Shown: one piece after another, positions 1 through 64,000 of the stretch | How positions within the stretch are numbered: the stretch's first letter is position 1 | How the letters are laid out: every line of letters begins with the position of its first letter | Assembly: GCF_001989615.1 (NCBI RefSeq) | Contig: NZ_CP019067.1 | Span: forward strand, 1-64,000 | Source of the DNA: Halorientalis sp. IM1011 | Lineage (GTDB): Archaea; Halobacteriota; Halobacteria; Halobacteriales; Haloarculaceae | Reading direction: 5' to 3' | Length of the DNA: 64,000 bases | Notes under the pieces: generated by a model | The model's database searches: none | Told to the model about the DNA's origin: nothing | Seen by the model: the letters and a program-made list of their open reading frames with translations, nothing else | Program-made: the position numbers and the translations under genes

Positions 1-1141
1 ACGCCGTCCTGCAACCGAACGTCGCGGCGTGGGTGCCGGTCATCCTGATCTACGCAGCGCTGGCCAGCGGGCTCCCCGTCTGGATCCTGCTCCAGCCTCG
101 GGACTACTCTCGTCGTTCCTGCTGTACGCGGGCGTCGGCGGGGCGCTGCTGGCGATCGTCGTCGGCACGATCTTCGGCACGTCGGCGGAGCCGCTCGTCG
201 TCGCCGACAGCATCCAGCCGTTCACGGGCTTCCTCGGCGTCGACGCGGTGTCGCCGTACCCACTGTTCCGCTGCTGTTCGTCACTATCGCCTGTGGCACT
301 ATCAGCGGGTTCCACTCGCTGGTGTCCTCGGGGACGACGGCGAAACAGTTGAACAAGGAGAGCGACGCACGCCTGATCGGGTACGGCGGTATGCTCGGTG
401 AAGGGCTGCTGGCCGCGACGGCGCTGTCGACGCTCGCGGTCGCCGGCATCGCCTCCGACGCGGCGGGCGGCGGTATCGGCGGCGCGCTCCCGAACTTCGC
501 GGCCGGCGGCGCGACCATCCTGACGAGTTTCAACATTCCGGTCGCCTACGGCGGTCCCTTCATGGCGCTGGTGCTCGTGAGCTTCCTGCTCACCTCGACC
601 GACACGGCCGCCCGCCTCGGCCGCTACATGATGGAGGAGATCGTCGGTACGGAGGGCAGCGGGACCGAGACCGGCTTCGCCGGCGGCCTCGACTCGTTCG
701 CCCGGGGACGGTACACCAAACCCGCTCGTCCAGATCGTCCTCGCGTACGCGCTGGTCGTCTCCGGCGAGTGGGCGACGCTGTGGGCGCTGTTCGGCGGCG
801 CGAACCAGTTGCTCGCCGCGCTCGCCCTGCTCACGGGCACCGTCTGGCTCGCCAACTGGGAGGGATCCAAACAGCTCGTCAGCACCGGCGTTTTCCCATG
901 GCGATCATGGTCGTGATCACCGTGCTGGCGTTGCTGTGGCTGGCGTTCTACGAGAACCTCTTCAACGCTCTCGTTCAGGGCGGTGCCACGGGGGCTCGGC
1001 GGTCAGATATCGTCGGTCGTCCAGATGGTACTCGCGCTCGTCCTCGTCTACCTGGCGCTGTCGCTGGTCCGGATCGGCTACCGGAACATCTCGGAAGTGC
1101 GCCGCACCGGCGGCGCTGCCCCCGAACCCGGCGACGACTGA
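1..1141 (+). CDS. CstA-type peptide/carbon-starvation transporter, C-terminal part, frameshifted
   Basis: Multi-pass membrane protein of the CstA family (peptide or pyruvate uptake). The 5' end lies left of the window. The opening residues contain the family signature PVWILLQPRDY, then hydrophobic segments such as LLYAGVGGALLAIVVGTIFG, then a stretch SGTTAKQLNKESDARLIGYG typical of the family. The reading frame changes about five times (near 105, 268, 717, 890 and 1000). Several changes are explained by one lost or gained base in a short homopolymer, for example ccc read as cc near 268. These are probably sequencing errors, so the true gene is likely intact. It ends with RRTGGAAPEPGDD and TGA at 1139-1141. 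Confidence 0.8.
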
Positions 1142-1166
1142 CGGGACCCGTCCTTCCGTTTTCCGG

Positions 1167-1833
1167 TTACGTCCAGAACCGCTTCGCCAGCCGCGAGAAG
1201 AATCCTTCGGGCTCTCGCTCGACCGTCTCCCACAGCGTGAACGCCTCGGCCAGATCCGCTTCCGTACTCGCCACGAGGGCCTCGCGCTCGGGCGGCTACG
1301 ATCAGGTGGATTTCGTAGTGGCCGTAGTACCCCAGCTTCAGGAGCGTGCGCTCACGGAATCCGTCGACGTGGGTCCGCACGTCCTCGGGGATAGCGTCGG
1401 CGACGAGGACGAACGTGAAGTTCGTCTCGAAGTGTTCCTCGTCGGCCTCGATCCAGTCTCCGGCGAGGTCGTGGCCCAGTTCGACGAGTCGGTTCAGGTC
1501 CGCGACGGTCGGGCGGTCGACGCGGCGGGCGAACACGTGCTCGCGGCTCTCGTGGTCGGCGTAACTCAACGCGGGGTGGAGGAACTGCTTCTGGTTCCGG
1601 ACGCGTAACTCGCCGCGGAGGTCGAAGGACTCCTCACGGACGGTCACGTCACGGTCGAGGTCGTAGCTGTACATGAGCCGGTCGCTCACGCGGTCGAGAT
1701 ACTCGTCGTCCCACGTCGGCACCTGCTCGCGGATCTCCGCGGGCAACTCCTCGGCCGCGGCCGACCCGTCCTCGGCCGTCCCGCCGTCGGCCACCACGTC
1801 ACTGGAGTCCGGGTCACCGACACGATATTCCAT
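1167..1833 (-). CDS. Conserved haloarchaeal protein of unknown function, frameshifted
   Basis: An acidic soluble protein of about 222 residues, starting MEYRVGDPDSS at 1833. The body contains PTWDDEYLDRVSDRLMYSYD and LLKLGYYGHYEIHLIV. Near 1295 the frame shifts; the continuing frame reads LWETVEREPEGFFSRLAKRF and ends with TAA at 1167-1169, convergent with the CstA gene. I do not recognise a domain, membrane segment or signal peptide. The shift is most likely a one-base sequencing error. Confidence 0.65.
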
Positions 1834-1941
1834 ATCCACTGATATCGCATCGCCGGTAAAAGTTCGTCGCCGGATTCGACGAGTCCAGACGACGAGGAAA
1901 CCGGCGGCATCGTTATGCGCCTGTGGGCGCAAGCGACGATC

Positions 1942-2164
1942 ATGAGCGACGATCGACCGACAGAGGCCTGCGGCCGGTGTTTCGATGACGACCGTCGTCG
2001 ACGCCGCGAACGCCGACGGCGAGTCCGACCGCACGGACCCGTTCGCGGACGACCGTATCGAGGTATCGGAGTCGTCCATCCGACGGGTCTCGCCGGTCGC
2101 GTGGACGCGGCGGGCCACGGCCCGACTGAACGCTGTCGTGGAGCGGCTGACGTACGGCCGCTGA
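1942..2164 (+). CDS. Small haloarchaeal protein with CxxC, frameshifted
   Basis: A short divergent gene starting MSDDRPTEACGRCFDD at 1942. After a frame change near 1985 it continues VVDAANADGESDRTDPFADD and ends LNAVVERLTYGR with TGA at 2162-2164. The acidic composition of the second part and the CGRC motif make it credible. The frame change fits the many indels of this end of the window. No function can be assigned. Confidence 0.45.
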
Positions 2165-2400
2165 TCAGTTTCGACCCACCAGCAGGTACGTCACCGCGAA
2201 CAGGATGGCCGCCAGGGTGGCGACGTTGACGAGCGTGAACTCGTACGCGCCCACGAAGGCCAGCCCCCACGTGACGACGAGCGCGAACAACGTCGAGAGG
2301 ATCGCGTCATCGCCAACAGGACCCGGGGGTCGCCGCTGGAACCGCTCGCGCCCTCCTCGAACCCCTCGTGGTCCGCGTCGTCGCGATTCTCGTCGGCCAT
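2165..2400 (-). CDS. Small two-helix membrane protein, frameshifted
   Basis: Starts MADENRDDADHEGFEEG at 2400 with an acidic Gly/Ser-rich cytoplasmic part. After a frame change near 2312 it continues with two hydrophobic helices, LSTLFALVVTWGLAFVGAY and VATLAAILFAVTYLLVGR, and stops at 2165. About 78 residues when corrected. It is convergent with, and abuts, the small CxxC gene. Function unknown. Confidence 0.5.
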
Positions 2401-2538
2401 GCTCCACAGAGGGAGTGACCGCCACTTATCTCTTTTCGGCAGCAATCGACGGGGCCCGGTACTGACGGTGCCAGAGAGACCGCCTCGTGTACTCCGGACG
2501 CCGAGAGAACTAAGCCGGTATAGACGAGAGTTAGCACC

Positions 2539-2775
2539 ATGGGAATAATGGACACGGTCACCGGGATGCGCTCTCCGGACAGGAAGGCCGGACGTGACAC
2601 GGCGGGTGAGGAGTCGGCGGGTGCGTACTGGTGTGACGGTTGTAGCGTCCGCGTCCGTGATGTCGCAGTCGACGAGGAAGGACTGGCTCGGGACGACGAG
2701 GGGACGCCGCTGTGTCCCGAGTGTGGCGACGCGATGCGGTTCGAACGGAGCCACGGCGAGGGGTGTGCGTGTTGA
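2539..2775 (+). CDS. Small zinc-ribbon protein
   Basis: A 78-residue protein starting MGIMDTVTGMRSPDR. It carries two Cys pairs, WCDGC and LCPEC, about 33 residues apart, plus a terminal CAC, which is the layout of a single zinc ribbon. Such mini zinc-finger proteins are abundant in Halobacteria and mostly uncharacterised. It is free of frameshifts, unlike its neighbours. Confidence 0.65.
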   Translation: MGIMDTVTGMRSPDRKAGRDTAGEESAGAYWCDGCSVRVRDVAVDEEGLARDDEGTPLCPECGDAMRFERSHGEGCAC

Positions 2776-2857
2776 GTGGGCGGGTGGACCCGAGGCTCGT
2801 TGCGGTCGGCGGCCGGCGCGGACAGCTTTTTCACCGCGAGCCCGTTCGTGGGAAACG

Positions 2858-3153
2858 ATGACACTCGCCGACCGGATCGCCGCCTACCGGGAACTCCTCG
2901 AGGAGTGGATCCACGGGTTCTATCACGGCATGATCGAACATCCGGCCTACGAGAAGATCGAAGACGAGGCCGAGACCTCGAAGACGCGTTCATGCTGGCG
3001 TGTTTCCCGGACGCGTTCGGCATCCCGTCGCCGGTCTCGTACTACACGGCCGAACTGCTCCCCTCCCTCGAAGACGAGTTCCGGGCGTGGGAACGCCGGC
3101 TCTGGGACCGCGAGACACCACTGGAAGGGAAAGCCGAGGGGTACCACTTCTGA
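2858..3153 (+). CDS. Conserved haloarchaeal ~98-residue protein, frameshifted
   Basis: Starts MTLADRIAAYRELLEEW at 2858. One frame change near 2970 joins it to DLEDAFMLACFPDAFGIPSP and the end KAEGYHF with TGA at 3151-3153. It is helical and acidic, with no domain I recognise. It lies 30 bp upstream of the ArsA/Get3 ATPase on the same strand, so the two may be cotranscribed. Confidence 0.55.
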
Positions 3154-3183
3154 TGCCTGGAATCGCCACGCGGGGGCGTCGTA

Positions 3184-4168
3184 GTGGAGCCGTTCGTGTT
3201 CTTCGGCGGGAAAGGCGGTGTCGGGAAGACGACCGTCTCCTCCGCCTACGCGCTGAAGTGTGCCCGGGCCGGCGTGGAGACGCTAGTGGTCTCCACGGAC
3301 CCGGCACACTCGGTCTCGGACGTCTTCGAACAGGAGTTCGGGGACGAACCCCGCCCGGTCGACGGCGTCGAGGGGCTGTCGGCGCTGGAGATCGACCCGG
3401 AGGCGGAAGTGACCAGCCACCTCAACGAGATCCGGACGCGGCTCTCCGACCAGGTGTCCACGCCGATGGTCAACGAGATCGACCAGCAACTCGAGATGGC
3501 CCACCGGACGCCGGGGGCCTACGAGGCGGCGCTGTTCGACCGGTTCGTCGACGTGATGCGATCGGCGGGGGACTACGACAGGATCGTCTTCGACACCGCG
3601 CCGACGGGGGAACGCTCCGATTGCTCGCACTACCGGACTTCTTGGAGTCGTGGATCGACCGGCTGATGGACAAGCGCCGGGAGAGCATCGACCTGTTCGA
3701 GAAGGCCGCAATCGGGAACCGGGAACCCCGGCGCGTGATGGACGGCGATCCCATCCTGGCACACCTGCAGGAACGGAAGTCGTTCTTCGAGTTCGCTGGC
3801 GGAGCCCTGCGCAACGACGCGACCTTCTTTCTCGTGTTGAACCCCGACCAGCTGTCCGTGAACGAAACCGAGCGGGCCATCGAGGACATGGACGCGGAGG
3901 GGCTGGGCGTCCGGGGCCTCGTCGCGAACAGGCTCACGCCCGAGCCCGACCCCGACGAGGATGGGCGCGGCGCGCGCGCTACCTCCGGGATCGGATCGAG
4001 ACCGAACGCGACCGCCTCGCGACCGTCCGGGAGCGGTTCGACCCGCCCCTGGTCGCAGAGATCGAATCGCGAACCCGGGAGATTCAGGGCGATCTCCTCG
4101 ACGACGTGGCTGCAGAACTCGACGTCGACGTCACGCCCGAGGATCCGACGTTCGTGAACGCCGGGTAG
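3184..4168 (+). CDS. ArsA/Get3-family ATPase, frameshifted
   Basis: A single-domain ArsA/Get3/TRC40 ATPase. It starts at GTG 3184 with FVFFGGKGGVGKTTVSSAYA, which has the deviant Walker A KGGVGKT. The switch-type motif STDPAHSVSDVF follows at about residue 37. The frame changes near 3612 (after IVFDTAPTG) and near 3962; corrected length is about 325 residues, ending DVTPEDPTFVNAG. Family members drive arsenite export or insertion of tail-anchored membrane proteins. With no arsenite pump next to it, a Get3-like role is as likely. Confidence 0.8.
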
Positions 4169-4252
4169 CCAGCGGCGGTGTCTCGGAGATAGGGCTCGTT
4201 CCACGCGATTCGAGGCAAAGCAATTAGGTGCCTGCTACCGGATACCACGACC

Positions 4253-4750
4253 ATGAGTACCGAGTCGCTCTCGACGTTCGAGTCGTCCGTTCCGGGGGAG
4301 GTCCACCGGACGACAGCCGAGGACGCCGGCGAGGCCATCGCCGACGCCGTCGAATCACCCGCGATCGGGACGGCGCTGCCCTACGACGGGGTTTCGCTGC
4401 CGGATTCCATCGACACCGACCCGTCCCCGTCGGCGCTGGAATCGGCGGCCACGGGCGTCACGCCGGCGACGATGGGGATCGCCGACTATGGGACAGTCGC
4501 GATTCCCTCGGGCACGGCTGGCGAGGAACTGGTCAGCCTCTACACGCCCCGCCACGTCGCCGTGGTCGCGGCCAGCGACGTGGTTGCCGACATGCCGACG
4601 GCCTACGAGCGACTCGGCGAGGACTTCGCCGCCCGAGCGGATACGCAGATCCTGGCGACGGGTCCGAGCGCGACGGCCGACATGGGGACGCTCGTGCAGG
4701 GTGTGCACGGCCCCTCCGAGACGCACGTCGTCGTGCTGGAGGACCGATGA
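4253..4750 (+). CDS. LutC-like LUD-domain protein (lactate utilisation)
   Basis: A 165-residue LUD-domain protein starting MSTESLSTFESS. The central part, MGIADYGTVAIPSGTAGEEL, then LVSLYTPRHVAVV and GPSATADMG, matches LutC/YkgG proteins, which belong to a three-part iron-sulfur L-lactate dehydrogenase. Its TGA overlaps the ATG of the following LutAB gene by four bases (ATGA). That supports translational coupling and a shared complex. Confidence 0.8.
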   Translation: MSTESLSTFESSVPGEVHRTTAEDAGEAIADAVESPAIGTALPYDGVSLPDSIDTDPSPSALESAATGVTPATMGIADYGTVAIPSGTAGEELVSLYTPRHVAVVAASDVVADMPTAYERLGEDFAARADTQILATGPSATADMGTLVQGVHGPSETHVVVLEDR

Positions 4751-6939
4751 GCTCTCGCCGCGACACCGCCGACCGCCTGCGGGAACTGATGGAGACCGAG
4801 GGCGACGCCGTCGCACAGAACACCCGAACGGTGAATCAGCTCTCGGACTACGCCATCCAGCGGTTCGACGACTACGAGGACCTGCGCGACGCGGCCCGTG
4901 GGATCAAGGAGTCGGCCATCGAGAACCTGCCCGAACTCCTCGATCAGGTCACCGAGGCCGGTCGAGGAAAACGGCGGCAGGTCCACGTCGCCCAGACGGC
5001 CGCGGACCGCGAACCCGGATCGTCGAGGGGATCATGGCCGACCCGGAGGCAGAGAAACTGGTCAAGAGCAAGTCGATGACGACCGAGGAGATCGACGTGA
5101 ACGACCACCTCGAATCGCGGGCTACGAGGTGGTCGAGACCGACCTCGGCGAGTACGTCATCCAGATCGCGGGACGAAGCACCGTCCCACCTGATCGGGCC
5201 GGCGATGCACCGCTCGCCCGAGGACATCGCCGAGCTGTTCAACAGCGAGTTCGACCTCGAGGCGGACCTCACCGGCGACCCCAACGAACTCACCGAGTTC
5301 GCCCGCGACGGGTGGGCGAGCACATCCGCGAGGCCGACGTGGGCATGACGGGCGCGAACTTCGTCGTCGCTGAGTCGGGGACGCTGATGCTCGTCACGAA
5401 CGAGGGCAACGCCCGGAAGACGGCGGTGACGCCGGACCCCCACGTCGCCGTCGCGGGAATCGAGAAGCTCGTCCCCAGCCTCGCGGACCTCCAGCCGTTC
5501 ACCGAGCTGATCGCCAAGACCGGCACAGGACAGGACATCACCTCGTACGTCTCCCTGCTCTCGCCGCCCGTCGACTCCCCGATCCCGGACCTTCGAGGCC
5601 GACGAGATGCGGCCGGCCGACGAGCGGGAGTTCCACCTCGTCCTGCTGGACAACGGCCGGATGGGGATGCGCGAGGACGACGACCTCCGGGAGACGCTGT
5701 ACTGCATCCGGTGTGGGGCCTGCTCGAACGCCTGCTCGAACTTCCAGGCGGTCGGCGGCCACGGCTTCGGCGGGGAGACCTACACCGGCGGCATCGGCAC
5801 CGGCTGGGAGGCCGGGGTCCACGGCTCCAGAGTGCAGACGAGATGACGACCTCTGTACCGGCTGTTCGCGCTGTGAACCGAAGTGTCCGGTCGAGATCGA
5901 CATCCCGTGGATCAACACGGTCGTCCGCGATCGGATCAACCGCGAGGCCGAGGGAGACGAGTTCGACTTCCTCGTCGAGGGGCTGACACCCGACGAGGAA
6001 CCCGCCGGGCTGGACCTCCAGAAGCGACTGTTCGGCATATCGGGACGCTGGCGAAAACCGGTTCGCTCGCGCCCGGCCTGGTCACACCGTCGCCGGGAGC
6101 CGTCCGGGGAAGTGGGTGCTGGAGCAGGCCTTCGGCGTCGACCCGCGCCGCGACCTCCCCGAGTTTGCCGAGGAGACGCTTCGGGAGTGGTACGGGGCCC
6201 GAGGCGCGCAGGTGACCGACCCCGACCGGGACGTGGTGCTGTACCCCGACGTGTACACGGACTACTTCGACCCCGAACGCGGAAAGGCCGCGATCCGGAC
6301 GCTGGAATCCCTCGGCGTCCGGGTTCACGTCCCCGCCGTCCCGGAGAGCGGGCGGGCCCCACTGTCTCAGGGGATGATCGAGACGGCCCGCGAGCGGGCC
6401 GAGTCGGTCCACGCGCGCTGGTGACCCACGTCGACGACGGGCGGGACGTGGTGGTGATAGAGCCCAGCGACCTGGCGATGTTCCGCCGGGACTACGGGAA
6501 ACTCCTGCCCGAGCGCTCTGCTGAACGACTGTCCGAGAACAGCTACGACGTGATGGAGTACGTCTACGGCTTGCTGGACAACGGAGCCGACGCGGAGGGG
6601 CTAGACGCGCCGGGCGACGACGGCGACGCCGACATCGCCTACCACAGCCACTGCCAGCAGCGGACGATGGGCGTCGACGAGTACACGGAGTCCGTCCTGT
6701 CGGATCTGGGGTATAGCGTCCGCACCTCCGACGTGGAGTGTTGCGGGATGGCGGGGAGTTTCGGCTACAAGAGCGAGTACTACGAGGTCAGCATGGACGT
6801 GGGCGACCACCTCCGGGACGACCTCGGCGAGGTCGAGGGGGCGACGCTGACCGCCAGCGGCACCTCCTGTCAGGAGCAACTCGACGTGCTCTACGAGCGC
6901 GAGGTGCCCCATCCGATCGAACTGATCGCACCACGGTAG
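4747..6939 (+). CDS. LutB-LutA fusion iron-sulfur protein, many frameshifts
   Basis: A long fusion of a LutB-type LUD domain, two 4Fe-4S motifs (CIRCGACSNACSNFQ and LCTGCSRCEPKCP) and a C-terminal LutA-like CCG domain (DVECCGMAGSFGYKSEYY; ASGTSCQEQL). This is the expected electron-transfer core for L-lactate oxidation with the adjoining LutC-like protein. The frame changes at least eight times between about 4960 and 6425, for example an inserted g near 4963 and a lost g near 4977. Every piece is strongly family-like, so sequencing indels are the best explanation. Corrected length is about 730 residues. Confidence 0.8.
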
Positions 6940-7003
6940 CCCGCGTCGCACGCGACCGCTCGAAGAACAAGGCCTTTGAGGGTGGGTTCGTGAGACAGTT
7001 GCA

Positions 7004-8342
7004 GTGCCTCCCGACGCCGACGACCGGGTCTACTACGTGATCAGCGACCTCCACATCGGGGGTGACGAGCACTGGGCGAGGTCGACTTTCTGGCGGAACT
7101 ACTGGACTTTCTCGAACGCCTGGAGCGAACCGACGAGGACGCCGAACTCGTGATCAACGGCGACGCCTTCGGCCTCTGGGAGATGACGACGGTCGAGGGG
7201 ACGGCGAAGTTCGACCTGCTGGTCGAGACGTACCCGCGGCTGTTCGAACAGTTGCGCGTGACCGGCGAAAATATCGCGATTACGCTGGTGCCGGGCAACC
7301 ACGACCACGAACTCGCCGCCTACGACGAGTACGTCGAGCGATTCGCCGAGTACAACGTCGACCTCGTCCAGGACCAGTCCGTCACGCGACGGGTCGGCGA
7401 CAGCGTCGTGTACTTCGAACACGGGCACCAGCGGGACCCGAACAACCGGATCGACGACTGGGGGAATCCACACGCCTCGCCGCTGGGTACTACTACAACA
7501 CGCTCGTGACGAGTCGGGCGGGCCAGCTCTCGGACCGCGGGCGGTACAACTGGCTGAAGGACGTGCAGGCGGTCACGCCGACCGAACGGATGCCGGTGTG
7601 GCTGCTCTCGAAGTACTTCTACCTGGAGATGAACCCGCTCCTGCGGTACGCGCTGGTCCCCTTCCTGCTCCTGTTCAACATCAGCGCCGTCCTCGCAGTG
7701 CTGGCGGGCCTGTCGGTGGCCGGGATCTGGTCGGCCCCGATCGAATGGGGAACCACGTTCCTCGGCCAGTTCGGCAGGGCTGGACCGCTCTCTGGTTCCT
7801 GCTCGCGGTCAACGTGACCATCGCCGGCCTGCTCCTGCTCGTGGGTGTCCCGCTGTACTTCCTTCGACGGGACGTACGCAAGACCATCGAACGATTCGGG
7901 TCTTCGAGACCTCGATCACGGTCGACGCCGAAGGCCCGTACGAGGAAGCCGCCCGCGAGATCTTCGATGCGAACCCCGAGACCGCCGTCTTCTGCTACGG
8001 TCACACCCACCGTCCCGGAATCAAGGAGGTGGACGGCGGTGTGCTGGCCAACAGCGGCACGTGGCTCAAGCGCCTCCACCGCCGTGACGGTATCATCGGC
8101 GTCCTTCCACCATTTTCTACCCGTCCTACCAGCTCTGTGCGATCCGGATCGCCGCCGAATCGGACGCCGTCGCCGTCGAGTACGAGGAGATCCAGAAGGC
8201 AAGTCCGAGTCCCGAGGAACTCACGCTGACCGAACGGTTGCTCACTGTGGGTCGGAAACCGGACACCGACCTCCCGGATCGGACGGTCGTCCCGAACAAA
8301 GGGACGGACGGGACCGAAGCGACCCCGGAAGCGGCCGAGTAG
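7004..8342 (+). CDS. Membrane-anchored metallophosphoesterase, frameshifted
   Basis: A calcineurin-like phosphoesterase. The metal motifs are seen in order: VYYVISDLHIGG, LVINGDAFGLWE (D-to-G-D type), VPGNHDHELAAYD, YFEHGHQRDPNNR and CYGHTHRPGIKE. Two or three hydrophobic helices (about 7640-7880) are inserted between the last two motifs, an arrangement that tethers the catalytic domain to the membrane. GTG at 7004 is chosen as start because the family N-terminus follows at once. Frame changes occur near 7070, 7485, 7788, 7905 and 8110. Substrate unknown. Confidence 0.75.
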
Positions 8343-8354
8343 GGGAGGGCTGGG

Positions 8355-8867
8355 CTACGTCACTCCGAGGAGGACGAGTATCCAGACGAATCCTGCGACG
8401 CCAGCAGACCCTGGGATCACAGTGAACAGCCTGACCGGCGTAGCCAACAGTACCCCAGCGGCTGGAGCGGGCCCGGGAGGTCACCGGCCGTCGCTAGCAG
8501 TGTCTCGGTGTCACCGATGCTCGGGAACGCGGTCAACGCGAAACACGCGCCGACCAGTAACACGGTATCGCAACGAGCGGTGTTCCGGCAGCGGACGCGA
8601 GCGCGAACGCGGCGAGCGCGAGGCCCGTGTTGACCGGGAGGGGTGCGACAGCGATCAGCAGATCGACCGGGAACGACGTGACGGGCTCGTGGTCGAGATA
8701 CGCGTCGGCGGCGAAGGGGTTCAGGATGGACGACCCGACGACCCCGACGCCAGTCAGCCGGCAGGCGAGCAGGTGGCGGCCTCGTGGCTGACGATACCGG
8801 GTGCGACCAGTGCCGTCTCCACGGCGTAGTAGAGATCCGTGATCGAGGGCGACCTGTCGTCTGTCAC
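8355..8867 (-). CDS. Putative M50-like membrane zinc protease, frameshifted
   Basis: A small membrane protein whose corrected frame begins at GTG 8867 (TDDRSPSITDLYYAVETALV) and contains SHEAAHLLACRLTGVG. HEAAH fits the HExxH zinc-protease motif, as in the M50/DUF3267 group. The motif is visible only after restoring one c in the run near 8787. Later helices include PVDLLIAVAPLPVNTGLALA and VAGFVWILVLLGVT, with a further frame change near 8450. About 170 residues. Protease activity is inferred from this single motif. Confidence 0.5.
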
Positions 8868-9002
8868 GGGGTAGGTCTACTGCGGGCCGAAGCGTCGTAT
8901 GTCCATCGGTCACGCCGCGAGCGGCGGGTTCTGGCATCGCCTCGGCTGACGCTCGTCAGACACCTGCCAAAAGTTAAGAGGGAGGCTGTGCTGGGGTTTC
9001 GT

Positions 9003-9299
9003 ATGGACGGACCAACGCAGGAAATTACCGCACTGGTGGGGCGAGAAGTGTATTCGAGCAACGGTGTCTTCGTCGGTGAAGTCGAGGACGTGCGGCTCGA
9101 TCTCGACGACGTGCAGGTCACGGGGCTGGCCCTCCACGAGATCAATCACGACCTCTTCGGCGAGCGCGCCCGCGGCAACCGCGGCGTCATCCTCCCCTAC
9201 GACTGGGTGCAGGCAGTCGGGGACGTGGTGCTCGTCAGCGACATCATCGAACGGCTCCGGACGCCCGAAGAAGAGCAGGAAGAAGAGATCACGGCCTGA
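9003..9299 (+). CDS. PRC-barrel domain protein, CdpB-like
   Basis: A 98-residue single PRC-barrel protein: ITALVGREVYSSNGVFVGEV, then RLDLDDVQVTGLAL, NRGVILPYDWVQAVGDVVLV and an acidic tail. Haloarchaeal PRC-barrel proteins of this size include the CdpB group, which link SepF to the cell-division machinery; that is family knowledge, and paralogues also occur. The frame is intact. ATG at 9003 was chosen because upstream codons are not family-like. It is convergent with the DHH phosphoesterase. Confidence 0.7.
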   Translation: MDGPTQEITALVGREVYSSNGVFVGEVEDVRLDLDDVQVTGLALHEINHDLFGERARGNRGVILPYDWVQAVGDVVLVSDIIERLRTPEEEQEEEITA

Positions 9300-9317
9300 G
9301 TTGCAGTCTCTCTCCCT

Positions 9318-10744
9318 TTAGCTCCCGTTACTACCGCCTTCGCTCCCGTCGACGCCCATCGCCTGGAAGAGTTTTTGCTTGACGGCCTGTTCGGTGAGTT
9401 CCAGCAGGGTGTCGCGGTTGTCCTCGTTGGTCTCGATCCCGGTGAAGATGCCCAGCGGAATCTCTGCGCTGGCGTCCGTCGAGTGGCCGGCGGTCTCGCC
9501 GATGTCCTCGAAAGCGTCCTCTAGCACTGCGCCGATGTCCATCCGGATGTCCTTCGAGCGAGCGGCCAGATAGATCGTGTCGTCGGCCAGCGCGAACACG
9601 GCGGTCGTGGTGATGCCCTCCAGATTCAGGAGGTGCTGGGCGGCCTGTGAGAGCGCGTCGCGGTCGCGGATGAACCCGGCGTTGGAGATGAGATGCGAGC
9701 CCTTGACCTCGCGGTTGCGGATGGCCTCGGCGAGCACGTCCAGCGTCTCGGGTGACATCGAGGGGGATTCGACCTGTTCGAGCGTGTCGTGGTCGGCGAA
9801 CGGATAGAGGTAGGCCGCGGCAGTCAGATCGGCGGGCGTGGTGTCGCGTTTGAAATCGAGCGTCTCGGCGCGGATGCCGTAGAGGAGGGCGGTCGCGACG
9901 TTCCCGTCGAGGCTCAGGTCGAGTTCCTGGATGTACTTGGTGAGGATGGTCGAGGTGGCGGAGACGTTGGGGCGGACGTCGACGAAGTCGGCGTCGTGGT
10001 CGTGTTCGGGCTCGAAGTGGTCGATGACCACGTCGACCTCGTGATCGACCTCTGGCTCGCCGCCCTTGGCGTGGTCGACGACGGCGAAGGTGTCGTAGTC
10101 GTCGAGATCCACGTCTGTCCGCTGCTGGAGTTCGATCCCGAGCAGGTTGACGAACGCGCGGTTCTCCTGATGGCCGATCTCGCCCTGATAGATGATGTCG
10201 GCTTCGACGTCGAGGCTGTCGGCGATCAACTGGAGCGCGGCGGCGCTGGCGATGGAGTCGGGGTCGGGACTCCGGTGGATGAGGATGGCCATGCGCTCGT
10301 CGGTGGCTTCGATGACGTCGGCGAGCTGAGTGGCCTTGTACTCCAGTTCGCCGGTCTCCAGCGCGCGGAGCGCGGAGTCGGCGATGACGGCGGAGGGTTG
10401 ATGACCACGTCGGCACCGGCTTCGGTGAGTTCGTCCGCGGAGACGGGGTCGGACGCACGGGCGACGATGAACTGTTCGCCGTCGCGTTCGCGGACGTTCT
10501 CGACGGCGGCCATGTTGGCCTCGACGTCAGAGGAGAGGATCAGAAGGACGTCCCGGTCGTCGATGGTCTCGGCGGTCGACGCTTCGCGGATGTCGGCGGT
10601 GCGTGCGTCGAGGTCCTGGTCGCGGAGTGCCTCGACGCGGCCTTCGTCTTTGTCGAGGATGAGGACGTCTTTGCCTTCCGTCTCCAGTTCTTCGGCGACC
10701 GCGTGCCCCACACTCCCACAGCCAAGAATCGCATACGTAGACAT
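9318..10744 (-). CDS. TrkA-N / DHH-DHHA1 fusion phosphoesterase, one frameshift
   Basis: A fusion starting MSTYAILGCGSVGHAVAEEL at 10744 with a Rossmann NAD-binding TrkA-N domain (about residues 1-130). A DHH phosphoesterase domain follows (ILIHRSPDPDSIASAAALQL; FAVVDHAKGG, the DHx motif; VVIDHFEPEHDHD) and a C-terminal DHHA1-like domain. Such proteins act on small oligonucleotides or phosphorylated nucleotides, perhaps under nucleotide control by TrkA-N. A single base is missing near 10393 (NPP-AVIADSAL), the rightmost apparent indel of the left-end error cluster. Corrected length is about 475 residues. Confidence 0.8.
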
Positions 10745-10906
10745 CGAGGCCATCGTAATGGCGCTGCTCATGGTACAGGCGCTCGGACCGGGAGCTACTT
10801 ATAACACACCTTCCCGTCACGTCGTCGAACTGGTTGGATCGCAGACCGCCCGACCACGGAAAGGAAACGTATTTCAATACCACCCCGTAAGATTCAGTCG
10901 CCGCGA

Positions 10907-10980
10907 GGGCCGATAGCTCAGTCCGGCAGAGCGACGGCCTCTTAAGCCGTCGGTCAAGGGTTCAAATCCCTTTCGGCCCG
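10907..10980 (+). tRNA. tRNA-Lys (anticodon CTT)
   Basis: Complete 74-nt cloverleaf. The acceptor stem GGGCCGA pairs with TCGGCCC plus discriminator G. The anticodon stem ACGGC/GCCGT encloses the loop CTCTTAA with CTT at 10941-10943. The T arm is GGG-TTCAAAT-CCC. CCA is not encoded. Its last 22 bases recur twice downstream. Confidence 0.95.
10959..10980 (+). repeat. tRNA-Lys 3'-end repeat, copy 1 (within the tRNA)
   Basis: The 22-bp tRNA tail (T loop to discriminator) repeated at 11075 and 11249. tRNA 3' ends are classic attachment sites for archaeal tyrosine integrases. Confidence 0.8.
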
Positions 10981-11074
10981 TTATTCTTGGCGTCGCTCAC
11001 TCCGAGCGACGCCGAATCACGTGAGAAAGGATTTGAAGTAGGCCACGAGGGAGCGAAGCGACCGAAGTGGACGT

Positions 11075-11096
11075 GGTTCAAATCCCTTTCGGCCCG
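11075..11096 (+). repeat. tRNA-Lys 3'-end repeat, copy 2 (perfect)
   Basis: An exact 22-bp copy of the tRNA-Lys tail, 94 bp after the tRNA. It is preceded by agtggacgtggttcaaatcc, which is shared with copy 3. It looks like a vestigial att site left by a lost integrated element. Confidence 0.75.
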
Positions 11097-11248
11097 TCCA
11101 CCTTTTTTCACGGGGGCATCGCCCCGAGCCGGAGGCTCGCGGCTCAACCCCCGCCAAAAAACGTGGGCGAAAAAAGCGGGACTCGCGCTCCACGCGAGTC
11201 CCGTGAACCGCGCTCGCGTAGCTCGCGCGGATGCTTGACAGTGGACGT

Positions 11249-11270
11249 GGTTCAAATCCCGTTCAGCCCG
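11249..11270 (+). repeat. tRNA-Lys 3'-end repeat, copy 3 (two mismatches)
   Basis: A third copy of the tRNA tail with two substitutions (gttcagcccg instead of tttcggcccg). Copies 2 and 3 share flanking bases on both sides that the tRNA lacks, so they probably arose from successive insertions or from duplication of one att scar. Confidence 0.65.
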
Positions 11271-11334
11271 TCTACCTCGTTCGGTACGGTCGCCGGCACG
11301 AACCCCTATCAGAGAGCCGGCCATACCGTGAGCC

Positions 11335-12648
11335 ATGACACGCAGACGGGATCTGCTCCGGGTGGGTGCGGCCGCGGTTGGTGGGGCACTGGCGGGGTGT
11401 TCGTTCTTGGAGAGCAACACGCAGCCGTCGGAGTCGGTCGGGACCGAGCAGGTAGCGGCCGGATTTACCGCGCCACTGGGGATGGAGACGGTCGGAGACG
11501 GTCGCTTTCTGATCGCCGACCAGACAGGACAGGTGTATCCGGTGGATTCGGACGGGCGGCGCGAAGAGCCAGTACTGGACCTCACAGATCGAATGGTCGA
11601 GCTGAATCCCGGCTACGACGAGCGTGGACTGTTGGGGATTGCGACGGGACCGAACTTCGCTGAGCGGCGGCGACTGTTCGTCCGGTACAGTGCCCCGCTC
11701 CGGTCGGAGATGCCCGACGGATACAGTCACACGTTCGTCCTGTCGTCGTTCGCGGTGGACGAGAACCTGCGGGCGGATCCGTCGAGCGAGCGAATCGTGC
11801 TGGAGATTCCCGAGCCACAGGCGAACCACAACGCCGGATCGGTCACCTTCGGGCCGGACGGATTCCTCTACGTCGGGGTCGGTGACGGCGGTGGCGGCAA
11901 CGACGTGGGACAGGGCCACGTCTCGGACTGGTACGACCGTAACGACGGCGGCAACGGGCAAGACATGACCGAGAACCTCCTGGGGAGTATCCTCCGGATC
12001 GACGTGCGCGAGGGTGCGGGCGGGAACGGGCGGGCGTACGGGATCCCCGACGACAACCCACTGGTCGGGCGAGACGGCCTTGCCGAACAGTACGCCTGGG
12101 GCTTTCGCAACCCCTGGCGGTTCTCCTTCACCGACGGACGGTTCTTCGTCGCGGACGTGGGGCAGAATCGGTTCGAGGAGGTCAACGTCGTCGAGCGGGG
12201 CGGCAACTACGGGTGGAACGTCCGGGAAGGGGCCCACTGTTTCAGCACGGACGATCCGGGGTCGCCGCCGGCGAACTGTCCCACCGAGACCGACGACGGA
12301 GAACCGCTGGAAGATCCGATACTCGAATATTCCCACGAAGGTAACGGTGTCAGTGGGATCTCTGTCATCGGTGGTTACTACTACACTGGCGGCATCGGAC
12401 CACTCTCCGAGCGGTACGTATTCGGCGATTATCAGGCGGAGGGGACGATCTTCACCGCCAGTGAACCCGACGACGGTGGGCTCTGGAACCTGTCGCGAGT
12501 AGAACTGGTGACCGGGAGCGGCGAGGGTCCCGGGCAGTATCTGCTGGCGTTCGGTCGCGATACCGACGGCGAGCTGTACGTGCTGACGACCGACAGCGGC
12601 GGGCCACAGGGGAGTTCCGGCGCCGTCCATCGGCTCGTGGCGGTCTGA
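11335..12648 (+). CDS. PQQ-type sugar (glucose/sorbosone) dehydrogenase, Tat lipoprotein
   Basis: A 437-residue exported protein. The N-terminus MTRRRDLLRVGAAAVGGALAGCSF has the twin-arginine motif and the lipobox LAGC, so it is probably Tat-exported and lipid-anchored at Cys22, as is common in haloarchaea. The mature part is a six-bladed beta-propeller of the soluble glucose/sorbosone dehydrogenase family: NHNAGSVTFGPDGFLYVGVGDGG, AWGFRNPWRFSF, FVADVGQNRFEEVN and GGNYGWNVREG are its hallmark loops. It would oxidise sugars using PQQ or a similar quinone. No PQQ biosynthesis genes are in this window. Confidence 0.9.
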   Translation: MTRRRDLLRVGAAAVGGALAGCSFLESNTQPSESVGTEQVAAGFTAPLGMETVGDGRFLIADQTGQVYPVDSDGRREEPVLDLTDRMVELNPGYDERGLLGIATGPNFAERRRLFVRYSAPLRSEMPDGYSHTFVLSSFAVDENLRADPSSERIVLEIPEPQANHNAGSVTFGPDGFLYVGVGDGGGGNDVGQGHVSDWYDRNDGGNGQDMTENLLGSILRIDVREGAGGNGRAYGIPDDNPLVGRDGLAEQYAWGFRNPWRFSFTDGRFFVADVGQNRFEEVNVVERGGNYGWNVREGAHCFSTDDPGSPPANCPTETDDGEPLEDPILEYSHEGNGVSGISVIGGYYYTGGIGPLSERYVFGDYQAEGTIFTASEPDDGGLWNLSRVELVTGSGEGPGQYLLAFGRDTDGELYVLTTDSGGPQGSSGAVHRLVAV

Positions 12649-12698
12649 TTCGACTCGCCAGCGAAGAATACTTGTGGTGCCCTCGTCACGTTCCGACG

Positions 12699-12824
12699 AT
12701 GTCAGACTTCGGTAGTTACACCTGTGGGAACTGCGGCGAGGAGTTCAGCGCACACCCGAGCTCGAACGCGGCAGCCAACACCTACTGCAGTCCCGCGTGC
12801 GAGACCATCGGCAAAGGACTCTGA
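12699..12824 (+). CDS. 41-residue zinc-finger protein
   Basis: A tiny gene reading MSDFGSYTCGNCGEEFSA, continuing to YCSPACETIGKGL. It has two CxxC-type pairs (CGNC, CSPAC) forming one zinc-binding unit. It sits between the sugar dehydrogenase and convergent guaB. The start is an ATG preceded by an A/T-poor, apparently leaderless promoter. Function unknown; such micro-zinc-fingers are conserved across haloarchaea. Confidence 0.7.
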   Translation: MSDFGSYTCGNCGEEFSAHPSSNAAANTYCSPACETIGKGL

Positions 12825-12851
12825 CCGTCGGTTTCTGGCCGGGAAGGCCGG

Positions 12852-14333
12852 CTACTCTTCGGGGCTGTAGTTCGGCGCTTCGTCGGTGATGACCACGTCG
12901 TGGGGGTGACTCTCCTGCTGGCCGGCCGAGGAGACGCGAACGAACTCCGCGCGCTCTTTGAACTCCGGGATGGTCTCGGCGCCGACGTAGCCCATCCCGC
13001 TTTGCATGCCGCCGACGAGCTGGTGAAGTTCGTCTTCGAGGGGGCCCTGATACGGCGTGGCGGCCTCGACGCCCTCGGGGACGAACTCCTCGTCTTCGTC
13101 TTCCTCCTTGAGGTAGCGTTCGCCCCCGCCGGACTGCATCGCGCCGACGCTTCCCATGCCGCGGTACTGCTTGTACTTCTTGCCGTTCATCGTGATGACT
13201 CGGCCCGGTGCCTCGTCGGTGCCGGCGAAGTAGGAGCCGAGCATCACGGCGTCCGCGCCGGCCGCGATTGCCTTGATCGCGTCCCCGGAGTAGCGGATGC
13301 CGCCGTCGGCGATGACGGGCACGTCCTGCTGGCTGGCCACGTCGGCGACCTGCGCGACGGCGGTGATCTGGGGCATCCCGGACCCGGTGACGACGCGGGT
13401 AGTACAGATCGACCCGGGGCCGATGCCCACCTTGACGCCGTCGGCGAAGTCGACGACGGCTTCGGCGGCCTCGCGGGTGCCGATGTTGCCGACGACCACG
13501 TCGGCCTCGACGCGGTCTTTGATGTCGCGGGCGCTCTCGATGACGTTGCGGTTGTGGGCGTGAGCGCAGTCGATGAAGAGCACGTCGGCACCGGCGGCGT
13601 CGGCGGCAGTCGCGCGTTCGGTGTCGTGGGGACCGACGGCGACGCCGGCGCGGAGTTTGCCGTTCTCGTCGCGGGCGGCGTCGTCGTACTGGCGGCGCTG
13701 GAGGATGCCCTGCATCGTCACCAGTCCGACGAGCCGGTCCGCATCGTCGACGATGGGGACGCGCTCGATCTTGTGGTCGTACATCAGTTCGAGCGCTTCG
13801 CGGGCGGTCACGTCCTCGGGGGCCGTGATGACCTCGTCGGTCATAGCCTCGCCCACCTCGTCGCGCTCGCCGACCTCCAGGTACGGCCGGATGTCGGTGC
13901 CGGAGATGATCCCCAGCACTTCGTCGTCCTCGTCGACGACCGGGGCGCCGGAGACGCCCGCCCGCTCCATCATCTCGTCGACATCCTGGACCGTCTGGTC
14001 CGGGTTGGCCGTAACCACGTCGCGGATGATCAGTTCGTCGGCGCGTTTGATGCGCTCGACTTCGGTGACCATCTCGTCGACGGTCATGTTCTGGTGGAGG
14101 ACCCCCAGTCCGCCCTGCCGGGCCATTGCGATAGCCATGTCGCTCTCGGTGACGGTGTCCATCGCGGCCGAGAGAACTGGCACGGTGAGCTCGACGTTTT
14201 TCGACACCCGCGTCGCCGTGTCCGCCTCGTCCGGTTCGACGCGACTCTCCTTCGGTCGCAGGAGTACGTCGTCGAACGTCAGCGCCTCCGGAACCCGGAG
14301 TTTCTCCGAGAAGAACTCGTTGTCGTTCGCCAT
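12852..14333 (-). CDS. guaB: IMP dehydrogenase
   Basis: A 493-residue inosine-5'-monophosphate dehydrogenase, which converts IMP to XMP in guanine nucleotide synthesis. It starts [20 protein letters not shown]. Two CBS modules (about residues 95-215) are inserted into the TIM barrel. The catalytic loop [17 protein letters not shown] holds the active Cys, and the flap region has [14 protein letters not shown]. Monocistronic as far as visible. Confidence 0.95.
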
Positions 14334-14572
14334 GTAAAGCGTGACACCGGCCCGGGGAAAAACGTTGCGAGACGGCTCGCCCCAGGATGTAGTTCACACC
14401 ACACCTGAACAGTTCCCACCACGTTTTCACTGGCCGGAAGTGTGTGAAGGCATTGCAAATTGCCAGTTCGTGCAACGTTCAATCAGAGTTATGCGAGAAT
14501 AGTGGACGATTCCTGTGGCGTGGGATCGGATACCACACAACGTTTATGGCTCCGTCAACACTTGTTACGGGT

Positions 14573-14776
14573 ATGGACTCCGCCAGTCGATCGAACGTGC
14601 GTGTCGCGAGCGAGCCGTCCGCAGTTGCGGGTGGCGACTTTACATTTTGCGACGGTCGCACATTCAATACGGCGGAGAATACGGCCAAAGCGGGCGGCGA
14701 CGGCGAACCTCGCCGACGCGCCCCGGTATATCGTGTACACCACCCGATGGCCACGGGAGAGGGCCGTTCGCACTGA
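14573..14776 (+). CDS. Small hypothetical protein upstream of DUF5794-like gene
   Basis: A possible 67-residue gene starting MDSASRSNVRVASEPSAVAG and containing GDFTFCDGRTFNTAEN. Its TGA is followed at once by the ATG of the membrane protein gene (tgaatg), which suggests coupling. A TATA-like gtttatgg lies about 25-30 bp upstream, right for a leaderless start. The composition is less acidic than usual, so it could be a shadow of the leader. Confidence 0.4.
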   Translation: MDSASRSNVRVASEPSAVAGGDFTFCDGRTFNTAENTAKAGGDGEPRRRAPVYRVHHPMATGEGRSH

Positions 14777-15622
14777 ATGAGCCAGTCTCAGCACCCGGTC
14801 GCACTCCGTATCGAGCAGCGCGTGGGTGGTGCGACGCGCCTGCTCGCGACCGTCATGTGTCTGCCCCTGCTGGACGGCATCTTCCCCGCGCTCGTCCTCG
14901 CGGGTGCGCTGTCCGACCCGACCGGCATCCTCGAGGTCGGGCTGCTGATCTTCGGCGGGAGCGCGACCGTCGCGGTCATCCTCGCGGACATGGACGGCTC
15001 CCCCAGAGAGCAGGCGAAATCCATCCTGCTCGTCGGGAGCGTCGTGGTCGTCGGTGCCGTGGTCGAGGCGGCGCTGGCCCCGACCATCGCCGGGTTCCTC
15101 GACCTCGCGGTGTTCGAGCGGTTCGCCGGCCTCGTCATCCTCGCCGTGGCGGCCCAGACCGCCAGCGCCCGGATCGGTGACTACCTGCCCCGCCCGGCGA
15201 TCATCATCGCACTCGGGCTGGTGGCCAGCGTAGATCCCTCGGGTGCGGGGCTGGTCGTCCAGCTCGACCCCGACCTGATGCTGCGAGCGGCCGCCGCGGC
15301 GCTCGTCGCCGTCGTCTTCGCGCTCCACCTGGCCCTCTTCGGCCCGTGGCTGCGGGGCATCGTCGACATCGACCGGTTCCGGTTCGGGAGCGCCGTTGCC
15401 CTCGGTGTCCTCCCGCTGGGTCTGTTCGGTCTGGTGCCCGGCGACGCGCCGCTGGCACTCGCGGTACTTGGGATGACCTTCCTGTTCGCGTTCGATCCCC
15501 AGGACGCGGTGGCGGACCTCCGGTCGGACGACGAGGGCGAAGACGATGACGACGACTACGAGCCCGTCGGCCCGGCGAGCGCCGACACCGTCGCGGAGGA
15601 AGACCACGCGCCCTGGTTGTGA
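14777..15622 (+). CDS. Conserved haloarchaeal membrane protein (DUF5794-like)
   Basis: A 281-residue protein with about seven hydrophobic helices, for example LLATVMCLPLLDGIFPALVL, ILLVGSVVVVGAVVEAAL and FALHLALFGPWL, and a very acidic C-terminal tail (DDEGEDDDDDYEP). It matches what I recall as DUF5794. It is followed by the DUF5795-like zinc protein, and that pairing recurs in Halobacteria. Function unknown. Confidence 0.65.
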   Translation: MSQSQHPVALRIEQRVGGATRLLATVMCLPLLDGIFPALVLAGALSDPTGILEVGLLIFGGSATVAVILADMDGSPREQAKSILLVGSVVVVGAVVEAALAPTIAGFLDLAVFERFAGLVILAVAAQTASARIGDYLPRPAIIIALGLVASVDPSGAGLVVQLDPDLMLRAAAAALVAVVFALHLALFGPWLRGIVDIDRFRFGSAVALGVLPLGLFGLVPGDAPLALAVLGMTFLFAFDPQDAVADLRSDDEGEDDDDDYEPVGPASADTVAEEDHAPWL

Positions 15623-15671
15623 GCGTTCCCGGGAAGGGAAAGCTTAGGGACGTGACCCCGCGAGTGTGGGT

Positions 15672-15899
15672 ATGGCCGACAACCGCGTCGTTCAGGGCCG
15701 GATGGTCACGCCCGGCAAACTGGCAGAGCTCATCGAAGGGGAGAGCGTGATGGACGCAGAAGCGATCGAGGACGCCGACCGGGACTGCCCCGAATGCGGC
15801 GGTAACGTCCTCGAAGTGGGCTACATGCCCTCCGTCACCGAGTTCGTCACCGGCCAGAAGTGCCAGGACTGTGACTGGTCCGACACGGACCGGGACTGA
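15672..15899 (+). CDS. Conserved zinc-ribbon protein (DUF5795-like)
   Basis: A 75-residue protein starting MADNRVVQGRMVTPGKLAEL. Its zinc ribbon uses CPECGG and CQDCDW. It lies 50 bp after the DUF5794-like membrane protein on the same strand and probably shares its transcript. Function unknown. Confidence 0.7.
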   Translation: MADNRVVQGRMVTPGKLAELIEGESVMDAEAIEDADRDCPECGGNVLEVGYMPSVTEFVTGQKCQDCDWSDTDRD

Positions 15900-15944
15900 T
15901 CGAATCGAAATCCCTTTAGGGAGACTCATCCAAGCAGGTGATGC

Positions 15945-16122
15945 GGGGTCGTGGCCAAGTCCGGCATGGCGACTGACTCCAGAGGCACCGCGCCCGGTGA
16001 CGAAACTCCAGACTGATATACTGAGCGGACGGCTGATCACCGCCCGCGCTGATGACCCTCTGGAGTTCCGAGGCGCGACCGGAGATATCAGTCGATCGGG
16101 AGTTCAAATCTCTCCGACCCCA
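15945..16122 (+). tRNA. tRNA-Trp (CCA) with 104-nt intron
   Basis: Exon 1 runs GGGGTCG to G37 at 15982, with the CCA anticodon at 15979-15981. Exon 2 begins at A38 (16087), followed by TCAGT pairing with ACTGA. The acceptor end CGACCCC plus A closes at 16122. The deduced intron, 15983-16086, contains a ctgatgacc box C-like element and ctga box D-like elements. In Haloferax the equivalent intron is a C/D guide RNA that directs 2'-O-methylation of the tRNA itself; that role is inferred here from position and boxes. Confidence 0.92.
15983..16086 (+). ncRNA. tRNA-Trp intron, probable box C/D guide RNA
   Basis: A 104-base intron at the canonical 37/38 site, released by the tRNA splicing endonuclease. 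Box C-like tgatga occurs at about 16049, and ctga boxes occur near 16002, 16018 and 16035. Guide pairing was not modelled in detail. Confidence 0.6.
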
Positions 16123-16156
16123 CTTCCTGACGAACCGATATCCGGGAGCTCCGCGT

Positions 16157-16525
16157 TCACTCCTCGTACTCGTACTGATTCAGCGTCGTAAACATAACGT
16201 CCTCCAGTACCTCCTCGCTCGTCGCTTCTAACACGACGGGCGGGGCGACGCCCTCGTCCTCGGCTTCGAGCCAGCGACCGACGCAGAGACACCAGCGGTC
16301 GCCGGGTTCCAGTCCGGGGAAGTTCAGTTCCGGACGGGGCGTCACGAGGTCGTTCCCGCGGGACGCGCTGAACTCGAGAAACTCCTCGGTGACGACGGCA
16401 CAGATCTCGTGCCGGCCGGCGTCGGCGGGGTGGGGGCGACAGCAGCCGTCCCGCTCGAAACCGGTCGCCGGGTCGTCGCTGCAGGTCTCTAGCTCCATCC
16501 CGAGGACGTTCTGCTCGTCGGTCAT
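16157..16525 (-). CDS. DUF2237-family protein
   Basis: A 122-residue protein starting MTDEQNVLGMELETCSDDP. It carries the family pattern TGFERDGCCRPHPADAGRHEICAVVTEEFLEFS and PGDRWCLCVGRWLEA. DUF2237 proteins are small Cys-containing proteins of bacteria, archaea and plants with no established role. The start at 16525 is set by the conserved NVLG region. Confidence 0.85.
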   Translation of the reverse strand: MTDEQNVLGMELETCSDDPATGFERDGCCRPHPADAGRHEICAVVTEEFLEFSASRGNDLVTPRPELNFPGLEPGDRWCLCVGRWLEAEDEGVAPPVVLEATSEEVLEDVMFTTLNQYEYEE

Positions 16526-16583
16526 ACCACCGATTGTGGCGGACGGCGGAAAGAGGTGTCCACCGACAACGGAAAGCGGGTCG

Positions 16584-18836
16584 TCAGTAGCCGTTCTCCT
16601 GAGCGTCCACGACCGCCACCGCCGCCAGATTGACAATATCATTGACCTCGTCGCCGCGCTGGAGGACGTGGACGGGCTTGTCCATACCGACGAGCATCGG
16701 ACCGATAGCTTCGGCTCCACCCAGACGCTGGAGGAGTTTGTAGCCGATGTTGCCAGCTTCCAGATTGGGGAAGACGAGGACGTTCGCGGGGCCGTCGAGG
16801 TCGGAGAACTCGTAGTCCTCGGTCAGCAGGTCCTCGACGACGGCGGTGTCGGCCTGCATCTCGCCGTCGACGGGAAAATCAACGTCGGGGTCGGCCCGGA
16901 GCCGCTGGGCGGCCTCGCGGGGCTTGCGCGTCCCTTCGTTGTCGACCGAGCCGAAGTCCGAGTAGGAGAGCAGGGCGGCGCGGGGGTCCACGTCGAACCG
17001 GCGGGCGAGGTCGGCGGTGTGGCGCGTGACCTCTTCGAGCACGTCGGCGTCGGGGTTCTGGTTGACGGTGGCGTCGGCGACGAAGACGACGCGGTTCTTG
17101 AACGTGAGCATGTAGACGCCGGCGGCGTAGTCGGCGTCGTCGGCGGTACCCACGACCTGCAGCGGTGGCTTGAGCGCCGAGGGATAGTTGTGGGTGAGGC
17201 CGGTCAACATCACGTCGGCGTCGCCCATCTCGACCATGACGCTGGCGAGGTAGTTGTCGTCCTCGACGAGGTCGGCGGCCTCGGTCCGCGTAATCCCGTT
17301 GCGCTTCCGGAGTTCGTACAACCGCTCGGCGTAGGGATCGAGCTGGTCTTCCTCCGGGTCGACGACGACGGGATCGAAGTCCAGTCCGAGGTCGTCGATG
17401 GACCGCCAGATCACTTCGCGGTCGCCGACGAGGATGGGTTCGGCGATCCCTTCGGCGGCGAGCTGATGGCCAGCGCGAACGATCTTCTCGTCGTCGCCCT
17501 CCGCGAGAACGACCCGTTTCGGTGCGTTCGTCGCGCGGTTGAGGACGACCCGCATCATCTCCCTCGACTTGCCGAGGCGGGCCTCGAGCCGTTCGCGGTA
17601 GGAGTCGAGGTCGAGGTCGCGACGTGCCGCACCGCTGTCCATCGCGGCGCTGGCGACGGCGGTGGCCACCTCGAACAGGACGCGCGAGTCCAGCGGTTTC
17701 GGGATGATGTAGTCGGGGCCGAACTGGAGCGGTTCGTCGTCGTAGGCCTTCCTGACCGCGTCGGGCACGTCGGTCCGTGCGAGGCGGGCGATGGCCTCGG
17801 CCGCGGCGACTTTCATCGCCTCGTTGATCTCGGTCGCGCGGACGTCTAGCGCGCCCCGGAAGATGAAGGGGAACCCGAGGACGTTGTTCACCTGATTCGG
17901 GTAGTCCGAGCGGCCGGTCGCGACGATCACGGTGTCGTCGCGGGCCGCCTTGGCCGACGCGTAGTCGATCTCGGGATCGGGATTGGCCATGGCGAAGACG
18001 ACTGGGTTCTCGGCCATCGACCGGACCATCTCCTGGGAGACGATGCCGCCGACCGAGAGGCCGACGAACACGTCCGCGCCGGCCATGGCGTCGGCGAGGT
18101 CGCCGCGCTCCTCGGGTTGGCTGGCGAAGGGCTCGACGAACTCGTCGAGGTCGTCGCGCTCGGTCGTGATGATCCCGTGTTCGTCCGCAATCGTGATCTG
18201 CTCGCGGGGGACGCCCAGCGAGACGTAGAAGCGAGCGGTCGCGGTCGCGGCGGCCCCCGCGCCGGCGAAAGTGATGTCGAGATCCTCGATGTCCTTCTCG
18301 AGGATGTGGGTGGCGTTCAGCAGGGCCGCGCCGGTGATGATGGCGGTCCCGTGTTGATCGTCGTGGAAGACGGGGATCGACATGCGTTCGCGGAGGCGCT
18401 CCTCGATCTCGAAACACTCCGGCGCTTTGATGTCCTCCAGATTGATCCCGCCGAAGGTCGGCTCCATGCCGGCGACGGCCTCGACGAACGCGTCGGGCTC
18501 GTCGAAGTCGTACTCCACGTCGAACACGTCGATGTCCGCGAAGCGCTTGAACAGGACGCCCTTGCCTTCCATCACGGGTTTGGAGGCCTGTGCGCCGATG
18601 TCGCCCAGTCCGAGCACGGCGGAGCCGTTCGAGACGACGCCGACGAGGTTGCCCTTGGCGGTGTAGGTGTAGGCCTCGGTGGGGTCGTCGTCGATCTCGC
18701 GGCAGGGGGCGGCGACGCCCGGCGAATACGCGAGGCTCAGATCGCGTTGCGTGTTGGTCGGTTTGGTCGTCTCCGTCTCGATCTTCCCGGGCGGATCGGT
18801 CCGGTGGTACTCCAGTGCGTCCTCGTCCAGTCCCAT
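16584..18836 (-). CDS. maeB: NADP-dependent malic enzyme (MaeB type)
   Basis: A 750-residue MaeB-type enzyme. Residues ~1-400 are the malic enzyme ([30 protein letters not shown]-type motif seen as [13 protein letters not shown]; Rossmann loop [14 protein letters not shown]). Residues ~420-750 are a phosphate-acetyltransferase-like regulatory domain ([16 protein letters not shown]). It decarboxylates malate to pyruvate with NADP reduction. The length equals that of bacterial MaeB. The C-terminal domain usually senses acetyl-CoA and is not catalytic. Confidence 0.93.
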
Positions 18837-18984
18837 ACATGAGGCCAGTCACCGCGCGGACAAAAATCGTGCCCGGGCCGCGCGGGCAGATGCCACACCG
18901 ATTGGGCACTTCCATCCGAGTCTGAACCACGATCGGTCACCGCAACCGGGACTTATTCGCCGCTGGCGTCCCTGGTCCGAGTCG

Positions 18985-19818
18985 ATGGGTGGTGTCACCG
19001 TCGCCCGGTCTCGAACGGTCGTCCGCGACCTGGGCATGATCGGGGCCGTCGCGGCCCTGCTCGTCTGGGTCCACGTCGCGCTTCCGCCCTCGATCAAGAC
19101 GCGACTGGCTTTCCGACACGAGTCGGTCGACCCCGTCTCGCTGTACACCAGCGCGTTCGTCCACCTCGATCTGATGCACCTGCTGAGCAACGTGGCGGGC
19201 TACGTCGCCGCGGCCCTGGTGGCCTACGGCCTCTGCGTCCAGATCGGGAACCGGCGATGGTTCCGCGTGACCTTCGCCTGCTTCGTACTCGTCTTCCCCG
19301 TCCTGGTGAGCCTCACCAGCTACGCCATCATCGGACTGCTCTACCCCGGTATCGAGCCGGTGAGCCGCGGGTTCTCGGGCGTCGGTGCGGGCTTCGCCGG
19401 CTTCGTCTTCGTCACCCTGCTCGCGGCGCTGACCCGGCTGTACGACTACCGCGTGGCTGGCTACATCGGACTCGCCATCTGGCTCTTGCTCCTGTTCGAG
19501 GTGTACCTCATCTACGTCGGGAACGTGACACTCCCCGTCGGCGGTCTCTTCGTCGTCGGCTGGGGGGCCTGCCTGGTAGGGATCGGCCGGGCGTCGACAG
19601 GTCCACTGATACTCTCACGGTCCCCGTCACGGGTCGAACTCCTCCAGATACTACAGACTGCGCTCGTCGTGATCCTGCTGGTGAGTTTCGTCTCCGTCCT
19701 GTTCCCACCGGAGATCGTCGAGGACGGGACGGTCACGAACATCTTCGCACACGCCGCCGGCTTCCTCTACGGCATCGGCGGGGCAGCAGTGACCGCGTGG
19801 TACACCCGAGTGGGGTGA
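18985..19818 (+). CDS. Rhomboid-family intramembrane serine protease
   Basis: A 277-residue membrane protein with six or more helices. The rhomboid signatures are present: SAFVHLDLMHLLSN, the serine motif GFSGVGAG (Ser131) and the catalytic histidine in NIFAHAAGFLYG (His256). It would cleave membrane-spanning substrates within the bilayer. The start at 18985 puts the first helix at residue 15. It is divergent from maeB. Confidence 0.85.
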   Translation: MGGVTVARSRTVVRDLGMIGAVAALLVWVHVALPPSIKTRLAFRHESVDPVSLYTSAFVHLDLMHLLSNVAGYVAAALVAYGLCVQIGNRRWFRVTFACFVLVFPVLVSLTSYAIIGLLYPGIEPVSRGFSGVGAGFAGFVFVTLLAALTRLYDYRVAGYIGLAIWLLLLFEVYLIYVGNVTLPVGGLFVVGWGACLVGIGRASTGPLILSRSPSRVELLQILQTALVVILLVSFVSVLFPPEIVEDGTVTNIFAHAAGFLYGIGGAAVTAWYTRVG

Positions 19819-20060
19819 CCGGCGAAACAGTTATGTGTGTTACTGTCTAACGTGGGTATGGAACCCCAGTTCGCTGGGGGTTCCCGACGGGAACGACCGT
19901 CGTATCCGCTCGGGAATTGGCATCGGCGCACGATCGGGACTCCCGGCAGATGGCTGGCCAGCCGACTCTCGTTCCGGGATCCGGTTTTTCGGTACCCCTA
20001 CCCTGATACACCCAGCACTTCGGCCCAACACTTTTGAGACGGTTAGACACAGGTACGGTG
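19819..20060. other. Intergenic region with one strong hairpin
   Basis: A perfect 8-bp stem GGAACCCC/GGGGTTCC with an 8-9 nt loop lies at about 19860-19884, just after a TATA-like ttatgtgt. A 59-codon frame from 19858 is Arg-rich and poor in acidic residues, unlike real genes here. I treat the region as a leader or terminator without a gene. Confidence 0.4.
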
Positions 20061-21701
20061 ATGTCCGACAGCGACCTGAGTTTCTGGGGCTGGGGCTACA
20101 CAGAGAAGTTCCCCGACGAGGCCGAGCGCGACGAACTCGCGACACGGATGGAGACGATGCTCGGGTTCCCAGAACGCCCGCGACTCGACCCGCCGACCCT
20201 CTCGGACGTGTCGATCCCCGAGTCGGCCGTGTCGGTCCCAGACCACCTCACCGACGTCTGCTCGACGGCGACGGAGGACCGGATCCGCCACACCTACGGC
20301 AGCGGCTACCGCGACCTCGTCCGTGGATTCCACGGCGACTTCGCGTCCGCGCCTGACGTGGTGGCCGAACCCGAAACGGAAGCCGAGATCCGTGACATCC
20401 TCGACTGGGCGACCGAGGAGCGGGTCGCGGTCGTCCCCTACGGCGGCGGCACCAGCGTCGTCGCCGGCGTCGAGTGTGACCCCGATGGCGACGGATCGGG
20501 CTACGCCGGCGTGCTCTCACTCGACCTCCGGGCGATGGATCGCGTGCTGGAGGCCGACGACCACTCACGCACGGCGAAGATTCAGGCCGGGGCGACCGGC
20601 CCGCAGATCAACGATCAGCTCCGCGAGCACGACCTCCAGCTCAGACACTACCCACAGTCCTACGAGTTCTCGACGCTGGGCGGGTGGATCGCGACCCGCG
20701 CCGGCGGTCACTTCGCCACCGTCTACACCCACATCGACGACTTCGTCGAGAACGTCCGGATGCTCACCCCTTCCGGCGAGTTCGAGAGCCGCCGCCTCCC
20801 CGCCTCGGGTGCCGGCCCCGACCCGGACCGACTGGTCCTCGGATCTGAGGGCACACTGGGCGTGATCACGGAAGGATGGCTCCGCGTCCAGCCTCGCCCC
20901 CCGTACCGCGCTCGCGCCACAGTCCGCTTCTCGGGCTTCGAGGCGGCAGTCGACGCGATCCGCGAAATCGCCCAGGCGCGGCTCTACCCGGCGAACTGCC
21001 GGCTGCTCGATAGTCGAGAAGCGATGATGAACGAGGTGGCGATGGACGGCAGCCACGTCCTCGTGCTGGGCTTCGAGTCCGTCGACCACCCCGTCGACGA
21101 CGACCTCGCACGGGCCATCGAGATCGCCGAGGACCGCGGCGGGACGGTTTCGAGCGGTCCGAGCTACGAGGGGCCCCATCGCGAGGACGACGGGGAGCAA
21201 GGCAGCGACGACCGCGACGACGAGGCGGACGACTGGCGGTCGGCCTTCTTCGAGGCACCCTACAAGTTCAACGCCCTGGTGAGTCTGGGTGTGATCGTCG
21301 ACACCTTCGAGACGGCGGTGACGTGGGACCAGTTCGACCGCCTTCACGAGGAGATCACCGAGCAGGTGACCGAGGTCATGGAAGAGGAGTGCGGCGCAGG
21401 CTTTCTCTCCTGTCGGTTCACCCACGTCTACCCGGACGGGCCAGCGCCCTACTACACCCTGCTGGCCCCGGCCGACGTGGGGCGGGAACTCGAACAGTGG
21501 CGCGAGATCAAGGCGACGGCCTCGGACGTGATCGAGGAGTACGGCGGGACGATCACCCACCACCACGCAGTCGGCCGGACGCATCGGGAGTGGTACGAGG
21601 AGGAGTCCCCCGACGAGTTCCGGGAGGCGTTGCGCGCCGCCAAGGACCGTCTCGACCCCGAAGGCATCATGAATCCCGGCGCGTTGCTCGACGTGGAGTG
21701 A
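20061..21701 (+). CDS. FAD-linked oxidase, alkylglycerone-phosphate-synthase/GlcD-like
   Basis: A 546-residue flavoprotein of the VAO/PCMH family. The FAD-binding segment is AVVPYGGGTSVVAGVECD-like, with EFSTLGGWIATRAGGHFATV and LVLGSEGTLGVITEGWLR. The C-terminal cap ends THHHAVGRTHREWY and DPEGIMNPGALL. The N-terminal FWGWGYTEKFPDE resembles alkyldihydroxyacetonephosphate synthases more than glycolate oxidase GlcD. Substrate uncertain. The start at ATG 20061 is preceded by ggtacggtg. Confidence 0.82.
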   Translation: MSDSDLSFWGWGYTEKFPDEAERDELATRMETMLGFPERPRLDPPTLSDVSIPESAVSVPDHLTDVCSTATEDRIRHTYGSGYRDLVRGFHGDFASAPDVVAEPETEAEIRDILDWATEERVAVVPYGGGTSVVAGVECDPDGDGSGYAGVLSLDLRAMDRVLEADDHSRTAKIQAGATGPQINDQLREHDLQLRHYPQSYEFSTLGGWIATRAGGHFATVYTHIDDFVENVRMLTPSGEFESRRLPASGAGPDPDRLVLGSEGTLGVITEGWLRVQPRPPYRARATVRFSGFEAAVDAIREIAQARLYPANCRLLDSREAMMNEVAMDGSHVLVLGFESVDHPVDDDLARAIEIAEDRGGTVSSGPSYEGPHREDDGEQGSDDRDDEADDWRSAFFEAPYKFNALVSLGVIVDTFETAVTWDQFDRLHEEITEQVTEVMEEECGAGFLSCRFTHVYPDGPAPYYTLLAPADVGRELEQWREIKATASDVIEEYGGTITHHHAVGRTHREWYEEESPDEFREALRAAKDRLDPEGIMNPGALLDVE

Positions 21702-21762
21702 CACCGCGCCCACACATCGGCCGGGCGAGAGACTTAGGTGGGGCCGGTCCGAATCCCGGCGT

Positions 21763-21900
21763 ATGGACGGGCGGCTGCCGGGCGTCGACGACGAGTCGCC
21801 GGAGCAGGTGATCTGCCACGTCGACATGGACTGTTTCTACGCCGCCTGCGGGAATTGTCATGCCCAATTCCCTTATCTCTCGTCAGGCCGCTTTGCCTGA
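21763..21900 (+). pseudogene. dinB: dinB 5' stub cut off by element insertion
   Basis: The original start of dinB: MDGRLPGVDDESPEQ, then VICHVDMDCFYAAC. After the 50-bp repeat it runs into element DNA (GNCHAQFPYLSSGRFA) and stops at 21900. It keeps the native promoter but has only 45 codons and no polymerase domain, so it is dead. The functional copy begins at 37393. Confidence 0.92.
21801..21850 (+). repeat. attL, 50-bp direct repeat
   Basis: Identical over 50 bp to 37437-37486; the flanking base differs on each side. It encodes the end of codon 13 through AAC of HVDMDCFYAAC, the metal-binding motif I of Y-family polymerases. Confidence 0.95.
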
Positions 21901-22188
21901 CGAGCGATTGCGAACGCTCCTTCCTCGATCCTCAGGTAGTTGACACGGTCGTCGAATTGCCACCTGAGTCGGGTGGGTGTCGACGTGCGCGGTGCGTGAA
22001 TCTGCGAGACTGGCATCCCGTAAGGGGATCTATCGATGTGTAGATGGGGGTGAATAAAATCAGTACTGGTTGCAGTACGTGTCCGTCAAAACCCGCCTGG
22101 CGTCAACTGTGAACCGACACGGGATGCTTACACTTTCACTCTGGTCCCCTCAGGCTTAAAATCTCCTTTGTCACAACAGTAGTAAAGA
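21851..22188. other. Left end of element: two hairpins next to attL
   Basis: Immediately inside attL are GGAATTG/CAATTCC (21851-21871) and a perfect 8-bp stem CGTCAGGC/GCCTGACG (21881-21902). They could be integrase arm or excision sites, or a terminator for the truncated dinB transcript. No gene was found in the remaining bases before 22189. Confidence 0.45.
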
Positions 22189-23265
22189 ATGTCTGAAGAG
22201 GTGGGAAAGATTGCCATCGCCTTTGCAGTAGCGATAGTCGGAATGAGTCTTGCTTTTTGCGGAGGCTCATCGCCACAAATGATGGGTGGTGGAGGTGGCC
22301 CAGTGAACACAGCAGGACAAAACCCAACGCAAGGACCACAGACTACTGATGTGGAAACGGTCAAACTCTCTTCTCAAGAGGAAAAGCAGGTCGAGGCAAC
22401 GACATCAAACTATTTTGAAAAACTGCCCTCAACACAGTCTGCACGCCAAACAGAGACAATTGAGGCTGCAACGAAACTGTGCAACTACAATCAGCAATTC
22501 AGTGAGACAATCAACTTCAGTGAAACTGCTGATAATGCATCCAAGGTCGAGAGTCTCTCACGACGGGCAGACTTTGGTGTTCAGATCATCAACGAACACT
22601 TCAACGACCGTCTTGATCGGTCAGCAACGAACGAGATTCGCCAGGCCGCAGGTGACGTAGCCAAATACGCACCGCTGGCAGCCAGCTACAACAAGATGGT
22701 TGAAGACGGGTGTGCTGTCAAAGAAAACCCAACAAATGCGACGATGGAGGACTTCTACACCAGTTCACTCTACTTCGGTGTTGAATTCACCATGGTGCAA
22801 ATGGGAGTATTCTATCAACCAGCTTTTACTGGCACCAGAATAGTGTCGAATACGGTTGGCCTCTATCGGATTCGCCAACTTTGCGGTAACCGATGTTATG
22901 CCCTGGCAATGAGTGAGATCCACTGGGGACTTCGAGGGGCACCATCTGGTGTGATGGGATATCTGCGAGAAAATCAGGATAGAGGAAATCTGAGCGTACA
23001 GGTGGATAATGTCAATATGACCGCAGTGATGGCGGCTCAAGGGCAGGAATACTCCAAGTCAGCAATTAAGCAATGTGGGACTGGTAAGGAAACATCTGAT
23101 CAGAAACCGTCTGAGAAGGGGATTGGTGAGAAAGTAGGAGGACTTGTCGAGGAGGGAACACAACGCTTCGAAAATGAGACAAACATCAGTATCGACGGGG
23201 CTATTCCCTCACTGAGTCCTAAGAAACTGTTCGAGAATGCAGCAGATAATCTGAGTACCTGCTGA
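22189..23265 (+). CDS. Secreted or membrane-anchored protein of unknown function
   Basis: A 358-residue element protein starting MSEEVGKIAIAFAVAIVGMS. The N-terminal hydrophobic helix (residues ~7-24) is followed by LAFCGGSSP, an imperfect lipobox, then Gly/Gln/Thr-rich linker sequence. The rest is mostly helical, with the Cys residues CGNRC in the middle and a C-terminal Cys (NLSTC). It is probably exposed outside the cell. I recognise no family; a surface or virion-like protein is possible but not shown. Confidence 0.75.
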   Translation: MSEEVGKIAIAFAVAIVGMSLAFCGGSSPQMMGGGGGPVNTAGQNPTQGPQTTDVETVKLSSQEEKQVEATTSNYFEKLPSTQSARQTETIEAATKLCNYNQQFSETINFSETADNASKVESLSRRADFGVQIINEHFNDRLDRSATNEIRQAAGDVAKYAPLAASYNKMVEDGCAVKENPTNATMEDFYTSSLYFGVEFTMVQMGVFYQPAFTGTRIVSNTVGLYRIRQLCGNRCYALAMSEIHWGLRGAPSGVMGYLRENQDRGNLSVQVDNVNMTAVMAAQGQEYSKSAIKQCGTGKETSDQKPSEKGIGEKVGGLVEEGTQRFENETNISIDGAIPSLSPKKLFENAADNLSTC

Positions 23266-23830
23266 ATCTGTAAAGGAACAATCCAAGCGAGATCACCCTC
23301 TCCACCCCAGCGCCTTCTAAGTATACTATCTAACACAGACAGTATTACACTACTACAGTAGTCTTTAGTGTCATAGTGTGCTGTTGCTGTAAAAAATAGA
23401 CTCTCCCCCTAAAACAGCATCAAGAATAGGGATAGGGTATTGGTAATGGTGTATACCAATTGTAGTGTCATAACCTATCAGATGTGTACTGACAGTTTCC
23501 TGTTTCCGCCCTGTACAGAGGATTAGTGTCCGTTCACATCCAGTATCTTCCCTGATAGTTTATGGGGAAAGAGCCACTCGTGCAGGGAATGTGTGGATTT
23601 ACACTGATAGCAACCGATCAGTGTGCTATGTGATCGGTCACATGGCCCAGATACTGCCTCGTTCCATGTGGGTATTACAGACCACTCGACGGCATGGAGC
23701 TTCCTGACGCAATTGGCTTGCGGGTGGTAACCAGTTACTATCCCGTTCGAGTGGCAAGTGCATAAACCCTTTGCTGCGATTCCATACGTAGAGGCCCTGA
23801 ACAGGCTCTTAACATAGTGGGAGTGAAATA
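23266..23830. other. Gene-free A/T-rich stretch
   Basis: About 565 bp without a credible gene. The motif tagtgtcata appears twice (about 23366 and 23463). An inverted repeat CCGATCA/TGATCGG lies around 23613-23640. These may be regulatory or origin-related, but nothing decisive is visible. Confidence 0.4.
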
Positions 23831-24139
23831 TTATTCAGTGGCAGTATTCTTACACAGTCCGATATGAGGGTCAGAGAACGAATTGATCGTGAGTCGAGAC
23901 GGAATGATCTTGGTTTCGATTGAAACCGTTGAGAGTTTTGCATCTGCCTTGCTAATCAAGCCTGAGACCTGTGAGGGACCATGCTCGTAGAGTATATAGA
24001 GTGGATAGTGGAGAGACTGACGGCCATCGCTACACTGCCTGATAACAATATGATACCCGTGAGTCGGTTTGTTTTGGATACGGCCCAATACACCTGTCTC
24101 TAGAAAAAGTCGGAGAGGCGTTCGATATTTAGAGTGCAA
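23831..24139 (-). CDS. Hypothetical 102-residue protein
   Basis: Reads MHSKYRTPLRLFLETGVLGRI, then THGYHIVIRQCSD, HYPLYILYEHGPSQVSGL and an end near HIGLCKNTATE. The composition is protein-like but basic. It is the only frame of this size in a long gap and faces away from the rep operon. There is no family match I can name; it could be a remnant. Confidence 0.4.
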   Translation of the reverse strand: MHSKYRTPLRLFLETGVLGRIQNKPTHGYHIVIRQCSDGRQSLHYPLYILYEHGPSQVSGLISKADAKLSTVSIETKIIPSRLTINSFSDPHIGLCKNTATE

Positions 24140-24284
24140 TTCAATAGTGATAGGTTGTGAAGAAAGAAGGCGTTGAATATGGACGTTTGTCTTCTCTTTT
24201 GATGTTGGTAGTGTACAGTCGAAGGATTTTTCCGCCTCGCGCTATTACGGGAGACTAACGGCCGATTCACGCCTCTCGTCAGAT

Positions 24285-24384
24285 GGGCTACGTATATCTA
24301 TCCGACGAGAAGATAGGAAAATGGGGAACCCGTTGGCGCGGGTTTTAGTACGAGTTTGGAAACCTCGTATTTCTCCGTAAGCCC
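24285..24384 (+). promoter_or_regulatory. Cloverleaf-like structured segment upstream of HTH-rep operon
   Basis: The ends pair as GGGCTACG (24285-24292) with CGTAAGCCC (24376-24384, one bulged A). Inside are three hairpins: CTATC/GATAG (24298-24316), AACCCG-TTGGCG-CGGGTT (24327-24344) and TACGAG/CTCGTA (24349-24369). The whole forms a four-way junction ending 75 bp before the HTH gene start. It could be a leader RNA or a DNA origin structure. It lacks tRNA landmarks (no TTC T-loop, wrong arm sizes). Confidence 0.6.
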
Positions 24385-24459
24385 TTGCTCCTATTAATGA
24401 TTGCGTCCTCTTGTGGGGCGCTCCGACAAGTGGCGCTGTTGGCGGTCGGGAGAGTCAGC

Positions 24460-25098
24460 ATGAACGGCGAACCCGACGAAAATGGCGACGGTAGTATAGA
24501 CTTTGAACGGAGTACATTTGAACACGGTGCAGAGCCGTGGAAAGACCCCGCAGTACTGCGACAACTCTACCATGAGCATGATCTGTCCCAAGAACAGGTA
24601 GCGGAGGAACTGGACACGACCCAACAGAATATCCAATACTGGATGGATAAACTGGATGTCGAAGCTCGCCTTCCCATGCATGAACGGGATCGTTCAATCT
24701 CACGGATTGTTCGGGAGGATGGACGTGTGCAGTATCACATTCCCGATGGCGACGGTGGGACAGTTTACCTCTATGAGAGTCAGATTGTCGCACTTGCTAT
24801 TGCTGATCTTGGTTTGATCTTTGACGAAGATAGCGAAGTTGACCACCTGTTGAAATCCCCCATCAAACTCAATATTGTAGAGAATCTCGCCATTCGCAGC
24901 ACCGAAGACCACCGAAAGCGACACGGCAATGAGAGAGGTGCCCTCCCGAACACGACATTGTTCGACTTCCTGTATGGGGAGCCAGAGGACGAAGAAACGC
25001 CAGAGTTCTTCGAACGTCTCGATCAGTGGGGTCAGTGGTGGGTCGATATTGAAGGAGTTGAAGAAGTCCACGAGGACAGCCCTCTCAATGCTGACTGA
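24460..25098 (+). CDS. HTH protein cotranscribed with the replication initiator
   Basis: A 212-residue acidic protein starting MNGEPDENGDGSIDFERS. A helix-turn-helix lies at residues ~34-66 (LRQLYHEHDLSQEQVAEELD, then TTQQNIQYWMDKL), followed by a compact C-terminal domain of unknown type. It ends nine bases before the HUH initiator gene, so it is probably in the same transcript and may control copy number. The start at 24460 is preferred over an upstream in-frame ATG because the codons before it are unlike the rest. Confidence 0.75.
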   Translation: MNGEPDENGDGSIDFERSTFEHGAEPWKDPAVLRQLYHEHDLSQEQVAEELDTTQQNIQYWMDKLDVEARLPMHERDRSISRIVREDGRVQYHIPDGDGGTVYLYESQIVALAIADLGLIFDEDSEVDHLLKSPIKLNIVENLAIRSTEDHRKRHGNERGALPNTTLFDFLYGEPEDEETPEFFERLDQWGQWWVDIEGVEEVHEDSPLNAD

Positions 25099-25107
25099 GG
25101 ACACGCA

Positions 25108-26181
25108 ATGCCCTCAGAATCGCCGTTCATCGACCCCGAGGAGCAACGGGTCCTTCCAGACACAACCGCTGATAGCATCGAGGAGCAATACCTGTCGGTT
25201 CGTTCTGGAACCAACCTACGATCTGAAACAGTGACTATCAAAAACCGATCAAAACAGTGGGACGCGGTGGTTGAGGCGTTCAAGGATTACGTCTGGCGAC
25301 AGCACAAGGCAGCGAACACGTGGGCTGACGAGAGGGGTGTTCGACCGAATAGCCACAGGTTTACTGAACGGGCGTCACTTGACAGATACGGCAGAACACT
25401 GGGTGTTGATCGAGCGGCTGGACAGCTCTGGGGTGGAGACCTAACTACTGTCCATGTTGTTCGTCGTGCCAGACCATTCGGAGAGGATGGACAACCCCAA
25501 CCGCCTGCCGACTTCCTGAGCGACCTGCTGGCTGGTGATAGGAATGTCTATCGGGCATATCAGAGACACATCGAGGAAAACCACGGCTTGCAGTATGCTC
25601 GTTTGTCAGTGCTGGAACCCCATGGTAACGGGTATCCACACATCCATGACGCCCTCTGGGTCAACGACCCCGACGCCGTCCTCTGCGAGACGGACATCTA
25701 TCCCGCCGTCGATGCCCACCTGGACGCCGTCGAACAAGCACAACCCAGAAACCACAGTGACGCCGTCGAGGTACGACACGACCCAGAGCGCCGAAAGTAT
25801 CCATCTGACCCCAAGGGTTCACACCCAACAACCCCACTACCACGAGAGGTTACAAAGTATCTTGCAGGCCTCGCACCCCATGACGAGGACTCAGACCGTA
25901 AGGGGAACGTCCCGAACGTTCTCCAAGCCAACAGGGGACCACTACGGTTCTATGCCCTACTGTGGGCGAGTGGGATCAGACAGTGGCGACCAGACCAGCA
26001 GTTGTTCCAGCGGTTTGTGACACTGTCCCAAGACTGGTATGGGGCCGACGACGGTGAACGGGAAACGAACACAGAGACGTACCCAGACCCCGAGGACATC
26101 GACACCAGCAGCGGGATCGAAACTGTGGACATCGACAGTAGGCCAGTAGACTACGAACCGTTTGTCGCAGACAAAGTGTAG
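25108..26181 (+). CDS. HUH rolling-circle replication initiator (Rep)
   Basis: A 357-residue protein starting MPSESPFIDPEEQRVLPD. The metal-binding HUH motif is GYPHIHDALWV (His178, His180), preceded by LQYARLSVLEPHGNG. A likely catalytic tyrosine follows in EVTKYLAGL (Tyr251). This order is that of rolling-circle initiators of haloarchaeal plasmids and some pleolipo- and SNJ1-like viruses. It would nick one strand at the origin and ligate the displaced circle. The gaggac before the ATG may serve as ribosome-binding site. Confidence 0.82.
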   Translation: MPSESPFIDPEEQRVLPDTTADSIEEQYLSVRSGTNLRSETVTIKNRSKQWDAVVEAFKDYVWRQHKAANTWADERGVRPNSHRFTERASLDRYGRTLGVDRAAGQLWGGDLTTVHVVRRARPFGEDGQPQPPADFLSDLLAGDRNVYRAYQRHIEENHGLQYARLSVLEPHGNGYPHIHDALWVNDPDAVLCETDIYPAVDAHLDAVEQAQPRNHSDAVEVRHDPERRKYPSDPKGSHPTTPLPREVTKYLAGLAPHDEDSDRKGNVPNVLQANRGPLRFYALLWASGIRQWRPDQQLFQRFVTLSQDWYGADDGERETNTETYPDPEDIDTSSGIETVDIDSRPVDYEPFVADKV

Positions 26182-26186
26182 AGGGC

Positions 26187-26347
26187 CACCCCTCGCTCTA
26201 TGATACCTACCGTGTTAACTTTCCAATTTCAAGATACAGCAGTATACCCTACTGAAACCTCTGTGGTGGTACAGTACTCGATTTAGCAGGGTATAAAAAG
26301 GGGTGTTGCACAGTGCGGAGAACCAAACCGTCGAACATAGATACGAT
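26187..26347 (+). promoter_or_regulatory. Promoter with TATA box and inverted repeat
   Basis: A clear archaeal TATA element, tataaaaag, at 26292 lies about 55 bp before the next start. It overlaps one arm of the inverted repeat TATACCCT (26243-26250) / AGGGTATA (26288-26295). A repressor bound to the arms would cover the TATA box. Confidence 0.55.
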
Positions 26348-26752
26348 ATGAGTCAAGAATTTCACGAAGCCACGACAGAACAGGTAGAGGGGCCATCAGA
26401 AGACAAATCTGTATTCCACGAAGTCGACCATCTGAGGGAGCTAAAGCCAGGGTACTTCCCAGACCTGATTACGCACCCAGAGACCTCGATTAAGATTTGT
26501 CACGATGGACGGGAACTGCTGGCTATCGAGGATCCAACTGGGATGGAAATCACTCGACCTCGTATGACGACGGACTTTGGCAAGAAACGGATTAAGTTCC
26601 GTTTAGACACCGTCTTTGAGGTAGTGGACCCTGAGGACGACGGCGACGACGAGAACGAGGAGGAGGACACTGAGGACAATGACGACACCACGACCAACAA
26701 GGATGGATACGACACTGAGGGCAAAACGGTGCTGACACTCAACGACGGATAA
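26348..26752 (+). CDS. Hypothetical acidic protein
   Basis: A 134-residue protein starting MSQEFHEATTEQVEGPSED. A globular part (KPGYFPDLITHPETSIKICH; LLAIEDPTGMEITRPR) is followed by a highly acidic Asp/Glu/Asn tail and a final GKTVLTLNDG. No domain recognised. The start at 26348 follows the TATA-containing promoter. Confidence 0.65.
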   Translation: MSQEFHEATTEQVEGPSEDKSVFHEVDHLRELKPGYFPDLITHPETSIKICHDGRELLAIEDPTGMEITRPRMTTDFGKKRIKFRLDTVFEVVDPEDDGDDENEEEDTEDNDDTTTNKDGYDTEGKTVLTLNDG

Positions 26753-26890
26753 CCTTTGAAGGAGAATAGGCATAGATAGGGGACAGTTTTCTCTTTCTTC
26801 TCGCCCTGCTCACTATGCGATGCCTGTGGTTCTCCATTCCAATTGTGCCAGTGGCAAATGTATAATGGACGGTAGGTTCTATTGCCACCA

Positions 26891-27619
26891 ATGTCAGGTA
26901 CTGTCGATCTAAGAACCTATCTTCAGTCTATCGATCCATACGATTTCGAGAAGTTGGTCGCGGCAGTCTGGAATGAATCTGGATTCGAGACTGATGTACA
27001 GAGCAAAAGTAATGATCGGGGGATCGACGTTGTCGCCAGGAAGCGCAATCCCATCGAACAGATACAATTCATCCAGGTGAAACGATACTCTGATGGAAAC
27101 AAAGTTGGGAGCGAGGAAGTTCGGAAGTATGCTACTCTCTACCAACAGTCTGACGCAGTAGATGTTGTTGTGATTGTGACGACGAGCGAGTTTACGACAC
27201 AGGCAGAACGCCTCGCCAACGATCTTGACATGAAGACTGTCGACGGCTATCAACTGTGTCGGATGATACAGGAGACTGGTGTGCTATCCGATCTGATGGC
27301 GGACGAGGGGGAGTCACAGGAGCAGGAATTTGACTGGGAAAACCCTCAAAATGTACGGGATGGACCAGTTGAGGAAAAAGAGTTGAGCGAGGCAGGAACA
27401 AACACAAACAAGCAAATACCTAATAAGCAGACAGAGTCTGGAGAAGATGGGTCGTCGAAAAGTCTCACAATTTATTTAGTGGTATTTGTTTTGCAGATGT
27501 TCTTTCTGGTTCTTGCATTTTCTATGATCAACAAGGGTGTAGAGTGGTTGGTGGGTCTTTCATTTTTTGTGGCAATGACACTTTCTGGCAAACTTATAAA
27601 AATGAGATTTGTCGATTGA
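26891..27619 (+). CDS. Mrr-like restriction endonuclease-fold protein with membrane tail
   Basis: A 242-residue protein. The N-terminal Mrr catalytic-type domain (YDFEKLVAAVWNESGFETDV) has Asp46 in RGIDVVARK and the QxK motif at Gln62/Lys64 (FIQVKRY), the active-site layout of the PD-(D/E)XK superfamily. A linker of ~60 residues leads to two hydrophobic helices at the C-terminus (YLVVFVLQMFFLVLAFSM and GLSFFVAMTLSGK). Membrane-tethered Mrr proteins are seen in prokaryotic defence and mobile elements. Target DNA unknown. Confidence 0.75.
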   Translation: MSGTVDLRTYLQSIDPYDFEKLVAAVWNESGFETDVQSKSNDRGIDVVARKRNPIEQIQFIQVKRYSDGNKVGSEEVRKYATLYQQSDAVDVVVIVTTSEFTTQAERLANDLDMKTVDGYQLCRMIQETGVLSDLMADEGESQEQEFDWENPQNVRDGPVEEKELSEAGTNTNKQIPNKQTESGEDGSSKSLTIYLVVFVLQMFFLVLAFSMINKGVEWLVGLSFFVAMTLSGKLIKMRFVD

Positions 27620-27748
27620 ACGTAGTCAAAGGGAAAGACAGCAGAGCTGTTAGCATACCCTTAGTGCCCGCTAATCACGTTTCCTGAGGGAAGAAAGAGA
27701 AAGACGACCAATCCCCTTCGTTGTTACTCGTGAGGACTAAGAACGTAC

Positions 27749-29152
27749 TTAGATTTCCTTCGTCCCACTGTTGACGACTGTGATGTCTTCATCACGAGTG
27801 GCGAACGAGCATTGAACCTCTGTTCGAGCAAGCCCATTCTCACCCCGTTGGGTTGGTCCAGCATGATGGGTCAATCGTTCGATTTCGTACTGGAAGACAG
27901 TGTCAGAGCTACACTGGAAGGGCAGTTGGAGAATGTCGTAGGGACTGAGATAGGGACTCAGTGTGAACGTGGCGTTCCCATGTCCTGCCTGATCCATACG
28001 CTGTTTTAATTCCTGCTTTGCAGCATTCACCAATTGCCCTACTTCACGGATTTCGGCTTTTTCCACCTGTGTCGTGACCTCTTGGCCAGCGATTTCGTAG
28101 GTGGGTTCGTGGCGGACTTTGGCGATCGCTTTCACTGATTCGAGATTAGTTCTGACACGATCTGTACTACTGACCAACCCACCAGACTGTGAGAACTGGC
28201 CACCATCGCTACCATCACTGTCTGTATTGACGACGGTTCGGCCACCAACCACTTCCAGTGTGTTTATCGGGTTGATCTCTGCCAGCAAGTCGTTCTCAAG
28301 CAGGTCGAGTGTTCCGTCGTTGTGCTTGGGCTTGTATGCGTACTGCTGTTGGGGTGGTTCGATCACCAGACGACGGCTGGACTGGTTCGTCGATTCAGGT
28401 GGACCGAACCGTAGTCGAATATTTGCGATATTTTCGACGTATGCAGCTACGTCAGCCAGCGATTTCGTATAGGTCTCAAAGTTTTTGTTAATCAACACTT
28501 TGTCTGGCTCTTGGCTTTCCTCCTCGTTTGTCGTGACAGCGTCATCGAAGACAGTATTCAATGCTGGTTCGACGTAGTCTTCATAAATCTGCATCACACC
28601 CCCACCAGCGGCTTGATCTGTCCCATCATCTGCAACTTCATCAGAGTCAGCAGGTGTGATTTCGATCCCATCAGAGAGAACAAGCGGTATCGAGTCGTAT
28701 GTGGGGTTGCGTTCTTCAAACGAGGTAGCCAGCCGTTCGAGAACGGTCTTTAGACTCGTCTGTTTCGTGAACCGATCTTGTTTTTGAACGGGAAACTCCT
28801 TCATCAGCAGGGCAGGGTCAACAACTCGAAGGCGAGCTTCAAGCGGCCCACTCTGCCCTGAGCCAATGCCTGCGACAATACCACTGGCTTCGGAGGCGTG
28901 TGCTTCTTTTCCCCAGTGAAGGACCTCGATATCACAGATACCGTACTGGGCATCCATGTACACGTCTGTCCAGTCCTGTCCATACGAGTCTTCGAGTGGG
29001 ACATAGACATCTGCAACGAATTGCTGGGATAGTGGCCCCTCCTTGCGCCATTCCACTCGTGCCCCATCCTCGATGATCGGGACTCGCTGTCCATCGAGGT
29101 AGACTTTGGCAGGTGGATTACACTCACCATCGGGTTCCTGAAACTCAGGCAT
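27749..29152 (-). CDS. Phage baseplate-hub (late control D)-like protein, tentative
   Basis: A 467-residue protein. The start MPEFQEPDGECN at 29152 is chosen because ggaggggag precedes it by 7 bases. Early segments (AKVYLDGQRVPIIEDGARVE; SGIVAGIGSGQSGPLEARLR, then VVDPALLMKEF) and the C-terminal half (SPYLSPYDILQLPF; YEIERLTHH) follow the pattern of gpD/gp27-type baseplate hubs. This is a fold-pattern judgement without alignment. It overlaps the 73-codon upstream gene by eight bases. Confidence 0.6.
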   Translation of the reverse strand: MPEFQEPDGECNPPAKVYLDGQRVPIIEDGARVEWRKEGPLSQQFVADVYVPLEDSYGQDWTDVYMDAQYGICDIEVLHWGKEAHASEASGIVAGIGSGQSGPLEARLRVVDPALLMKEFPVQKQDRFTKQTSLKTVLERLATSFEERNPTYDSIPLVLSDGIEITPADSDEVADDGTDQAAGGGVMQIYEDYVEPALNTVFDDAVTTNEEESQEPDKVLINKNFETYTKSLADVAAYVENIANIRLRFGPPESTNQSSRRLVIEPPQQQYAYKPKHNDGTLDLLENDLLAEINPINTLEVVGGRTVVNTDSDGSDGGQFSQSGGLVSSTDRVRTNLESVKAIAKVRHEPTYEIAGQEVTTQVEKAEIREVGQLVNAAKQELKQRMDQAGHGNATFTLSPYLSPYDILQLPFQCSSDTVFQYEIERLTHHAGPTQRGENGLARTEVQCSFATRDEDITVVNSGTKEI

Positions 29153-29366
29153 CGTTATTCTCCCCTCCAACGAAGCGATACCGTCCGTCACTCACTCGTT
29201 CAAAGTCCTCCTCGTACTGTTCGATGTAGGAATGAGTCAAATGCCATAGGACAGCTCCTCGACCACCATACCCACCCAACTTCTCACGATAGTGACGGGA
29301 CACTTCATCAAGTGAGGAGGACAGACATTCCCCAATCCTAACCGTAGCAGTTGCTCCCGAGAGCAT
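29145..29366 (-). CDS. Small protein coupled to the hub-like gene
   Basis: A 73-residue protein starting MLSGATATVRIGECLSSSLD and including HYREKLGGYGGRGAVLWHLT. It overlaps the next gene by eight bases, with the ribosome-binding sequence of that gene inside its own end, which indicates translational coupling. No recognised family. Confidence 0.6.
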   Translation of the reverse strand: MLSGATATVRIGECLSSSLDEVSRHYREKLGGYGGRGAVLWHLTHSYIEQYEEDFERVSDGRYRFVGGENNDA

Positions 29367-29831
29367 GTATTGTGTTCACGCCCCAACCACAAAAACGTTG
29401 CCCTTTAGTGTCTTGAATGTACCCTACTGTTAAAGATTCCTCTCATTGGCCAGATTATAACTAATGCGCATACGCACATCTATGCCATGTTTGTGACCAC
29501 GTCGGGAGTATCCCTATCGAACTGGTAGTGACACCCGTCCCCCTGTAATGTGTGGGCTGTATCTGAAAAATTCTGAGAGATAGCAGGATCGGGGTCGAGA
29601 ATCTGTCTTGTGACAGATAACCCACAGGGGGGTATAACCACGTGAGTAGATGCCGAAACGGGCGGACCCCCCGATCCCCTCCCCATGTGACGCATTCCTC
29701 AGTCGTCATCTAATGAACCATATGGGGGTGCGGGGTGTCTACAGAGTACTTACCATGTCGTTTCAGTTTGGACTATTTGAAAGTGTAAATATTGAGAGTT
29801 TTATCGTGTTTGCCGCAGTATGGGTAGTAGA
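29367..29831. other. Gene-free stretch between divergent units
   Basis: 465 bp separating the minus-strand pair from the plus-strand small genes. It contains A/T-rich promoter-like segments (around 29440-29470 and 29770-29815). A 78-codon frame from 29650 has poor protein character and no start context, so I do not call it. Confidence 0.4.
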
Positions 29832-29960
29832 ATGTCAGACCTTGATTTATCCGACTGTGAACTCACCGAAGAACATCTTGAAGTGATAGTTCAGATGGAT
29901 GGGGAACTTGCGAAGTATGCTCAGAAACTGCTTGACGAACTAAACACCGAAGAGGGGTAA
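29832..29960 (+). CDS. 42-residue acidic protein
   Basis: Reads MSDLDLSDCELTEEHLEVIV, then QMDGELAKYAQKLLDELNTE. It is typical haloarchaeal acidic helical sequence, so it is likely a real small gene. Upstream gtagtag may act as ribosome-binding site. It is the first of three small plus-strand genes. Function unknown. Confidence 0.55.
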   Translation: MSDLDLSDCELTEEHLEVIVQMDGELAKYAQKLLDELNTEEG

Positions 29961-30044
29961 CCTGCTGTTCAGTTTGGTGGTATATGAAAGTATCATTATT
30001 CCAGGTATTATGGTGGTAGAGATGCAACGTGGTAGTAACTCACC

Positions 30045-30107
30045 GACGGATTGCGTCTGAAAAGACGCGCCTGTTGGAGCAGGCCCGTCAGTGGGTTGAG
30101 GCAACCC
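30045..30107 (+). promoter_or_regulatory. Structured leader A (three-way junction plus AUG-proximal hairpin)
   Basis: P1 GACGG/CCGTC (30045-49 / 30085-89) encloses P2 GCGTC-TGAAAA-GACGC and P3 GCCTG-TTGGAG-CAGGC. P4 GGGTT-GAGGC-AACCC (30093-30107) then abuts the ATG at 30108. The only Shine-Dalgarno-like bases (GAGG) sit in the P4 loop. A TATA-like tatatgaa near 29981 predicts a ~100-nt leader. The same architecture occurs at 30689. Confidence 0.8.
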
Positions 30108-30551
30108 ATGAGTAAAATGCAGTCTGCGGAGCATGAAAGTTCCGCCACGGCGAAGCACAGTTCACAAACGAACGACGGCAGTAAGACCACTGCGCCCAGT
30201 GAGGAGCCTTTTGCTGATCGTCGCTGGGAACGGTCGAACATGCAGCAGATGGCCGATGAGATAATCCGTAACGCTCGGTCCCTCGATCCCCAGTCTGATG
30301 ATCGATTTGAGACGGAGAACCACCACGATGTCCCGATAACGGCCACGACGATTCAGACCTTCCTGTTCGCTGGGAAACGCCGCTCGGTCCGTAGACAACG
30401 CGACGGACGGACTCTCTCAGTTACAGTCGAACATTCTATCTGGTTCAGTGACGACATAGAGGGGTTCGTTCAGTTCCACATAAAGGGAGACATTGAGACG
30501 AAGGACGTGAAGTCTGTCGACGTTGTCTCAGCGCGGGAAGAAAAGCGGTAG
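30108..30551 (+). CDS. Hypothetical protein behind structured leader A
   Basis: A 147-residue protein starting MSKMQSAEHESSATAKHSSQ, with a low-complexity first 35 residues. A basic middle follows (FLFAGKRRSVRRQRDGRTLS) and a beta-rich end (VEHSIWFSDDIEGFVQFHIK). No family recognised. The start at 30108 is fixed by the leader hairpin, whose 3' strand ends at the base before the ATG and whose identical twin also stops exactly at an ATG. Confidence 0.7.
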   Translation: MSKMQSAEHESSATAKHSSQTNDGSKTTAPSEEPFADRRWERSNMQQMADEIIRNARSLDPQSDDRFETENHHDVPITATTIQTFLFAGKRRSVRRQRDGRTLSVTVEHSIWFSDDIEGFVQFHIKGDIETKDVKSVDVVSAREEKR

Positions 30552-30688
30552 GGTCAGCAGTAATATATACATACGCTTTCTGTTCATTCTAATCGTAACC
30601 GACTAACAGCGGTGCTGTATAGAGTACTTTAATCCTGATATGAACCACCACAACTAAGGGGGTGGCATATCTACGTAGAAGTAACTCG

Positions 30689-30752
30689 CTGCGTGTTCGC
30701 GCTTTGCAGAAAGCGCCCCGTTGGAGCGGGACGCAGTGGGTTGAGGCAACCC
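30689..30752 (+). promoter_or_regulatory. Structured leader B (same fold, compensatory changes)
   Basis: P1 CTGCGT/ACGCAG (30689-94 / 30731-36), P2 GCGCTTT-GCAG-AAAGCGC (30699-30716), P3 CCCG-TTGGAG-CGGG (30717-30730), P4 GGGTT-GAGGC-AACCC (30738-30752), then ATG at 30753. Compared with leader A the stems differ in sequence but keep pairing. The P3 loop, the whole P4 hairpin and an upstream gtaactc are unchanged. A TATA-like tactttaa near 30625 predicts a ~100-nt leader. Confidence 0.8.
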
Positions 30753-31259
30753 ATGACCGAGTACGCCACTGAGGTTCAAGAACCTCACGACCTGGAAGAC
30801 CGTACCGTTCGCGCACTAACTGAATGTATGTCGGCTCTCCCTGAAGGTGGAGACATCTACACCGTCGTCAGTGAGTCGGGAAGCTCCTACAAAGTCGACT
30901 CACGACAAGGACGATGCAGCTGTCCCGACAGTCAACATAACCTCGATGATGACGAGTCGTGTAAACACGAGCGACGGGTGGCCTTCGCCACTGGGGTCCA
31001 TGAGGTTCCTGACTGGGTCAACACTGACGCCATCGATCCGCAGTTGGGTGACCACGTCGAAGGTCCGTCAGTCGTTACTGACACCGTCACAAGTACCACT
31101 CAGGCAATAACCGACGGTGGTACTACGTTGGCCACCTCCCAAGAGAAAGATGTCGAGAGTGCAGATACTGAGAACGACGACTGTGATTGTTCCAAACTAC
31201 CTGACGGCTGCCCCTGCTGGCCCTGCTATCGAGAAGGAAAGGCGACATTCAGCGACTGA
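30753..31259 (+). CDS. SWIM zinc-finger protein behind structured leader B
   Basis: A 168-residue protein starting MTEYATEVQEPHDLEDRTVR. A SWIM-type zinc motif spans residues 55-72 (CSC, then a 12-residue gap, then CKH), preceded by YTVVSESGSSYKVDSRQG. A second Cys cluster lies at the C-terminus (CDCSKLPDGCPCWPCYRE). SWIM domains bind DNA or proteins and occur in transposases, recombination mediators and haloarchaeal element proteins. The role here may be regulatory. Confidence 0.75.
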   Translation: MTEYATEVQEPHDLEDRTVRALTECMSALPEGGDIYTVVSESGSSYKVDSRQGRCSCPDSQHNLDDDESCKHERRVAFATGVHEVPDWVNTDAIDPQLGDHVEGPSVVTDTVTSTTQAITDGGTTLATSQEKDVESADTENDDCDCSKLPDGCPCWPCYREGKATFSD

Positions 31260-31280
31260 GGACAATCGGTCTCGACTCTT

Positions 31281-31745
31281 TCAGAGAACCGTAACTTGGA
31301 GTATGGTAAGCACTATTGAGAGGAAGGCAACTACGGCGTAGTACCCGAGCAGTCCAGTATCTTTAATCCTATTTCGTTCCCACTTTTTTCGACTCTCTCC
31401 ACTGGGAAATAGCGACTCAATTCCATCGATCTCATCGAAATTGTAGTCTTTGGCTGTAAGTTCGGAAACAATTGCATTTTGTAGGTTTTCAGATTGTCTC
31501 CGCCCATTCTGATATGTCCGTGTCCAGAGTCCTAACGAGAAGAAAACCACCCCGACGAAAAAACACAGAACAGTTCTTGATTCATCTGTGCTTTCTTGGA
31601 GGAAAAGCCCAAGGAAGGCACTTAGGAAGACAAGGCTGAGATAGAATGTTCTGTGGATTACAGTGTTGTAGTGGTTATGCTCTTGACTTATTTGGTCATA
31701 GCGAGTCAACAATAAATCGGTATTCTCTGATTCATCTGGAGTCAT
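31281..31745 (-). CDS. Small membrane protein, SLATT-like layout
   Basis: A 154-residue protein starting MTPDESENTDLLLTRYDQIS. An N-terminal helix leads to a two-helix hairpin (FYLSLVFLSAFLGLFL and VLCFFVGVVFFSLGLW), then a cytoplasmic segment and a final helix (GYYAVVAFLSIVLTIL). The layout resembles SLATT membrane effectors associated with nucleotide-signalling defence. I cannot confirm that family, and no nucleotide cyclase is nearby. Confidence 0.6.
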   Translation of the reverse strand: MTPDESENTDLLLTRYDQISQEHNHYNTVIHRTFYLSLVFLSAFLGLFLQESTDESRTVLCFFVGVVFFSLGLWTRTYQNGRRQSENLQNAIVSELTAKDYNFDEIDGIESLFPSGESRKKWERNRIKDTGLLGYYAVVAFLSIVLTILQVTVL

Positions 31746-31891
31746 ATTGCAGGGCAAGGGCGGTGGTTAATTCATATTTTCCCTCAGTCCATTGCGAACA
31801 GAGAAGGAGAGATATGGTAGAGACTCTTGCGTGCCCTGAGCCAATACCAGAATGGAGGGCAATTTAATAGGCTGGGTTTACTACTACTACT

Positions 31892-31913
31892 TGGATTGGC
31901 TGGTGGCCCCGAC
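31892..31913 (+). repeat. 22-bp direct repeat, left copy
   Basis: Perfect 22-bp match (starting tggattggctggtggcc) to 32124-32145. The two copies bracket the 47-residue gene. Confidence 0.75.
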
Positions 31914-31939
31914 TGCGATGGTCGGAACCTCCACCAGTG

Positions 31940-32083
31940 TTACAACACCCTGAGCAGCCGCGCCAGCAACACTGTGACTTCGAGTACCAACTTCACCGCT
32001 CGCAGATCCATCAGGGTGGATTCTGCCTCATCGTCAGACTCCCGTTCTGTTTCCTCCTCGGGAGTATCATCGTCTTTGGTCAT
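31940..32083 (-). CDS. 47-residue protein between direct repeats
   Basis: Reads MTKDDDTPEEETERESDDEA, then LMDLRAVKLVLEVTVLLARL and LRVL. An acidic head is followed by one amphipathic or membrane-inserting helix, the layout of small toxins or holin-like peptides. It is bracketed by 22-bp repeats. Function unknown. Confidence 0.55.
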   Translation of the reverse strand: MTKDDDTPEEETERESDDEAESTLMDLRAVKLVLEVTVLLARLLRVL

Positions 32084-32123
32084 AGCGACAGCTCTCCATG
32101 TGTGGTCACGTCGAGAACCGTCG

Positions 32124-32145
32124 TGGATTGGCTGGTGGCCCCGAC
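32124..32145 (+). repeat. 22-bp direct repeat, right copy
   Basis: Second copy of the repeat, 232 bp from the first, upstream of the minus-strand 47-codon gene. Confidence 0.75.
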
Positions 32146-32176
32146 GTGAACCACATATCTTCAGAGGGAAGGGTTA

Positions 32177-32404
32177 CTAATAAATCTCGGCCCACGGTTC
32201 ATCCCAAAGTTGGGTGATTTGCCCCACCTCCGTCCCCAAGGTTTCGGGGCCGAGCGTGTCGCGTTCGAGGGCAGGCAAGCGGAGGCTGTCACGATGCTTT
32301 GCATCTGACAGCCGAGCAACTGCCCCGAACCGACCTCTCGTTACATCCTCACTAATCTGAATATCTTTAGAAGTCGAAGTAAAAATTATGGCATATCGAA
32401 TGGG
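32177..32404 (-). other. GC-rich structured segment; possible origin or gene remnant
   Basis: About 170 bp of chromosomal-like G+C inside A/T-rich DNA. It contains TCTCGGC (32185-32191), an inverted repeat CTCGGCC/GGCCGAG, and the long stem GGCTGTCA-c-GATGC / GCATC-TGACAGCC (32284-32313) within GGGCAG/CTGCCC (32269-32325). TCTCGGC resembles nick sites I recall for haloarchaeal rolling-circle plasmids. On the minus strand a 75-codon frame is also open, ending QITQLWDEPWAEIY, but it has no start codon. Confidence 0.5.
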
Positions 32405-32464
32405 TTATTGATCCCAAGTATCCACAATACTGAAATATGTCTGAATCATGGCTACTGTCATTAA

Positions 32465-34987
32465 ATGAGAGTCCCATCTGTTAGGATAGCTCGTATTCTG
32501 TATGTCGCTATTCAGCGGATAATTGCAGGCCGCTATTCAAGAGTGACTGGGATCAGTATTGGAATGGCCATATCTTTGGCAACAGCAGCACTTGGGTATC
32601 TTATAGGACCATCGGTCGTTGGTATTCTGCCAGACTATCTAACATATGAGTTTGAAAAGAGCGATTTGCGCACTCTCTGGGCAATTCACGCTACTGTTTT
32701 CACATTCAGTCTTGTTGCGCTTTCTTTTGCTTGGCAATCAGTTCGTGGATTATCCACAAATGCAGAAATTATTTCAGAATTAGCTGATGAGCTTCGATCA
32801 ATTGAGACAATCACATTCTTTTTGTCAGCAAACGTTTTGATCGGGATTGGATTATTGACTACGGAATCGGATGTAGTCACTTCAGAGATTGGAACGGTTT
32901 CGTGGTTATTGTTGGTCGTCAGTATGATTGTGGCGGTCCGTAGCTTTTGGAGAGTTTTTGACTTACTCCTCCACAACACACTTGATCATAAAGTGATGGA
33001 GTTTGCGAAAGCTGCCCGTCAAAACAAATATGGCGAAGGAACAGAACGGTATGATTCATATCTACGTCATTTCTTCAATGCAGCACAGCGAGAAATCGAC
33101 CAAAATCATCCCAAACGACTTCGAGAAAAATTGGATCAAGTTGAAGACCTGGTCGAAGACCTGACCAAAGACGGTTCTGAAGTATTACCACAAGTCTGGA
33201 CATTCATTGAAACACGATATCTTTCGCTCCATCGTAGATGTGTCAAGGAGGATGATTTTGAATTAGAAAAAGAAGTGATTGGCTCATGGTATGGATTGTA
33301 TCTGACTATCTCAAACGAGAAGGTGGATGAGGAAATACCGCGCAGGGCTCTTGAGGGATTTGCTACTCTGTTTGGTCAAATGACTACTACCAAACAACGG
33401 AATCAAGATATTGACGTATTGATTACCCGCTATAGGAATGCCCAAGCTGGTATTCTGTCGTCATTCGAAGACGCTGCATCAAAAAAGGAGTTAGAATCAA
33501 CATCAGAATCCCTGAACTGTTGGTTTCAGACGCAGACCTCTTTCTGGAGAACAGCGGTTCAAAATGAGGAAATTTACGCCCTGAGTGCGCTGTATGAGAT
33601 GTCTGAGAGTCCACTTCAATTTCGACGGGGTAGGTACGCCAGACAGATACCAAATGATGCAATAAATGGTGAAGTAGATGCCGATGAAGAACTGAACCAA
33701 CAGAAACAGGACATTGCTGATGAGTACAGAGAAGCAATTGATAAATTGAGATTTGCAACATATGGTTGGGCATTCAAATTATACCGTGAGGATGATATCA
33801 GTGGGGAGTTTTTCCTGAGGGTGTTTGAAGAGTTTGTCGAGGACGACTTCGGAAATCATCGACAACTTACGGAGATCTTCTTTAATATAGTTTCTGAGGA
33901 TAATCCACTGGGTTATTGGGAGCGATGGAATCTTGAACATGAACTGGACACAAGTCATGGGGCGGTCATGACAGGTATGGCTGCAAATACCTGGCTGCTT
34001 CAGTTTTATTGTGCAACACTTGTTTGGGCAGTAGATTCGAATGAGATCTCTAATCTCAGTAACCGTGATCCAAAGAATTCACCAGTCCTTGAATATCATC
34101 GTCCACAGAATCGTCTTGATAAAATAATCAAACAGCTTGAATCCTATACCACTGACTACCCACTTGAAGAGTTTCTTGATACAGGTCCTACAATAGAAGG
34201 GCGAGTGAGAGTCTTAATTAGCTATTTTGAAAGTGTGAAGGAGGCCAGCAAAGAAGATCATAAAGAGTGGATCAGGGAACAAGAAGTGTCCTCCAATAAA
34301 GTTGAGAGCTTAGCCGACAATATCAATTCGCAACTGGAGTCATGTGGTTTTCGTAAAGCCCTGAATCAAGTCGGAACCATTCAAACCGCATCTTCAGTCA
34401 ACGAAGCCAACGAATTTTCGCTGGAAGGGACTTGGCAACGTGGTTTGTTCGTCGATGACGATATATCAACATTTTACCAGACCAATTTCCCAAATATTAT
34501 GGAAGAATATCACAATTTCGTCATAGAACAACTACAATTTGATGAGCGAACAATCAATTCTTTATCTGAGTTACCTGACTTACTGGAAGAGCTAATATCC
34601 CACGAAAGTGTTGAATGTTTGGTATTAGAGCAAGTAGACGCTCTTAGCGAACTTCGAGATGATGAACGATTTGTGAGGAATGCAGGAAATCCCGCAGAGT
34701 ATTGTCCTGAATTTGCTGGAGTCCCCATAGAAGAAGATAGTATGACGGACTGTGTTGTGGTTGTGCTATTCGATACTGATTTCGAGTACATCGAAGAAGT
34801 AGATCGGCTTCCAATAACTGTGTCTGCAACCCCTGGTGAACAGGTTCAGGGTTGGGGTCAGGAGGATGTCCCAGAAGACGTAAATATTCGGGACAACGTC
34901 AAAGTTGAGATTACTTACCGCGCCAAAATAAGTAGTCCAGAGCAAAACGGCGTTGCCTTCTATCTGAATCAGCACAATGGTGAATAG
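32465..34987 (+). CDS. Large four-helix membrane protein of unknown function
   Basis: An 840-residue protein. Four hydrophobic helices lie in the first ~165 residues (GMAISLATAALGYLIGPSVV; ATVFTFSLVALSFAW; FFLSANVLIGIGLL; SWLLLVVSMIVAVRSFW). A ~670-residue helical cytoplasmic region follows, without a nucleotide-binding or nuclease motif I can see. It has strongly A/T-biased codons compared with the host. It is the largest gene of the element. A membrane sensor or effector is conceivable but not shown. Confidence 0.75.
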   Translation: MRVPSVRIARILYVAIQRIIAGRYSRVTGISIGMAISLATAALGYLIGPSVVGILPDYLTYEFEKSDLRTLWAIHATVFTFSLVALSFAWQSVRGLSTNAEIISELADELRSIETITFFLSANVLIGIGLLTTESDVVTSEIGTVSWLLLVVSMIVAVRSFWRVFDLLLHNTLDHKVMEFAKAARQNKYGEGTERYDSYLRHFFNAAQREIDQNHPKRLREKLDQVEDLVEDLTKDGSEVLPQVWTFIETRYLSLHRRCVKEDDFELEKEVIGSWYGLYLTISNEKVDEEIPRRALEGFATLFGQMTTTKQRNQDIDVLITRYRNAQAGILSSFEDAASKKELESTSESLNCWFQTQTSFWRTAVQNEEIYALSALYEMSESPLQFRRGRYARQIPNDAINGEVDADEELNQQKQDIADEYREAIDKLRFATYGWAFKLYREDDISGEFFLRVFEEFVEDDFGNHRQLTEIFFNIVSEDNPLGYWERWNLEHELDTSHGAVMTGMAANTWLLQFYCATLVWAVDSNEISNLSNRDPKNSPVLEYHRPQNRLDKIIKQLESYTTDYPLEEFLDTGPTIEGRVRVLISYFESVKEASKEDHKEWIREQEVSSNKVESLADNINSQLESCGFRKALNQVGTIQTASSVNEANEFSLEGTWQRGLFVDDDISTFYQTNFPNIMEEYHNFVIEQLQFDERTINSLSELPDLLEELISHESVECLVLEQVDALSELRDDERFVRNAGNPAEYCPEFAGVPIEEDSMTDCVVVVLFDTDFEYIEEVDRLPITVSATPGEQVQGWGQEDVPEDVNIRDNVKVEITYRAKISSPEQNGVAFYLNQHNGE

Positions 34988-35548
34988 TTAACCCCGTACA
35001 GTGGGTATCGGGAACAAATAATCCTGATCAACGATATGGTACTCTTTTCCATGATATTGCTGAATCGGTGCGTTCGCGACGAACCACCGTGGAGCGTAGC
35101 CTATCAATCGACAATCCACCTTTCCGATACGACTTGCTAACACGTAGTAGTCAGCAGTCAGAGGTTCGTAGGCATCGACAGTGAGGGCAGGATTCGAGCG
35201 GTGTCGACCGACTGTTTTCACGTCGATAGTGGCCCCTCGATAGGTGAGATCGACACCACCATCCCCACCATCGGCGTACACTTCGGTGTTCAACCGTTGT
35301 TCGATACCAAGGTGGTGTGCGATGGCGTCCTCACCAATGAGTCCTGTTAGGTGATTCTCTGTTGTCCCGCTGGTAGTGTCTGCAATACGGACAGCGTATT
35401 CCCGAAGTGGATAGAATCGATTTTGCTCTACGTGATGCAGAGGAAACTGATCGAGGGAGAACTGGGCGGCTGAAATGAGCGGTGTCGGTGCTGGCTCAGT
35501 CACGGGCTGTACGTCGTTTCGGTCGGAATCGCGTTTCTCTGTGGACAT
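34988..35548 (-). CDS. PD-(D/E)XK nuclease-fold protein
   Basis: A 186-residue protein. The start MSTEKRDSDRNDVQ at 35548 avoids reading through the hairpin-rich upstream region. The core GLIGEDAIAHHLG (Glu73) and GVDLTYRGATIDVKTVG (Asp100, then Asp109-Val-Lys111) form the PD-(D/E)XK signature, followed by YYVLASRIGK. Such proteins are nucleases of repair, restriction or anti-plasmid function. No partner helicase or specificity subunit is adjacent. Confidence 0.7.
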   Translation of the reverse strand: MSTEKRDSDRNDVQPVTEPAPTPLISAAQFSLDQFPLHHVEQNRFYPLREYAVRIADTTSGTTENHLTGLIGEDAIAHHLGIEQRLNTEVYADGGDGGVDLTYRGATIDVKTVGRHRSNPALTVDAYEPLTADYYVLASRIGKVDCRLIGYAPRWFVANAPIQQYHGKEYHIVDQDYLFPIPTVRG

Positions 35549-35862
35549 GGATGTCTCTACTGGTAGCCCACCGAGCTTCCCGACCGAAGAAGTCAGGTTG
35601 ACCCAGTACAAAGGGTCAACCAACCCTTCGGGCATCGGGCTATCTCGGTGGCCGATGGGTTGCAACAGGGCGCTTGTGCTTGATGGGCCAACGCCCTGGT
35701 TTTCGACTAACACGTTCGCAAGCGACAGATATCTCTATGGGCTGTTACTCTATTCAGCAGTCCGCTCACGGGCTGAATCCCGTATATCTTGCGAACGTAA
35801 CTGGAAGTGAAGAGACGGTAAGTATTAATCCCGACGGCCGTAACACAGATTGTCTACTTTAT
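35549..35862. other. Hairpin-rich intergenic region between divergent genes
   Basis: 314 bp holding stacked inverted repeats: GGTTGACCC/GGGTCAACC (35596-35621), CATCGG/CCGATG within AACCC/GGGTT (about 35622-35660), CAGGGCG/CGCCCTG (35666-35698) and CGTTCGCAAG/CTTGCGAACG (35713-35797) enclosing ATTCAGC/GCTGAAT. It may be a leader RNA pair, a single-strand origin or an integrase accessory site. Confidence 0.5.
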
Positions 35863-36261
35863 ATGGAGAGACACAAAGTACAAAACCTCTATGAAATAAA
35901 TGAGGTGAAGATAGAGTTAGTTAGAAAGACAACATATGATGGGTTTGAGAATTTAGGAATGGTTGTTTCCTGCTCATCTGGGGGATGGCGACGGAATAGG
36001 TTCAGAAGAGCGAAACCCTTAGCAACACTTGCTGCCAAATTCAGCCCCGAATTGATTTCAAGAGGCGCAAAAGACTGCCTACCCGTTGAGATCGCCGTTC
36101 ATGGAAAACCTGCAATGGCAGTTTATTTCTACTCTGTATATTGTGAAGATTCTAATATAATAGCTGATAAAATGAGGGTTGAACGGGGGACTGTCCATCA
36201 ATACGTGCGGCGATTTGTCAACTCTGTAGAAGGGGAGTATGAACCCACTTCATTTAAATAA
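35863..36261 (+). CDS. Small HTH protein near the integrase
   Basis: A 132-residue protein starting MERHKVQNLYEINEVKIELV. The C-terminal part, IADKMRVERGTVHQYVRRFV, reads as a helix-turn-helix. The middle has the Trp/Arg-rich SGGWRRNRFRRAKPLATLAA. Similar small proteins are frequent next to haloarchaeal integrases and may regulate integration. The ATG at 35863 follows a tactttat promoter-like sequence. Confidence 0.6.
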   Translation: MERHKVQNLYEINEVKIELVRKTTYDGFENLGMVVSCSSGGWRRNRFRRAKPLATLAAKFSPELISRGAKDCLPVEIAVHGKPAMAVYFYSVYCEDSNIIADKMRVERGTVHQYVRRFVNSVEGEYEPTSFK

Positions 36262-36308
36262 ATAACAGAATGTCTATTTAAACTCAACTGGGATTCTCCT
36301 ACCTGATT

Positions 36309-37370
36309 CTATTCGGAGAAGTACTCACGCCGTTGTTCTGCCTTTTCTTCGTCAGACCGTTTGTCGTAGTGCCGATCGAGGGTTTTTAAGGAGACGTTCA
36401 TGCGGTCACTGACGGCTTTCTCAGGAACATCGTTACGCAGGTAGTGTGTGATGCTTCCTCTCCTCACATCGTGGGGACGCACATTGTGAGGACAGGCGAC
36501 GAAGTCCTCGAAGGACCCTGCATACTCACACTCCTGTGGATCACGCCCAGCAGGACAGTCAGCACCGTACTCACAGGGTGCAGAGTAACGGTATACTTGC
36601 TTGTTCAGATGCCCCTTCGACATCCGACCGTGGGATGATGTCAAAAGAGGTTCACGTCCATAGTCGTCATTTCTGGGGATACGGCGGTAGTCAATGTAGT
36701 CCTCAAGCATCCCAGCAGTGTATTCATCAATGGCTACGATACGCTCACCATCAGCGCCGTTTTTCAGGCGAGTCCCCTCTTCGGGTCGATGCACCAGTTC
36801 GATCCGTTGCTCGTCACTGTATACGTCATCGGTATCGAGAGAATGGAGTGCAGACATCCGAACACCTGTCCGCCACTGCAACTCGAAAACAACGTGACGG
36901 AGTGAGGCGTAGTGGAACGTCCGAAGGTACTCCAGTATCCGTTCAGCCCGTTCAGGTCCAAGCAGACTCTCGCGCTCGTTCTCGCCGTTAGCTAACTGTG
37001 GAACGTTGACCTTGTCGGGAATGGAGGGAGCTACAGCATCGATCTTCACACAGAACCGCATGAACGTCCGAAGGGCCGAGAGATTCGTTCGGAGCGTTAC
37101 TTTGTTGATGTCCTCTCCACGCCAGTTCTTGAATCGAGTGAAATCCCGCCCAGTGATGTTGTTTAGATTCTCGATTCGAGGCTCTGTTTCCGACGGTGGT
37201 TCATCCCCTGATCTCCCAGCACTGGTACGATCTTTCCCCTCACACCAGTCGACGAAGAATCCAAGTTGGTATCGCTTCTGTTCCAGTGAATTGGGTGAGA
37301 GGTCACCGTCAATGTCTTGGCAGTACATTTCCAATGCTTCTCGTGGTTCGATGGGTTGGAGTTCCGTCAT
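36309..37370 (-). CDS. Tyrosine integrase with inserted Cys cluster
   Basis: A 353-residue phage-type integrase. A SAM-like N-terminal domain (residues ~1-125) precedes the catalytic domain with Arg171 (WRTGVRMSAL), Lys203, His300/Arg303 (HDVRRGS) and nucleophile Tyr335 (DRHYDKRSDE). Between Lys203 and His300 lies an insertion with Cys266, Cys272, Cys281 and Cys293, probably zinc-binding. It sits 67 bp from attR and is divergent from dinB. It would catalyse integration and excision at the 50-bp core. Confidence 0.9.
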   Translation of the reverse strand: MTELQPIEPREALEMYCQDIDGDLSPNSLEQKRYQLGFFVDWCEGKDRTSAGRSGDEPPSETEPRIENLNNITGRDFTRFKNWRGEDINKVTLRTNLSALRTFMRFCVKIDAVAPSIPDKVNVPQLANGENERESLLGPERAERILEYLRTFHYASLRHVVFELQWRTGVRMSALHSLDTDDVYSDEQRIELVHRPEEGTRLKNGADGERIVAIDEYTAGMLEDYIDYRRIPRNDDYGREPLLTSSHGRMSKGHLNKQVYRYSAPCEYGADCPAGRDPQECEYAGSFEDFVACPHNVRPHDVRRGSITHYLRNDVPEKAVSDRMNVSLKTLDRHYDKRSDEEKAEQRREYFSE

Positions 37371-37392
37371 GGTCGGTCACTGATCCCCAGGA

Positions 37393-38676
37393 ATGACGCT
37401 CGATGAATTCACGCAGGAGACGCGCGGAGATCGACGGGAGCAGGTGATCTGCCACGTCGACATGGACTGTTTCTACGCCGCCTGCGAACGCCTTCGCGAG
37501 CCCGAACTGGAGGGGGAGCCTCTCGTCGTCGGGATGGGCTACGAGTCCGGCGAGCCCCACGGCGCGGTCGCGACGGCCAGCTACGAGGCCCGCGAGTTCG
37601 GCGTCGAGAGCGCCATGGCCATCTCGCAGGCCCTGGAGCGGCTGCCCCGTCATGCCGACGCGGACGCAACTGACGACGACGCCCCCGACCCCGACGAGGC
37701 GGGGTACTACCGCACCGTCGACCTGGACTACTACGAGTCGGTCGCGAGCGAGGTCAAGGAGATTCTCCACGACACCGCCGACACGGTCCGGGAGGTCAGC
37801 ATCGACGAGGCCTACCTCGACGTGACGGAAACTGTGGACTGGGAATCCGCCGACGAGTTCGGACAGCGTCTCAGGGACCGCATCGAAGACGAGGTCGGCG
37901 TCGTCGCCAGCGTTGGCATCGCGCCGGCGATGAGCGCGGCCAAGATCGCCAGCGACCACGACAAACCCGACGGGCTCGTCGTCGTCGAACCCGGCGACGT
38001 CCGGGAGTTCCTGGCCCCCCTCGACGTCGAGGAGGTCCACAACGTCGGGCCAGTCACGGCCCGGGAACTCCGATCCATGGGCGTCGAGACTGCGGGCGAC
38101 CTCGCCGAAGCCGATCCGGACCGCCTCGGGGAGCGGTTCGGCGAGCGCGGCCGCGAGATCCGGTCGTACGCCCGCGGCGAAGACGATAGACCAGTGGAAC
38201 CCGTCGGGAAACCCAAGAGTCTCTCCCGGGAGTCGGCGTTCACCGACGCGACCGACGACCCCGAGCGCAAACGCGACCGCGTTCGGGCGCTGGCCGGCGA
38301 CGTGGCCGAGCGCGCCCGCCGGAAGGACGCGCTCTATCGGACCATCGGTATCAAGGTCGTCACACCGCCGTTCGACGTGCACACTCGCGCCGAGTCGCTG
38401 CCGGGACCCGTCGAAGACGCCGACCTCGTCGAGGAGGTGGCGCTGGATCTGCTGGCGGAGTTCAGCGACGACGACGTGCGGAAGGTCGGCGTCCGCGTCT
38501 CGAATCTGGACTTCTCCGACGCACAACAGGCCAGCCTCGACGGCTTCGAGGACGCCGAACCGAGCGGGGGCGACTCGCGGGAGAATCGCTCGCTGGGCGA
38601 GTTCGAGGCGGACGGTCGGGACGAGCCCGAGGACGGCGACCCGCAGGGGCAGACCTCGCTGGGCGAGTTCCAGTAG
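37393..38676 (+). CDS. dinB: DNA polymerase IV (Y-family) with element-supplied N-terminus
   Basis: A 427-residue translesion polymerase. The first 15 codons (MTLDEFTQETRGDRR) come from the element; from EQVICHVDMDCFYAAC onward it is the host gene. The metal-binding Asp residues (HVDMD), steric-gate-region FYAA, the second motif REVSIDEAYLDVT and helix-hairpin-helix HNVGPVTARELRSMG are intact. It ends QTSLGEFQ, a PCNA-interacting PIP box, and an earlier SLGEFE may be a second. The native promoter is 15.6 kb away, so expression must come from element sequence. Confidence 0.95.
   Translation: MTLDEFTQETRGDRREQVICHVDMDCFYAACERLREPELEGEPLVVGMGYESGEPHGAVATASYEAREFGVESAMAISQALERLPRHADADATDDDAPDPDEAGYYRTVDLDYYESVASEVKEILHDTADTVREVSIDEAYLDVTETVDWESADEFGQRLRDRIEDEVGVVASVGIAPAMSAAKIASDHDKPDGLVVVEPGDVREFLAPLDVEEVHNVGPVTARELRSMGVETAGDLAEADPDRLGERFGERGREIRSYARGEDDRPVEPVGKPKSLSRESAFTDATDDPERKRDRVRALAGDVAERARRKDALYRTIGIKVVTPPFDVHTRAESLPGPVEDADLVEEVALDLLAEFSDDDVRKVGVRVSNLDFSDAQQASLDGFEDAEPSGGDSRENRSLGEFEADGRDEPEDGDPQGQTSLGEFQ
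37437..37486 (+). repeat. attR, 50-bp direct repeat
   Basis: The right copy of the attachment core, joined upstream to the element-encoded dinB start and downstream to the rest of dinB. The integrase start codon lies 67 bp to its left. Confidence 0.95.
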
Positions 38677-38723
38677 CGGGCGCTATCAGTCGATTGATTA
38701 CGCGTCCCCCGCTGGACCGATAC

Positions 38724-39341
38724 ATGGATCCGGAGGACGTACGCCAGGACTGGGCCGAGCGGTCCGAGAAGTACTCGCCTACCTACTACGCCGAGATCGG
38801 CCCCAACGAGGTGAGCGAGACGCTCGGCGACGTGCTCGCTCACTACTGCAGCGACGACGCGCGAATCCTCGAAGTCGGCTGTGGCTGTGGCCGCCACCTC
38901 GAACACCTCCGCCGCACAGGCTTCGAGAACCTCACCGGCGTCGACATCAACGACGACGCCTTCGACGTGATGGCCGACCACTACCCGCGACTCGCGGAGA
39001 AAGGAACCTTCCACACTGGCGCGCTCGAGGACTTGCTCCCGGAGTTCGACGACGGGGCCTTCGACGCGATCTACACCGTAGAGACGCTCCAGCACGTCCA
39101 CCCCGACGACGTGTGGGTGTTCGACGAGTTCCAGCGGCTCACCACCGATCTGCTCGTGACGGCCGAGAACGAGGGTAACAGTCCGAACCGGGGTCGCGGC
39201 GAGACCGACGTGAGCTACGTGGACGACGAGTTCCCGCTGTACCACCGCGACTGGAAATCGGTCTTCTCCGAGCGAGGATTCGCCCAGTTGATCCGGGAAC
39301 CGACCGAGCGGGACACGATCCGCGTGTTCCGGGTTATCTGA
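38724..39341 (+). CDS. SAM-dependent methyltransferase (class I)
   Basis: A 205-residue protein starting MDPEDVRQDWAERSEKYSPT. The SAM-binding loop ILEVGCGCGRHLEHL is followed by LTGVDINDDAFDVM and FDAIYTVETLQHVH, standard class I motifs. Substrate unknown. It lies 47 bp after dinB and may be cotranscribed. Confidence 0.82.
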   Translation: MDPEDVRQDWAERSEKYSPTYYAEIGPNEVSETLGDVLAHYCSDDARILEVGCGCGRHLEHLRRTGFENLTGVDINDDAFDVMADHYPRLAEKGTFHTGALEDLLPEFDDGAFDAIYTVETLQHVHPDDVWVFDEFQRLTTDLLVTAENEGNSPNRGRGETDVSYVDDEFPLYHRDWKSVFSERGFAQLIREPTERDTIRVFRVI

Positions 39342-39372
39342 AGGAATCTCGGGCCCGTCGGTTGGCCAGCGC

Positions 39373-39792
39373 TCAGTCCAGTCCGCTCTCCAGGTTTTCG
39401 AGCAGTTTGCCGACGAACAGACCCATCCGTGGCGAGAGGTCGGCGTCGCCCTCGATCTCCGGGTCACCGTCTGGACCGGATTCGTCGTCGGTATCGTCGT
39501 CTCCCGAATTTCCGGTCGCAGTGGGGGGATCCGAGGGGTGGGTCCGCAACATCTCCACGAACGATTCGCCGTGGGTCATGGCTTCGGTCATGTCCACCAC
39601 GTCGACGATCATCCCCTCGTCGTCGGTGTCGAGGTCGTCGTAGTACTCCTTCTCCCAGTCGGAGTACTCGATGGTCCAGGCGTGGCCGCCGACCGCGTCG
39701 ACGATGCGGTCGAGCGCGCCGACCTCCAGCCGTCCGTCGTCGGTTTCGACGTAGACGGTGTCGTCCTCGACGGTGGTTCCGTGGCGTCGCAT
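39373..39792 (-). CDS. Conserved haloarchaeal acidic protein
   Basis: A 139-residue protein starting MRRHGTTVEDDTVYVETDDG. A compact N-terminal domain (LEVGALDRIVDAVGGHAWTI) leads to a long Asp/Gly-rich stretch and a C-terminal helix (RMGLFVGKLLENLESGLD). It is divergent from the HerA-like ATPase. Function unknown. Confidence 0.65.
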   Translation of the reverse strand: MRRHGTTVEDDTVYVETDDGRLEVGALDRIVDAVGGHAWTIEYSDWEKEYYDDLDTDDEGMIVDVVDMTEAMTHGESFVEMLRTHPSDPPTATGNSGDDDTDDESGPDGDPEIEGDADLSPRMGLFVGKLLENLESGLD

Positions 39793-39931
39793 GGTGAGAG
39801 CGATCTCGCTGTTCCGCAAATCCCTTTGCGAGCCTCGGATATATGGGTTCCCACTGTGTCGGCGGGCGGAATGTGTCTGACGGCTGGCTGACGGATAATT
39901 ATGTCGTCGGGGGTATAGGATCCGACAAGCG

Positions 39932-41788
39932 ATGGGAGACGAGAAAGAGAGCATCACAGTCGCGGAGTTGAGCGATGGCCCGCCGGTGGGCGAGACGCCC
40001 GAGCAAGCCGTCGACCTGCCGGTCGTCGAAGTGCTGACGGGCCGCGGGTTCGTCACCGGGAAATCCGGGTCTGGCAAGTCCAATTCCGCGAGCGTCATCG
40101 CGGAGAACCTGCTCGACGCCGGCTTCGGCATCCTCATCGTCGACATCGACGGGGAGTACTACGGGCTCAAAGAGGAGTACGAGATCCTCCACGTCGGGGC
40201 CGACGAGGAGTGTGACATCCAGGTGACGACCGAACACGCCGGCAAGATCGCCTCGCTGGCGCTCGAACAGAACGTCCCCATCATCCTCGACGTGTCCTCG
40301 TTCCTCGACGAGGACGAGGCCGAGACGCTGCTGACCGAGGTCTCGAAACAGCTGTTCGCCAAGGAGAAGAAGCTGAAACAGCCCTTCCTGATGCTCGTCG
40401 AGGAGGTCCACGAGTGGATCCCCGAGAAGGGCTCGGTCACGGAAGCCGGGAAGATGCTGATCAAGATCGCAAAGCGTGGCCGGAAACACGGCCTCGGGAT
40501 GGTCGGCATCAGTCAGCGGCCGGCGGACGTGAAGAAAGACTTCATCACGCAGTGTGACTGGCTGGTCTGGCACCGCCTGACCTGGAACAACGACACGAAA
40601 GTGGTCAGCCGCATCCTCGGCAACGAGTACGCCGAGGCCGTCGAGGATCTGGACGACGGCGAGGCGTTCATGATGAACGACTGGACCGAACGAGTCCAGC
40701 GCGTGCAGTTCCACCGCAAGAAGACCTTCGACGCCGGCGCGACCCCCGGGCTGGAGGACGTGGATCGGCCCGACCTCAAGTCGGTGAGTTCCGACCTCGT
40801 GTCGGAACTGGAGGAGATCAGCGAGGAGAAAGAGCGCACCGAGGACCGCATCAAGGAACTCCGCGAGCAACTCGACGAGAAGAACTCCCGGATCGCCGAA
40901 CTGGAAAAGGAGTTGCAGGACGCCCGCGACATGTCCCGGATGGCAGACCAGTTCGTCGACGCACTGCTCGACACGGTCAAGGGCGTCAATCCCGGTCGAA
41001 CGGAACAAGAGCGGATGCGCCAACAGCGCCAGCTCGCGACCGGCGACCCGTCGGTAGACGAGGGGAACGGACCTGAACAGTCCACAGCGGATGCTACGTC
41101 CGCCGAGAAATCGGCCGACAGTGCCGACGCCGACGACCCTGATCTCCAGCCGATATCGGATTTCGGAGACGCGGCCGGGGCCACCACCGAAGGGGATGGA
41201 GCCGCGACGACCGACGGCGGCGCGACGACAGCACCCGGCGACGACCCAGAGTCGGACCCGGCAACGGCCGCCACCTCGTTCTTCGAGAGCCCGCCCGGCG
41301 AAATCGACACGGTGGGCGGGAGTGTCAGCCGGAACGGCGACGGCGAGAACGCCGACGACGGTGACGTTGCGGCCGCGATGGCCGCGGTCGGCGACGAGGA
41401 TGCGACGGTCGACACCGAGACCGACGCGTCCGTGTCCGTCGACGCCTGGCCCGGTGAGGTACCACCGGAGGGAGAGGAACTCGTCGAGCAGTTACGCCGG
41501 GCCATCGAGGCCATGCCCCAGAAGACGGTCGGCATGTTGCGGTACTACCGGAAGGAAGGGCCCGCGAAACCCCTCGACGCCCACTTCGCCGGCGGCGGCG
41601 ACGGCGACCGCACCAGCGCGTACGCGCACAACCGCACTCTGCGGACGCACGGTTACATCGAACACGTCGGCCGTGGCTACTACGATTACCGGCTGGCTGA
41701 CCTGATCGAGGCCGAGTATCCCGGCGAACCCGATGCCGACGCACGCGACGCGCTCGTGGCGGCCGTCGAGGACGGGTTCGTGAAGTAA
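39932..41788 (+). CDS. HerA-like hexameric ATPase with coiled coil and winged-helix tail
   Basis: A 618-residue ATPase. Walker A is VTGKSGSGKSNSASVI (residues ~46-60), Walker B is FLMLVEEVHEWIP (~153-165), with GISQRPADVKKDF sensor sequence after it. A coiled coil (~290-335) and a long acidic Ala/Asp/Gly linker lead to a winged-helix-like C-terminus (TVGMLRYYRKEGPAKPL; RTHGYIEHVGRGYYDYRL). HerA proteins pump DNA during end resection with NurA, but no nurA, mre11 or rad50 is adjacent, so it may be a distinct paralogue. Confidence 0.8.
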   Translation: MGDEKESITVAELSDGPPVGETPEQAVDLPVVEVLTGRGFVTGKSGSGKSNSASVIAENLLDAGFGILIVDIDGEYYGLKEEYEILHVGADEECDIQVTTEHAGKIASLALEQNVPIILDVSSFLDEDEAETLLTEVSKQLFAKEKKLKQPFLMLVEEVHEWIPEKGSVTEAGKMLIKIAKRGRKHGLGMVGISQRPADVKKDFITQCDWLVWHRLTWNNDTKVVSRILGNEYAEAVEDLDDGEAFMMNDWTERVQRVQFHRKKTFDAGATPGLEDVDRPDLKSVSSDLVSELEEISEEKERTEDRIKELREQLDEKNSRIAELEKELQDARDMSRMADQFVDALLDTVKGVNPGRTEQERMRQQRQLATGDPSVDEGNGPEQSTADATSAEKSADSADADDPDLQPISDFGDAAGATTEGDGAATTDGGATTAPGDDPESDPATAATSFFESPPGEIDTVGGSVSRNGDGENADDGDVAAAMAAVGDEDATVDTETDASVSVDAWPGEVPPEGEELVEQLRRAIEAMPQKTVGMLRYYRKEGPAKPLDAHFAGGGDGDRTSAYAHNRTLRTHGYIEHVGRGYYDYRLADLIEAEYPGEPDADARDALVAAVEDGFVK

Positions 41789-41801
41789 CGGCCACTTCGG
41801 A

Positions 41802-42512
41802 CTACTGTTTCTCCAGCGCCGCCCGATAGTAGTAGTTGTCGTGAGGCCGCCGTACGTCGGCGACGCGCCACCCGGTCCCCGCCGTCGCCTCGCGGAGCCG
41901 ATCCGGACTCACGAGCCGGAAGAGGAGCGTCGGATCGACCGTGCCGTCGTACTCGTAGCTAACCACGCGGAACGCGAGGCCGGGCGTCGGATCGTCGCGG
42001 AACCCCAGCATCTCCCCAGCACCCTCGAACTCGGGGTCGTAGCCGTCCACGACCGCCGTCCCGTCTGCCGTCGTGACGTGTGCGAGATCCCCCAGCAACG
42101 AGCGCAGGCCGTGCATCGAGGACGCCAGGCCGAGTTGGGTGCCGATACAGAGGACCGAACGAAACCGGTCGCGATCGAACGCCTCCCGCAGGGCGAACAT
42201 GTCGCCCTGTCGTGCGTCCGCGACGCCGCGCTCGTCCACGAGCGTCACCAGGTCGGGGTCCACGTCGATGGCGACGGTCTCGAACTGGTCCTGGAAGTAC
42301 AGCGCGTCGCGGCCCGCTCCGGCACCGATGTCCAGCAGGGGGCCGTCGAGCCACGATTCGACCCAGTCGGCGGCCGGTTCGTCCGGGAACTCGCCGAAGT
42401 AGAAGTCGTCTATGGGGTGGACCTTCGTCTCCTCGCCGTCGCGCTGGCGGAGCGGCGTCTCGCGATCGCCGCGGTAGTGATCGAGCAGCGCCCGTCCGAA
42501 CGCACTCGTCAT
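41802..42512 (-). CDS. SAM-dependent methyltransferase
   Basis: A 236-residue protein starting MTSAFGRALLDHYRGDRETP. The SAM loop LLDIGAGAGRDALYF and acidic strand VAIDVDPDLVTLV are clear, followed by SVLCIGTQLGLASS. It is convergent with the HerA-like gene. Substrate unknown. Confidence 0.8.
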   Translation of the reverse strand: MTSAFGRALLDHYRGDRETPLRQRDGEETKVHPIDDFYFGEFPDEPAADWVESWLDGPLLDIGAGAGRDALYFQDQFETVAIDVDPDLVTLVDERGVADARQGDMFALREAFDRDRFRSVLCIGTQLGLASSMHGLRSLLGDLAHVTTADGTAVVDGYDPEFEGAGEMLGFRDDPTPGLAFRVVSYEYDGTVDPTLLFRLVSPDRLREATAGTGWRVADVRRPHDNYYYRAALEKQ

Positions 42513-42616
42513 GGTTGCGGGTCGGGGCGGACAGACAAATCGGTGTGGGATCCGGCGCTGGCGATCGGACGACGGCATCGTGATCGCCCGGAAGCGTCGA
42601 GAAGGTGGTGACGCGG

Positions 42617-43264
42617 TCAGGCGACCGGTTCCACCAGATCTTCCAGGGCCGCCTTCGGATCGTCGGCCTTCGCGACGCCGCTCGCGAGCAGGACGCCCGT
42701 CGCGCCGAGGTCCTTCGCGGCTGCGAGGTCCTCGCCGGTCGAGATGCCGGCCCCACAGAGCACGTCTACGGAGTCGTCCACGTCCGCGGCCGCGTCCACG
42801 GCGTCCCGAACGATGTCGGGGTCGGCAGTGCTGACGGGTGTGCCGGTCCCGATCAGTTCCGGGGGTTCGACGGCGACGGCGTCGGGGCCGAGTGCCGCGG
42901 CGGCGGCGATCTGATCGGGGTTGTTCGCGCAGACGATGGTCTCGAAGTCGGCGCGGTCGGCCGCCGACAGGCTGGCGTCGATGTCGGCGAGTTTCAGCCT
43001 GTTCTCTGAGTGGTTCAACAGGGTGCCGACCGCGCCGGCGTCGGCGGCGGCCTCGGCCAGCGTCGAGCCGGTATGGCTGCCGTGGTCGACGGGGCTAACG
43101 TGTTGGGCCCACGTCTCGACGCCGGTGTCGGCGACGGCGTCGATGTGGGCGGCCTGCGGTGCGATGGCGATACGGACGCCCGTGGCCTCGCTGACCTCGT
43201 GGGCCGCGGTCGCGACCGCGACGGGGTCACACGGGTACGCCTTCAGGTTGACGAGGACGAACAT
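42617..43264 (-). CDS. tpiA: Triosephosphate isomerase
   Basis: A 215-residue archaeal-type TIM (shorter than bacterial forms). It starts [13 protein letters not shown], with the substrate Asn/Lys in NLKAY, the catalytic His in the HSE motif (LLNHSENR), the catalytic Glu in [12 protein letters not shown] and the C-terminal phosphate loop [11 protein letters not shown]. It interconverts dihydroxyacetone phosphate and glyceraldehyde 3-phosphate. Confidence 0.93.
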
Positions 43265-43357
43265 AGCGGGAGGGCGACCGCGGCGGGCATAAAGGGTGGG
43301 AGTTCGACACGGTGAGCCGGAGGCCCGTTTTAAGGGCCACGGCCCGGTATCCATGCA

Positions 43358-43933
43358 GTGATAGACGTGTCATCGGCAACTTCGGCGGCGACGGTGCTGG
43401 TCGCGGAGGACGAACAGCACCTCGCTGATCTCTACACCGACTACCTCGCCGAGGACTACGAGGTGGTGACGGCCTACGGCGGCGAGGCGGCGGTCGAAGT
43501 CCTCCGCGACGAGACCCAGAGCATCGACGTGGCGCTGCTCGACCGCAGGATGCCGGACCTCTCGGGGGACAAGGTACTCGCCGAGATCAACGAGAACGGC
43601 TGTGATTGCCGGGTCGCCATGGTGACCGCGGTCAACCCCGGTTTCGACATCATCGACATGGGCTGTGACGACTACCTCGTCAAGCCCGTCTCCCGAGCGG
43701 ATCTGCTCGACGTGGTCGAACGGCTGCTCAAACTCTCGGAGTACAGCGAGAAACACCAGCAACTCACCTCGAAGAAACTGAAGCGCAACGTCCTCAAAGT
43801 CGAGAAAAGCACCGCGGAACTGGATCGAAGCGACCGCTTCGAGCGACTCACCGGAGAGATCGAGGGACTCGAAGCGGAGTTAGACGAGATCGGCGAGGAC
43901 CTCTCGCTCAAGGACGTCCAGCGTCACATCTAG
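43358..43933 (+). CDS. Response regulator with HalX domain
   Basis: A 191-residue protein with a receiver domain: acidic pocket [18 protein letters not shown], phosphoacceptor Asp in [13 protein letters not shown], and [14 protein letters not shown] with the conserved Lys. A C-terminal HalX helix follows ([20 protein letters not shown]), an output found only in haloarchaea. The start is a GTG at 43358; GTG 43367 is an alternative. No histidine kinase is adjacent. Confidence 0.85.
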
Positions 43934-44490
43934 GAGTCCTTTCGCTGGACGACGTCGCCCAGCGTGTATTCACCCTCGCTGGAGCCGCCGGACCACTCCG
44001 TGTCGTCGGCGCTGCCGCCGCCCTCCGTGAGGACGATGTCGAGTTCACTCTCGAGTTTCTGTTGCACCGAGTCGCTGGGGAGCGTGTCGCCGCGTTCGAG
44101 TTTGCGGATGAGGCTTGCCTTCTCGTTGAGCTGGCTGGCCAGTTCCTCCTGGTTCAGCCCGGCCGCTTCCCGGGCCTCCCGGATGCGCTGGTCGTAGTCC
44201 TGGGCCACCTCGTCCATCTGGTCGAACATGTCGCGGCGACTGCCACCGCCGCCACCGCCACCGGACGAAGCACTCGTACCAGAGCTAGAACTCCCGCTGG
44301 ATCCCGAGCTTCCCGACCCCGACCCGGAGGAACTGCTCGTCGAGTACTTCGTGGACGAGCTCGAACTCTCCTGCGTGCGGACCTCGGTGCCGAAGTCGGC
44401 ACAGTCGTCACAGACGTCGAGTTCTGCGCCTTCGACTTTCACCGTGTTCGGCGAGGACGTCTCGGCCCCGCACATCTCACACTGGACCAT
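43930..44490 (-). CDS. Multiprotein bridging factor 1 (MBF1)-like factor
   Basis: A 186-residue protein. An N-terminal zinc ribbon (MVQCEMCGAETSS, then LDVCDDCADFG) is joined by a long Ser/Gly linker to a Cro/C1-type HTH (REAAGLNQEELASQLNEKAS). This is the archaeal MBF1 architecture, thought to link transcription or translation machinery. The Ser/Gly linker is unusually long and repetitive. It overlaps the end of the HalX regulator by four bases on the opposite strand. Confidence 0.88.
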   Translation of the reverse strand: MVQCEMCGAETSSPNTVKVEGAELDVCDDCADFGTEVRTQESSSSSTKYSTSSSSGSGSGSSGSSGSSSSGTSASSGGGGGGGSRRDMFDQMDEVAQDYDQRIREAREAAGLNQEELASQLNEKASLIRKLERGDTLPSDSVQQKLESELDIVLTEGGGSADDTEWSGGSSEGEYTLGDVVQRKDS

Positions 44491-44564
44491 GGAAGGGCCT
44501 TCGCCACGCCCGCGTATAAATCGTACGCCAGGCGACACGGACGATCCAGCCGACAGCGCAAGCG

Positions 44565-45191
44565 TCAGGAGAGTGACCGGAACGCCCCGACGAACCGCTG
44601 GAGCGCCGTGAAGTGCCCGACCACGGCGAAGACGACCAGCAGCCAGCCGACCGCGGTGAACCCGTAGAGTTCCGCCGGGATGACGAACGAGTACAGCCCG
44701 ATCACGCCGATCAGCGCCAGCCGGTCGGCCCGGCCGAGCAGTCCTCCGTACACACGGTCCAACCCGACAGCTTGCGACTGGGTGCCCAGATAGGATGTCA
44801 TCAACACACCCGTGACGGCCGCCAGTCCGAGCGGGTAGCGGTCGACGCCCGCCGCCAGTCCGACGATCATCAGGATGTCGGCGTAGCGGTCGAGGACGTG
44901 ATCGAGCAGGTCGCCTGCCCGCGAGTCCGTCCCCAGCCGTCGGGCCAGCGCGCCGTCGAGCAAGTCCAGCCAGCCGTTCAGGAACACGAACAGCGCGCCG
45001 GCGAGGTACCAGATCGGATCGCCCGGGCCAGTGCGGCCGCCACCGCCGAGGTAGAACGCCCCGCCGGCGGCACCCGCGAGGAAGAAGGCGATCACGCTCA
45101 CTGCGTCGGGCGTCAGGCCCAGCCTGGAGCTGGCGGTCACGAACGGCGTCAGCACGCGATCGGCCAGCGGCCGGAATCTATCCAGCGTCAT
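44565..45191 (-). CDS. CDP-alcohol phosphatidyltransferase
   Basis: A 208-residue integral membrane enzyme with about six helices. The diagnostic motif DG-x2-AR-x8-G-x3-D-x3-D is exact (LDGALARRLG, then DLLDHVLDRYAD). It transfers a phospho-alcohol headgroup to a CDP-archaeol donor; archaetidylinositol-phosphate synthase is the likeliest subtype, not proven. Its ATG overlaps the stop of the adenylate kinase gene (ATGA), so it is in one operon with hisC. Confidence 0.85.
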   Translation of the reverse strand: MTLDRFRPLADRVLTPFVTASSRLGLTPDAVSVIAFFLAGAAGGAFYLGGGGRTGPGDPIWYLAGALFVFLNGWLDLLDGALARRLGTDSRAGDLLDHVLDRYADILMIVGLAAGVDRYPLGLAAVTGVLMTSYLGTQSQAVGLDRVYGGLLGRADRLALIGVIGLYSFVIPAELYGFTAVGWLLVVFAVVGHFTALQRFVGAFRSLS

Positions 45192-45694
45192 AGGTAGTCG
45201 ATGAACGAGACAGTTCCGGCACTCGGTTCGCGCTCGCCGTCGATCACACGCTCGATTTCGCGGGCGATACTCTCGGGATCGCTGTCGGTCGCGTCGATCT
45301 CGTAGACCGACTCCTCGCCGTGGCGCTCGACCGCCTCCGCGAGGATCACGTCCAGGGCCTCGCTCTCGGCGTTCTCCTCGGCCTTGGCCCGTGGCTCACC
45401 CCGCTCTTCCAGCCGCCGCTCCAGTTCCTCGGGGTGACACCGAAGGACGACGACCCGATCCGCGTCGAACCGGTGAGCCAGATGCGAGTCGATCAGCAGG
45501 TCGTCCCGGTCGTCGAGCCAGTCGTCCACGGCGTCGAGGTCAGCGACGAGGCTGTCGCGGTCCTCGTCACGCCCCGTCGCGAGGTCTTCGTCGCGGATCA
45601 CGTCGTTGAGGTGGACGAGTTCGAGGTCGGTGTCGACAAGTTCCGTGGCCGTGGTCTTGCCCGTGCCCGGGGTGCCGGTGACCGCGACTCTCAC
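45188..45694 (-). CDS. AK6/Fap7-type adenylate kinase-like NTPase
   Basis: A 168-residue P-loop kinase: VRVAVTGTPGTGKTTATELV (Walker A GTPGTGKTT) and LLIDSHLAHRFDADRVVVLR. This is the AK6/Fap7 family, linked to small-subunit ribosome maturation and adenylate kinase activity. GTG start at 45694 overlaps the hisC stop (GTGA), and its stop overlaps the next ATG. The tight coupling of three unrelated functions is of note. Confidence 0.85.
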   Translation of the reverse strand: MRVAVTGTPGTGKTTATELVDTDLELVHLNDVIRDEDLATGRDEDRDSLVADLDAVDDWLDDRDDLLIDSHLAHRFDADRVVVLRCHPEELERRLEERGEPRAKAEENAESEALDVILAEAVERHGEESVYEIDATDSDPESIAREIERVIDGEREPSAGTVSFIDYL

Positions 45695-46809
45695 GCGTCG
45701 ATCACCTCGTTCAGCACGTCGACCGCTCGTTCCATCTGCTCGGCGGTGCCGCAGGTGATCCGCACGCAGTCGGGCAGGCCGAAACTCGAACAGTCCCGGA
45801 CGATGATCCCCTCGCGCTGGGCGGCATCGGTGACTGCTTCGCCGCTCGCGGTCTCCGACCGCCCGCCGGAGGGACTGCGTCCCTCGCTGTCCCCAACCTC
45901 CGCCAGCACGAAGTTTCCGTGGCTCTCCCAGGTCCGAGCGTCGAGATTGTCGTAGAGGTACTCCCTCGCCTGTTCGACCATCTCGACGGTTCTGTCGATG
46001 TGTTCGTCGTCGTCGAGCGCGGCAAGCCCCGCTCGGCAGGAGAGTTCGCCGGTGTCGAAGGGCGTGTGGACGCGGGCGTAGGCGTCGGCCCAGTCCTCGG
46101 GGACGAGGCCGTAACCCAGTCGTAGCCCCGCCAGCCCGTAGGCCTTCGAGAACGTCCGGAGGACGGCCACGTCGTCGCGTTCGCGGACCAGCCCCACCGC
46201 GCTCTCGACGTCCGCGAACTCGCCGTAGGCCTCGTCGACGAGGACGAGCGTCTCCTCGTCGGTCGCCTCGGCCAGCCGTTCCACGTCGGACAGCGGCATG
46301 GTCGACCCCGTCGGGTTGTGGGGGCTCGTGACGACGACGATCCGCTCGCCGTCGTAGGCGTCGAGGACGTTGTCGGCGGTCTGGGCGAAGTCCTCGGCCT
46401 TCGGGAGTCGGTAGGTCGCCACCTCGCCGTGGTGGTAGCGGGCGCTCATGGCGTAGTAAGCGAAGCCGGGTCTCGGGACCAGCACGCGGTCGCCCGGGCG
46501 CAGGAGTGCTCGAGAGAGGCAATCGAGGACGCCGTCCCCGCCGTTGGCCAGCCAGACCTGCTCGGGTTCGACGGCCCAGTCGTCGGCCAGACGCTCGATC
46601 AGGTCTGTATGTGAAGTCTTGGGGTACTGGTGTACCGCGTCGGCGTGCTCGCGGATCGCGGCGGCAGCCTTCGGGCTGGGACCCAGTACGTTCTCGTTCG
46701 AGGAGAGCTTGACCAGGTCGTCGGGATCGAGTCCCAGATCCCGGGCGACCTCTTCGATCCCCCGTCCCGCCCGGTAGACGGAGTGGTCCGACAGGTCCCG
46801 TGGTTCCAT
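45691..46809 (-). CDS. hisC: Histidinol-phosphate aminotransferase
   Basis: A 372-residue PLP-dependent aminotransferase of histidine synthesis. Seen: LVKLSSNENVLGPSP, TSPHNPTGSTMPL, LVLVDEAYGEFADV, and the PLP lysine in TFSKAYGLAGLRLGYG. An Asp/Ser/Gly-rich insert (SEGRSPSGGRSETASGE) near residue 320 is additional to the usual family. First gene of the hisC-adk-CDP-alcohol transferase operon. Confidence 0.92.
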   Translation of the reverse strand: MEPRDLSDHSVYRAGRGIEEVARDLGLDPDDLVKLSSNENVLGPSPKAAAAIREHADAVHQYPKTSHTDLIERLADDWAVEPEQVWLANGGDGVLDCLSRALLRPGDRVLVPRPGFAYYAMSARYHHGEVATYRLPKAEDFAQTADNVLDAYDGERIVVVTSPHNPTGSTMPLSDVERLAEATDEETLVLVDEAYGEFADVESAVGLVRERDDVAVLRTFSKAYGLAGLRLGYGLVPEDWADAYARVHTPFDTGELSCRAGLAALDDDEHIDRTVEMVEQAREYLYDNLDARTWESHGNFVLAEVGDSEGRSPSGGRSETASGEAVTDAAQREGIIVRDCSSFGLPDCVRITCGTAEQMERAVDVLNEVIDA

Positions 46810-46902
46810 GTCCGGGGGAAGCGGACCCCGATTCTTAAGTCTGCTTGAACGAGCCGGCCGAAACTCACCAGTTTCAAGAGGTGTTGCCACCAGCACTCGG
46901 GT

Positions 46903-47361
46903 ATGGCGTCAATCGACCTGACTATCGGGTACGTACTCCACATGCTGTTCGCCGGCCTGTGGACCGGCAGCGTCCTGTTCATGACCTACGGCGTCCTCCC
47001 GGTGGCCCGGGAAGGCAGCATCGACACCGACCCCTTCGCCGACATCACGAGCCGCCTGCTCACGCTCTCGCGGGCCTGTGCGCTCCTCCTGTTCCTGACC
47101 GGCGGCCACCTCGCCGGCCGAATCTACACCGTCGAGACGCTCACGGGATCGTCGAACGGGCACCTGGTCCTCACGATGATCGCCCTCTGGCTGGCACTGG
47201 CCGCGCTAGTCGAGATCGGTACCAGCAAGATCAGCTCCGGCCTGGCGGAACGGAAACTCCGCGAACCCGCGAACGACGCCCGCCCCTTCTTCCTCGCGGC
47301 CTCCGTGGCCGCGCTGGGCCTGCTCGTCGTCGCCGGCCTGCTTCTGGGCGGCGGCATCTGA
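46903..47361 (+). CDS. CopD-like membrane protein
   Basis: A 152-residue protein with four hydrophobic helices (IGYVLHMLFAGLWTGSVLFM; LSRACALLLFLTGGHL; LVLTMIALWLALAALVEI; FFLAASVAALGLLVVAGLLL). The His and Gly placement in the first helix resembles CopD/DUF4149-type proteins of copper or heme handling. Function not established. Confidence 0.65.
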   Translation: MASIDLTIGYVLHMLFAGLWTGSVLFMTYGVLPVAREGSIDTDPFADITSRLLTLSRACALLLFLTGGHLAGRIYTVETLTGSSNGHLVLTMIALWLALAALVEIGTSKISSGLAERKLREPANDARPFFLAASVAALGLLVVAGLLLGGGI

Positions 47362-47387
47362 AGTACGCGGTCGCACCGCCGCACTTC

Positions 47388-49028
47388 TCACAGCCGTTCG
47401 TCGACGTGCTCCGCACACTTCAGCGACAGCGCCGCAATGGTGAGCGTGGGGTTCAGCGCCCCGGGCGTGACGAACACGCTGCTCGACGCCACCGAGAGGT
47501 TGGGCACGTCGTGGGTCCGTAGCTGTGGGTTCACCACGCTCTCGGACGGGTCGGTTCCCATCCGGGTCGTCCCCATGTGGTGGAAGGCCGGCCCGGTGTT
47601 TTCCGGGCCGACCGTCCAGCCGATGTCGACGCCCAGTTCCTCCAGGATCGCGTGCTGGATCTCGTTGGCCCGCCGGATCGTCCGCTTCGTTCGGGCGTCC
47701 AGCGACCACGTGATGTCGGGCACGGGGTTGCCGTGGTCGTCGGTGGTGGAGGTGTCGAGCGTGATCCGGTTTTCCTCCCTGGGCAACTGTCCCACGAGCC
47801 CGCCCATGGCGATGTTGTTGCCGTAGGCACCCTGCAGTGAGTCGAGCAGGTCGTCGCCGAACTCGTCGGCTCCCAGCGCCATCTCGACGGGCGAGGGACC
47901 GGCGTAGTTCAGGAACTCCAGTTTGATCGGGCCGAGGTCGTCGTCGCTGGCGGGGATTCCGCCCGCCGTCCCCGACGTGGCCCGTCCGGGGTCGTCGTAG
48001 AACTGGTGGCACTCGCTTGTGATGAACCCGACGTGGTTCTGGCGGGTCCGCTCGTCGAGCAGGCCGCCGGCCCCACAGAAGAGGTGTTCGGTGAAGTATC
48101 GGCCGACGAGTCCGGAACTGTTGGCCAGGCCCTCCGGATGATCGGACGACCGGGACATGAGCAGGAGTCTGGGAGTTTCGATACCGCCGCAGGCGACGAC
48201 GAACTCGCGGGCCGTCTGTCTGTGAGTCTCGCCGTCGGGCGTGGCGTAGCGAGCGGCCGCCACTTGCCCAGTGTCGTCGGTGACGAGTTCCTGTGCCGGT
48301 GCGCGGTCGATCACGCGAGCGCCAGCGTCCTCGGCCTTCCGGACGTGCACGTCGGCGCTGTACTTCGCGCCGGAGGGACAGACGGGTTTGCAGGTGCCGT
48401 AGCCGACGCAAGCGCTCCGATCGTCGTAGCCCTCCGAGTTGCGTGCGTTGGGCACCGAGTGCATCGTGACGCCCAGTCGCTCGCAGGCCTCGGCGAACAG
48501 CGAGTCGCTGTATGAGGGCTCGAACGCGGGCAACGGGTGGGGTTCCTCCCGCGGCGGCGCGAAGGGGTTGTCCGAGGCCCCCGCGACGCCCAGTTCCGTC
48601 TCGGCGTCGGCGTAGTAGGGTTCGAGGTCGTCGTAGCCGATTGGCCAGTCGGCGGCGACGCCGTCCCGGGTTCGGCGCTCGAAGTCCGCCTCGTGGTGGC
48701 GCATCACCATCCCCTGCCAGTGCAGCGTCGAGCCCCCGATCCCCTTTACGCGAGCGCTGTTGAGGGGATAGAACAGCTCGCCACTGCTCCTGTAGGCGTC
48801 GCGTTCACCGCCCATGTCCCAGACCTCGGTATCGGAGTGGGCGGGTCTGATGGCTCGCTCCATCCGGTCGAGCCGTGACTCGAAGTCGAACCGCGGTCCC
48901 GCCTCCAGCACGACGACTTCGTGGCCTCGCTCCGCGAGTCGGTGGGCGGCGAGCGCGCCGGCCGGACCCGCCCCGACGACGCACACGTCGACCCGCTCGC
49001 TCGGCGACCGGTCCACCGCGTCACTCAT
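47388..49028 (-). CDS. GMC-family FAD oxidoreductase
   Basis: A 546-residue flavoprotein. FAD-binding Rossmann motif VCVVGAGPAGALAAHRL followed by EVVVLEAG; GGSTLHWQG; a ferredoxin-like Cys group (CVGYGTCKPVCPSG); and the GMC C-terminus GTTRMGTDPSES with GALNPTLTIAALSLKCAEHV. It oxidises an alcohol or sugar substrate. Its promoter holds a strong iron-box palindrome (49040-49053), implying regulation by a DtxR/SirR-like repressor. Confidence 0.88.
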   Translation of the reverse strand: MSDAVDRSPSERVDVCVVGAGPAGALAAHRLAERGHEVVVLEAGPRFDFESRLDRMERAIRPAHSDTEVWDMGGERDAYRSSGELFYPLNSARVKGIGGSTLHWQGMVMRHHEADFERRTRDGVAADWPIGYDDLEPYYADAETELGVAGASDNPFAPPREEPHPLPAFEPSYSDSLFAEACERLGVTMHSVPNARNSEGYDDRSACVGYGTCKPVCPSGAKYSADVHVRKAEDAGARVIDRAPAQELVTDDTGQVAAARYATPDGETHRQTAREFVVACGGIETPRLLLMSRSSDHPEGLANSSGLVGRYFTEHLFCGAGGLLDERTRQNHVGFITSECHQFYDDPGRATSGTAGGIPASDDDLGPIKLEFLNYAGPSPVEMALGADEFGDDLLDSLQGAYGNNIAMGGLVGQLPREENRITLDTSTTDDHGNPVPDITWSLDARTKRTIRRANEIQHAILEELGVDIGWTVGPENTGPAFHHMGTTRMGTDPSESVVNPQLRTHDVPNLSVASSSVFVTPGALNPTLTIAALSLKCAEHVDERL

Positions 49029-49039
49029 CTCGCCCGGGA

Positions 49040-49053
49040 TTAGGTTAGCCTAA
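49040..49053. promoter_or_regulatory. DtxR/IdeR-type iron box in GMC oxidoreductase promoter
   Basis: TTAGGTTAGCCTAA is a perfect 5-4-5 palindrome (TTAGG/CCTAA) and matches the core of DtxR/IdeR operators. The extended bases AACTTAGG continue the resemblance. It lies 12-25 bp upstream of the ATG on the minus strand and overlaps the probable TATA region of this leaderless gene. Iron-loaded repressor would block transcription. Confidence 0.75.
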
Positions 49054-49127
49054 ACTTAGGACTTCTGGTGTCGGAGTGGTGATACCGGCGGCTGGACAGG
49101 TTCGAAAATGGCGGAAGAACGGACGAA

Positions 49128-49901
49128 TCATGGAATGTGGACGGTATTGCGGAGTGTGCCGATACCCTCGATCTCGACTTCGACTTCGTCGCCGTCGGCG
49201 AGCGGGCCGACACCGGCGGGGGTGCCGGTAGAGATCACGTCACCGGGTTCCAGGGTCATGTAGGTCGTGATCTCCTCGATCAGTTCGGGCACGGAGAAGA
49301 TGAACTGGTCGCGGGATGACTGCTGGCGGAGTTCGCCGTTGACGCGACACTCGATGGTCGCGTCCTCGGGGACGTGCTCCGGGGTCGCGACGAGCGGGCC
49401 GATCGGGGCGGCGTCGTCGAAGGCCTTCCCGCGGACCCAGTTCTGTTCGACCCGCTGGTCGTCGCGGTTCGAGAGGTCGTTGAGACAGGTGAAGCCGGAG
49501 ACGTAGTCCATGGCCGCGTCGGCGCTGACGCCCTTGCAGCGCTCGCCGATGACGACGGCGAGTTCGGCCTCGTGGTCGATGCGCTCCTTGCCTGACGGAA
49601 GCGTGACCTCCTGGTTGTGGCTCGTGACCGTGTTGGGCGGTTTGAGGAAGAGGAGAGGGCGATCCGGGACCTCCTTGTCCTGTTCGGCGGCGTGATCGGC
49701 GTAGTTGAGGCCGACACAGACGATCTTGGTGGGTTCACAGGGCGGGAGAATGTCGACATCGTCGGGCGCGAAGGTCTCGTCGCCGAAGGAGATGCGTCCG
49801 TACGGTCCGGCCGCGGCCGTCACCACCTCCTCGCCGTCCTCGACGGTCCAGCGACCTCCACGCACGTTGCCCGCGGAATCCCGGAAGCGTACGCGTTTCA
49901 T
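49128..49901 (-). CDS. Fumarylacetoacetate hydrolase-family protein
   Basis: A 257-residue FAH-fold protein. Metal-binding elements [17 protein letters not shown], the segment [13 protein letters not shown] and [19 protein letters not shown] are family signatures. These proteins hydrolyse, hydrate or decarboxylate beta-diketo acids or fumarylpyruvate. The exact substrate is unknown. Confidence 0.88.
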
Positions 49902-49963
49902 GTCCCGCGAATCGCATCGCCGCCTGATAAGCGTTTACAAGCGCCCATCCCGTACCTCCTCGC

Positions 49964-50206
49964 GTGTTTCGAGGGACCCTCTACCTGCTGGTGATCGTCG
50001 TAGTGCTGTCACCGACCGCATCGGCGACGGCTGCCACCGTGACGGACGACCCGGGAGGGCAGACGCCCGACGACGGAACGGTGACGGAGACGGCGACACC
50101 CGATGTGACGGTGATCGCCACAGATGGGGCGTTCGCCGGGTTCACACTGGGGGCGGCCATCCTGGCCGTCGTGATCGCCGGCACGTACCGCTACCTCCGG
50201 GACTGA
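49964..50206 (+). CDS. Small secreted protein with signal peptide and C-terminal helix
   Basis: An 80-residue protein from GTG 49964. N-terminal signal peptide ([15 protein letters not shown]), a Thr/Pro/Asp-rich spacer, and a C-terminal membrane helix ending in Arg/Tyr ([20 protein letters not shown]). The layout recalls small archaeal surface proteins. No clear PGF-CTERM motif is present. Confidence 0.5.
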
Positions 50207-50268
50207 GGCGGTCCGATCTGCAGGCTCCTGTAGCGTTAAGTGGGCTTCGGCCGAACCCTCCGGACGCA

Positions 50269-50994
50269 ATGGAACTCACATGGCACGGTCACGCGACCTG
50301 GCACGTTTCGGTCGGTGACACCGACATCCTGATCGACCCGTTCTTCGACAACCCCAAGACCGACGCCGAAGCCGGGGACTTCGACCCGGACGTGGTACTC
50401 GTCACGCACGGCCACGACGACCACGTCGCCGACGTGGGCGCGTTCACCGACGCGACGCTGGCGGGGACGCCCGAGGTCGTCGGCCACCTCTCGGGCGAAC
50501 ACGACTTCGCCGAGGACGACGTGGTCGGGTTCAACCTCGGCGGCACCGTCGAGTTCGGCGACGCCTACGTGACGATGCACCGCGCCGACCACACCAACGG
50601 CATGGGCGAAGGCTTCGTCGCCCCCAGTGGCGGCAACTGCGCGGGCTACGTCATCAGCGACACCGTCCCGACACAGATCGAAGACGAGGATTCGACGACG
50701 TTCTACCACGCCGGCGACACCGGCCTGATGACCGAGATGCGCGAGGTCATCGGTCCGTACCTCGAACCAGACGCCGCGGCGCTGCCCGTCGGCGATCACT
50801 TCACAATGGGGCCCATGCAGGCCGCCATCGCCGTCGACTGGCTCGACGTCGACCACGCCTTCCCGATGCACTACGACACGTTCCCGCCCATCGAGATGGA
50901 CCCCGACCGATTCGTCGACGAGGTGGCCGCGACCGGCAGTGACGCGGAGGTCCACGTCCTCGACGGCGACGAGTCGTTCGACCTGGGCACCTGA
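50269..50994 (+). CDS. MBL-fold metal-dependent hydrolase (UPF0173-like)
   Basis: A 241-residue hydrolase. It starts [15 protein letters not shown], with the zinc motif [14 protein letters not shown], His in [10 protein letters not shown] and Asp in [10 protein letters not shown], then [14 protein letters not shown]. This is the UPF0173/UlaG-type layout. Substrate unknown. Confidence 0.88.
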
Positions 50995-51310
50995 CGGCGA
51001 CGGACCGGCGACTCGTTTTCGGGCGGCGTGCCAACGACACCCACTGTATTAAACGACCGTCCATAACCGGCGACACTATCAGTGGGGATGGGGCGAGTGT
51101 TGTAATTGCATCTTCGGTCGGGGGTGGGACCAGCGACCGAGGGGCACCGTGTTACAGGCTCCGTCCTGTCGGACGACGCACCATGGGTGGGGACCCAGTT
51201 GCCACGTGGGGGTGGCACCGACACGCATCGTCCGCCGCGGACGCCGTTTCTTCGGACCCGCCGTGTCAGTGGTAACAACGCTGAAGCCAGTCGGCCGTTA
51301 CAGTCGGGAC
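50995..51310. other. Gene-free stretch, GC-rich with hairpins
   Basis: 316 bp. A TATA-like gtattaaac near 51045 lies ~250 bp upstream of the next gene, rather far for leaderless transcription. Between them are CGGTCG/CGACCG, GCCAC/GGTGGC and CGTCCG/CGGACG inverted repeats. Either a long structured leader or a small RNA; nothing matches 7S or RNase P RNA. Confidence 0.35.
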
Positions 51311-51772
51311 ATGGACCACTGGACCGACCGGATCGTCGGCGACCGGATGACGGTCGACCAGCAGTTTACCGACCGCGTCGAATCGTCGCAATTCTCCCGC
51401 CAGCAGTGGGGGATGGTCATGACAGCGATCGAGTTCGATATCGAGAACCCGACCGACCAAGAGGCGGCGACGCTCGTCGCCGACACGAGCGCCCTCCCCT
51501 CGGTAATCCCCGAACTCGACTCGATGGACGACCACCCGATGGCCGGACCGGGCGGCCCCGGCGGCTCCGTCGGTGACACTGGCGGCGGTATGTTCGGTGG
51601 GATCAAAGACGCGCTCGGACTCGGGAGCGACGAAGACGACGATCTCGACGAGGAGCGACTGGCGGCGGCCGAGCGGTTGGCCGACGAGTACGCCGCGGAG
51701 TTACAGGCTCACCTCGAAGAGACGGGCAAGTGGAGCGCGATCCGGGCGGCGGCCGCCGAGTCGGGTCAGTAG
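51311..51772 (+). CDS. Conserved haloarchaeal protein (DUF5799-like)
   Basis: A 153-residue protein starting MDHWTDRIVGDRMTVDQQFT. The conserved front (SSQFSRQQWGMVMTAIEFDI) is followed by a Gly/Pro-rich linker and a helical acidic end. It matches what I recall as DUF5799. Its end overlaps the next minus-strand gene. Function unknown. Confidence 0.65.
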   Translation: MDHWTDRIVGDRMTVDQQFTDRVESSQFSRQQWGMVMTAIEFDIENPTDQEAATLVADTSALPSVIPELDSMDDHPMAGPGGPGGSVGDTGGGMFGGIKDALGLGSDEDDDLDEERLAAAERLADEYAAELQAHLEETGKWSAIRAAAAESGQ

Positions 51773-51918
51773 TCCTCGTCGCTACCCCGGAATAGCGTCA
51801 GTTCTTCGGCCTGGTAGATGTTGATGAGCTCGTTGACTACTTCGTCGTAGCTCTCGTCGTCCACCCGGAGGCCGTCCAGTCGCTCGATCGTCTCCTCGTC
51901 GAGGTCCACGTTCGGCAT
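51766..51918 (-). CDS. Small antitoxin-like protein
   Basis: A 50-residue protein reading MPNVDLDEETIERLDGLRVD, then ESYDEVVNELINIYQ and LTLFRGSDEDY. It resembles the ribbon-helix-helix N-termini of VapB-like or haloarchaeal DUF7557-type antitoxins. No toxin gene is adjacent; it overlaps the DUF5799-like gene end by seven bases. Confidence 0.6.
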   Translation of the reverse strand: MPNVDLDEETIERLDGLRVDDESYDEVVNELINIYQAEELTLFRGSDEDY

Positions 51919-52150
51919 ACACCTACATGGACAGCCCCCAGTTAGTTAAGTTCCACGTCGCCGCGGGAGCCAGAGCCGCGGAGACGTCGGTGTAATCACC
52001 GGCCCGTCTCGCCGGTAATTGTCCCACGTCCTTGCGGACCGGTATCGGCCTGTTCACGGGCTCGATACGGCGTGTTCACGCTTGATACCCGGATCAGGCA
52101 AGCGTTTGTATAGCTGTCCCCAGGGTCCATCAGCGACGAGCGACTTTCAC

Positions 52151-55100
52151 ATGACCGACCGTGATCCGATCCTATTAGTCGCCGACTCCGAGCGGCCAGT
52201 CCCGACCACCATCGAGGAACGGGGAGCCGCCCCGGTCCGACGCGTCGACGACGAGACCGCGGCCCGCGACGCGATCGCCGACGGTGTGATCGCGGTACTG
52301 GTCGCGAACGCGACCGATGAATCGGTCGAGACCCTGGTCGAGCGAATCAGCGATGAGGTTCCCGAGACGCCGGTCGTCGCTGTCGTCGAGGAGCGTAGCG
52401 AGACCGACGACGCGCTGTTCGAAGCCGGCGCGACCGGCGTCGTCACGTCCGAGACGGTGCCACGACTCGTCGGCCCGGACGGCCCGGAGTTGCTGGCAGA
52501 GATGAAACAGAATGACTCCGTCCGCGGGGGCGACCGCGATACGGCTGCGACGCCGTCGCTCGCCGAAACCGAACTGCTCGGCGGGCAAACGGTACCGAGA
52601 CAGCACGACGGCAGTCTCGTACTCGGAGGGTCGAACGCGCCGACACAGGCGGATCGACAGCGATACGAGACCATCTTCAACACGGTCGAAGACGGGATTT
52701 ACCTGATGGACCCCGACGGCCGGTTCGTCGCGGTCAACGACGCCGGTGAAGAACTGACCGGGTACCCGCGGGAGTATCTGGTGGGCCGGCACGTCTCGAT
52801 CGCCCTCCCGGAGGAAGACATCGAACGCGGCCGCCAGTTGATTCAGGACCTCCTGCGTGACGACGACCGACACGTCGGCACGCTGGAACAGACGGTCGTG
52901 ACGGCCGAGGGGGAGGAGATCCCCTGCGAGAACCGGCTCGCGATCATCGAGAGCGACGGCGAGTTCCTGGGCAACGTCGGCGTCATCCGCGACGTGCGCG
53001 AACGACGGGAGCGCGAGCGCCAGCTTAGAGAGGAACGGGCTCTCGTCGAGGCCATCTTCGAGGCCGTTCCCGACCTGCTCTATGCCTTCGACGAGAACGG
53101 CGAGTTCCTCCGGTGGAACGATTACGTGCCGGAGGTCACCGGGTACGGCGAGGACGAGATTCAGGAAATGAACCCACTCCAGTTCCTCGCCCCCGATGAA
53201 CGCGAGCGTGTCAGGGACACCCTCGGCACGGTCGTCTCGAACCGTCGGATCGAACACGTGGAGGCGGATCTGGCGACCAGCGACGGCGAGCGGATCCCTC
53301 ACGAGTTCAGTGGCGGCCCGGTCGTCGACGACGACGGCGAACTGATCGGCGTGGCGGGGATGGGCCGAGACGTGTCGGACCGTGTGGCCCGCGAGCGACA
53401 GATCGAGCGCCAGCGCGACGAACTCGACGAGCTAAACCGCATCAACGCCGTCATCCGCGACATCGATCAGGCGCTGATCCGCGCCCGGAGCCGCGAGGAG
53501 GCCGAACACGTCGTCTGTGATCGACTGGCCGCCTCGGAGGCCTACCGATTCGCGATCGTCACGGGCTACGACCCGACGACCGACACCCTCGTTCCGCGGA
53601 CGGGGGCTGGCGACCACGACCGACTCGACGTGGTGGAAGCCCTGGGATCCGCCCCAGACGAACTGGGGCGGGAGGCGATCCGCACCCGGGGGGTCGAGGT
53701 CGTCGGGAATCTCAGGGCGAGCGATCGGCTCGACGCCTGGGAGTCCGCCGCCTTCGAGTGTGGCGCACGGTCGCTGGCGGTCATCCCGATCACGTTCGAG
53801 GACCGGATTTACGGCCTGCTGTCGGTGTTCGCGGCTCGGCCGAACGCGTTCGACGAGCGCGAGAAGACGGTGCTGGGCGAACTCGGCGATACTCTGGGGT
53901 ACGCACTGGATACCATCGAGCGCGAGGAGCGCGAACAGTTGCTCACGACGCTGCAGGCGTCGACTCGCGAACTCATCGACGCCGAGTCGAGACCGGAGGT
54001 GTGCGAACGGGTCGTCACTGCGGTCGCGGACGTGCTGACGGAGGCCGACGTGGGTGTCTTCTTGCTCGACGACGACCGGGGCGACCTCGCCCGGACCGCT
54101 GCGACGACGGAGTTCTCCGATCGGTTCCCGTCCGAGCGCCTCCCGGACCCCGACACCCGTGGCACGACGATCTGGTCCGCCTTCCTCGACGGGGAGACCG
54201 TCGTGTTCGACACCACTGAACTGGCGTCGCTGACCGACGACATCGGGAGCGGGATGGCCGTCCCGCTCGGAGATCACGCGTTGCTGGTGGCGCTCTCGCC
54301 GGACCCGACGGGGCTCGACGGCGACATCCGACACGTCCTCGAACTGTTCGCCACCTCGGCCGAGGCCGCCCTCGACCGCGTCGAGGGCGAGGCCGACCTC
54401 CGGGCACGGGACGCCGAACTCGAACGACAGAACCGCCGGCTGAAACGACAGGTGAAGATCAACGAGGTGCTACGGGGCGTCGACGAGGCGCTGGTCGACG
54501 GGACCACGCGAGCCGAGATCGAGGAATCCGTCTGCGAACGACTCGTCACGGAAGGGTCCTACCGGTTCGCCTGGATCGGCCAGTTCGATCCAGCGACCGA
54601 GGACGTCGAGCCCCGAACCTGGGCGGGCGAGGGCAGCGAGTACCTCGACACGCTCGGGACGGACGGGCGGGAACCGAGCTACCGCGCGCTGGACGGGGGC
54701 GAGTCAGTGATCGTCTCGCCCGTGTCGGAACACCTGCGCGAGGAGCCGTGGCGACAGGCGGCGTTGCGGCGGGACTTCCGGTCGGTCGTGGCCGTCCCGC
54801 TCGCCTACGAGAACTACACCTACGGCGTGCTGGCGGTGTACGCCGAGAACAGTGACGCGTTCGGGGAGACCGAGCGGCCCGTGTTCGCGGAACTCGGCGA
54901 GACGATCGCCAACGCCATCAACGGCATCGAGACCAAACAGTCGCTCCTCGGCGACGACGCCATCAGGCTCAAACTCCACCTCGACGACGAGACGAGTCCC
55001 CTGGTCTCACTGCGTCGCCGTCTCGACTGTACCATCCGGCTCGAAGGCATCAACACCTGGACTGCCGACGGGCTCCGCGCGTTCCTCACGATCGCCGACG

Positions 55101-55639
55101 CCGACCCGGCGGCCGTCGAGACCGCCCTGAACGAGACCGTCGCCGTCGCCGACTACAGTCGCGTGGGGGACGGCGACAGCGAGGTGTACGAGATCGAGTT
55201 CGCCGACGAGACCGTCCTCGGAACGTTGCTGGAACACGGCGGGCTCCCGCGGGATCTCACCGTCGACGACGGGGGGATGGAGCTGTTCGTCGACGTGCCC
55301 CACGACATTCACGTCCGGGAACTGGTCGACGCCGTCCGGGCCTCGTACCCGACGACGGAACTGATCGCCCGCAAAGACGTGAGCCGCGAATTACACAGCG
55401 CGGACCAACTGCGTTGCGACGTGCTGAGCGATCTGACCGAGCGCCAGCGCGAGGTCCTGTCGACGGCTTACCTGAGCGGATACTTCGAGCGGCCCCGGGA
55501 GAGTACTGGACAGGATATCGCGGACACGCTCGGGGTCTCACAGCCTGCGGTGAACCGACATCTCAGGGTCGCTCAGCGAGCGGTCTTCGACTGGTTGCTC
55601 TCCGGAACCGACGTGGACGGCGCTGCTCTGGATCGATGA
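52151..55639 (+). CDS. Bat-like regulator: degenerate receiver, PAS, GAF domains and HTH_10
   Basis: A 1162-residue soluble regulator. A receiver-like domain (~6-125) lacks the phosphoacceptor Asp (VIAVLVANATDES). Two PAS domains follow (YETIFNTVEDGIYLMDPDGR; IFEAVPDLLYAFDENG), then three GAF-type domains and a bacterio-opsin-activator C-terminus. The terminal HTH is LTERQREVLSTAYLSGYFER to DTLGVSQPAVNRHLR. Such proteins sense light, redox or ligands and regulate transcription. Target genes unknown; no bacteriorhodopsin gene is in view. Confidence 0.88.
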   Translation: MTDRDPILLVADSERPVPTTIEERGAAPVRRVDDETAARDAIADGVIAVLVANATDESVETLVERISDEVPETPVVAVVEERSETDDALFEAGATGVVTSETVPRLVGPDGPELLAEMKQNDSVRGGDRDTAATPSLAETELLGGQTVPRQHDGSLVLGGSNAPTQADRQRYETIFNTVEDGIYLMDPDGRFVAVNDAGEELTGYPREYLVGRHVSIALPEEDIERGRQLIQDLLRDDDRHVGTLEQTVVTAEGEEIPCENRLAIIESDGEFLGNVGVIRDVRERRERERQLREERALVEAIFEAVPDLLYAFDENGEFLRWNDYVPEVTGYGEDEIQEMNPLQFLAPDERERVRDTLGTVVSNRRIEHVEADLATSDGERIPHEFSGGPVVDDDGELIGVAGMGRDVSDRVARERQIERQRDELDELNRINAVIRDIDQALIRARSREEAEHVVCDRLAASEAYRFAIVTGYDPTTDTLVPRTGAGDHDRLDVVEALGSAPDELGREAIRTRGVEVVGNLRASDRLDAWESAAFECGARSLAVIPITFEDRIYGLLSVFAARPNAFDEREKTVLGELGDTLGYALDTIEREEREQLLTTLQASTRELIDAESRPEVCERVVTAVADVLTEADVGVFLLDDDRGDLARTAATTEFSDRFPSERLPDPDTRGTTIWSAFLDGETVVFDTTELASLTDDIGSGMAVPLGDHALLVALSPDPTGLDGDIRHVLELFATSAEAALDRVEGEADLRARDAELERQNRRLKRQVKINEVLRGVDEALVDGTTRAEIEESVCERLVTEGSYRFAWIGQFDPATEDVEPRTWAGEGSEYLDTLGTDGREPSYRALDGGESVIVSPVSEHLREEPWRQAALRRDFRSVVAVPLAYENYTYGVLAVYAENSDAFGETERPVFAELGETIANAINGIETKQSLLGDDAIRLKLHLDDETSPLVSLRRRLDCTIRLEGINTWTADGLRAFLTIADADPAAVETALNETVAVADYSRVGDGDSEVYEIEFADETVLGTLLEHGGLPRDLTVDDGGMELFVDVPHDIHVRELVDAVRASYPTTELIARKDVSRELHSADQLRCDVLSDLTERQREVLSTAYLSGYFERPRESTGQDIADTLGVSQPAVNRHLRVAQRAVFDWLLSGTDVDGAALDR

Positions 55640-55770
55640 GTAGCTCCCGGAAATCCTCGAACAGACGGTTCTCCCGGCCGGGTTATACTGATAACGCCCC
55701 GTCACGGCGACGGTTATCTATATCGTGACCAGAGCCTTCGGTAACACTGTGTTTGTCCCTATGTGGAATC

Positions 55771-56091
55771 ATGCGTGCGAGTATAAGCGACACCAGTGGC
55801 GTACCATCAGCTAGCAAACCAGTCGTCGAGACGATCGTCTCCGCAGTTGCGCGGGTAGAGGGCGTCGATCCCGTCGACCTGTCGGAGCCGGTCTTCGCGT
55901 TCGTCGATCCCGACGCGCTGGACGCCCTCGTCGCCTCGGCGCGGCCCGATACCGACCTCTCCGTCACGTTCGAGGCCTGGGGCCACGAGATCGGTATCGA
56001 GGGGGATGGAACGATCCGGGTAGACGGCGAAATTCAGAGTCAGTCTGCACCCGAGGGTGTGACGGGGATCAGGCAAGGGACACACAGGTAA
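55771..56091 (+). CDS. HalOD1-domain protein
   Basis: A 106-residue protein starting MRASISDTSGVPSASKPVVE. SAVARVEGVDPVDLSEPVFA and FVDPDALDALV with VTFEAWGHEIGIEGDGTIRV match the haloarchaeal output domain HalOD1. It follows the Bat-like gene, and between them lies an inverted repeat (GATAA..TTATC, CCGTC/GACGG; about 55690-55720) that could be an operator. Confidence 0.7.
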   Translation: MRASISDTSGVPSASKPVVETIVSAVARVEGVDPVDLSEPVFAFVDPDALDALVASARPDTDLSVTFEAWGHEIGIEGDGTIRVDGEIQSQSAPEGVTGIRQGTHR

Positions 56092-56127
56092 GTCAGGACG
56101 ACATTTTCGAGACAGGACCAATAGAGC

Positions 56128-56280
56128 ATGAACACAGCAACGATGGCGGTCTGTGAGCACTGTGGGAACGATATCGACACTGACGAGTGGTATCCTATCG
56201 AAACGGAACTGGCGACCGACGGGACCCTCGTCTTTCACCCGTTTTGCTCCGACCGCTGTCGAGCGGCCTGGAAAGCCTGA
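56128..56280 (+). CDS. 50-residue zinc-finger protein
   Basis: Reads MNTATMAVCEHCGNDIDTDE, continuing to HPFCSDRCRAAWKA. CEHC and CSDRC form one zinc-binding unit of the TRASH/DUF7576-like type common in haloarchaea. It ends ten bases before convergent leuB. Function unknown. Confidence 0.68.
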   Translation: MNTATMAVCEHCGNDIDTDEWYPIETELATDGTLVFHPFCSDRCRAAWKA

Positions 56281-56289
56281 CTGGCCCGG

Positions 56290-57270
56290 CTACAGCGCGT
56301 CCACCACTGCGTCGGTCACGTCGTCGGTCGTGGCGTCGCCGCCCAGATCCGGCGTCCGCGGCCCGCCCTCCAGAACAGCCGTGACCGCGTTCCGGACGCG
56401 GGTCGCCTCGTCGCCGTACCCGAGATGGTCGAGCATCATCGCTGCGCTCAGGATCATCGCCGCCGGGTTCGCGACGCCCTCCCCCGCGATGTCCGGCGCG
56501 GAACCGTGGACCGGCTCGAAGAGTGCGTTGTCCGGCCCGATGTTCGCACTCGGTAGCAGACCCAGTCCGCCGACGAGCCCGGCCGCCAGATCCGAGAGCA
56601 TGTCCCCCGCGAGGTTCGGACAGATGACCACACCGTAGTCCTCGGGGTGCATGATGAGGTGCATCGCCAGCGCGTCCATCAGCGCGTCGTCGAACTCGAA
56701 ATTGCCTTCCTCGGCAACATCCTCACACGCCGCCAGGAACCGCCCGTCGGTCTTTCGCATGACGTTTGCCTTGTGAGCGACCGTCACGTCCGAGTAGCCG
56801 TTCTCCTCGGCGTACTCGAAGCCGAACTCGGCGATCCGTCGGGACGCGTCCTCGGTGACGAGTCGGGTGAGTGTGGTCACGTCTTCGGTCAGGTCGTCCT
56901 CGATGCCGGCGTAGACTCCTTCGGTGTTCTCCCGGACGAACACGAGGTCGGTCTCGGGCTTGACCGCGTCCACGCCCGGGTACGCACGGGCCGGGCGGAC
57001 GTTGGCGAAGGAGTCGACGGCCTCCCGGAGCGGGAGGATTACGTCGGCGGCCGTCTCGCCGGCCGCGCCGAACAGCGTCGCGTCGGACTCCGCGGCCAGA
57101 TCGTAGGTCTCGTCGGGGAGTGCCTCGCCGCGCTCTTCTTTCACGTAATCGCCGGCTTCGCCGTCGACGAACTCCAGATCCAGTTCCAGCGCCTCGAGCA
57201 CATCGATGGCCGCAGGGACGACTTCGCCGCCGATACCGTCGCCGGGGATGACCGCGATCCGGTGTGTCAT
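56290..57270 (-). CDS. leuB: 3-isopropylmalate dehydrogenase
   Basis: A 326-residue enzyme of leucine synthesis. Seen: [19 protein letters not shown], substrate-binding [34 protein letters not shown], and [20 protein letters not shown] with [14 protein letters not shown]. It oxidatively decarboxylates isopropylmalate with NAD. It is separated from leuCD by the TetR/SDR insertion. Start at ATG 57270. Confidence 0.93.
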
Positions 57271-57445
57271 TACCTCCTCAGGCGAGTGCCCGGGCGAATA
57301 GGTTTGCGGTTTCGCCAGCCCGCTGGAGTGGGCCGGCCGCGGCCCGCGATAAGACGGTCGCCGAAACTGCGATGCTCTGGGACCACCCAGATAACCAGCG
57401 GTTTTAATATTAACAGATATGTAAACCCGATCCAGAGGATACGCT

Positions 57446-57652
57446 ATGAACCGAAGAATCACCCGCCGATACCTGGTTATCGGTACCGTTAGCGCCCTGC
57501 TATCGTTGGTTGTCCTTCCTATCGCAGGGCTCGTATCGATATACAGCGGGTACAGGATCAAAGATCACGCTCCAGCGATCTACAGTACACTCTTGGCCGG
57601 GATCGGCGGGTTCTCTGTCGTCCTGTGGCTCACGTATCTCGTAAGCCTCTGA
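57446..57652 (+). CDS. Small two-helix membrane protein
   Basis: A 68-residue protein starting [20 protein letters not shown]. Two hydrophobic helices ([20 protein letters not shown] and [20 protein letters not shown]). The promoter has a ttaatattaa palindrome within GGTTT/AAACC (57400-57427), about 30 bp upstream, a possible TATA/operator overlap. Function unknown. Confidence 0.5.
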
Positions 57653-57757
57653 GAGCCACTCGAATCGGTCGTCAGTCGGATCGGAGAAGAGCCGTAGCGG
57701 AAAACGCAGTATCGCAGATCCAAAAAGAACACTGTCTGCCACACCACCTATCATTCA

Positions 57758-58360
57758 ATGACGCAGAACGGCGATCCGGGAGAACTCGGGCCGGCAAAAA
57801 CGGAGATCATGGAGGCGACGTACCAGGCGTTGCAGAAACACGGGTACGACAACCTCACGATTCAGGATATTGCTGACGAGTTCGAGAACAGCCGCACGCT
57901 CCTCTATTATCACTACGATGGGCGAGACGAACTGTTAGTCGACTTTCTCGAGTACGTGCTGTACGAGTTTCTCGGGAGCCTCCCTGACGAGAAGCAATCG
58001 GCTCGGGCCGAACTCGAAACGCTGGTCGAGGTCCTCCTCCCGGCTACTCTCGACGAAGAAGTCTATCGGGTCCAGCTCGCCATGTTCGAACTGCGAGTAA
58101 ATGGCCCGCACGATCGGGACGCCCGCGAACAGTACCTGCGCGTCGATAGCGAACTCAAAGACCTACTCGAGGATATCTTCACCCGCGGTCTCGAAGCCGG
58201 TGAATTTGCCGACATTGAACCGGCGGTCGAGGCCGAACTCTTTCTCTCCTTGCTTACCGGGACACGAACTCGACGGCTCACGGTCTACGATCCGGAGGAG
58301 TCGATTCACGAACTGCGAAACGCAATCAATACCCAGATCGAGCGTATTTCGTCCAGTTAA
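57758..58360 (+). CDS. TetR-family transcriptional regulator
   Basis: A 200-residue repressor-type protein. N-terminal HTH (KTEIMEATYQALQKHGYDNL, then TIQDIADEFENSRTLLYYHY) and a helical ligand-binding domain. It lies 200 bp before the SDR gene on the same strand and probably controls it and itself. Confidence 0.88.
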   Translation: MTQNGDPGELGPAKTEIMEATYQALQKHGYDNLTIQDIADEFENSRTLLYYHYDGRDELLVDFLEYVLYEFLGSLPDEKQSARAELETLVEVLLPATLDEEVYRVQLAMFELRVNGPHDRDAREQYLRVDSELKDLLEDIFTRGLEAGEFADIEPAVEAELFLSLLTGTRTRRLTVYDPEESIHELRNAINTQIERISSS

Positions 58361-58560
58361 CGACCCGCCGCTTCTGTCCGCAACTGTTTCCTCACCTCAC
58401 TTTCTCACCCGACCAGTCCCTCCGTCGGAAACCGAGCCACGTCGACCGTGGACTACCGGACCGCCCGCATACCGGCCGTTTAGAGGTCAGATCGCGGTGT
58501 CTCGATATAGTCGACTGGATCAAAAGGCACTTTACAATATATTCAATATATAAATATACG
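58361..58560. promoter_or_regulatory. A/T-rich promoter region of the SDR gene
   Basis: The last ~35 bases before the ATG (from 58529) are almost pure A/T (tttacaatatattcaatata), containing the TATA element of a leaderless gene. The partly symmetric sequence could be the TetR operator. Confidence 0.4.
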
Positions 58561-59310
58561 ATGTACGAACTGGCCGAGAACGTGGCGCTCGTCACCGGTG
58601 CTGGCTCTGGAATTGGTCGGGCAACAGCAAGACGGTTCGCCCGAGAGGGTGCGACGGTCGTCGTCGCGGATATCGATGTCGACGGTGGCGAGGAGACTGT
58701 CAGCCGAATCGAGGACGCTGGCGGGACCGCGACCTTCGTGAAAACCGATGTCGGACGTCCGGATTCGATCGAATCCAGCGTCGAGACCGTCATCGAACAG
58801 TATGAACGCCTCGATTACGCAATCAACAACGCGGCGACGGGCAACGAACCCGCACCGATCACCGAGATCGAGGAAACCGAGTGGGATCGCATCAACGACA
58901 TCAACCAGAAGGGCGTCTGGGCAGGAATGAGGGAGCAGATCCCGGCCATGGAGGCATCTGGCGGCGGTGCGATCGTCAACGTTGCCTCCATGGCGGGTAT
59001 CCGGGGCAGTCCGGGGCGCAGTCCGTACAGCGCGAGCAAGCACGGCGTCGTCGGGTTGACGAAGACGGGTGCCCTCGAATTTGCCGACGCTGGGGTGCGA
59101 GTGAATGCAGTATGTCCGACGATCGTCGATACACCTGCGTTGCGTGCGATGTCCGAGGCAGAACAGCAACAGGTGATCTCGAACGTCCCGATGGGCCGTC
59201 CGGCACAGCCAGAAGAAGTTGCCAGTGCGATCCTGTGGCTCTGCTCGGACGAGGCGTCGTTCATCACTGGCCAGACGATCCCGATCGACGGCGGCGAATC
59301 TCAGCAGTAG
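58561..59310 (+). CDS. Short-chain dehydrogenase/reductase
   Basis: A 249-residue SDR. Cofactor loop VTGAGSGIGRATARRF, NNAA-type motif DYAINNAATG, catalytic Ser (NVASMAGIRG) and YxxxK (YSASKHG). An Asp in VADIDVDG favours NAD. Substrate unknown. It is downstream of TetR and likely regulated by it. Confidence 0.92.
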   Translation: MYELAENVALVTGAGSGIGRATARRFAREGATVVVADIDVDGGEETVSRIEDAGGTATFVKTDVGRPDSIESSVETVIEQYERLDYAINNAATGNEPAPITEIEETEWDRINDINQKGVWAGMREQIPAMEASGGGAIVNVASMAGIRGSPGRSPYSASKHGVVGLTKTGALEFADAGVRVNAVCPTIVDTPALRAMSEAEQQQVISNVPMGRPAQPEEVASAILWLCSDEASFITGQTIPIDGGESQQ

Positions 59311-59445
59311 GGCAACGCCGCCCCCGCCAGTTCGAGGGTCGTGGTTCAGAGCGACCCACACCTCGCAGGTTACGTTCGATAGACGAACGGGGACAGCGAG
59401 AAACGGGAAAAGTGAATCGACGACCGAACGACCGACTCGGAATTC

Positions 59446-60054
59446 TCAGACGTACGGCAGACCCTCGGCCGTCTCCGAGATAGCCTCCTGATTGGCCTTC
59501 ATCAGGGCCGTCGTGTCCCAGATGCCGTCCACGAGCGCCTTCCGCTGGCCCTCGTCGACGGTCACGTCGACGGTCTTCCCGTCGTAGGTAACGGTCTCCT
59601 CGGCCACGTCGATGTCGATTTCGGCGTCAGGGTTCTCGTCCACGAAGTCCTGCAGGTCCTCGATGGTCTCCTGATCGGCGGTGACCGTCGGCATTCCGAG
59701 CGCCAGACAGTTGCCGGCGAAAATCTCGGCGAAGGACTCGCCGATGAACGCGTCGATCCCCCACCGCATCAGCGCCTGCGGGGCGTGCTCACGGGAGGAC
59801 CCACAGCCGAAGTTCGCGTTGACGACCATCACGTTGGCGTCCGTGAACCGGTCCTCGTTCATCGGGTGGTCCTTCTCGTTGTCGTCCTCGTCGAACCGCT
59901 GATCGAAGAAGGAGAACTGCCCGAGCCCGTCGAAGGTGACGACCTTCATGAACCGCGCCGGGATGATCTGGTCGGTGTCGATGTCGTTCCCGCGGACTGG
60001 AATCCCGGTCCCGGTGACTTCCTTTACTTCGGGAATCTCCACTTCGTCTGTCAT
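59446..60054 (-). CDS. leuD: 3-isopropylmalate dehydratase small subunit
   Basis: A 202-residue swivel domain of isopropylmalate isomerase. It starts [20 protein letters not shown], with [17 protein letters not shown] and [20 protein letters not shown]. Its ATG overlaps the end of leuC by four bases. Pairs with LeuC to interconvert isopropylmalate isomers. Confidence 0.95.
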
Positions 60055-61472
60055 ACGCTGACCACCTCCTCCAGATCGCGTACGTCTGTAACCTCACCGG
60101 TCACGGCGGCCGCCGCGACCATCTGGGGGTTCATCAGCACCGTCCGGCCGTCCTTGCTCCCCTGGCGACCGACGAAGTTCCGGTTCGACGACGACGCGGA
60201 GGCCTCGTCGCCCTCCAGCTGGTCGTCGTTCATGCCCAGACACATCGAACAGCCGGCGTTACGCCAGTCGAAGCCGGCCGCCTCGAAGACGTCTTTCAGA
60301 CCTTCTTCCTCGGCGGCCTTCTGGACGCGCTGGCTGCCGGGGACGACGAACGCGCGCACGTCGTCGGGGACCTGCCGGCCCTCGACGATCTTCGCCGCGC
60401 GGCGCAGGTCCGGCAGCCGAGCGTTCGTACAGGATCCGAGGAAGGCAACGTCGATGTCGTAGCCTTCCATCGTGTCGCCGGGCTCGACGCGCATGTGCTC
60501 CTGCGCGCGCCGGGCCGTGTCCTGCTTCTCTTCCGGCAGGTCCTCGGGGGCCGGGATGGGCTGGGTGACGCCGACGCCCTGGCCGGGCGTGGTGCCCCAG
60601 GTGACGACGGGCTCCAGTTCGCTCGCGTCGATGTGGACCACGTCGTCGTACTCCGCGTCCTCGTCGCTGCGGATGGACTCCCAGTACGGCTTGAGTTCCT
60701 CGAACTTCTCGGGGTTCTCCTGGAAGTAATCGGTCTCTTCCAGCCACTCGTAGGTGGTCTCGTCGGGGTTGACGTAGCCCGCACGAGCGCCGCCCTCGAT
60801 GGACATGTTACAGATGGACATCCGGCCTTCCATCCCGAGGTCCTCGATGGCCTCGCCGGCGTACTCGTAGACGTAGCCGACGCCGCCCTCGGTACCCAGT
60901 CGGCGGATGATCTCCAGGATGATGTCCTTGGCCTCGACGCCCTCGCCGAGTTCGCCGTCGACCTGAATCTTCCGCACCTTTTGCTTCTCCATCGCGATGG
61001 TCTGGGTCGCCAGCACGTCCCGAATCTGGCTGGTCCCGATCCCGAACGCGAGCGCGCCGAACGCGCCGTGGGTGGAGGTGTGGCTGTCGCCGCAGACGAT
61101 GGTCTTTCCGGGCTGGGTCAGCCCCTGCTCCGGACCGACGACGTGGACGATGCCCTGCTCGCCGGTCTCGGGCGAGAGGAACTCGATGCCCGCGTCCCGG
61201 ACGTTCTCCTCCAGTTCCGACATCATCTCTTCGGCCGCGTCGTCGCTGTAGGGCCGGGACTGGTCCGCGGTGGGGACGATGTGGTCGACCGTCGCCAGCG
61301 TCAGGTCGGGTCGGGCGACCTCCAGGTCGCGTTCCTGGAGCATCCCGAACGCCTGCGGGCTCGTGACCTCGTGGATGAGGTGCAGGCCCACGAACAGCTG
61401 ATCCTGCCCGTTGGGCAGCGTCGTCACCTTGTGGTTCTCCCAGACTTTGTCGTACAGCGTATTTTCGCTCAT
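60051..61472 (-). CDS. leuC: 3-isopropylmalate dehydratase large subunit
   Basis: A 473-residue aconitase-superfamily enzyme. It starts [20 protein letters not shown]. The 4Fe-4S ligands are in [17 protein letters not shown] and [19 protein letters not shown]; substrate segment [20 protein letters not shown]. Overlaps the 38-codon gene upstream by four bases and leuD downstream by four bases. Confidence 0.95.
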
Positions 61473-61585
61473 ACTGTCTCAGATCGTCCCTCTGTGCCAC
61501 GCTCGAAGGCGCGCTCGACGCCTTCGCCGTGAGGCGGTGTGTGGTCCACGTCGCACATCCGCTGTCGGTCGCTGTCCTCGGTCAT
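61469..61585 (-). CDS. 38-residue protein between ilvC and leuC
   Basis: Reads [20 protein letters not shown], then [18 protein letters not shown]. It overlaps ilvC at its start (ATG within the ilvC end) and leuC at its stop (ATGA), filling the gap exactly. The tight coupling suggests a real translated peptide, perhaps a translational relay or regulator. No function known. Confidence 0.55.
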
Positions 61586-62583
61586 TGTTCGTCCTCGTCC
61601 CAGGCGAAGAGGTCGCGCAGGCGCTCGCCGACCTCCTCGATCTGGTGGTTCTGTTCGGCACTGCGGTACTGCTTGTAGGCCGGCCGGTTGGCCTGATTTT
61701 CGTTGATCCACTCGCGGGCGAACTCGCCGTTCTGGACGCCCTCGAGGATCTCCTCCATCCCCTCGCGGTCGATGACGTCCTCACCGCGGGTGAGGCCGCC
61801 GTATTCGGCGGTGTCGGAGACGGAGTTCCACATCTCCATGTGGCCGCCCTCGTACATCAGATCGACGATCAGCTTGAGTTCGTTCAGACACTCGAAGTAG
61901 GCCATCTCCGGGGAGTAGCCCGCGTCGACGAGCGTCTCGAAACCGGCCTTCACGAGGTCGGTCACGCCGCCACACAGTACAGCTTGCTCGCCGAACAGGT
62001 CGGTCTCGGTCTCCTCGCGGAAGGTCGTCTGGATCGTGCCGGCACGCGTACAGCCGATGGCCTTCGCGTACGCGAGTCCTTCCTCTTTGGCCTCGCCCGT
62101 CGCGTCCTGATAGATGGCCAGCAGGCCGGGGGTCCCCTCGCCTTTCTCGTAGTTGCGGCGGACGAGGTGGCCCGGCGACTTGGGCGCGACCATCGTCACG
62201 TCCACGTCTTCCGGGGGCTCGATCTGGCCGTAGTGGATGTTGAACCCGTGGGCGAACTGGAGCGTGTCGCCGGCCTCCAGTTCGTCACGAATCTGCTCGT
62301 AGACCGCGGGCTGCACAGTATCAGGAACGAGCATCTTCACGATGTCGCCCCGGGCGGCGGCCTCGACCGGTGTCGTGACTTCCAGCCCCTCGTCTTCGGC
62401 GGCGTCGCGGGAGGACGAGCCCTTCCGGAGGCCGACGACCACGTCGACGCCGCTGTCCTGAAGGTTCAGCGCGTGGGCGTGGCCCTGGCTGCCGTAGCCC
62501 AGCACGGCGACGGTCTTGTCTTCGATGTGCGATACGTCCGCGTCCTCGTCGTAGTAGATCTCGTTGGTAAATTCGTCAGTCAT
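61582..62583 (-). CDS. ilvC: Ketol-acid reductoisomerase
   Basis: A 333-residue enzyme of branched-chain amino acid synthesis. NADP loop [17 protein letters not shown], then [21 protein letters not shown] domain with [20 protein letters not shown] and [20 protein letters not shown]; metal Glu/Asp in the C-terminal domain. Class I length. Confidence 0.95.
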
Positions 62584-63223
62584 CGTCTGCTGGTGTTTGT
62601 GAGTCCGCAGTCAGTTTCACTTCGGGTTCGACTTCCGCAGTCTGCTGTTCGCCTCTGGCCAGCGCCGCGTAGCCGGTCCGGACGATCTCGCGGATGCCGA
62701 ACTGCTTGTACGCGTCGATGGCGTCGTCGATCTTCTGCTCGTTCCCGGTGATCTCGACGGTGATCGTCCGCGGCCCGGCGTCGAGGGTTTCACCGCCGTA
62801 CATCTCCGTGATGGCGTGGACCTTGTCCGGTTCCTCGCCGTTTACCTTCACGATCACCAGTTCCCGCTGGATCGAATCGTGGTCCAGCTCCCGCACCGAG
62901 ACCACGGGGATCAGCTTCCGCAGCTGCTTTTTGGCCTGCTGGATCCCCGGCCGGGTCTCCTCGATGACGATAGTCATCCGCGCCCGGCTCTCGTCGACGG
63001 TCGTTCCGACCGTGAGACTCTCGATGTTGAACTGCCGGCGGCTGAACAGGCCGGAGACCTCCGCCAGCACGCCGGGCTCGTGTTCGACCAGCGCCGACAG
63101 CACCGCGCGACGCGGTTCGTGTTTCGCCTCCGCTTCGGGGTCGATGCGAATACCGTCCTCGTTGCGCCGGCCCTCGGGACGCATCCGCTCGCCCGGGCCC
63201 GGCCCTGGAAGTTTCCCTGTCAT
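62576..63223 (-). CDS. ilvN: Acetolactate synthase regulatory (small) subunit
   Basis: A 215-residue protein. An ACT domain (residues ~40-110: [35 protein letters not shown]) and a C-terminal domain confer valine feedback on IlvB. The first ~38 residues are an extra acidic/Gly-Pro tail common in haloarchaeal forms. Eight-base overlap with ilvC. Confidence 0.93.
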
Positions 63224-63225
63224 CG

Positions 63226-64000
63226 TCAGATCTCGTCCAGATGGTCTTCCGACAGCGCGAACAGGCTGTTGTCACCGCCGCTCGGCACCATCGGGTAGAC
63301 GTTCTCCTCGGGGTCGATGATCGCGTCGACGACCGCCGGCCCGTCGTACTCCAGTGCGGCCTCGATGGTCTCCTCGACCTCGTCGTAGTCCTCCAGCCGG
63401 AAGCCGCGAGCACCGTAGGCCTCCGCGAGCTTGTCGAACTCGGGGACCCACGGGTACTCCGAGGCCATCCGGCGACCCTCGTAGAAACCGTCCTGCCACT
63501 GGCGGACCATCCCGACCGCCTCGTTGTTCAGGACGACGATGGTGATGTCGAGGTTCTCCCGCACCGCAACTGAGAGCTCCTGACTCGTCATCAGGAACGA
63601 GCCGTCGCCCTCGAAGGCGATGACCTCCTTGTCCGGCTTGGCCAGTTTCGCGCCGATGGCCGCGGGGAAGCCGTATCCCATCGTCCCGAGGCCGTGGGAG
63701 GTGACCCACGTCCGGGGTTCGGTCCAGGTCCAGTACTGCCAGGCCCACATCTGGTGTTGCCCGACACCGGCCGTGACGATGGTGTCGTCGGGCATCGCCT
63801 CGTCGAACTGCTCGACGATGTACTGGGGCTTGAGCGGCCGGTCCTCCGGCATCTCGTAGTCCAGCGGGTACTCGTCTTTCCACGTCTGGCACTGCTCGCG
63901 CCAGGCGTCGGCGTCGGGCGCGTCAGTCATCGCATCACTCAACTGATCGAGCACCGCTTTGGCGTCGCCCAGCAGCGGATAGTCGGCCTCGATGTTCTTG
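63226..64000 (-). CDS. ilvB: Acetolactate synthase catalytic subunit, C-terminal part
   Basis: The thiamine-diphosphate-binding C-terminal domain: GHHQMW-type region seen as TAGVGQHQMWAWQYW, ThDP motif EGDGSFLMTSQEL to ITIVVLNNEAVGMVRQW, ending LFALSEDHLDEI. The frame is open to the right edge, so the N-terminal part lies outside. First gene of the ilvBNC-leuCD operon. Confidence 0.93.
   Translation of the reverse strand, partial: KNIEADYPLLGDAKAVLDQLSDAMTDAPDADAWREQCQTWKDEYPLDYEMPEDRPLKPQYIVEQFDEAMPDDTIVTAGVGQHQMWAWQYWTWTEPRTWVTSHGLGTMGYGFPAAIGAKLAKPDKEVIAFEGDGSFLMTSQELSVAVRENLDITIVVLNNEAVGMVRQWQDGFYEGRRMASEYPWVPEFDKLAEAYGARGFRLEDYDEVEETIEAALEYDGPAVVDAIIDPEENVYPMVPSGGDNSLFALSEDHLDEI

What the first reader, a model, noticed from the sequence alone, without database searches (positions are those of the whole stretch)
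24285..24384. Cloverleaf-like four-way junction upstream of the HTH-rep operon
A 100-nt segment closes on itself (GGGCTACG/CGTAAGCCC) around three clean hairpins, one with the hexaloop TTGGCG, close to the TTGGAG loop of the twin leaders. It lies in the leader of the replication operon. It may belong to the same RNA class or be an origin cruciform.
Basis: seen in the sequence. Interest (0 to 1): 0.55.

Follow-up and report, generated by a model that had tools for sequence, protein, structure and literature searches.

The report
Folded leader before archaeal replication genes
The folded stretch is real but is most likely the variable upstream part of a structured leader in front of the replication genes of a mobile element in a salt-loving archaeon, and by our tests it does not belong to the striking, widespread switch-like RNA leaders found a few kilobases away in the same element.

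Summary
The base pairs described at 24285-24384 exist, but the four-way 'cloverleaf' appears only when the segment is cut out. In the 213 nt up to the HTH start codon its closing stem has pairing probability 0.000, and forcing it costs 8.4 kcal/mol. The predicted fold there is a hairpin (24274-24310) followed by a three-way junction closed by 24312-24318/24389-24395, holding the UUGGCG hairpin and one with loop UUUGGAAAC. The stretch lies upstream of an HTH gene and a DUF1424 HUH Rep gene in a ~15-kb low-GC integrated element of a Halorientalis-type haloarchaeon. Two related HTH genes also have strongly folded leaders. Only the 3' block near the start codon is conserved in sequence (its pattern: 3 of 391 genomes, each at this gene). 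The finding's 100 nt are not.

'Same RNA class as the twin leaders' was tested with a covariance model and not met (0.4 bits). The origin motif of small DUF1424 plasmids was not found. The comparison class itself covaries strongly and is found in 178 of 272 haloarchaeal genomes, with no Rfam match in the loci tested. Best reading: leader RNA of the HTH-rep operon; a DNA replication signal or plain spacer remain open.

The parts
24250..24459 (+). presumed leader of the HTH-rep operon (5' end not mapped; start codon taken as ATG 24460, an in-frame ATG lies at 24397)
   Evidence: no ORF of 60 aa or more over 24140-24384 on either strand; fold of 24250-24462 z -2.16 (+) and -3.09 (-); relatives L003 z -3.75/-6.07 and L004 z -4.46/-3.69; 5' end is a guess
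   Evidence: pair probabilities 0.89-1.00; inverted repeat I4
   Evidence: folds as drawn only when cut out
24312..24395 (+). three-way junction closed by GATAGGA (24312-24318) and TCCTATT (24389-24395)
   Evidence: pair probabilities 0.87-0.995
24327..24344 (+). hairpin H2 AACCCG-TTGGCG-CGGGTT
   Evidence: p 0.67-0.82 in context
24349..24369 (+). hairpin H3 TACGAG-TTTGGAAAC-CTCGTA, loop contains UGGA
   Evidence: p 0.82-1.0; UGGA-loop test
24402..24452 (+). conserved 3' block near the start codon, core CCGACAAGTGGCGCTGTTGGCGGTCGGGAG; no consistent predicted fold
   Evidence: alignments with L003 (score 26) and L004 (score 22) beat 500 of 500 shuffles; pattern in 3 of 391 genomes, each at this gene; folds differ between relatives
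24460..25098 (+). HTH protein gene
   Evidence: 63% identical relative in L003, 37% in L004
25108..26181 (+). HUH replication protein gene, PF07232 (DUF1424)
   Evidence: E 2.1e-16, 60.3 bits against a cut-off of 23
30034..30110 (+). comparison only: first of the twin leaders
   Evidence: R2 E 2e-4, 22.1 bits, filters off
30680..30755 (+). comparison only: second of the twin leaders, before the SWIM-type gene
   Evidence: R2 E 4.8e-6, 28.2 bits, filters off

Best explanation
The segment is the upstream, fast-evolving part of a roughly 200-nt structured 5' leader of the HTH-rep operon of an integrated, plasmid-like element. Shown by computation: the segment is non-coding and sits before the operon; the leaders of two related HTH genes also fold far better than shuffles; only the block near the start codon is conserved in sequence. 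Inferred: the RNA folds into a hairpin and a two-hairpin (three-way) junction, and this fold, together with a factor that recognises the conserved start-proximal block, sets how much HTH protein, and with it Rep, is made, so that replication stays low while the element is integrated. I put most weight on control at the RNA level (translation or stability); the factor is unknown.
For: Position before the HTH and DUF1424 Rep genes, no ORF of 60 aa or more over 24140-24384 on either strand. Leaders of all three related HTH genes are more structured than dinucleotide shuffles on the sense strand: z -2.16, -3.75, -4.46. Helices upstream of the block have high probability: H1, junction helix and H3 in the window; the junction helix P1, H2, H3 and most of H4 in L003; the long hairpin, H1 and H4 in L004. 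The 3' block is conserved at the nucleotide level: the three pairwise alignments score 22, 26 and 15 with 0 of 500 shuffles as high, and there is a one-base indel inside it; a pattern written from these three sequences occurs in 3 of 391 genomes, each time at this gene, against 2 matches of the reversed control pattern. UGGA lies in a hairpin loop in 3 of 3 leaders.
Against: The finding's own part of the leader is not conserved in sequence: 44, 133 and 13 of 500 shuffles score as well in the three comparisons, so its helices cannot be tested by covariation with three sequences. The other strand folds as well or better relative to shuffles in two of three leaders (window -3.09, L003 -6.07, L004 -3.69), so a role as DNA is not excluded. 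The conserved block has no common predicted fold: CCGAC/GTCGG has probability 0.0 in the window and CCCGA/TCGGG 0.0 in L003, a GAC/GTC hairpin has 0.55 in L004, and the hairpin GCGTCC/GGGCGC that would match L004's H4 has only 0.02-0.03 in the window; this speaks for a sequence-specific site, which could be DNA. L003's first hairpin is weak (outer pairs 0.12-0.44). No transcript or start-site data were available. The start codon is uncertain: the frame is open through the block in the window and L004, and an in-frame ATG at 24397 directly follows the junction, so the block could be coding in the window.
Confidence: 0.45

Rival explanations
1. The hairpin array is a DNA signal: part of a double- or single-strand origin used when the element is excised and replicated by the HUH Rep, or, for the conserved block, a protein-binding site on DNA.
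For: Adjacent to an HUH Rep gene. Both strands fold better than shuffles. The conserved block is kept as sequence without a common fold. Hairpins without sequence conservation are typical of single-strand origins (general knowledge).
Against: A matrix of the core shared by five small DUF1424 plasmids (27.6-30.5 bits for its members, 17.2 in a sixth) reaches 10.4 bits at most in the element and 8.8 at 24282; 20 shuffles of 15.4 kb reach 8.3-14.5. The three HTH relatives share the block although their Reps differ (L003's Rep is 29% identical over query residues 105-212; the protein behind L004's HTH gene is another HUH-like protein by my reading). The closest Rep relative (63%, G068, L033) has no HTH match and in front of rep only weak DNA matches to the window: to about 23547-23724 (E 0.009) and 23379-23415 (E 0.06), none to the finding.
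Confidence: 0.25
2. The segment is a diverged member of the same RNA class as the twin leaders at 30 kb (three-way junction with a UGGA loop on the second hairpin).
For: In context it is predicted to fold as a three-way junction whose second hairpin carries UUUGGAAAC; if translation started at the in-frame ATG 24397, that junction would end one base before the start codon. UGGA loops recur in the HTH leaders of the relatives. In L003 the model's 14-nt P3 hairpin alone is listed (4.4 bits, E 4.9).
Against: Covariance model R2 gives 0.4 bits at 24277-24387 with filters off and nothing at the L003 and L004 leaders above the chance level of the other matches, while it finds the twin leaders it was not trained on. 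A start-codon hairpin P4 competing with P1 was not found.
Confidence: 0.05
3. The hairpins in 24285-24384 have no function of their own; they are unconstrained spacer between the promoter and the conserved start-proximal block.
For: No sequence conservation, modest z for the segment itself (-1.43).
Against: Leaders of both relatives are strongly structured in the same interval, and a UGGA loop recurs in 3 of 3.
Confidence: 0.25

Closest known systems
Twin leaders at 30034-30110 and 30680-30755 and their class
   Same: same mobile element; structured stretch before a start codon; three-way junction in the predicted fold; UGGA in a hairpin loop
   Different: no covariance-model match; no start-codon hairpin P4 that competes with P1
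Putative double-strand origin of haloarchaeal DUF1424 plasmids (pNVE2, pZMX201, pSN, pBOL4-2_2.1, pHGN1)
   Same: related Reps (25-31% identity); non-coding DNA close to rep
   Different: the shared core TCTCGGC...CTAAC is absent above shuffle level
Hairpin origin downstream of the SNJ2 replication gene (Rep-Arvir family, PMC13107129; passages read)
   Same: haloarchaeal integrated element; hairpin near the initiator gene
   Different: Rep-Arvir is described as distinct from the HUH superfamily; that hairpin is conserved and lies downstream of rep; here the segment is unconserved and upstream
pRN1 replication operon (repressor orf56 and Rep orf904, PMC4234260; only the start of the abstract seen)
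   Same: regulator gene and replication gene in one operon, with needed upstream sequence
   Different: crenarchaeal plasmid; no long structured leader mentioned in what I saw

Membership tests
Leader class of the twin leaders (model R2) | covariance-model match | tested here: not met
   0.4 bits at 24277-24387, filters off; not among 14 matches up to E 10 in 22000-37400, where both twin leaders rank first and second
Leader class of the twin leaders (model R2) | three-way junction P1{P2,P3} | tested here: met
   predicted in context, 24312-24395; thermodynamic prediction only
Leader class of the twin leaders (model R2) | P3 hexaloop, commonly CUGGAA, UUGGAG or CGCCAA | tested here: inconclusive
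   H3 loop is UUUGGAAAC (9 nt), H2 is UUGGCG; loops of 44 members counted
Leader class of the twin leaders (model R2) | P4 hairpin ending at the start codon, its 5' strand able to pair with the 5' end | tested here: not met
   no such hairpin in the predicted fold; junction ends at 24395, ATG used here at 24460. Depends on the start codon: an in-frame ATG at 24397 follows the junction
DUF1424-plasmid double-strand origin | TCTCGGC...CTAAC core near rep | tested here: not met
   best 10.4 bits in the element, 8.8 bits at 24282, shuffles 8.3-14.5
DUF1424-plasmid double-strand origin | nicked by Rep | not testable with these tools
   needs protein and DNA assay
tRNA or tRNA-like cloverleaf | ARAGORN or Rfam tRNA match | tested here: not met
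   ARAGORN finds one tRNA in the window, at 10907-10980; Rfam tRNA matches at 10907-10980 and 15945-16122 only
Any Rfam 15 family | gathering-score match | tested here: not met
   none in the window but two tRNAs; in 23450-24500 with permissive filters three matches far below gathering score

The most novel reading that the evidence does not exclude
The UGGA-loop hairpin is a shared docking site: one RNA-binding factor of these elements recognises it both in the switch-like leaders of the zinc-finger genes and in the HTH-rep leader, giving the element one post-transcriptional regulon that couples its cargo to its replication.
Probability: 0.12. Interest if true: 0.75.

Novelty: new member of a known kind. 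Interest (0 to 1): 0.38.

Why it matters
On its own the segment is a plausible but ordinary structured leader of a replication operon in an archaeal mobile element. Checking it mattered for two reasons. It removes a false lead (the cloverleaf and the 'same class' claim). And it led to a description of the class it was compared with: a strongly covarying leader with two helices that compete at the start codon, found in about two thirds of the haloarchaeal genomes tested and without an Rfam match in the loci tested. Natural switch-like leaders are little known in haloarchaea (general knowledge), so that class would make an open question directly testable.

Tried and rejected
Searches for relatives of the Rep protein in genome contigs and viral contigs found none, and in the phage collection none. 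HTH relatives in plasmids (1 record) and phages (12 records) are distant, 31-44% over part of the protein. A further HTH match in the genus (G413, 32% over 90 residues) was fetched but its leader was not compared. The three viral-contig matches to the conserved block (L098-L100) lie inside long coding frames and are taken as chance. Two ideas about the conserved block were dropped: that CCGAC/GTCGG is a plain hairpin, and that a hairpin GCGTCC/GGGCGC covaries with L004's H4; the window's ensemble gives them 0.0 and 0.02-0.03. A shared promoter-like stretch between the window and L004 (ATTTTTCCG...ACGCCTCTC) was not used: 44 of 500 shuffles align as well. Paper searches for the leader class listed nothing that describes it; only listings and starts of abstracts were seen, and most subscription papers are not in the library.

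Full report
What is there. The window is haloarchaeal DNA of 58-70% GC with a low-GC (42-57%) island from about 22.0 to 37.0 kb. Near the island's right end lies a tyrosine-integrase-like gene, 36309-37370 on the minus strand, beside a DNA-polymerase-IV-like gene starting at 37393 (names from my reading of the translations). The island carries an HTH gene (24460-25098) and, directly behind it, a Rep of Pfam DUF1424 (25108-26181, E 2.1e-16).

The observation. In the stretch up to the start codon the closing stem GGGCTACG/CGTAAGCCC has probability 0.000, because GGGCTACG lies inside hairpin H1, TCTCGTC/GACGAGA (24274-24310). A junction is closed instead by GATAGGA/TCCTATT (24312-24318/24389-24395) around H2 (UUGGCG) and H3 (UUUGGAAAC). 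So the predicted structure is a hairpin followed by a three-way junction, not a four-way cloverleaf. It is not a tRNA and matches no Rfam family above chance.

Relatives. Three HTH genes of this kind were compared: the window's, L003 (63%) and L004 (37%). In 391 genomes of the class 54, the own one included, had some match at E 0.001; the others are at most 45% identical, many over the HTH motif alone. In 146 genomes of the family four matched at E 1e-9, the fourth (G413, 32%) was not compared. All three leaders fold better than dinucleotide shuffles: z -2.16, -3.75, -4.46 on the sense strand, but also -3.09, -6.07, -3.69 on the other strand, so folding alone does not say RNA rather than DNA. 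In L003 a junction helix CAGTTC/GGACTG encloses GCACCTG[CUGGAA]CAGGTGC and a second hairpin, with probabilities near 1 apart from one mismatch; in L004 there is one long hairpin ending in UUGGAC. The sequence of this part is not conserved: 44, 133 and 13 of 500 shuffles align as well in the three comparisons. The 3' part near the start codon is: scores 22, 26 and 15 with 0 of 500 shuffles as high. Its pattern CGAYAAGTGGCRCN{0,1}TGTYGG was written from these three sequences and found in 3 of 391 genomes, once each, at these same genes; the reversed control pattern gave 2 matches. The block has no common predicted fold in the three. The start codon is my choice: it matches L003, whose frame is interrupted by a stop just upstream, but in the window an in-frame ATG at 24397 directly follows the junction.

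Same class as the twin leaders? I first had to define that class. The SWIM-type protein behind the second twin leader has matches in 354 of 391 genomes. Of the 30 loci fetched (one of them the window's own), 24 show the same kind of leader by eye and 6 (L076, L079, L081, L083, L084, L085) a different one. A covariance model from six of them (R1) found 13 of the other 18 at E 0.1 or better, and also some members on the opposite strand (best E 0.007), since the stems are palindromic. A second model from 19 matches (R2) finds both twin leaders, which were not in it, with filters off (E 4.8e-6 and 2e-4 over the 15.4-kb element). They are weak members: with default filters only the first is listed, beside a probably spurious match at 56758-56852 (E 0.042), and a search of the whole own genome reports neither. 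R2 gives 0.4 bits to the finding's segment, and in L003/L004 nothing at the HTH leader above chance level; a 14-nt hairpin in L003 reaches 4.4 bits, E 4.9. Membership is therefore not met. A weaker link remains: UGGA lies in a hairpin loop of stem 4 or more in the predicted fold of 3 of 3 HTH leaders, while 27, 19 and 15 of 1000 shuffles show that. The motif was taken from the SWIM leaders, but I had already seen the HTH leaders, so I treat this as suggestive.

Origin? Six small plasmids with related Reps were fetched. Five share TCTCGGC followed at a fixed distance by CTAAC, 36-99 nt before the annotated start of rep in three and 63-105 nt inside it in two; this agrees with the nick site TCTC/GGC that I recall for pZMX201 (recalled, not read). 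A matrix of this core scores 27.6-30.5 on those five and 17.2 on the sixth; in the element it reaches 10.4 at most and 8.8 at 24282, against 8.3-14.5 in 20 shuffles. That origin is thus not visible here. The element's Rep is only 25-31% identical to those plasmids', so a different recognition site is possible. A non-coding region at about 23528-23730 is shared with L004 (64% over 201 bp, E 5.7e-8) and, weakly, with L033 (59%, E 0.009); it is a better place to look for an origin or another RNA.

The class found on the way. On 44 aligned members, 95.6% of cells pair, 21 of 23 pairs have changes on both sides, and the covariation score is 0.512 against 0.159 in shuffles and at most 0.083 when slid; the alignment was fitted to the model, which favours it. 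The 5' end can pair with the 5' strand of the start-codon hairpin P4: helices of 5 or more in 31 of 44, against a mean of 11.4 and a maximum of 18 in 1000 partner shuffles, so two helices compete near the start codon. R2 finds matches in 178 of 272 genomes and 64 of 76 genera at E 0.01 per genome, where about three would be expected by chance; genomes of the training sequences are among them. Of 30 loci of the best matches, 13 have a SWIM motif downstream by a simple pattern; six of those 13 are genes already used above, so 7 of 24 new ones. Others are small proteins, several Cys-rich. No Rfam family overlapped the leader in four member loci tested at E 1 (L059, L075, L077, L080), and neither twin leader reached any Rfam gathering score.

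Verdict. The finding is most likely the variable upstream part of a structured leader of the HTH-rep operon (confidence 0.45), with a DNA signal (0.25) and unconstrained spacer (0.25) as serious rivals.

Noticed in passing
window 30034-30110 and 30680-30755; loci L056-L082, L101-L130: The twin leaders are (weak-scoring) members of a widespread leader class: three-way junction, P3 hexaloop often CUGGAA, UUGGAG or CGCCAA, and a hairpin ending at the AUG whose 5' strand can also pair with the leader's 5' end. 178 of 272 haloarchaeal genomes, strong covariation, no Rfam match in the loci tested.
   Followed up: partly
L105-L130: Genes behind the class's leaders encode different small proteins, several Cys-rich, and a number of them start alike (such as MSTNA..GQES, MATNATDRQ, MTTNATSGQES), as if leader and start of the coding region moved as one module.
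   Followed up: no
L092 (own genome, second contig, C2:212410-212502 minus): A further member of the class outside the window, E 2.7e-9.
   Followed up: no
window ~23528-23730; L004 2580-2774; L033 559-737: Non-coding region shared between elements with different Reps, with TTCCCTG...GGGGAA...CAGGGAA that could pair in two ways; it lies just downstream of the integrase-like gene in L033 and L004. No convincing Rfam match.
   Followed up: partly
L076, L079, L081, L083, L084, L085: SWIM-type genes with another recurrent leader, GCCCCAGCGGGGTGAGGGGCGT or a variant of it, instead of the class described.
   Followed up: no
L003 1435-1467: A 10-codon frame (ATG...TAA) follows the junction in L003 and ends directly before an in-frame GTG that leads into the HTH gene; in the window the same frame has no stop.
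   Followed up: no
L131-L136 (named small plasmids): Five of six DUF1424-type plasmids share TCTCGGC, a fixed gap and CTAAC close to the annotated start of rep; the sixth has a weaker copy.
   Followed up: partly
L037, L039, L044: Members of the leader class lie beside DUF1424-type rep genes in other genomes, on the opposite strand; downstream genes were looked at in L037 and L039 only.
   Followed up: partly
window 15945-16122: tRNA match of 178 nt in Rfam that ARAGORN misses, probably an intron-containing tRNA.
   Followed up: no

Follow-up and report, generated by a model that had tools for sequence, protein, structure and literature searches.

The window, that is, the whole stretch of 64,000 nucleotides of Halorientalis sp. 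DNA analyzed here, contains two adjacent small genes that are each preceded by a structured leader RNA, and comparison with their relatives strongly supports the view that these leaders are two divergent members of one structured class of 5′-untranslated region (5′-UTR) RNAs. We consider it likely that each leader is the whole 5′ UTR of its gene and acts as a bistable translational switch. Two leaders that fold alike had been drawn in the initial annotation and are present as drawn, with limits that need widening to 30031-30107 and 30676-30752 (the covariance-model spans are 30031-30110 and 30676-30755; Table 1). As it had described, helices P1, P2, and P3 are unlike in sequence yet paired in both leaders, and the TTGGAG loop, the hairpin GGGTT-GAGGC-AACCC at the ATG, and an upstream gtaactc are identical in both. 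The 3.78-Mb host genome has only two exact occurrences of GGGTTGAGGCAACCC (zero mismatches), and a DNA pattern joining both invariant hairpins was found in the window only, among 392 genomes searched. Two further leader copies are present in the host genome, at C2:212410 and C1:2262640.

Table 1. Features of the two leader loci in the window (helices are given as 5′ strand/3′ strand)
Feature	Position	Strand	Remarks
TATA-like element TATTAT, leader 1	30006..30011	+	About 25 nt 5′ of the RNA start; predicted for this copy
Leader RNA 1 (W1)	30031..30107	+	R2 score 44.8 bits, W1 outside the training set; computed fold
W1 P1	30036-30049/30085-30098	+	Computed fold
W1 P2	30053-30057/30064-30068	+	Computed fold
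W1 P3, loop TTGGAG	30069-30073/30080-30084	+	Computed fold
W1 strand a (TAACTCAC)	30036..30043	+	Extends P1 by pairing with 30091-30098; a:b duplex -19.5 kcal/mol
W1 P4 hairpin GGGTT-GAGGC-AACCC	30093..30107	+	Abuts the ATG; 5′ arm is strand b, common to P1; b:c duplex -9.0 kcal/mol
Payload gene 1 (P0001), 147 aa	30108..30551	+	Without Pfam or PHROG family
Coding motif, gene 1 (CATGAAAGTTCCG)	30132..30144	+	C25..A29..C36 G37 from the ATG; class-wide conservation
TATA-like element ACTAAGG, leader 2	30653..30659	+	About 26 nt 5′ of the RNA start; predicted, position matches TATAAG of the Halovenus relative L016
Leader RNA 2 (W2)	30676..30752	+	R1 score 17.9 bits, W2 outside R1 training; R2 score 34.7 bits, W2 a training member
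W2 P1	30682-30694/30731-30743	+	13 continuous pairs
W2 P2	30699-30705/30710-30716	+
W2 P3, loop TTGGAG	30717-30720/30727-30730	+
W2 P4 hairpin	30738..30752	+	Stops at the ATG; incompatible with outer P1
Payload gene 2 (P0002), 168 aa	30753..31259	+	SWIM zinc finger, phrog_17897; CxC..CxH and C-terminal CDC..PCWPC
Coding motif, gene 2 (CAAGAACCTCACG)	30777..30789	+	Distance from the ATG equals that in gene 1

A protein search with P0002 in 392 Halobacteriales genomes yielded many SWIM homologues, and upstream of the 29 best homologues outside the window a leader of the same plan was present in 23 cases, with entirely different stem sequences and ending at the start codon. A covariance model (R1) built from nine leaders of SWIM zinc-finger homologues had matches (E ≤ 0.1) in 226 of the 392 genomes, often in multiple copies, and detected W2 although W2 was outside its training set. 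A wider model (R2), with 96 training leaders that include W2 and exclude W1, matched W1 with an E value of ∼2.6e-9 over 91 kb, E values of these models being rough because the calibration was shortened. Across a phylum sample of 148 genomes, matches were obtained exclusively in Halobacteriales; this sets a bound on false positives and indicates that the class is restricted to this lineage. The covariance-model search that had been proposed in the initial annotation thus returned relatives with paired stems across the order. A simple recent duplication of W1 and W2 without conserved pairing, raised there as the alternative, is ruled out: the downstream proteins are unrelated, and distant homologues retain the pairing. 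No Rfam 15 family matched the leaders, including at permissive E values on ten loci, and none of its riboswitch classes fits; we found no published description of the leader RNA, a 2017 survey of 224 candidate RNAs being covered only via its Rfam-deposited families. This is a large leader-RNA family that is apparently new to description.

The class is not confined to the element in the window: members occur throughout the order, on both chromosomes and plasmids. Among the latter are records from Halomarina and Natrinema, one of them annotated in the order HTH gene, leader, SWIM gene. Leaders on the same strand are in places clustered one to three kilobases apart, each copy with its own promoter and payload gene (L101, 1393-1490 and 2446-2531; G061:C24, 38193-43209). 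A viral origin of the leader was considered and rejected, as 20 IMG/VR contigs fit the DNA pattern and gave only one weak model match (19.4 bits), and the SWIM gene of halovirus BJ1 is without a leader directly upstream. Several SWIM genes, mostly of genus g3 (L032, L034, L036, L038, L039, and L040), have another, highly conserved leader with TTTTCTGYGCCCCAGCGGGGTGAGGGGCGTCCCAGAGAGGGCGTGCCGCCTGTCATTC right before the ATG, which is unmatched by the model and is possibly a second leader type. A few kilobases upstream of the two window leaders lie genes for a DUF1424 Rep protein (25108-26181) and an Mrr-type restriction endonuclease (26882-27619), consistent with an integrated element. Elsewhere in the window (15945-16122), an Rfam tRNA match that was missed by ARAGORN spans 178 nt and is probably a tRNA with a long intron.

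The shared architecture is a three-way junction of P1, P2, and P3, followed by a hairpin, P4, that ends 0 or 1 nt before the AUG in 107 of 123 leaders. Among the model matches, 110 of 111 end in ATG, which is partly by construction since the ATG lies inside the model; this does not hold for the N-terminal coding motif that they share. In 96 model-aligned leaders, 95.4% of the cells were paired, versus 72% in shuffles and 36 to 52% in slid controls, with double changes in 23 of 24 pairs and 558 double-changed cells versus 158; for 82 model-aligned leaders the values were 94.9% standard pairs, double changes in 22 of 24 pairs, and 39 to 48% in slid controls, and while the fitting of the alignments to the structure inflates these pairing counts, the gap to the controls is still very large. 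G.U cells greatly outnumbered A.C cells (85 versus 19 in 56 nonredundant leaders), which argues for selection on the sense-strand RNA. Unpaired bases are conserved as well, namely CUCG in J12, GAAA in P2, and YUGGAR in P3. The P3 hexaloop occurs in two forms, YUGGAR and CGCCAA (for example, TTGGAG in W2 and CGCCAA in L016), which are near reverse complements, as if the P3 hairpin were inverted in some lineages. Plain MAFFT alignment and RNAalifold, applied to 21 leaders, recovered P3 alone, the stems having diverged beyond what sequence alignment can handle.

In the initial annotation, P1 and the third hairpin had been drawn as coexisting, and this part of the drawing does not stand: in W1, TAACTCAC (30036-30043) has its partner in the 5′ arm of the third hairpin (30091-30098), and in W2, 30682-30694 pairs with 30731-30743, so that the folds exclude each other. 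More generally, strand a (gtaactc in the window), at the leader's 5′ end, and strand b, the 5′ arm of P4, extend P1 outward in the computed folds (P1ext, state A), and P4 consists of the same strand b paired with strand c, the bases just before the AUG (state B). Since strand b is common to P1ext and P4, both helices cannot coexist. We compared the duplex energies of each leader's own strands with those of strands swapped among leaders; P4 pairs are absent from the covariance model, and the P4 test is therefore independent of it. Among 56 leaders of less than 80% identity, the a:b duplex had an energy of -9.61 with own strands and -5.64 with swapped strands (Z -15.5), the b:c duplex -9.10 and -5.87 (Z -11.1), and the a:c control -2.84 and -2.65 (Z -1.7). 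A repeat with 29 leaders of less than 75% similarity, including W1 and W2, gave Z scores of -13.0 (a:b), -5.9 (b:c), and -0.1 (a:c). That own strands pair better than swapped ones for both a:b and b:c indicates that selection keeps both exclusive helices. A shuffled-tail energy test of P4 was uninformative (mean z -0.56), and the mix-and-match comparison was used instead. The predicted RNA and its two alternative states are, on this comparative evidence, well supported, and an aptamer-type helix (P1ext) shares a strand with an expression-platform-type helix (P4), as expected of a riboswitch. By nearest-neighbor energies, state A lies below state B by a median of 4.3 kcal/mol, values that apply to 37°C and standard salt rather than molar KCl, and some leaders (of the L012 type) compute as state B. 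For the window copies the P1ext duplex has about -20 kcal/mol, and their switching would need strong help or cotranscriptional kinetics.

The RNA is linked to the promoter on one side and to the coding sequence on the other. TATA-like tetramers peak 25 to 27 nt upstream of the RNA 5′ end, and such a word is present between -34 and -20 in 92 of 111 leaders versus 2 in a control stretch; from this position the leader is most likely the entire 5′ UTR. Together with the many homologues with compensated stems and the excess of G.U over A.C, the TATA position bears out the suggestion in the initial annotation that the leaders represent a cis-regulatory RNA class. The promoters contain more repeats than their shuffles do (22 versus 6 perfect inverted repeats and 25 versus 3 direct repeats). 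In 95 of the 111 cases, a small winged-helix gene, a linked putative regulator, is oriented divergently and starts ∼85 nt away from the RNA; near the two window copies, no winged-helix gene was found. Within the payload genes (n = 111), a 13-nt motif, CWWRARNSYNNCG, occupies codons 9 to 13 (positions 25 to 37 from the A of the ATG) and is conserved at A29 (105 of 111), C36 (103 of 111), and G37 (105 of 111). Codon 12 encodes many different residues, yet the motif nucleotides are 93 to 95% conserved, and the element reads as a linear nucleotide motif. No pairing of the motif with the leader was found. A coding-region hairpin, P5 (GGCAC-TTGAAC-GTGCC), was persuasive in a few leaders and was dropped, as no covariation was seen over 85 sequences. 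Binding of the loop GAGG to 16S rRNA, which had also been proposed, is weakly supported: Shine-Dalgarno 4-mers around the P4 loop are mildly enriched, with 54% of leaders versus 39% of shuffles.

The leader precedes unrelated small proteins, mostly with zinc-binding motifs. Sixty-three of the 111 payloads fall into one cluster that includes the SWIM proteins; 11 have fewer than 40 amino acids, and the remainder divide into more than 20 other groups. Zinc-type cysteine motifs are present in 77% of the payloads of 40 to 230 amino acids versus 23% in a background set from haloarchaeal plasmids and viruses (69 small annotated genes), a link that is a correlation only. By eye, no ribosomal-protein genes were recognizable downstream of the leaders in the payload lists. 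One genus has seven to eight scattered copies upstream of near-identical 45-amino-acid zinc-ribbon proteins (several per genome in G224 and G387: L219, L221, L224, L225, L227, L228, L230, L231, and L233 to L237), and the leader stems of these copies differ but stay paired; the arrangement looks like a multicopy mobile unit. SWIM as an obligate partner of the leader was considered, and this idea was weakened by four leader-bearing genomes without a SWIM match above the Pfam cutoff (G010, G012, G191, and G387, the last with 8 copies), the Pfam model being insensitive and missing P0002 itself. P0001 is unrelated to the SWIM proteins; its first 16 residues resemble the N termini found behind other leaders, and a distant homologue sits immediately 5′ of a Halovenus SWIM gene without such a leader. 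The leader and the N terminus were thus probably grafted onto P0001. An AlphaFold model of P0002 (pLDDT 65.6) had no significant match in the PDB.

In the mechanism that we propose, strand a would pair with strand b in state A and close the three-way junction, in which P1 carries the hairpins P2 and P3. With the AUG, strand c, and the loop (which has a weak GG of Shine-Dalgarno type) single stranded, the ribosome could start. In state B, strand b would pair with strand c, and P4, abutting the AUG, should hinder the 30S subunit; because the AUG lies outside P4, blocking by P4 is an assumption. An effector, either a protein or a small ligand, acting on the junction and the conserved unpaired bases would stabilize state A or B, in parallel to a translational riboswitch or an autoregulated leader. 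We infer that such switching takes place in cells, that state A is on and state B off, and that an effector exists. A synthetic riboswitch with a helix that masks the Shine-Dalgarno sequence and the AUG functions in Haloferax volcanii (PMC8241225), and translational regulation was lost when stem-loops in a haloarchaeal 5′ UTR were mutated (PMC2636863), which makes such control feasible, in the former case at molar salt. A more ambitious version, to which we give limited credence, would have the junction sense a ligand and the leaders form a major riboswitch-like class of archaea, with several copies per genome across Halobacteriales, that translationally controls a regulon made up of small zinc-binding proteins; the leader would then be one part of a mobile promoter-RNA-peptide module that has a divergent winged-helix regulator of its own.

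Two alternatives specify the effector of the switch, and neither denies the switch itself. The zinc-finger payloads (SWIM and C2HC) might bind the leader at the P3 hairpin, the junction, or the coding motif and act as repressors or activators of their own translation, in an autogenous or cross-regulating manner like ribosomal-protein leaders. The large SWIM-containing payload cluster and the excess of zinc-type cysteine motifs would fit, as would a hairpin and a linear motif near the start codon, which is a frequent layout for protein binding; against it, many payloads are unrelated to SWIM, four leader genomes lack a SWIM match by the insensitive Pfam model, and the P3 loop is variable, and we regard it as possible but rather doubtful. 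The leader might instead be a riboswitch proper, the three-way junction being an aptamer for a small molecule or ion that would close P1 and free the AUG, and here zinc is one candidate because the payloads are mostly zinc proteins. The topology is that of known switches, with the 3′ strand of P1 common to an expression hairpin at the AUG, one RNA stands ahead of diverse genes, and unpaired bases are conserved in J12, P2, and P3, whereas the unpaired core is small and shows some variation, the genes are without a metabolic theme, and the link to zinc is correlative; our confidence in an aptamer is accordingly low. The payloads are too diverse for a ligand to be named.

The other two alternatives dispense with an effector or with the RNA. 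A thermometer, a salt sensor, or a stable 5′ end that protects the mRNA at a fixed translation rate could draw on the few kilocalories per mole between the states in many leaders (median as given above), which physical conditions might tip; mere stability needs no coevolution of two exclusive helices, and the conserved junction bases suggest recognition, which makes an effector-free RNA unlikely. A role at the DNA level, as a folded single-strand recombination or integration site (integron attC-like) that moves promoter-leader cassettes between small genes, would account for a promoter, leader, and ∼13 codons that act as a module ahead of unrelated ORFs, for the payloads shorter than 40 amino acids, as in decayed cassettes, and for the clustered copies (L101 and G061:C24). 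The excess of G.U over A.C, the fixed placement from TATA to AUG with P4 stopping at the AUG, and the coevolution of alternative helices, which has no role there, all run counter to it, and we consider a recombination site very improbable. The translational switch is the reading that we favor.

Only a handful of archaeal cis-regulatory RNAs have been confirmed or even predicted (PMC7247131), and, on the basis of transcript mapping in Haloferax volcanii, structured leaders have come to be viewed as atypical of haloarchaea (PMC4983044). The present class, found in 226 of the 392 Halobacteriales genomes and with evolutionary support for two alternative folds at the start codon, contradicts this view. 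It suggests that many small zinc-binding proteins are under translational control in haloarchaea, makes such control directly testable in standard hosts, and opens a way into what hundreds of unannotated proteins of this type do.

Among archaeal riboswitches, that for fluoride in Thermococcus kodakarensis is described as the only one determined by experiment (PMC8241225). Like such translational riboswitches, the leader is a 5′-UTR RNA in which the 3′ strand of the junction helix P1 is common to a start-codon hairpin, giving two exclusive states; unlike them, it has a different structure and different genes, no match to an Rfam riboswitch model, a ligand at candidate level, and a distribution limited to Halobacteriales. 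With the ribosomal-protein leaders, among them the S15 leader of Halobacteria (PMC7247131, which lists four such leaders as predicted in archaea), it shares a structured archaeal leader, covariation, and possible binding by the product of the mRNA, and it differs in the many unrelated nonribosomal payloads behind one RNA and in having no Rfam match. The SWIM proteins (PF04434) of haloarchaea and halovirus BJ1 are the family of gene 2 in the window, but the BJ1 gene is internal to an operon and is not directly preceded by a leader, and the leader RNA also precedes non-SWIM genes. The synthetic theophylline riboswitch E of Haloferax volcanii (PMC8241225) likewise places a helix near the Shine-Dalgarno sequence and the AUG and there controls haloarchaeal translation; it is man-made, has a known ligand, and masks the AUG itself. 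What is new in comparison with these systems is a class of switch-like leader with an unusual modular setup.
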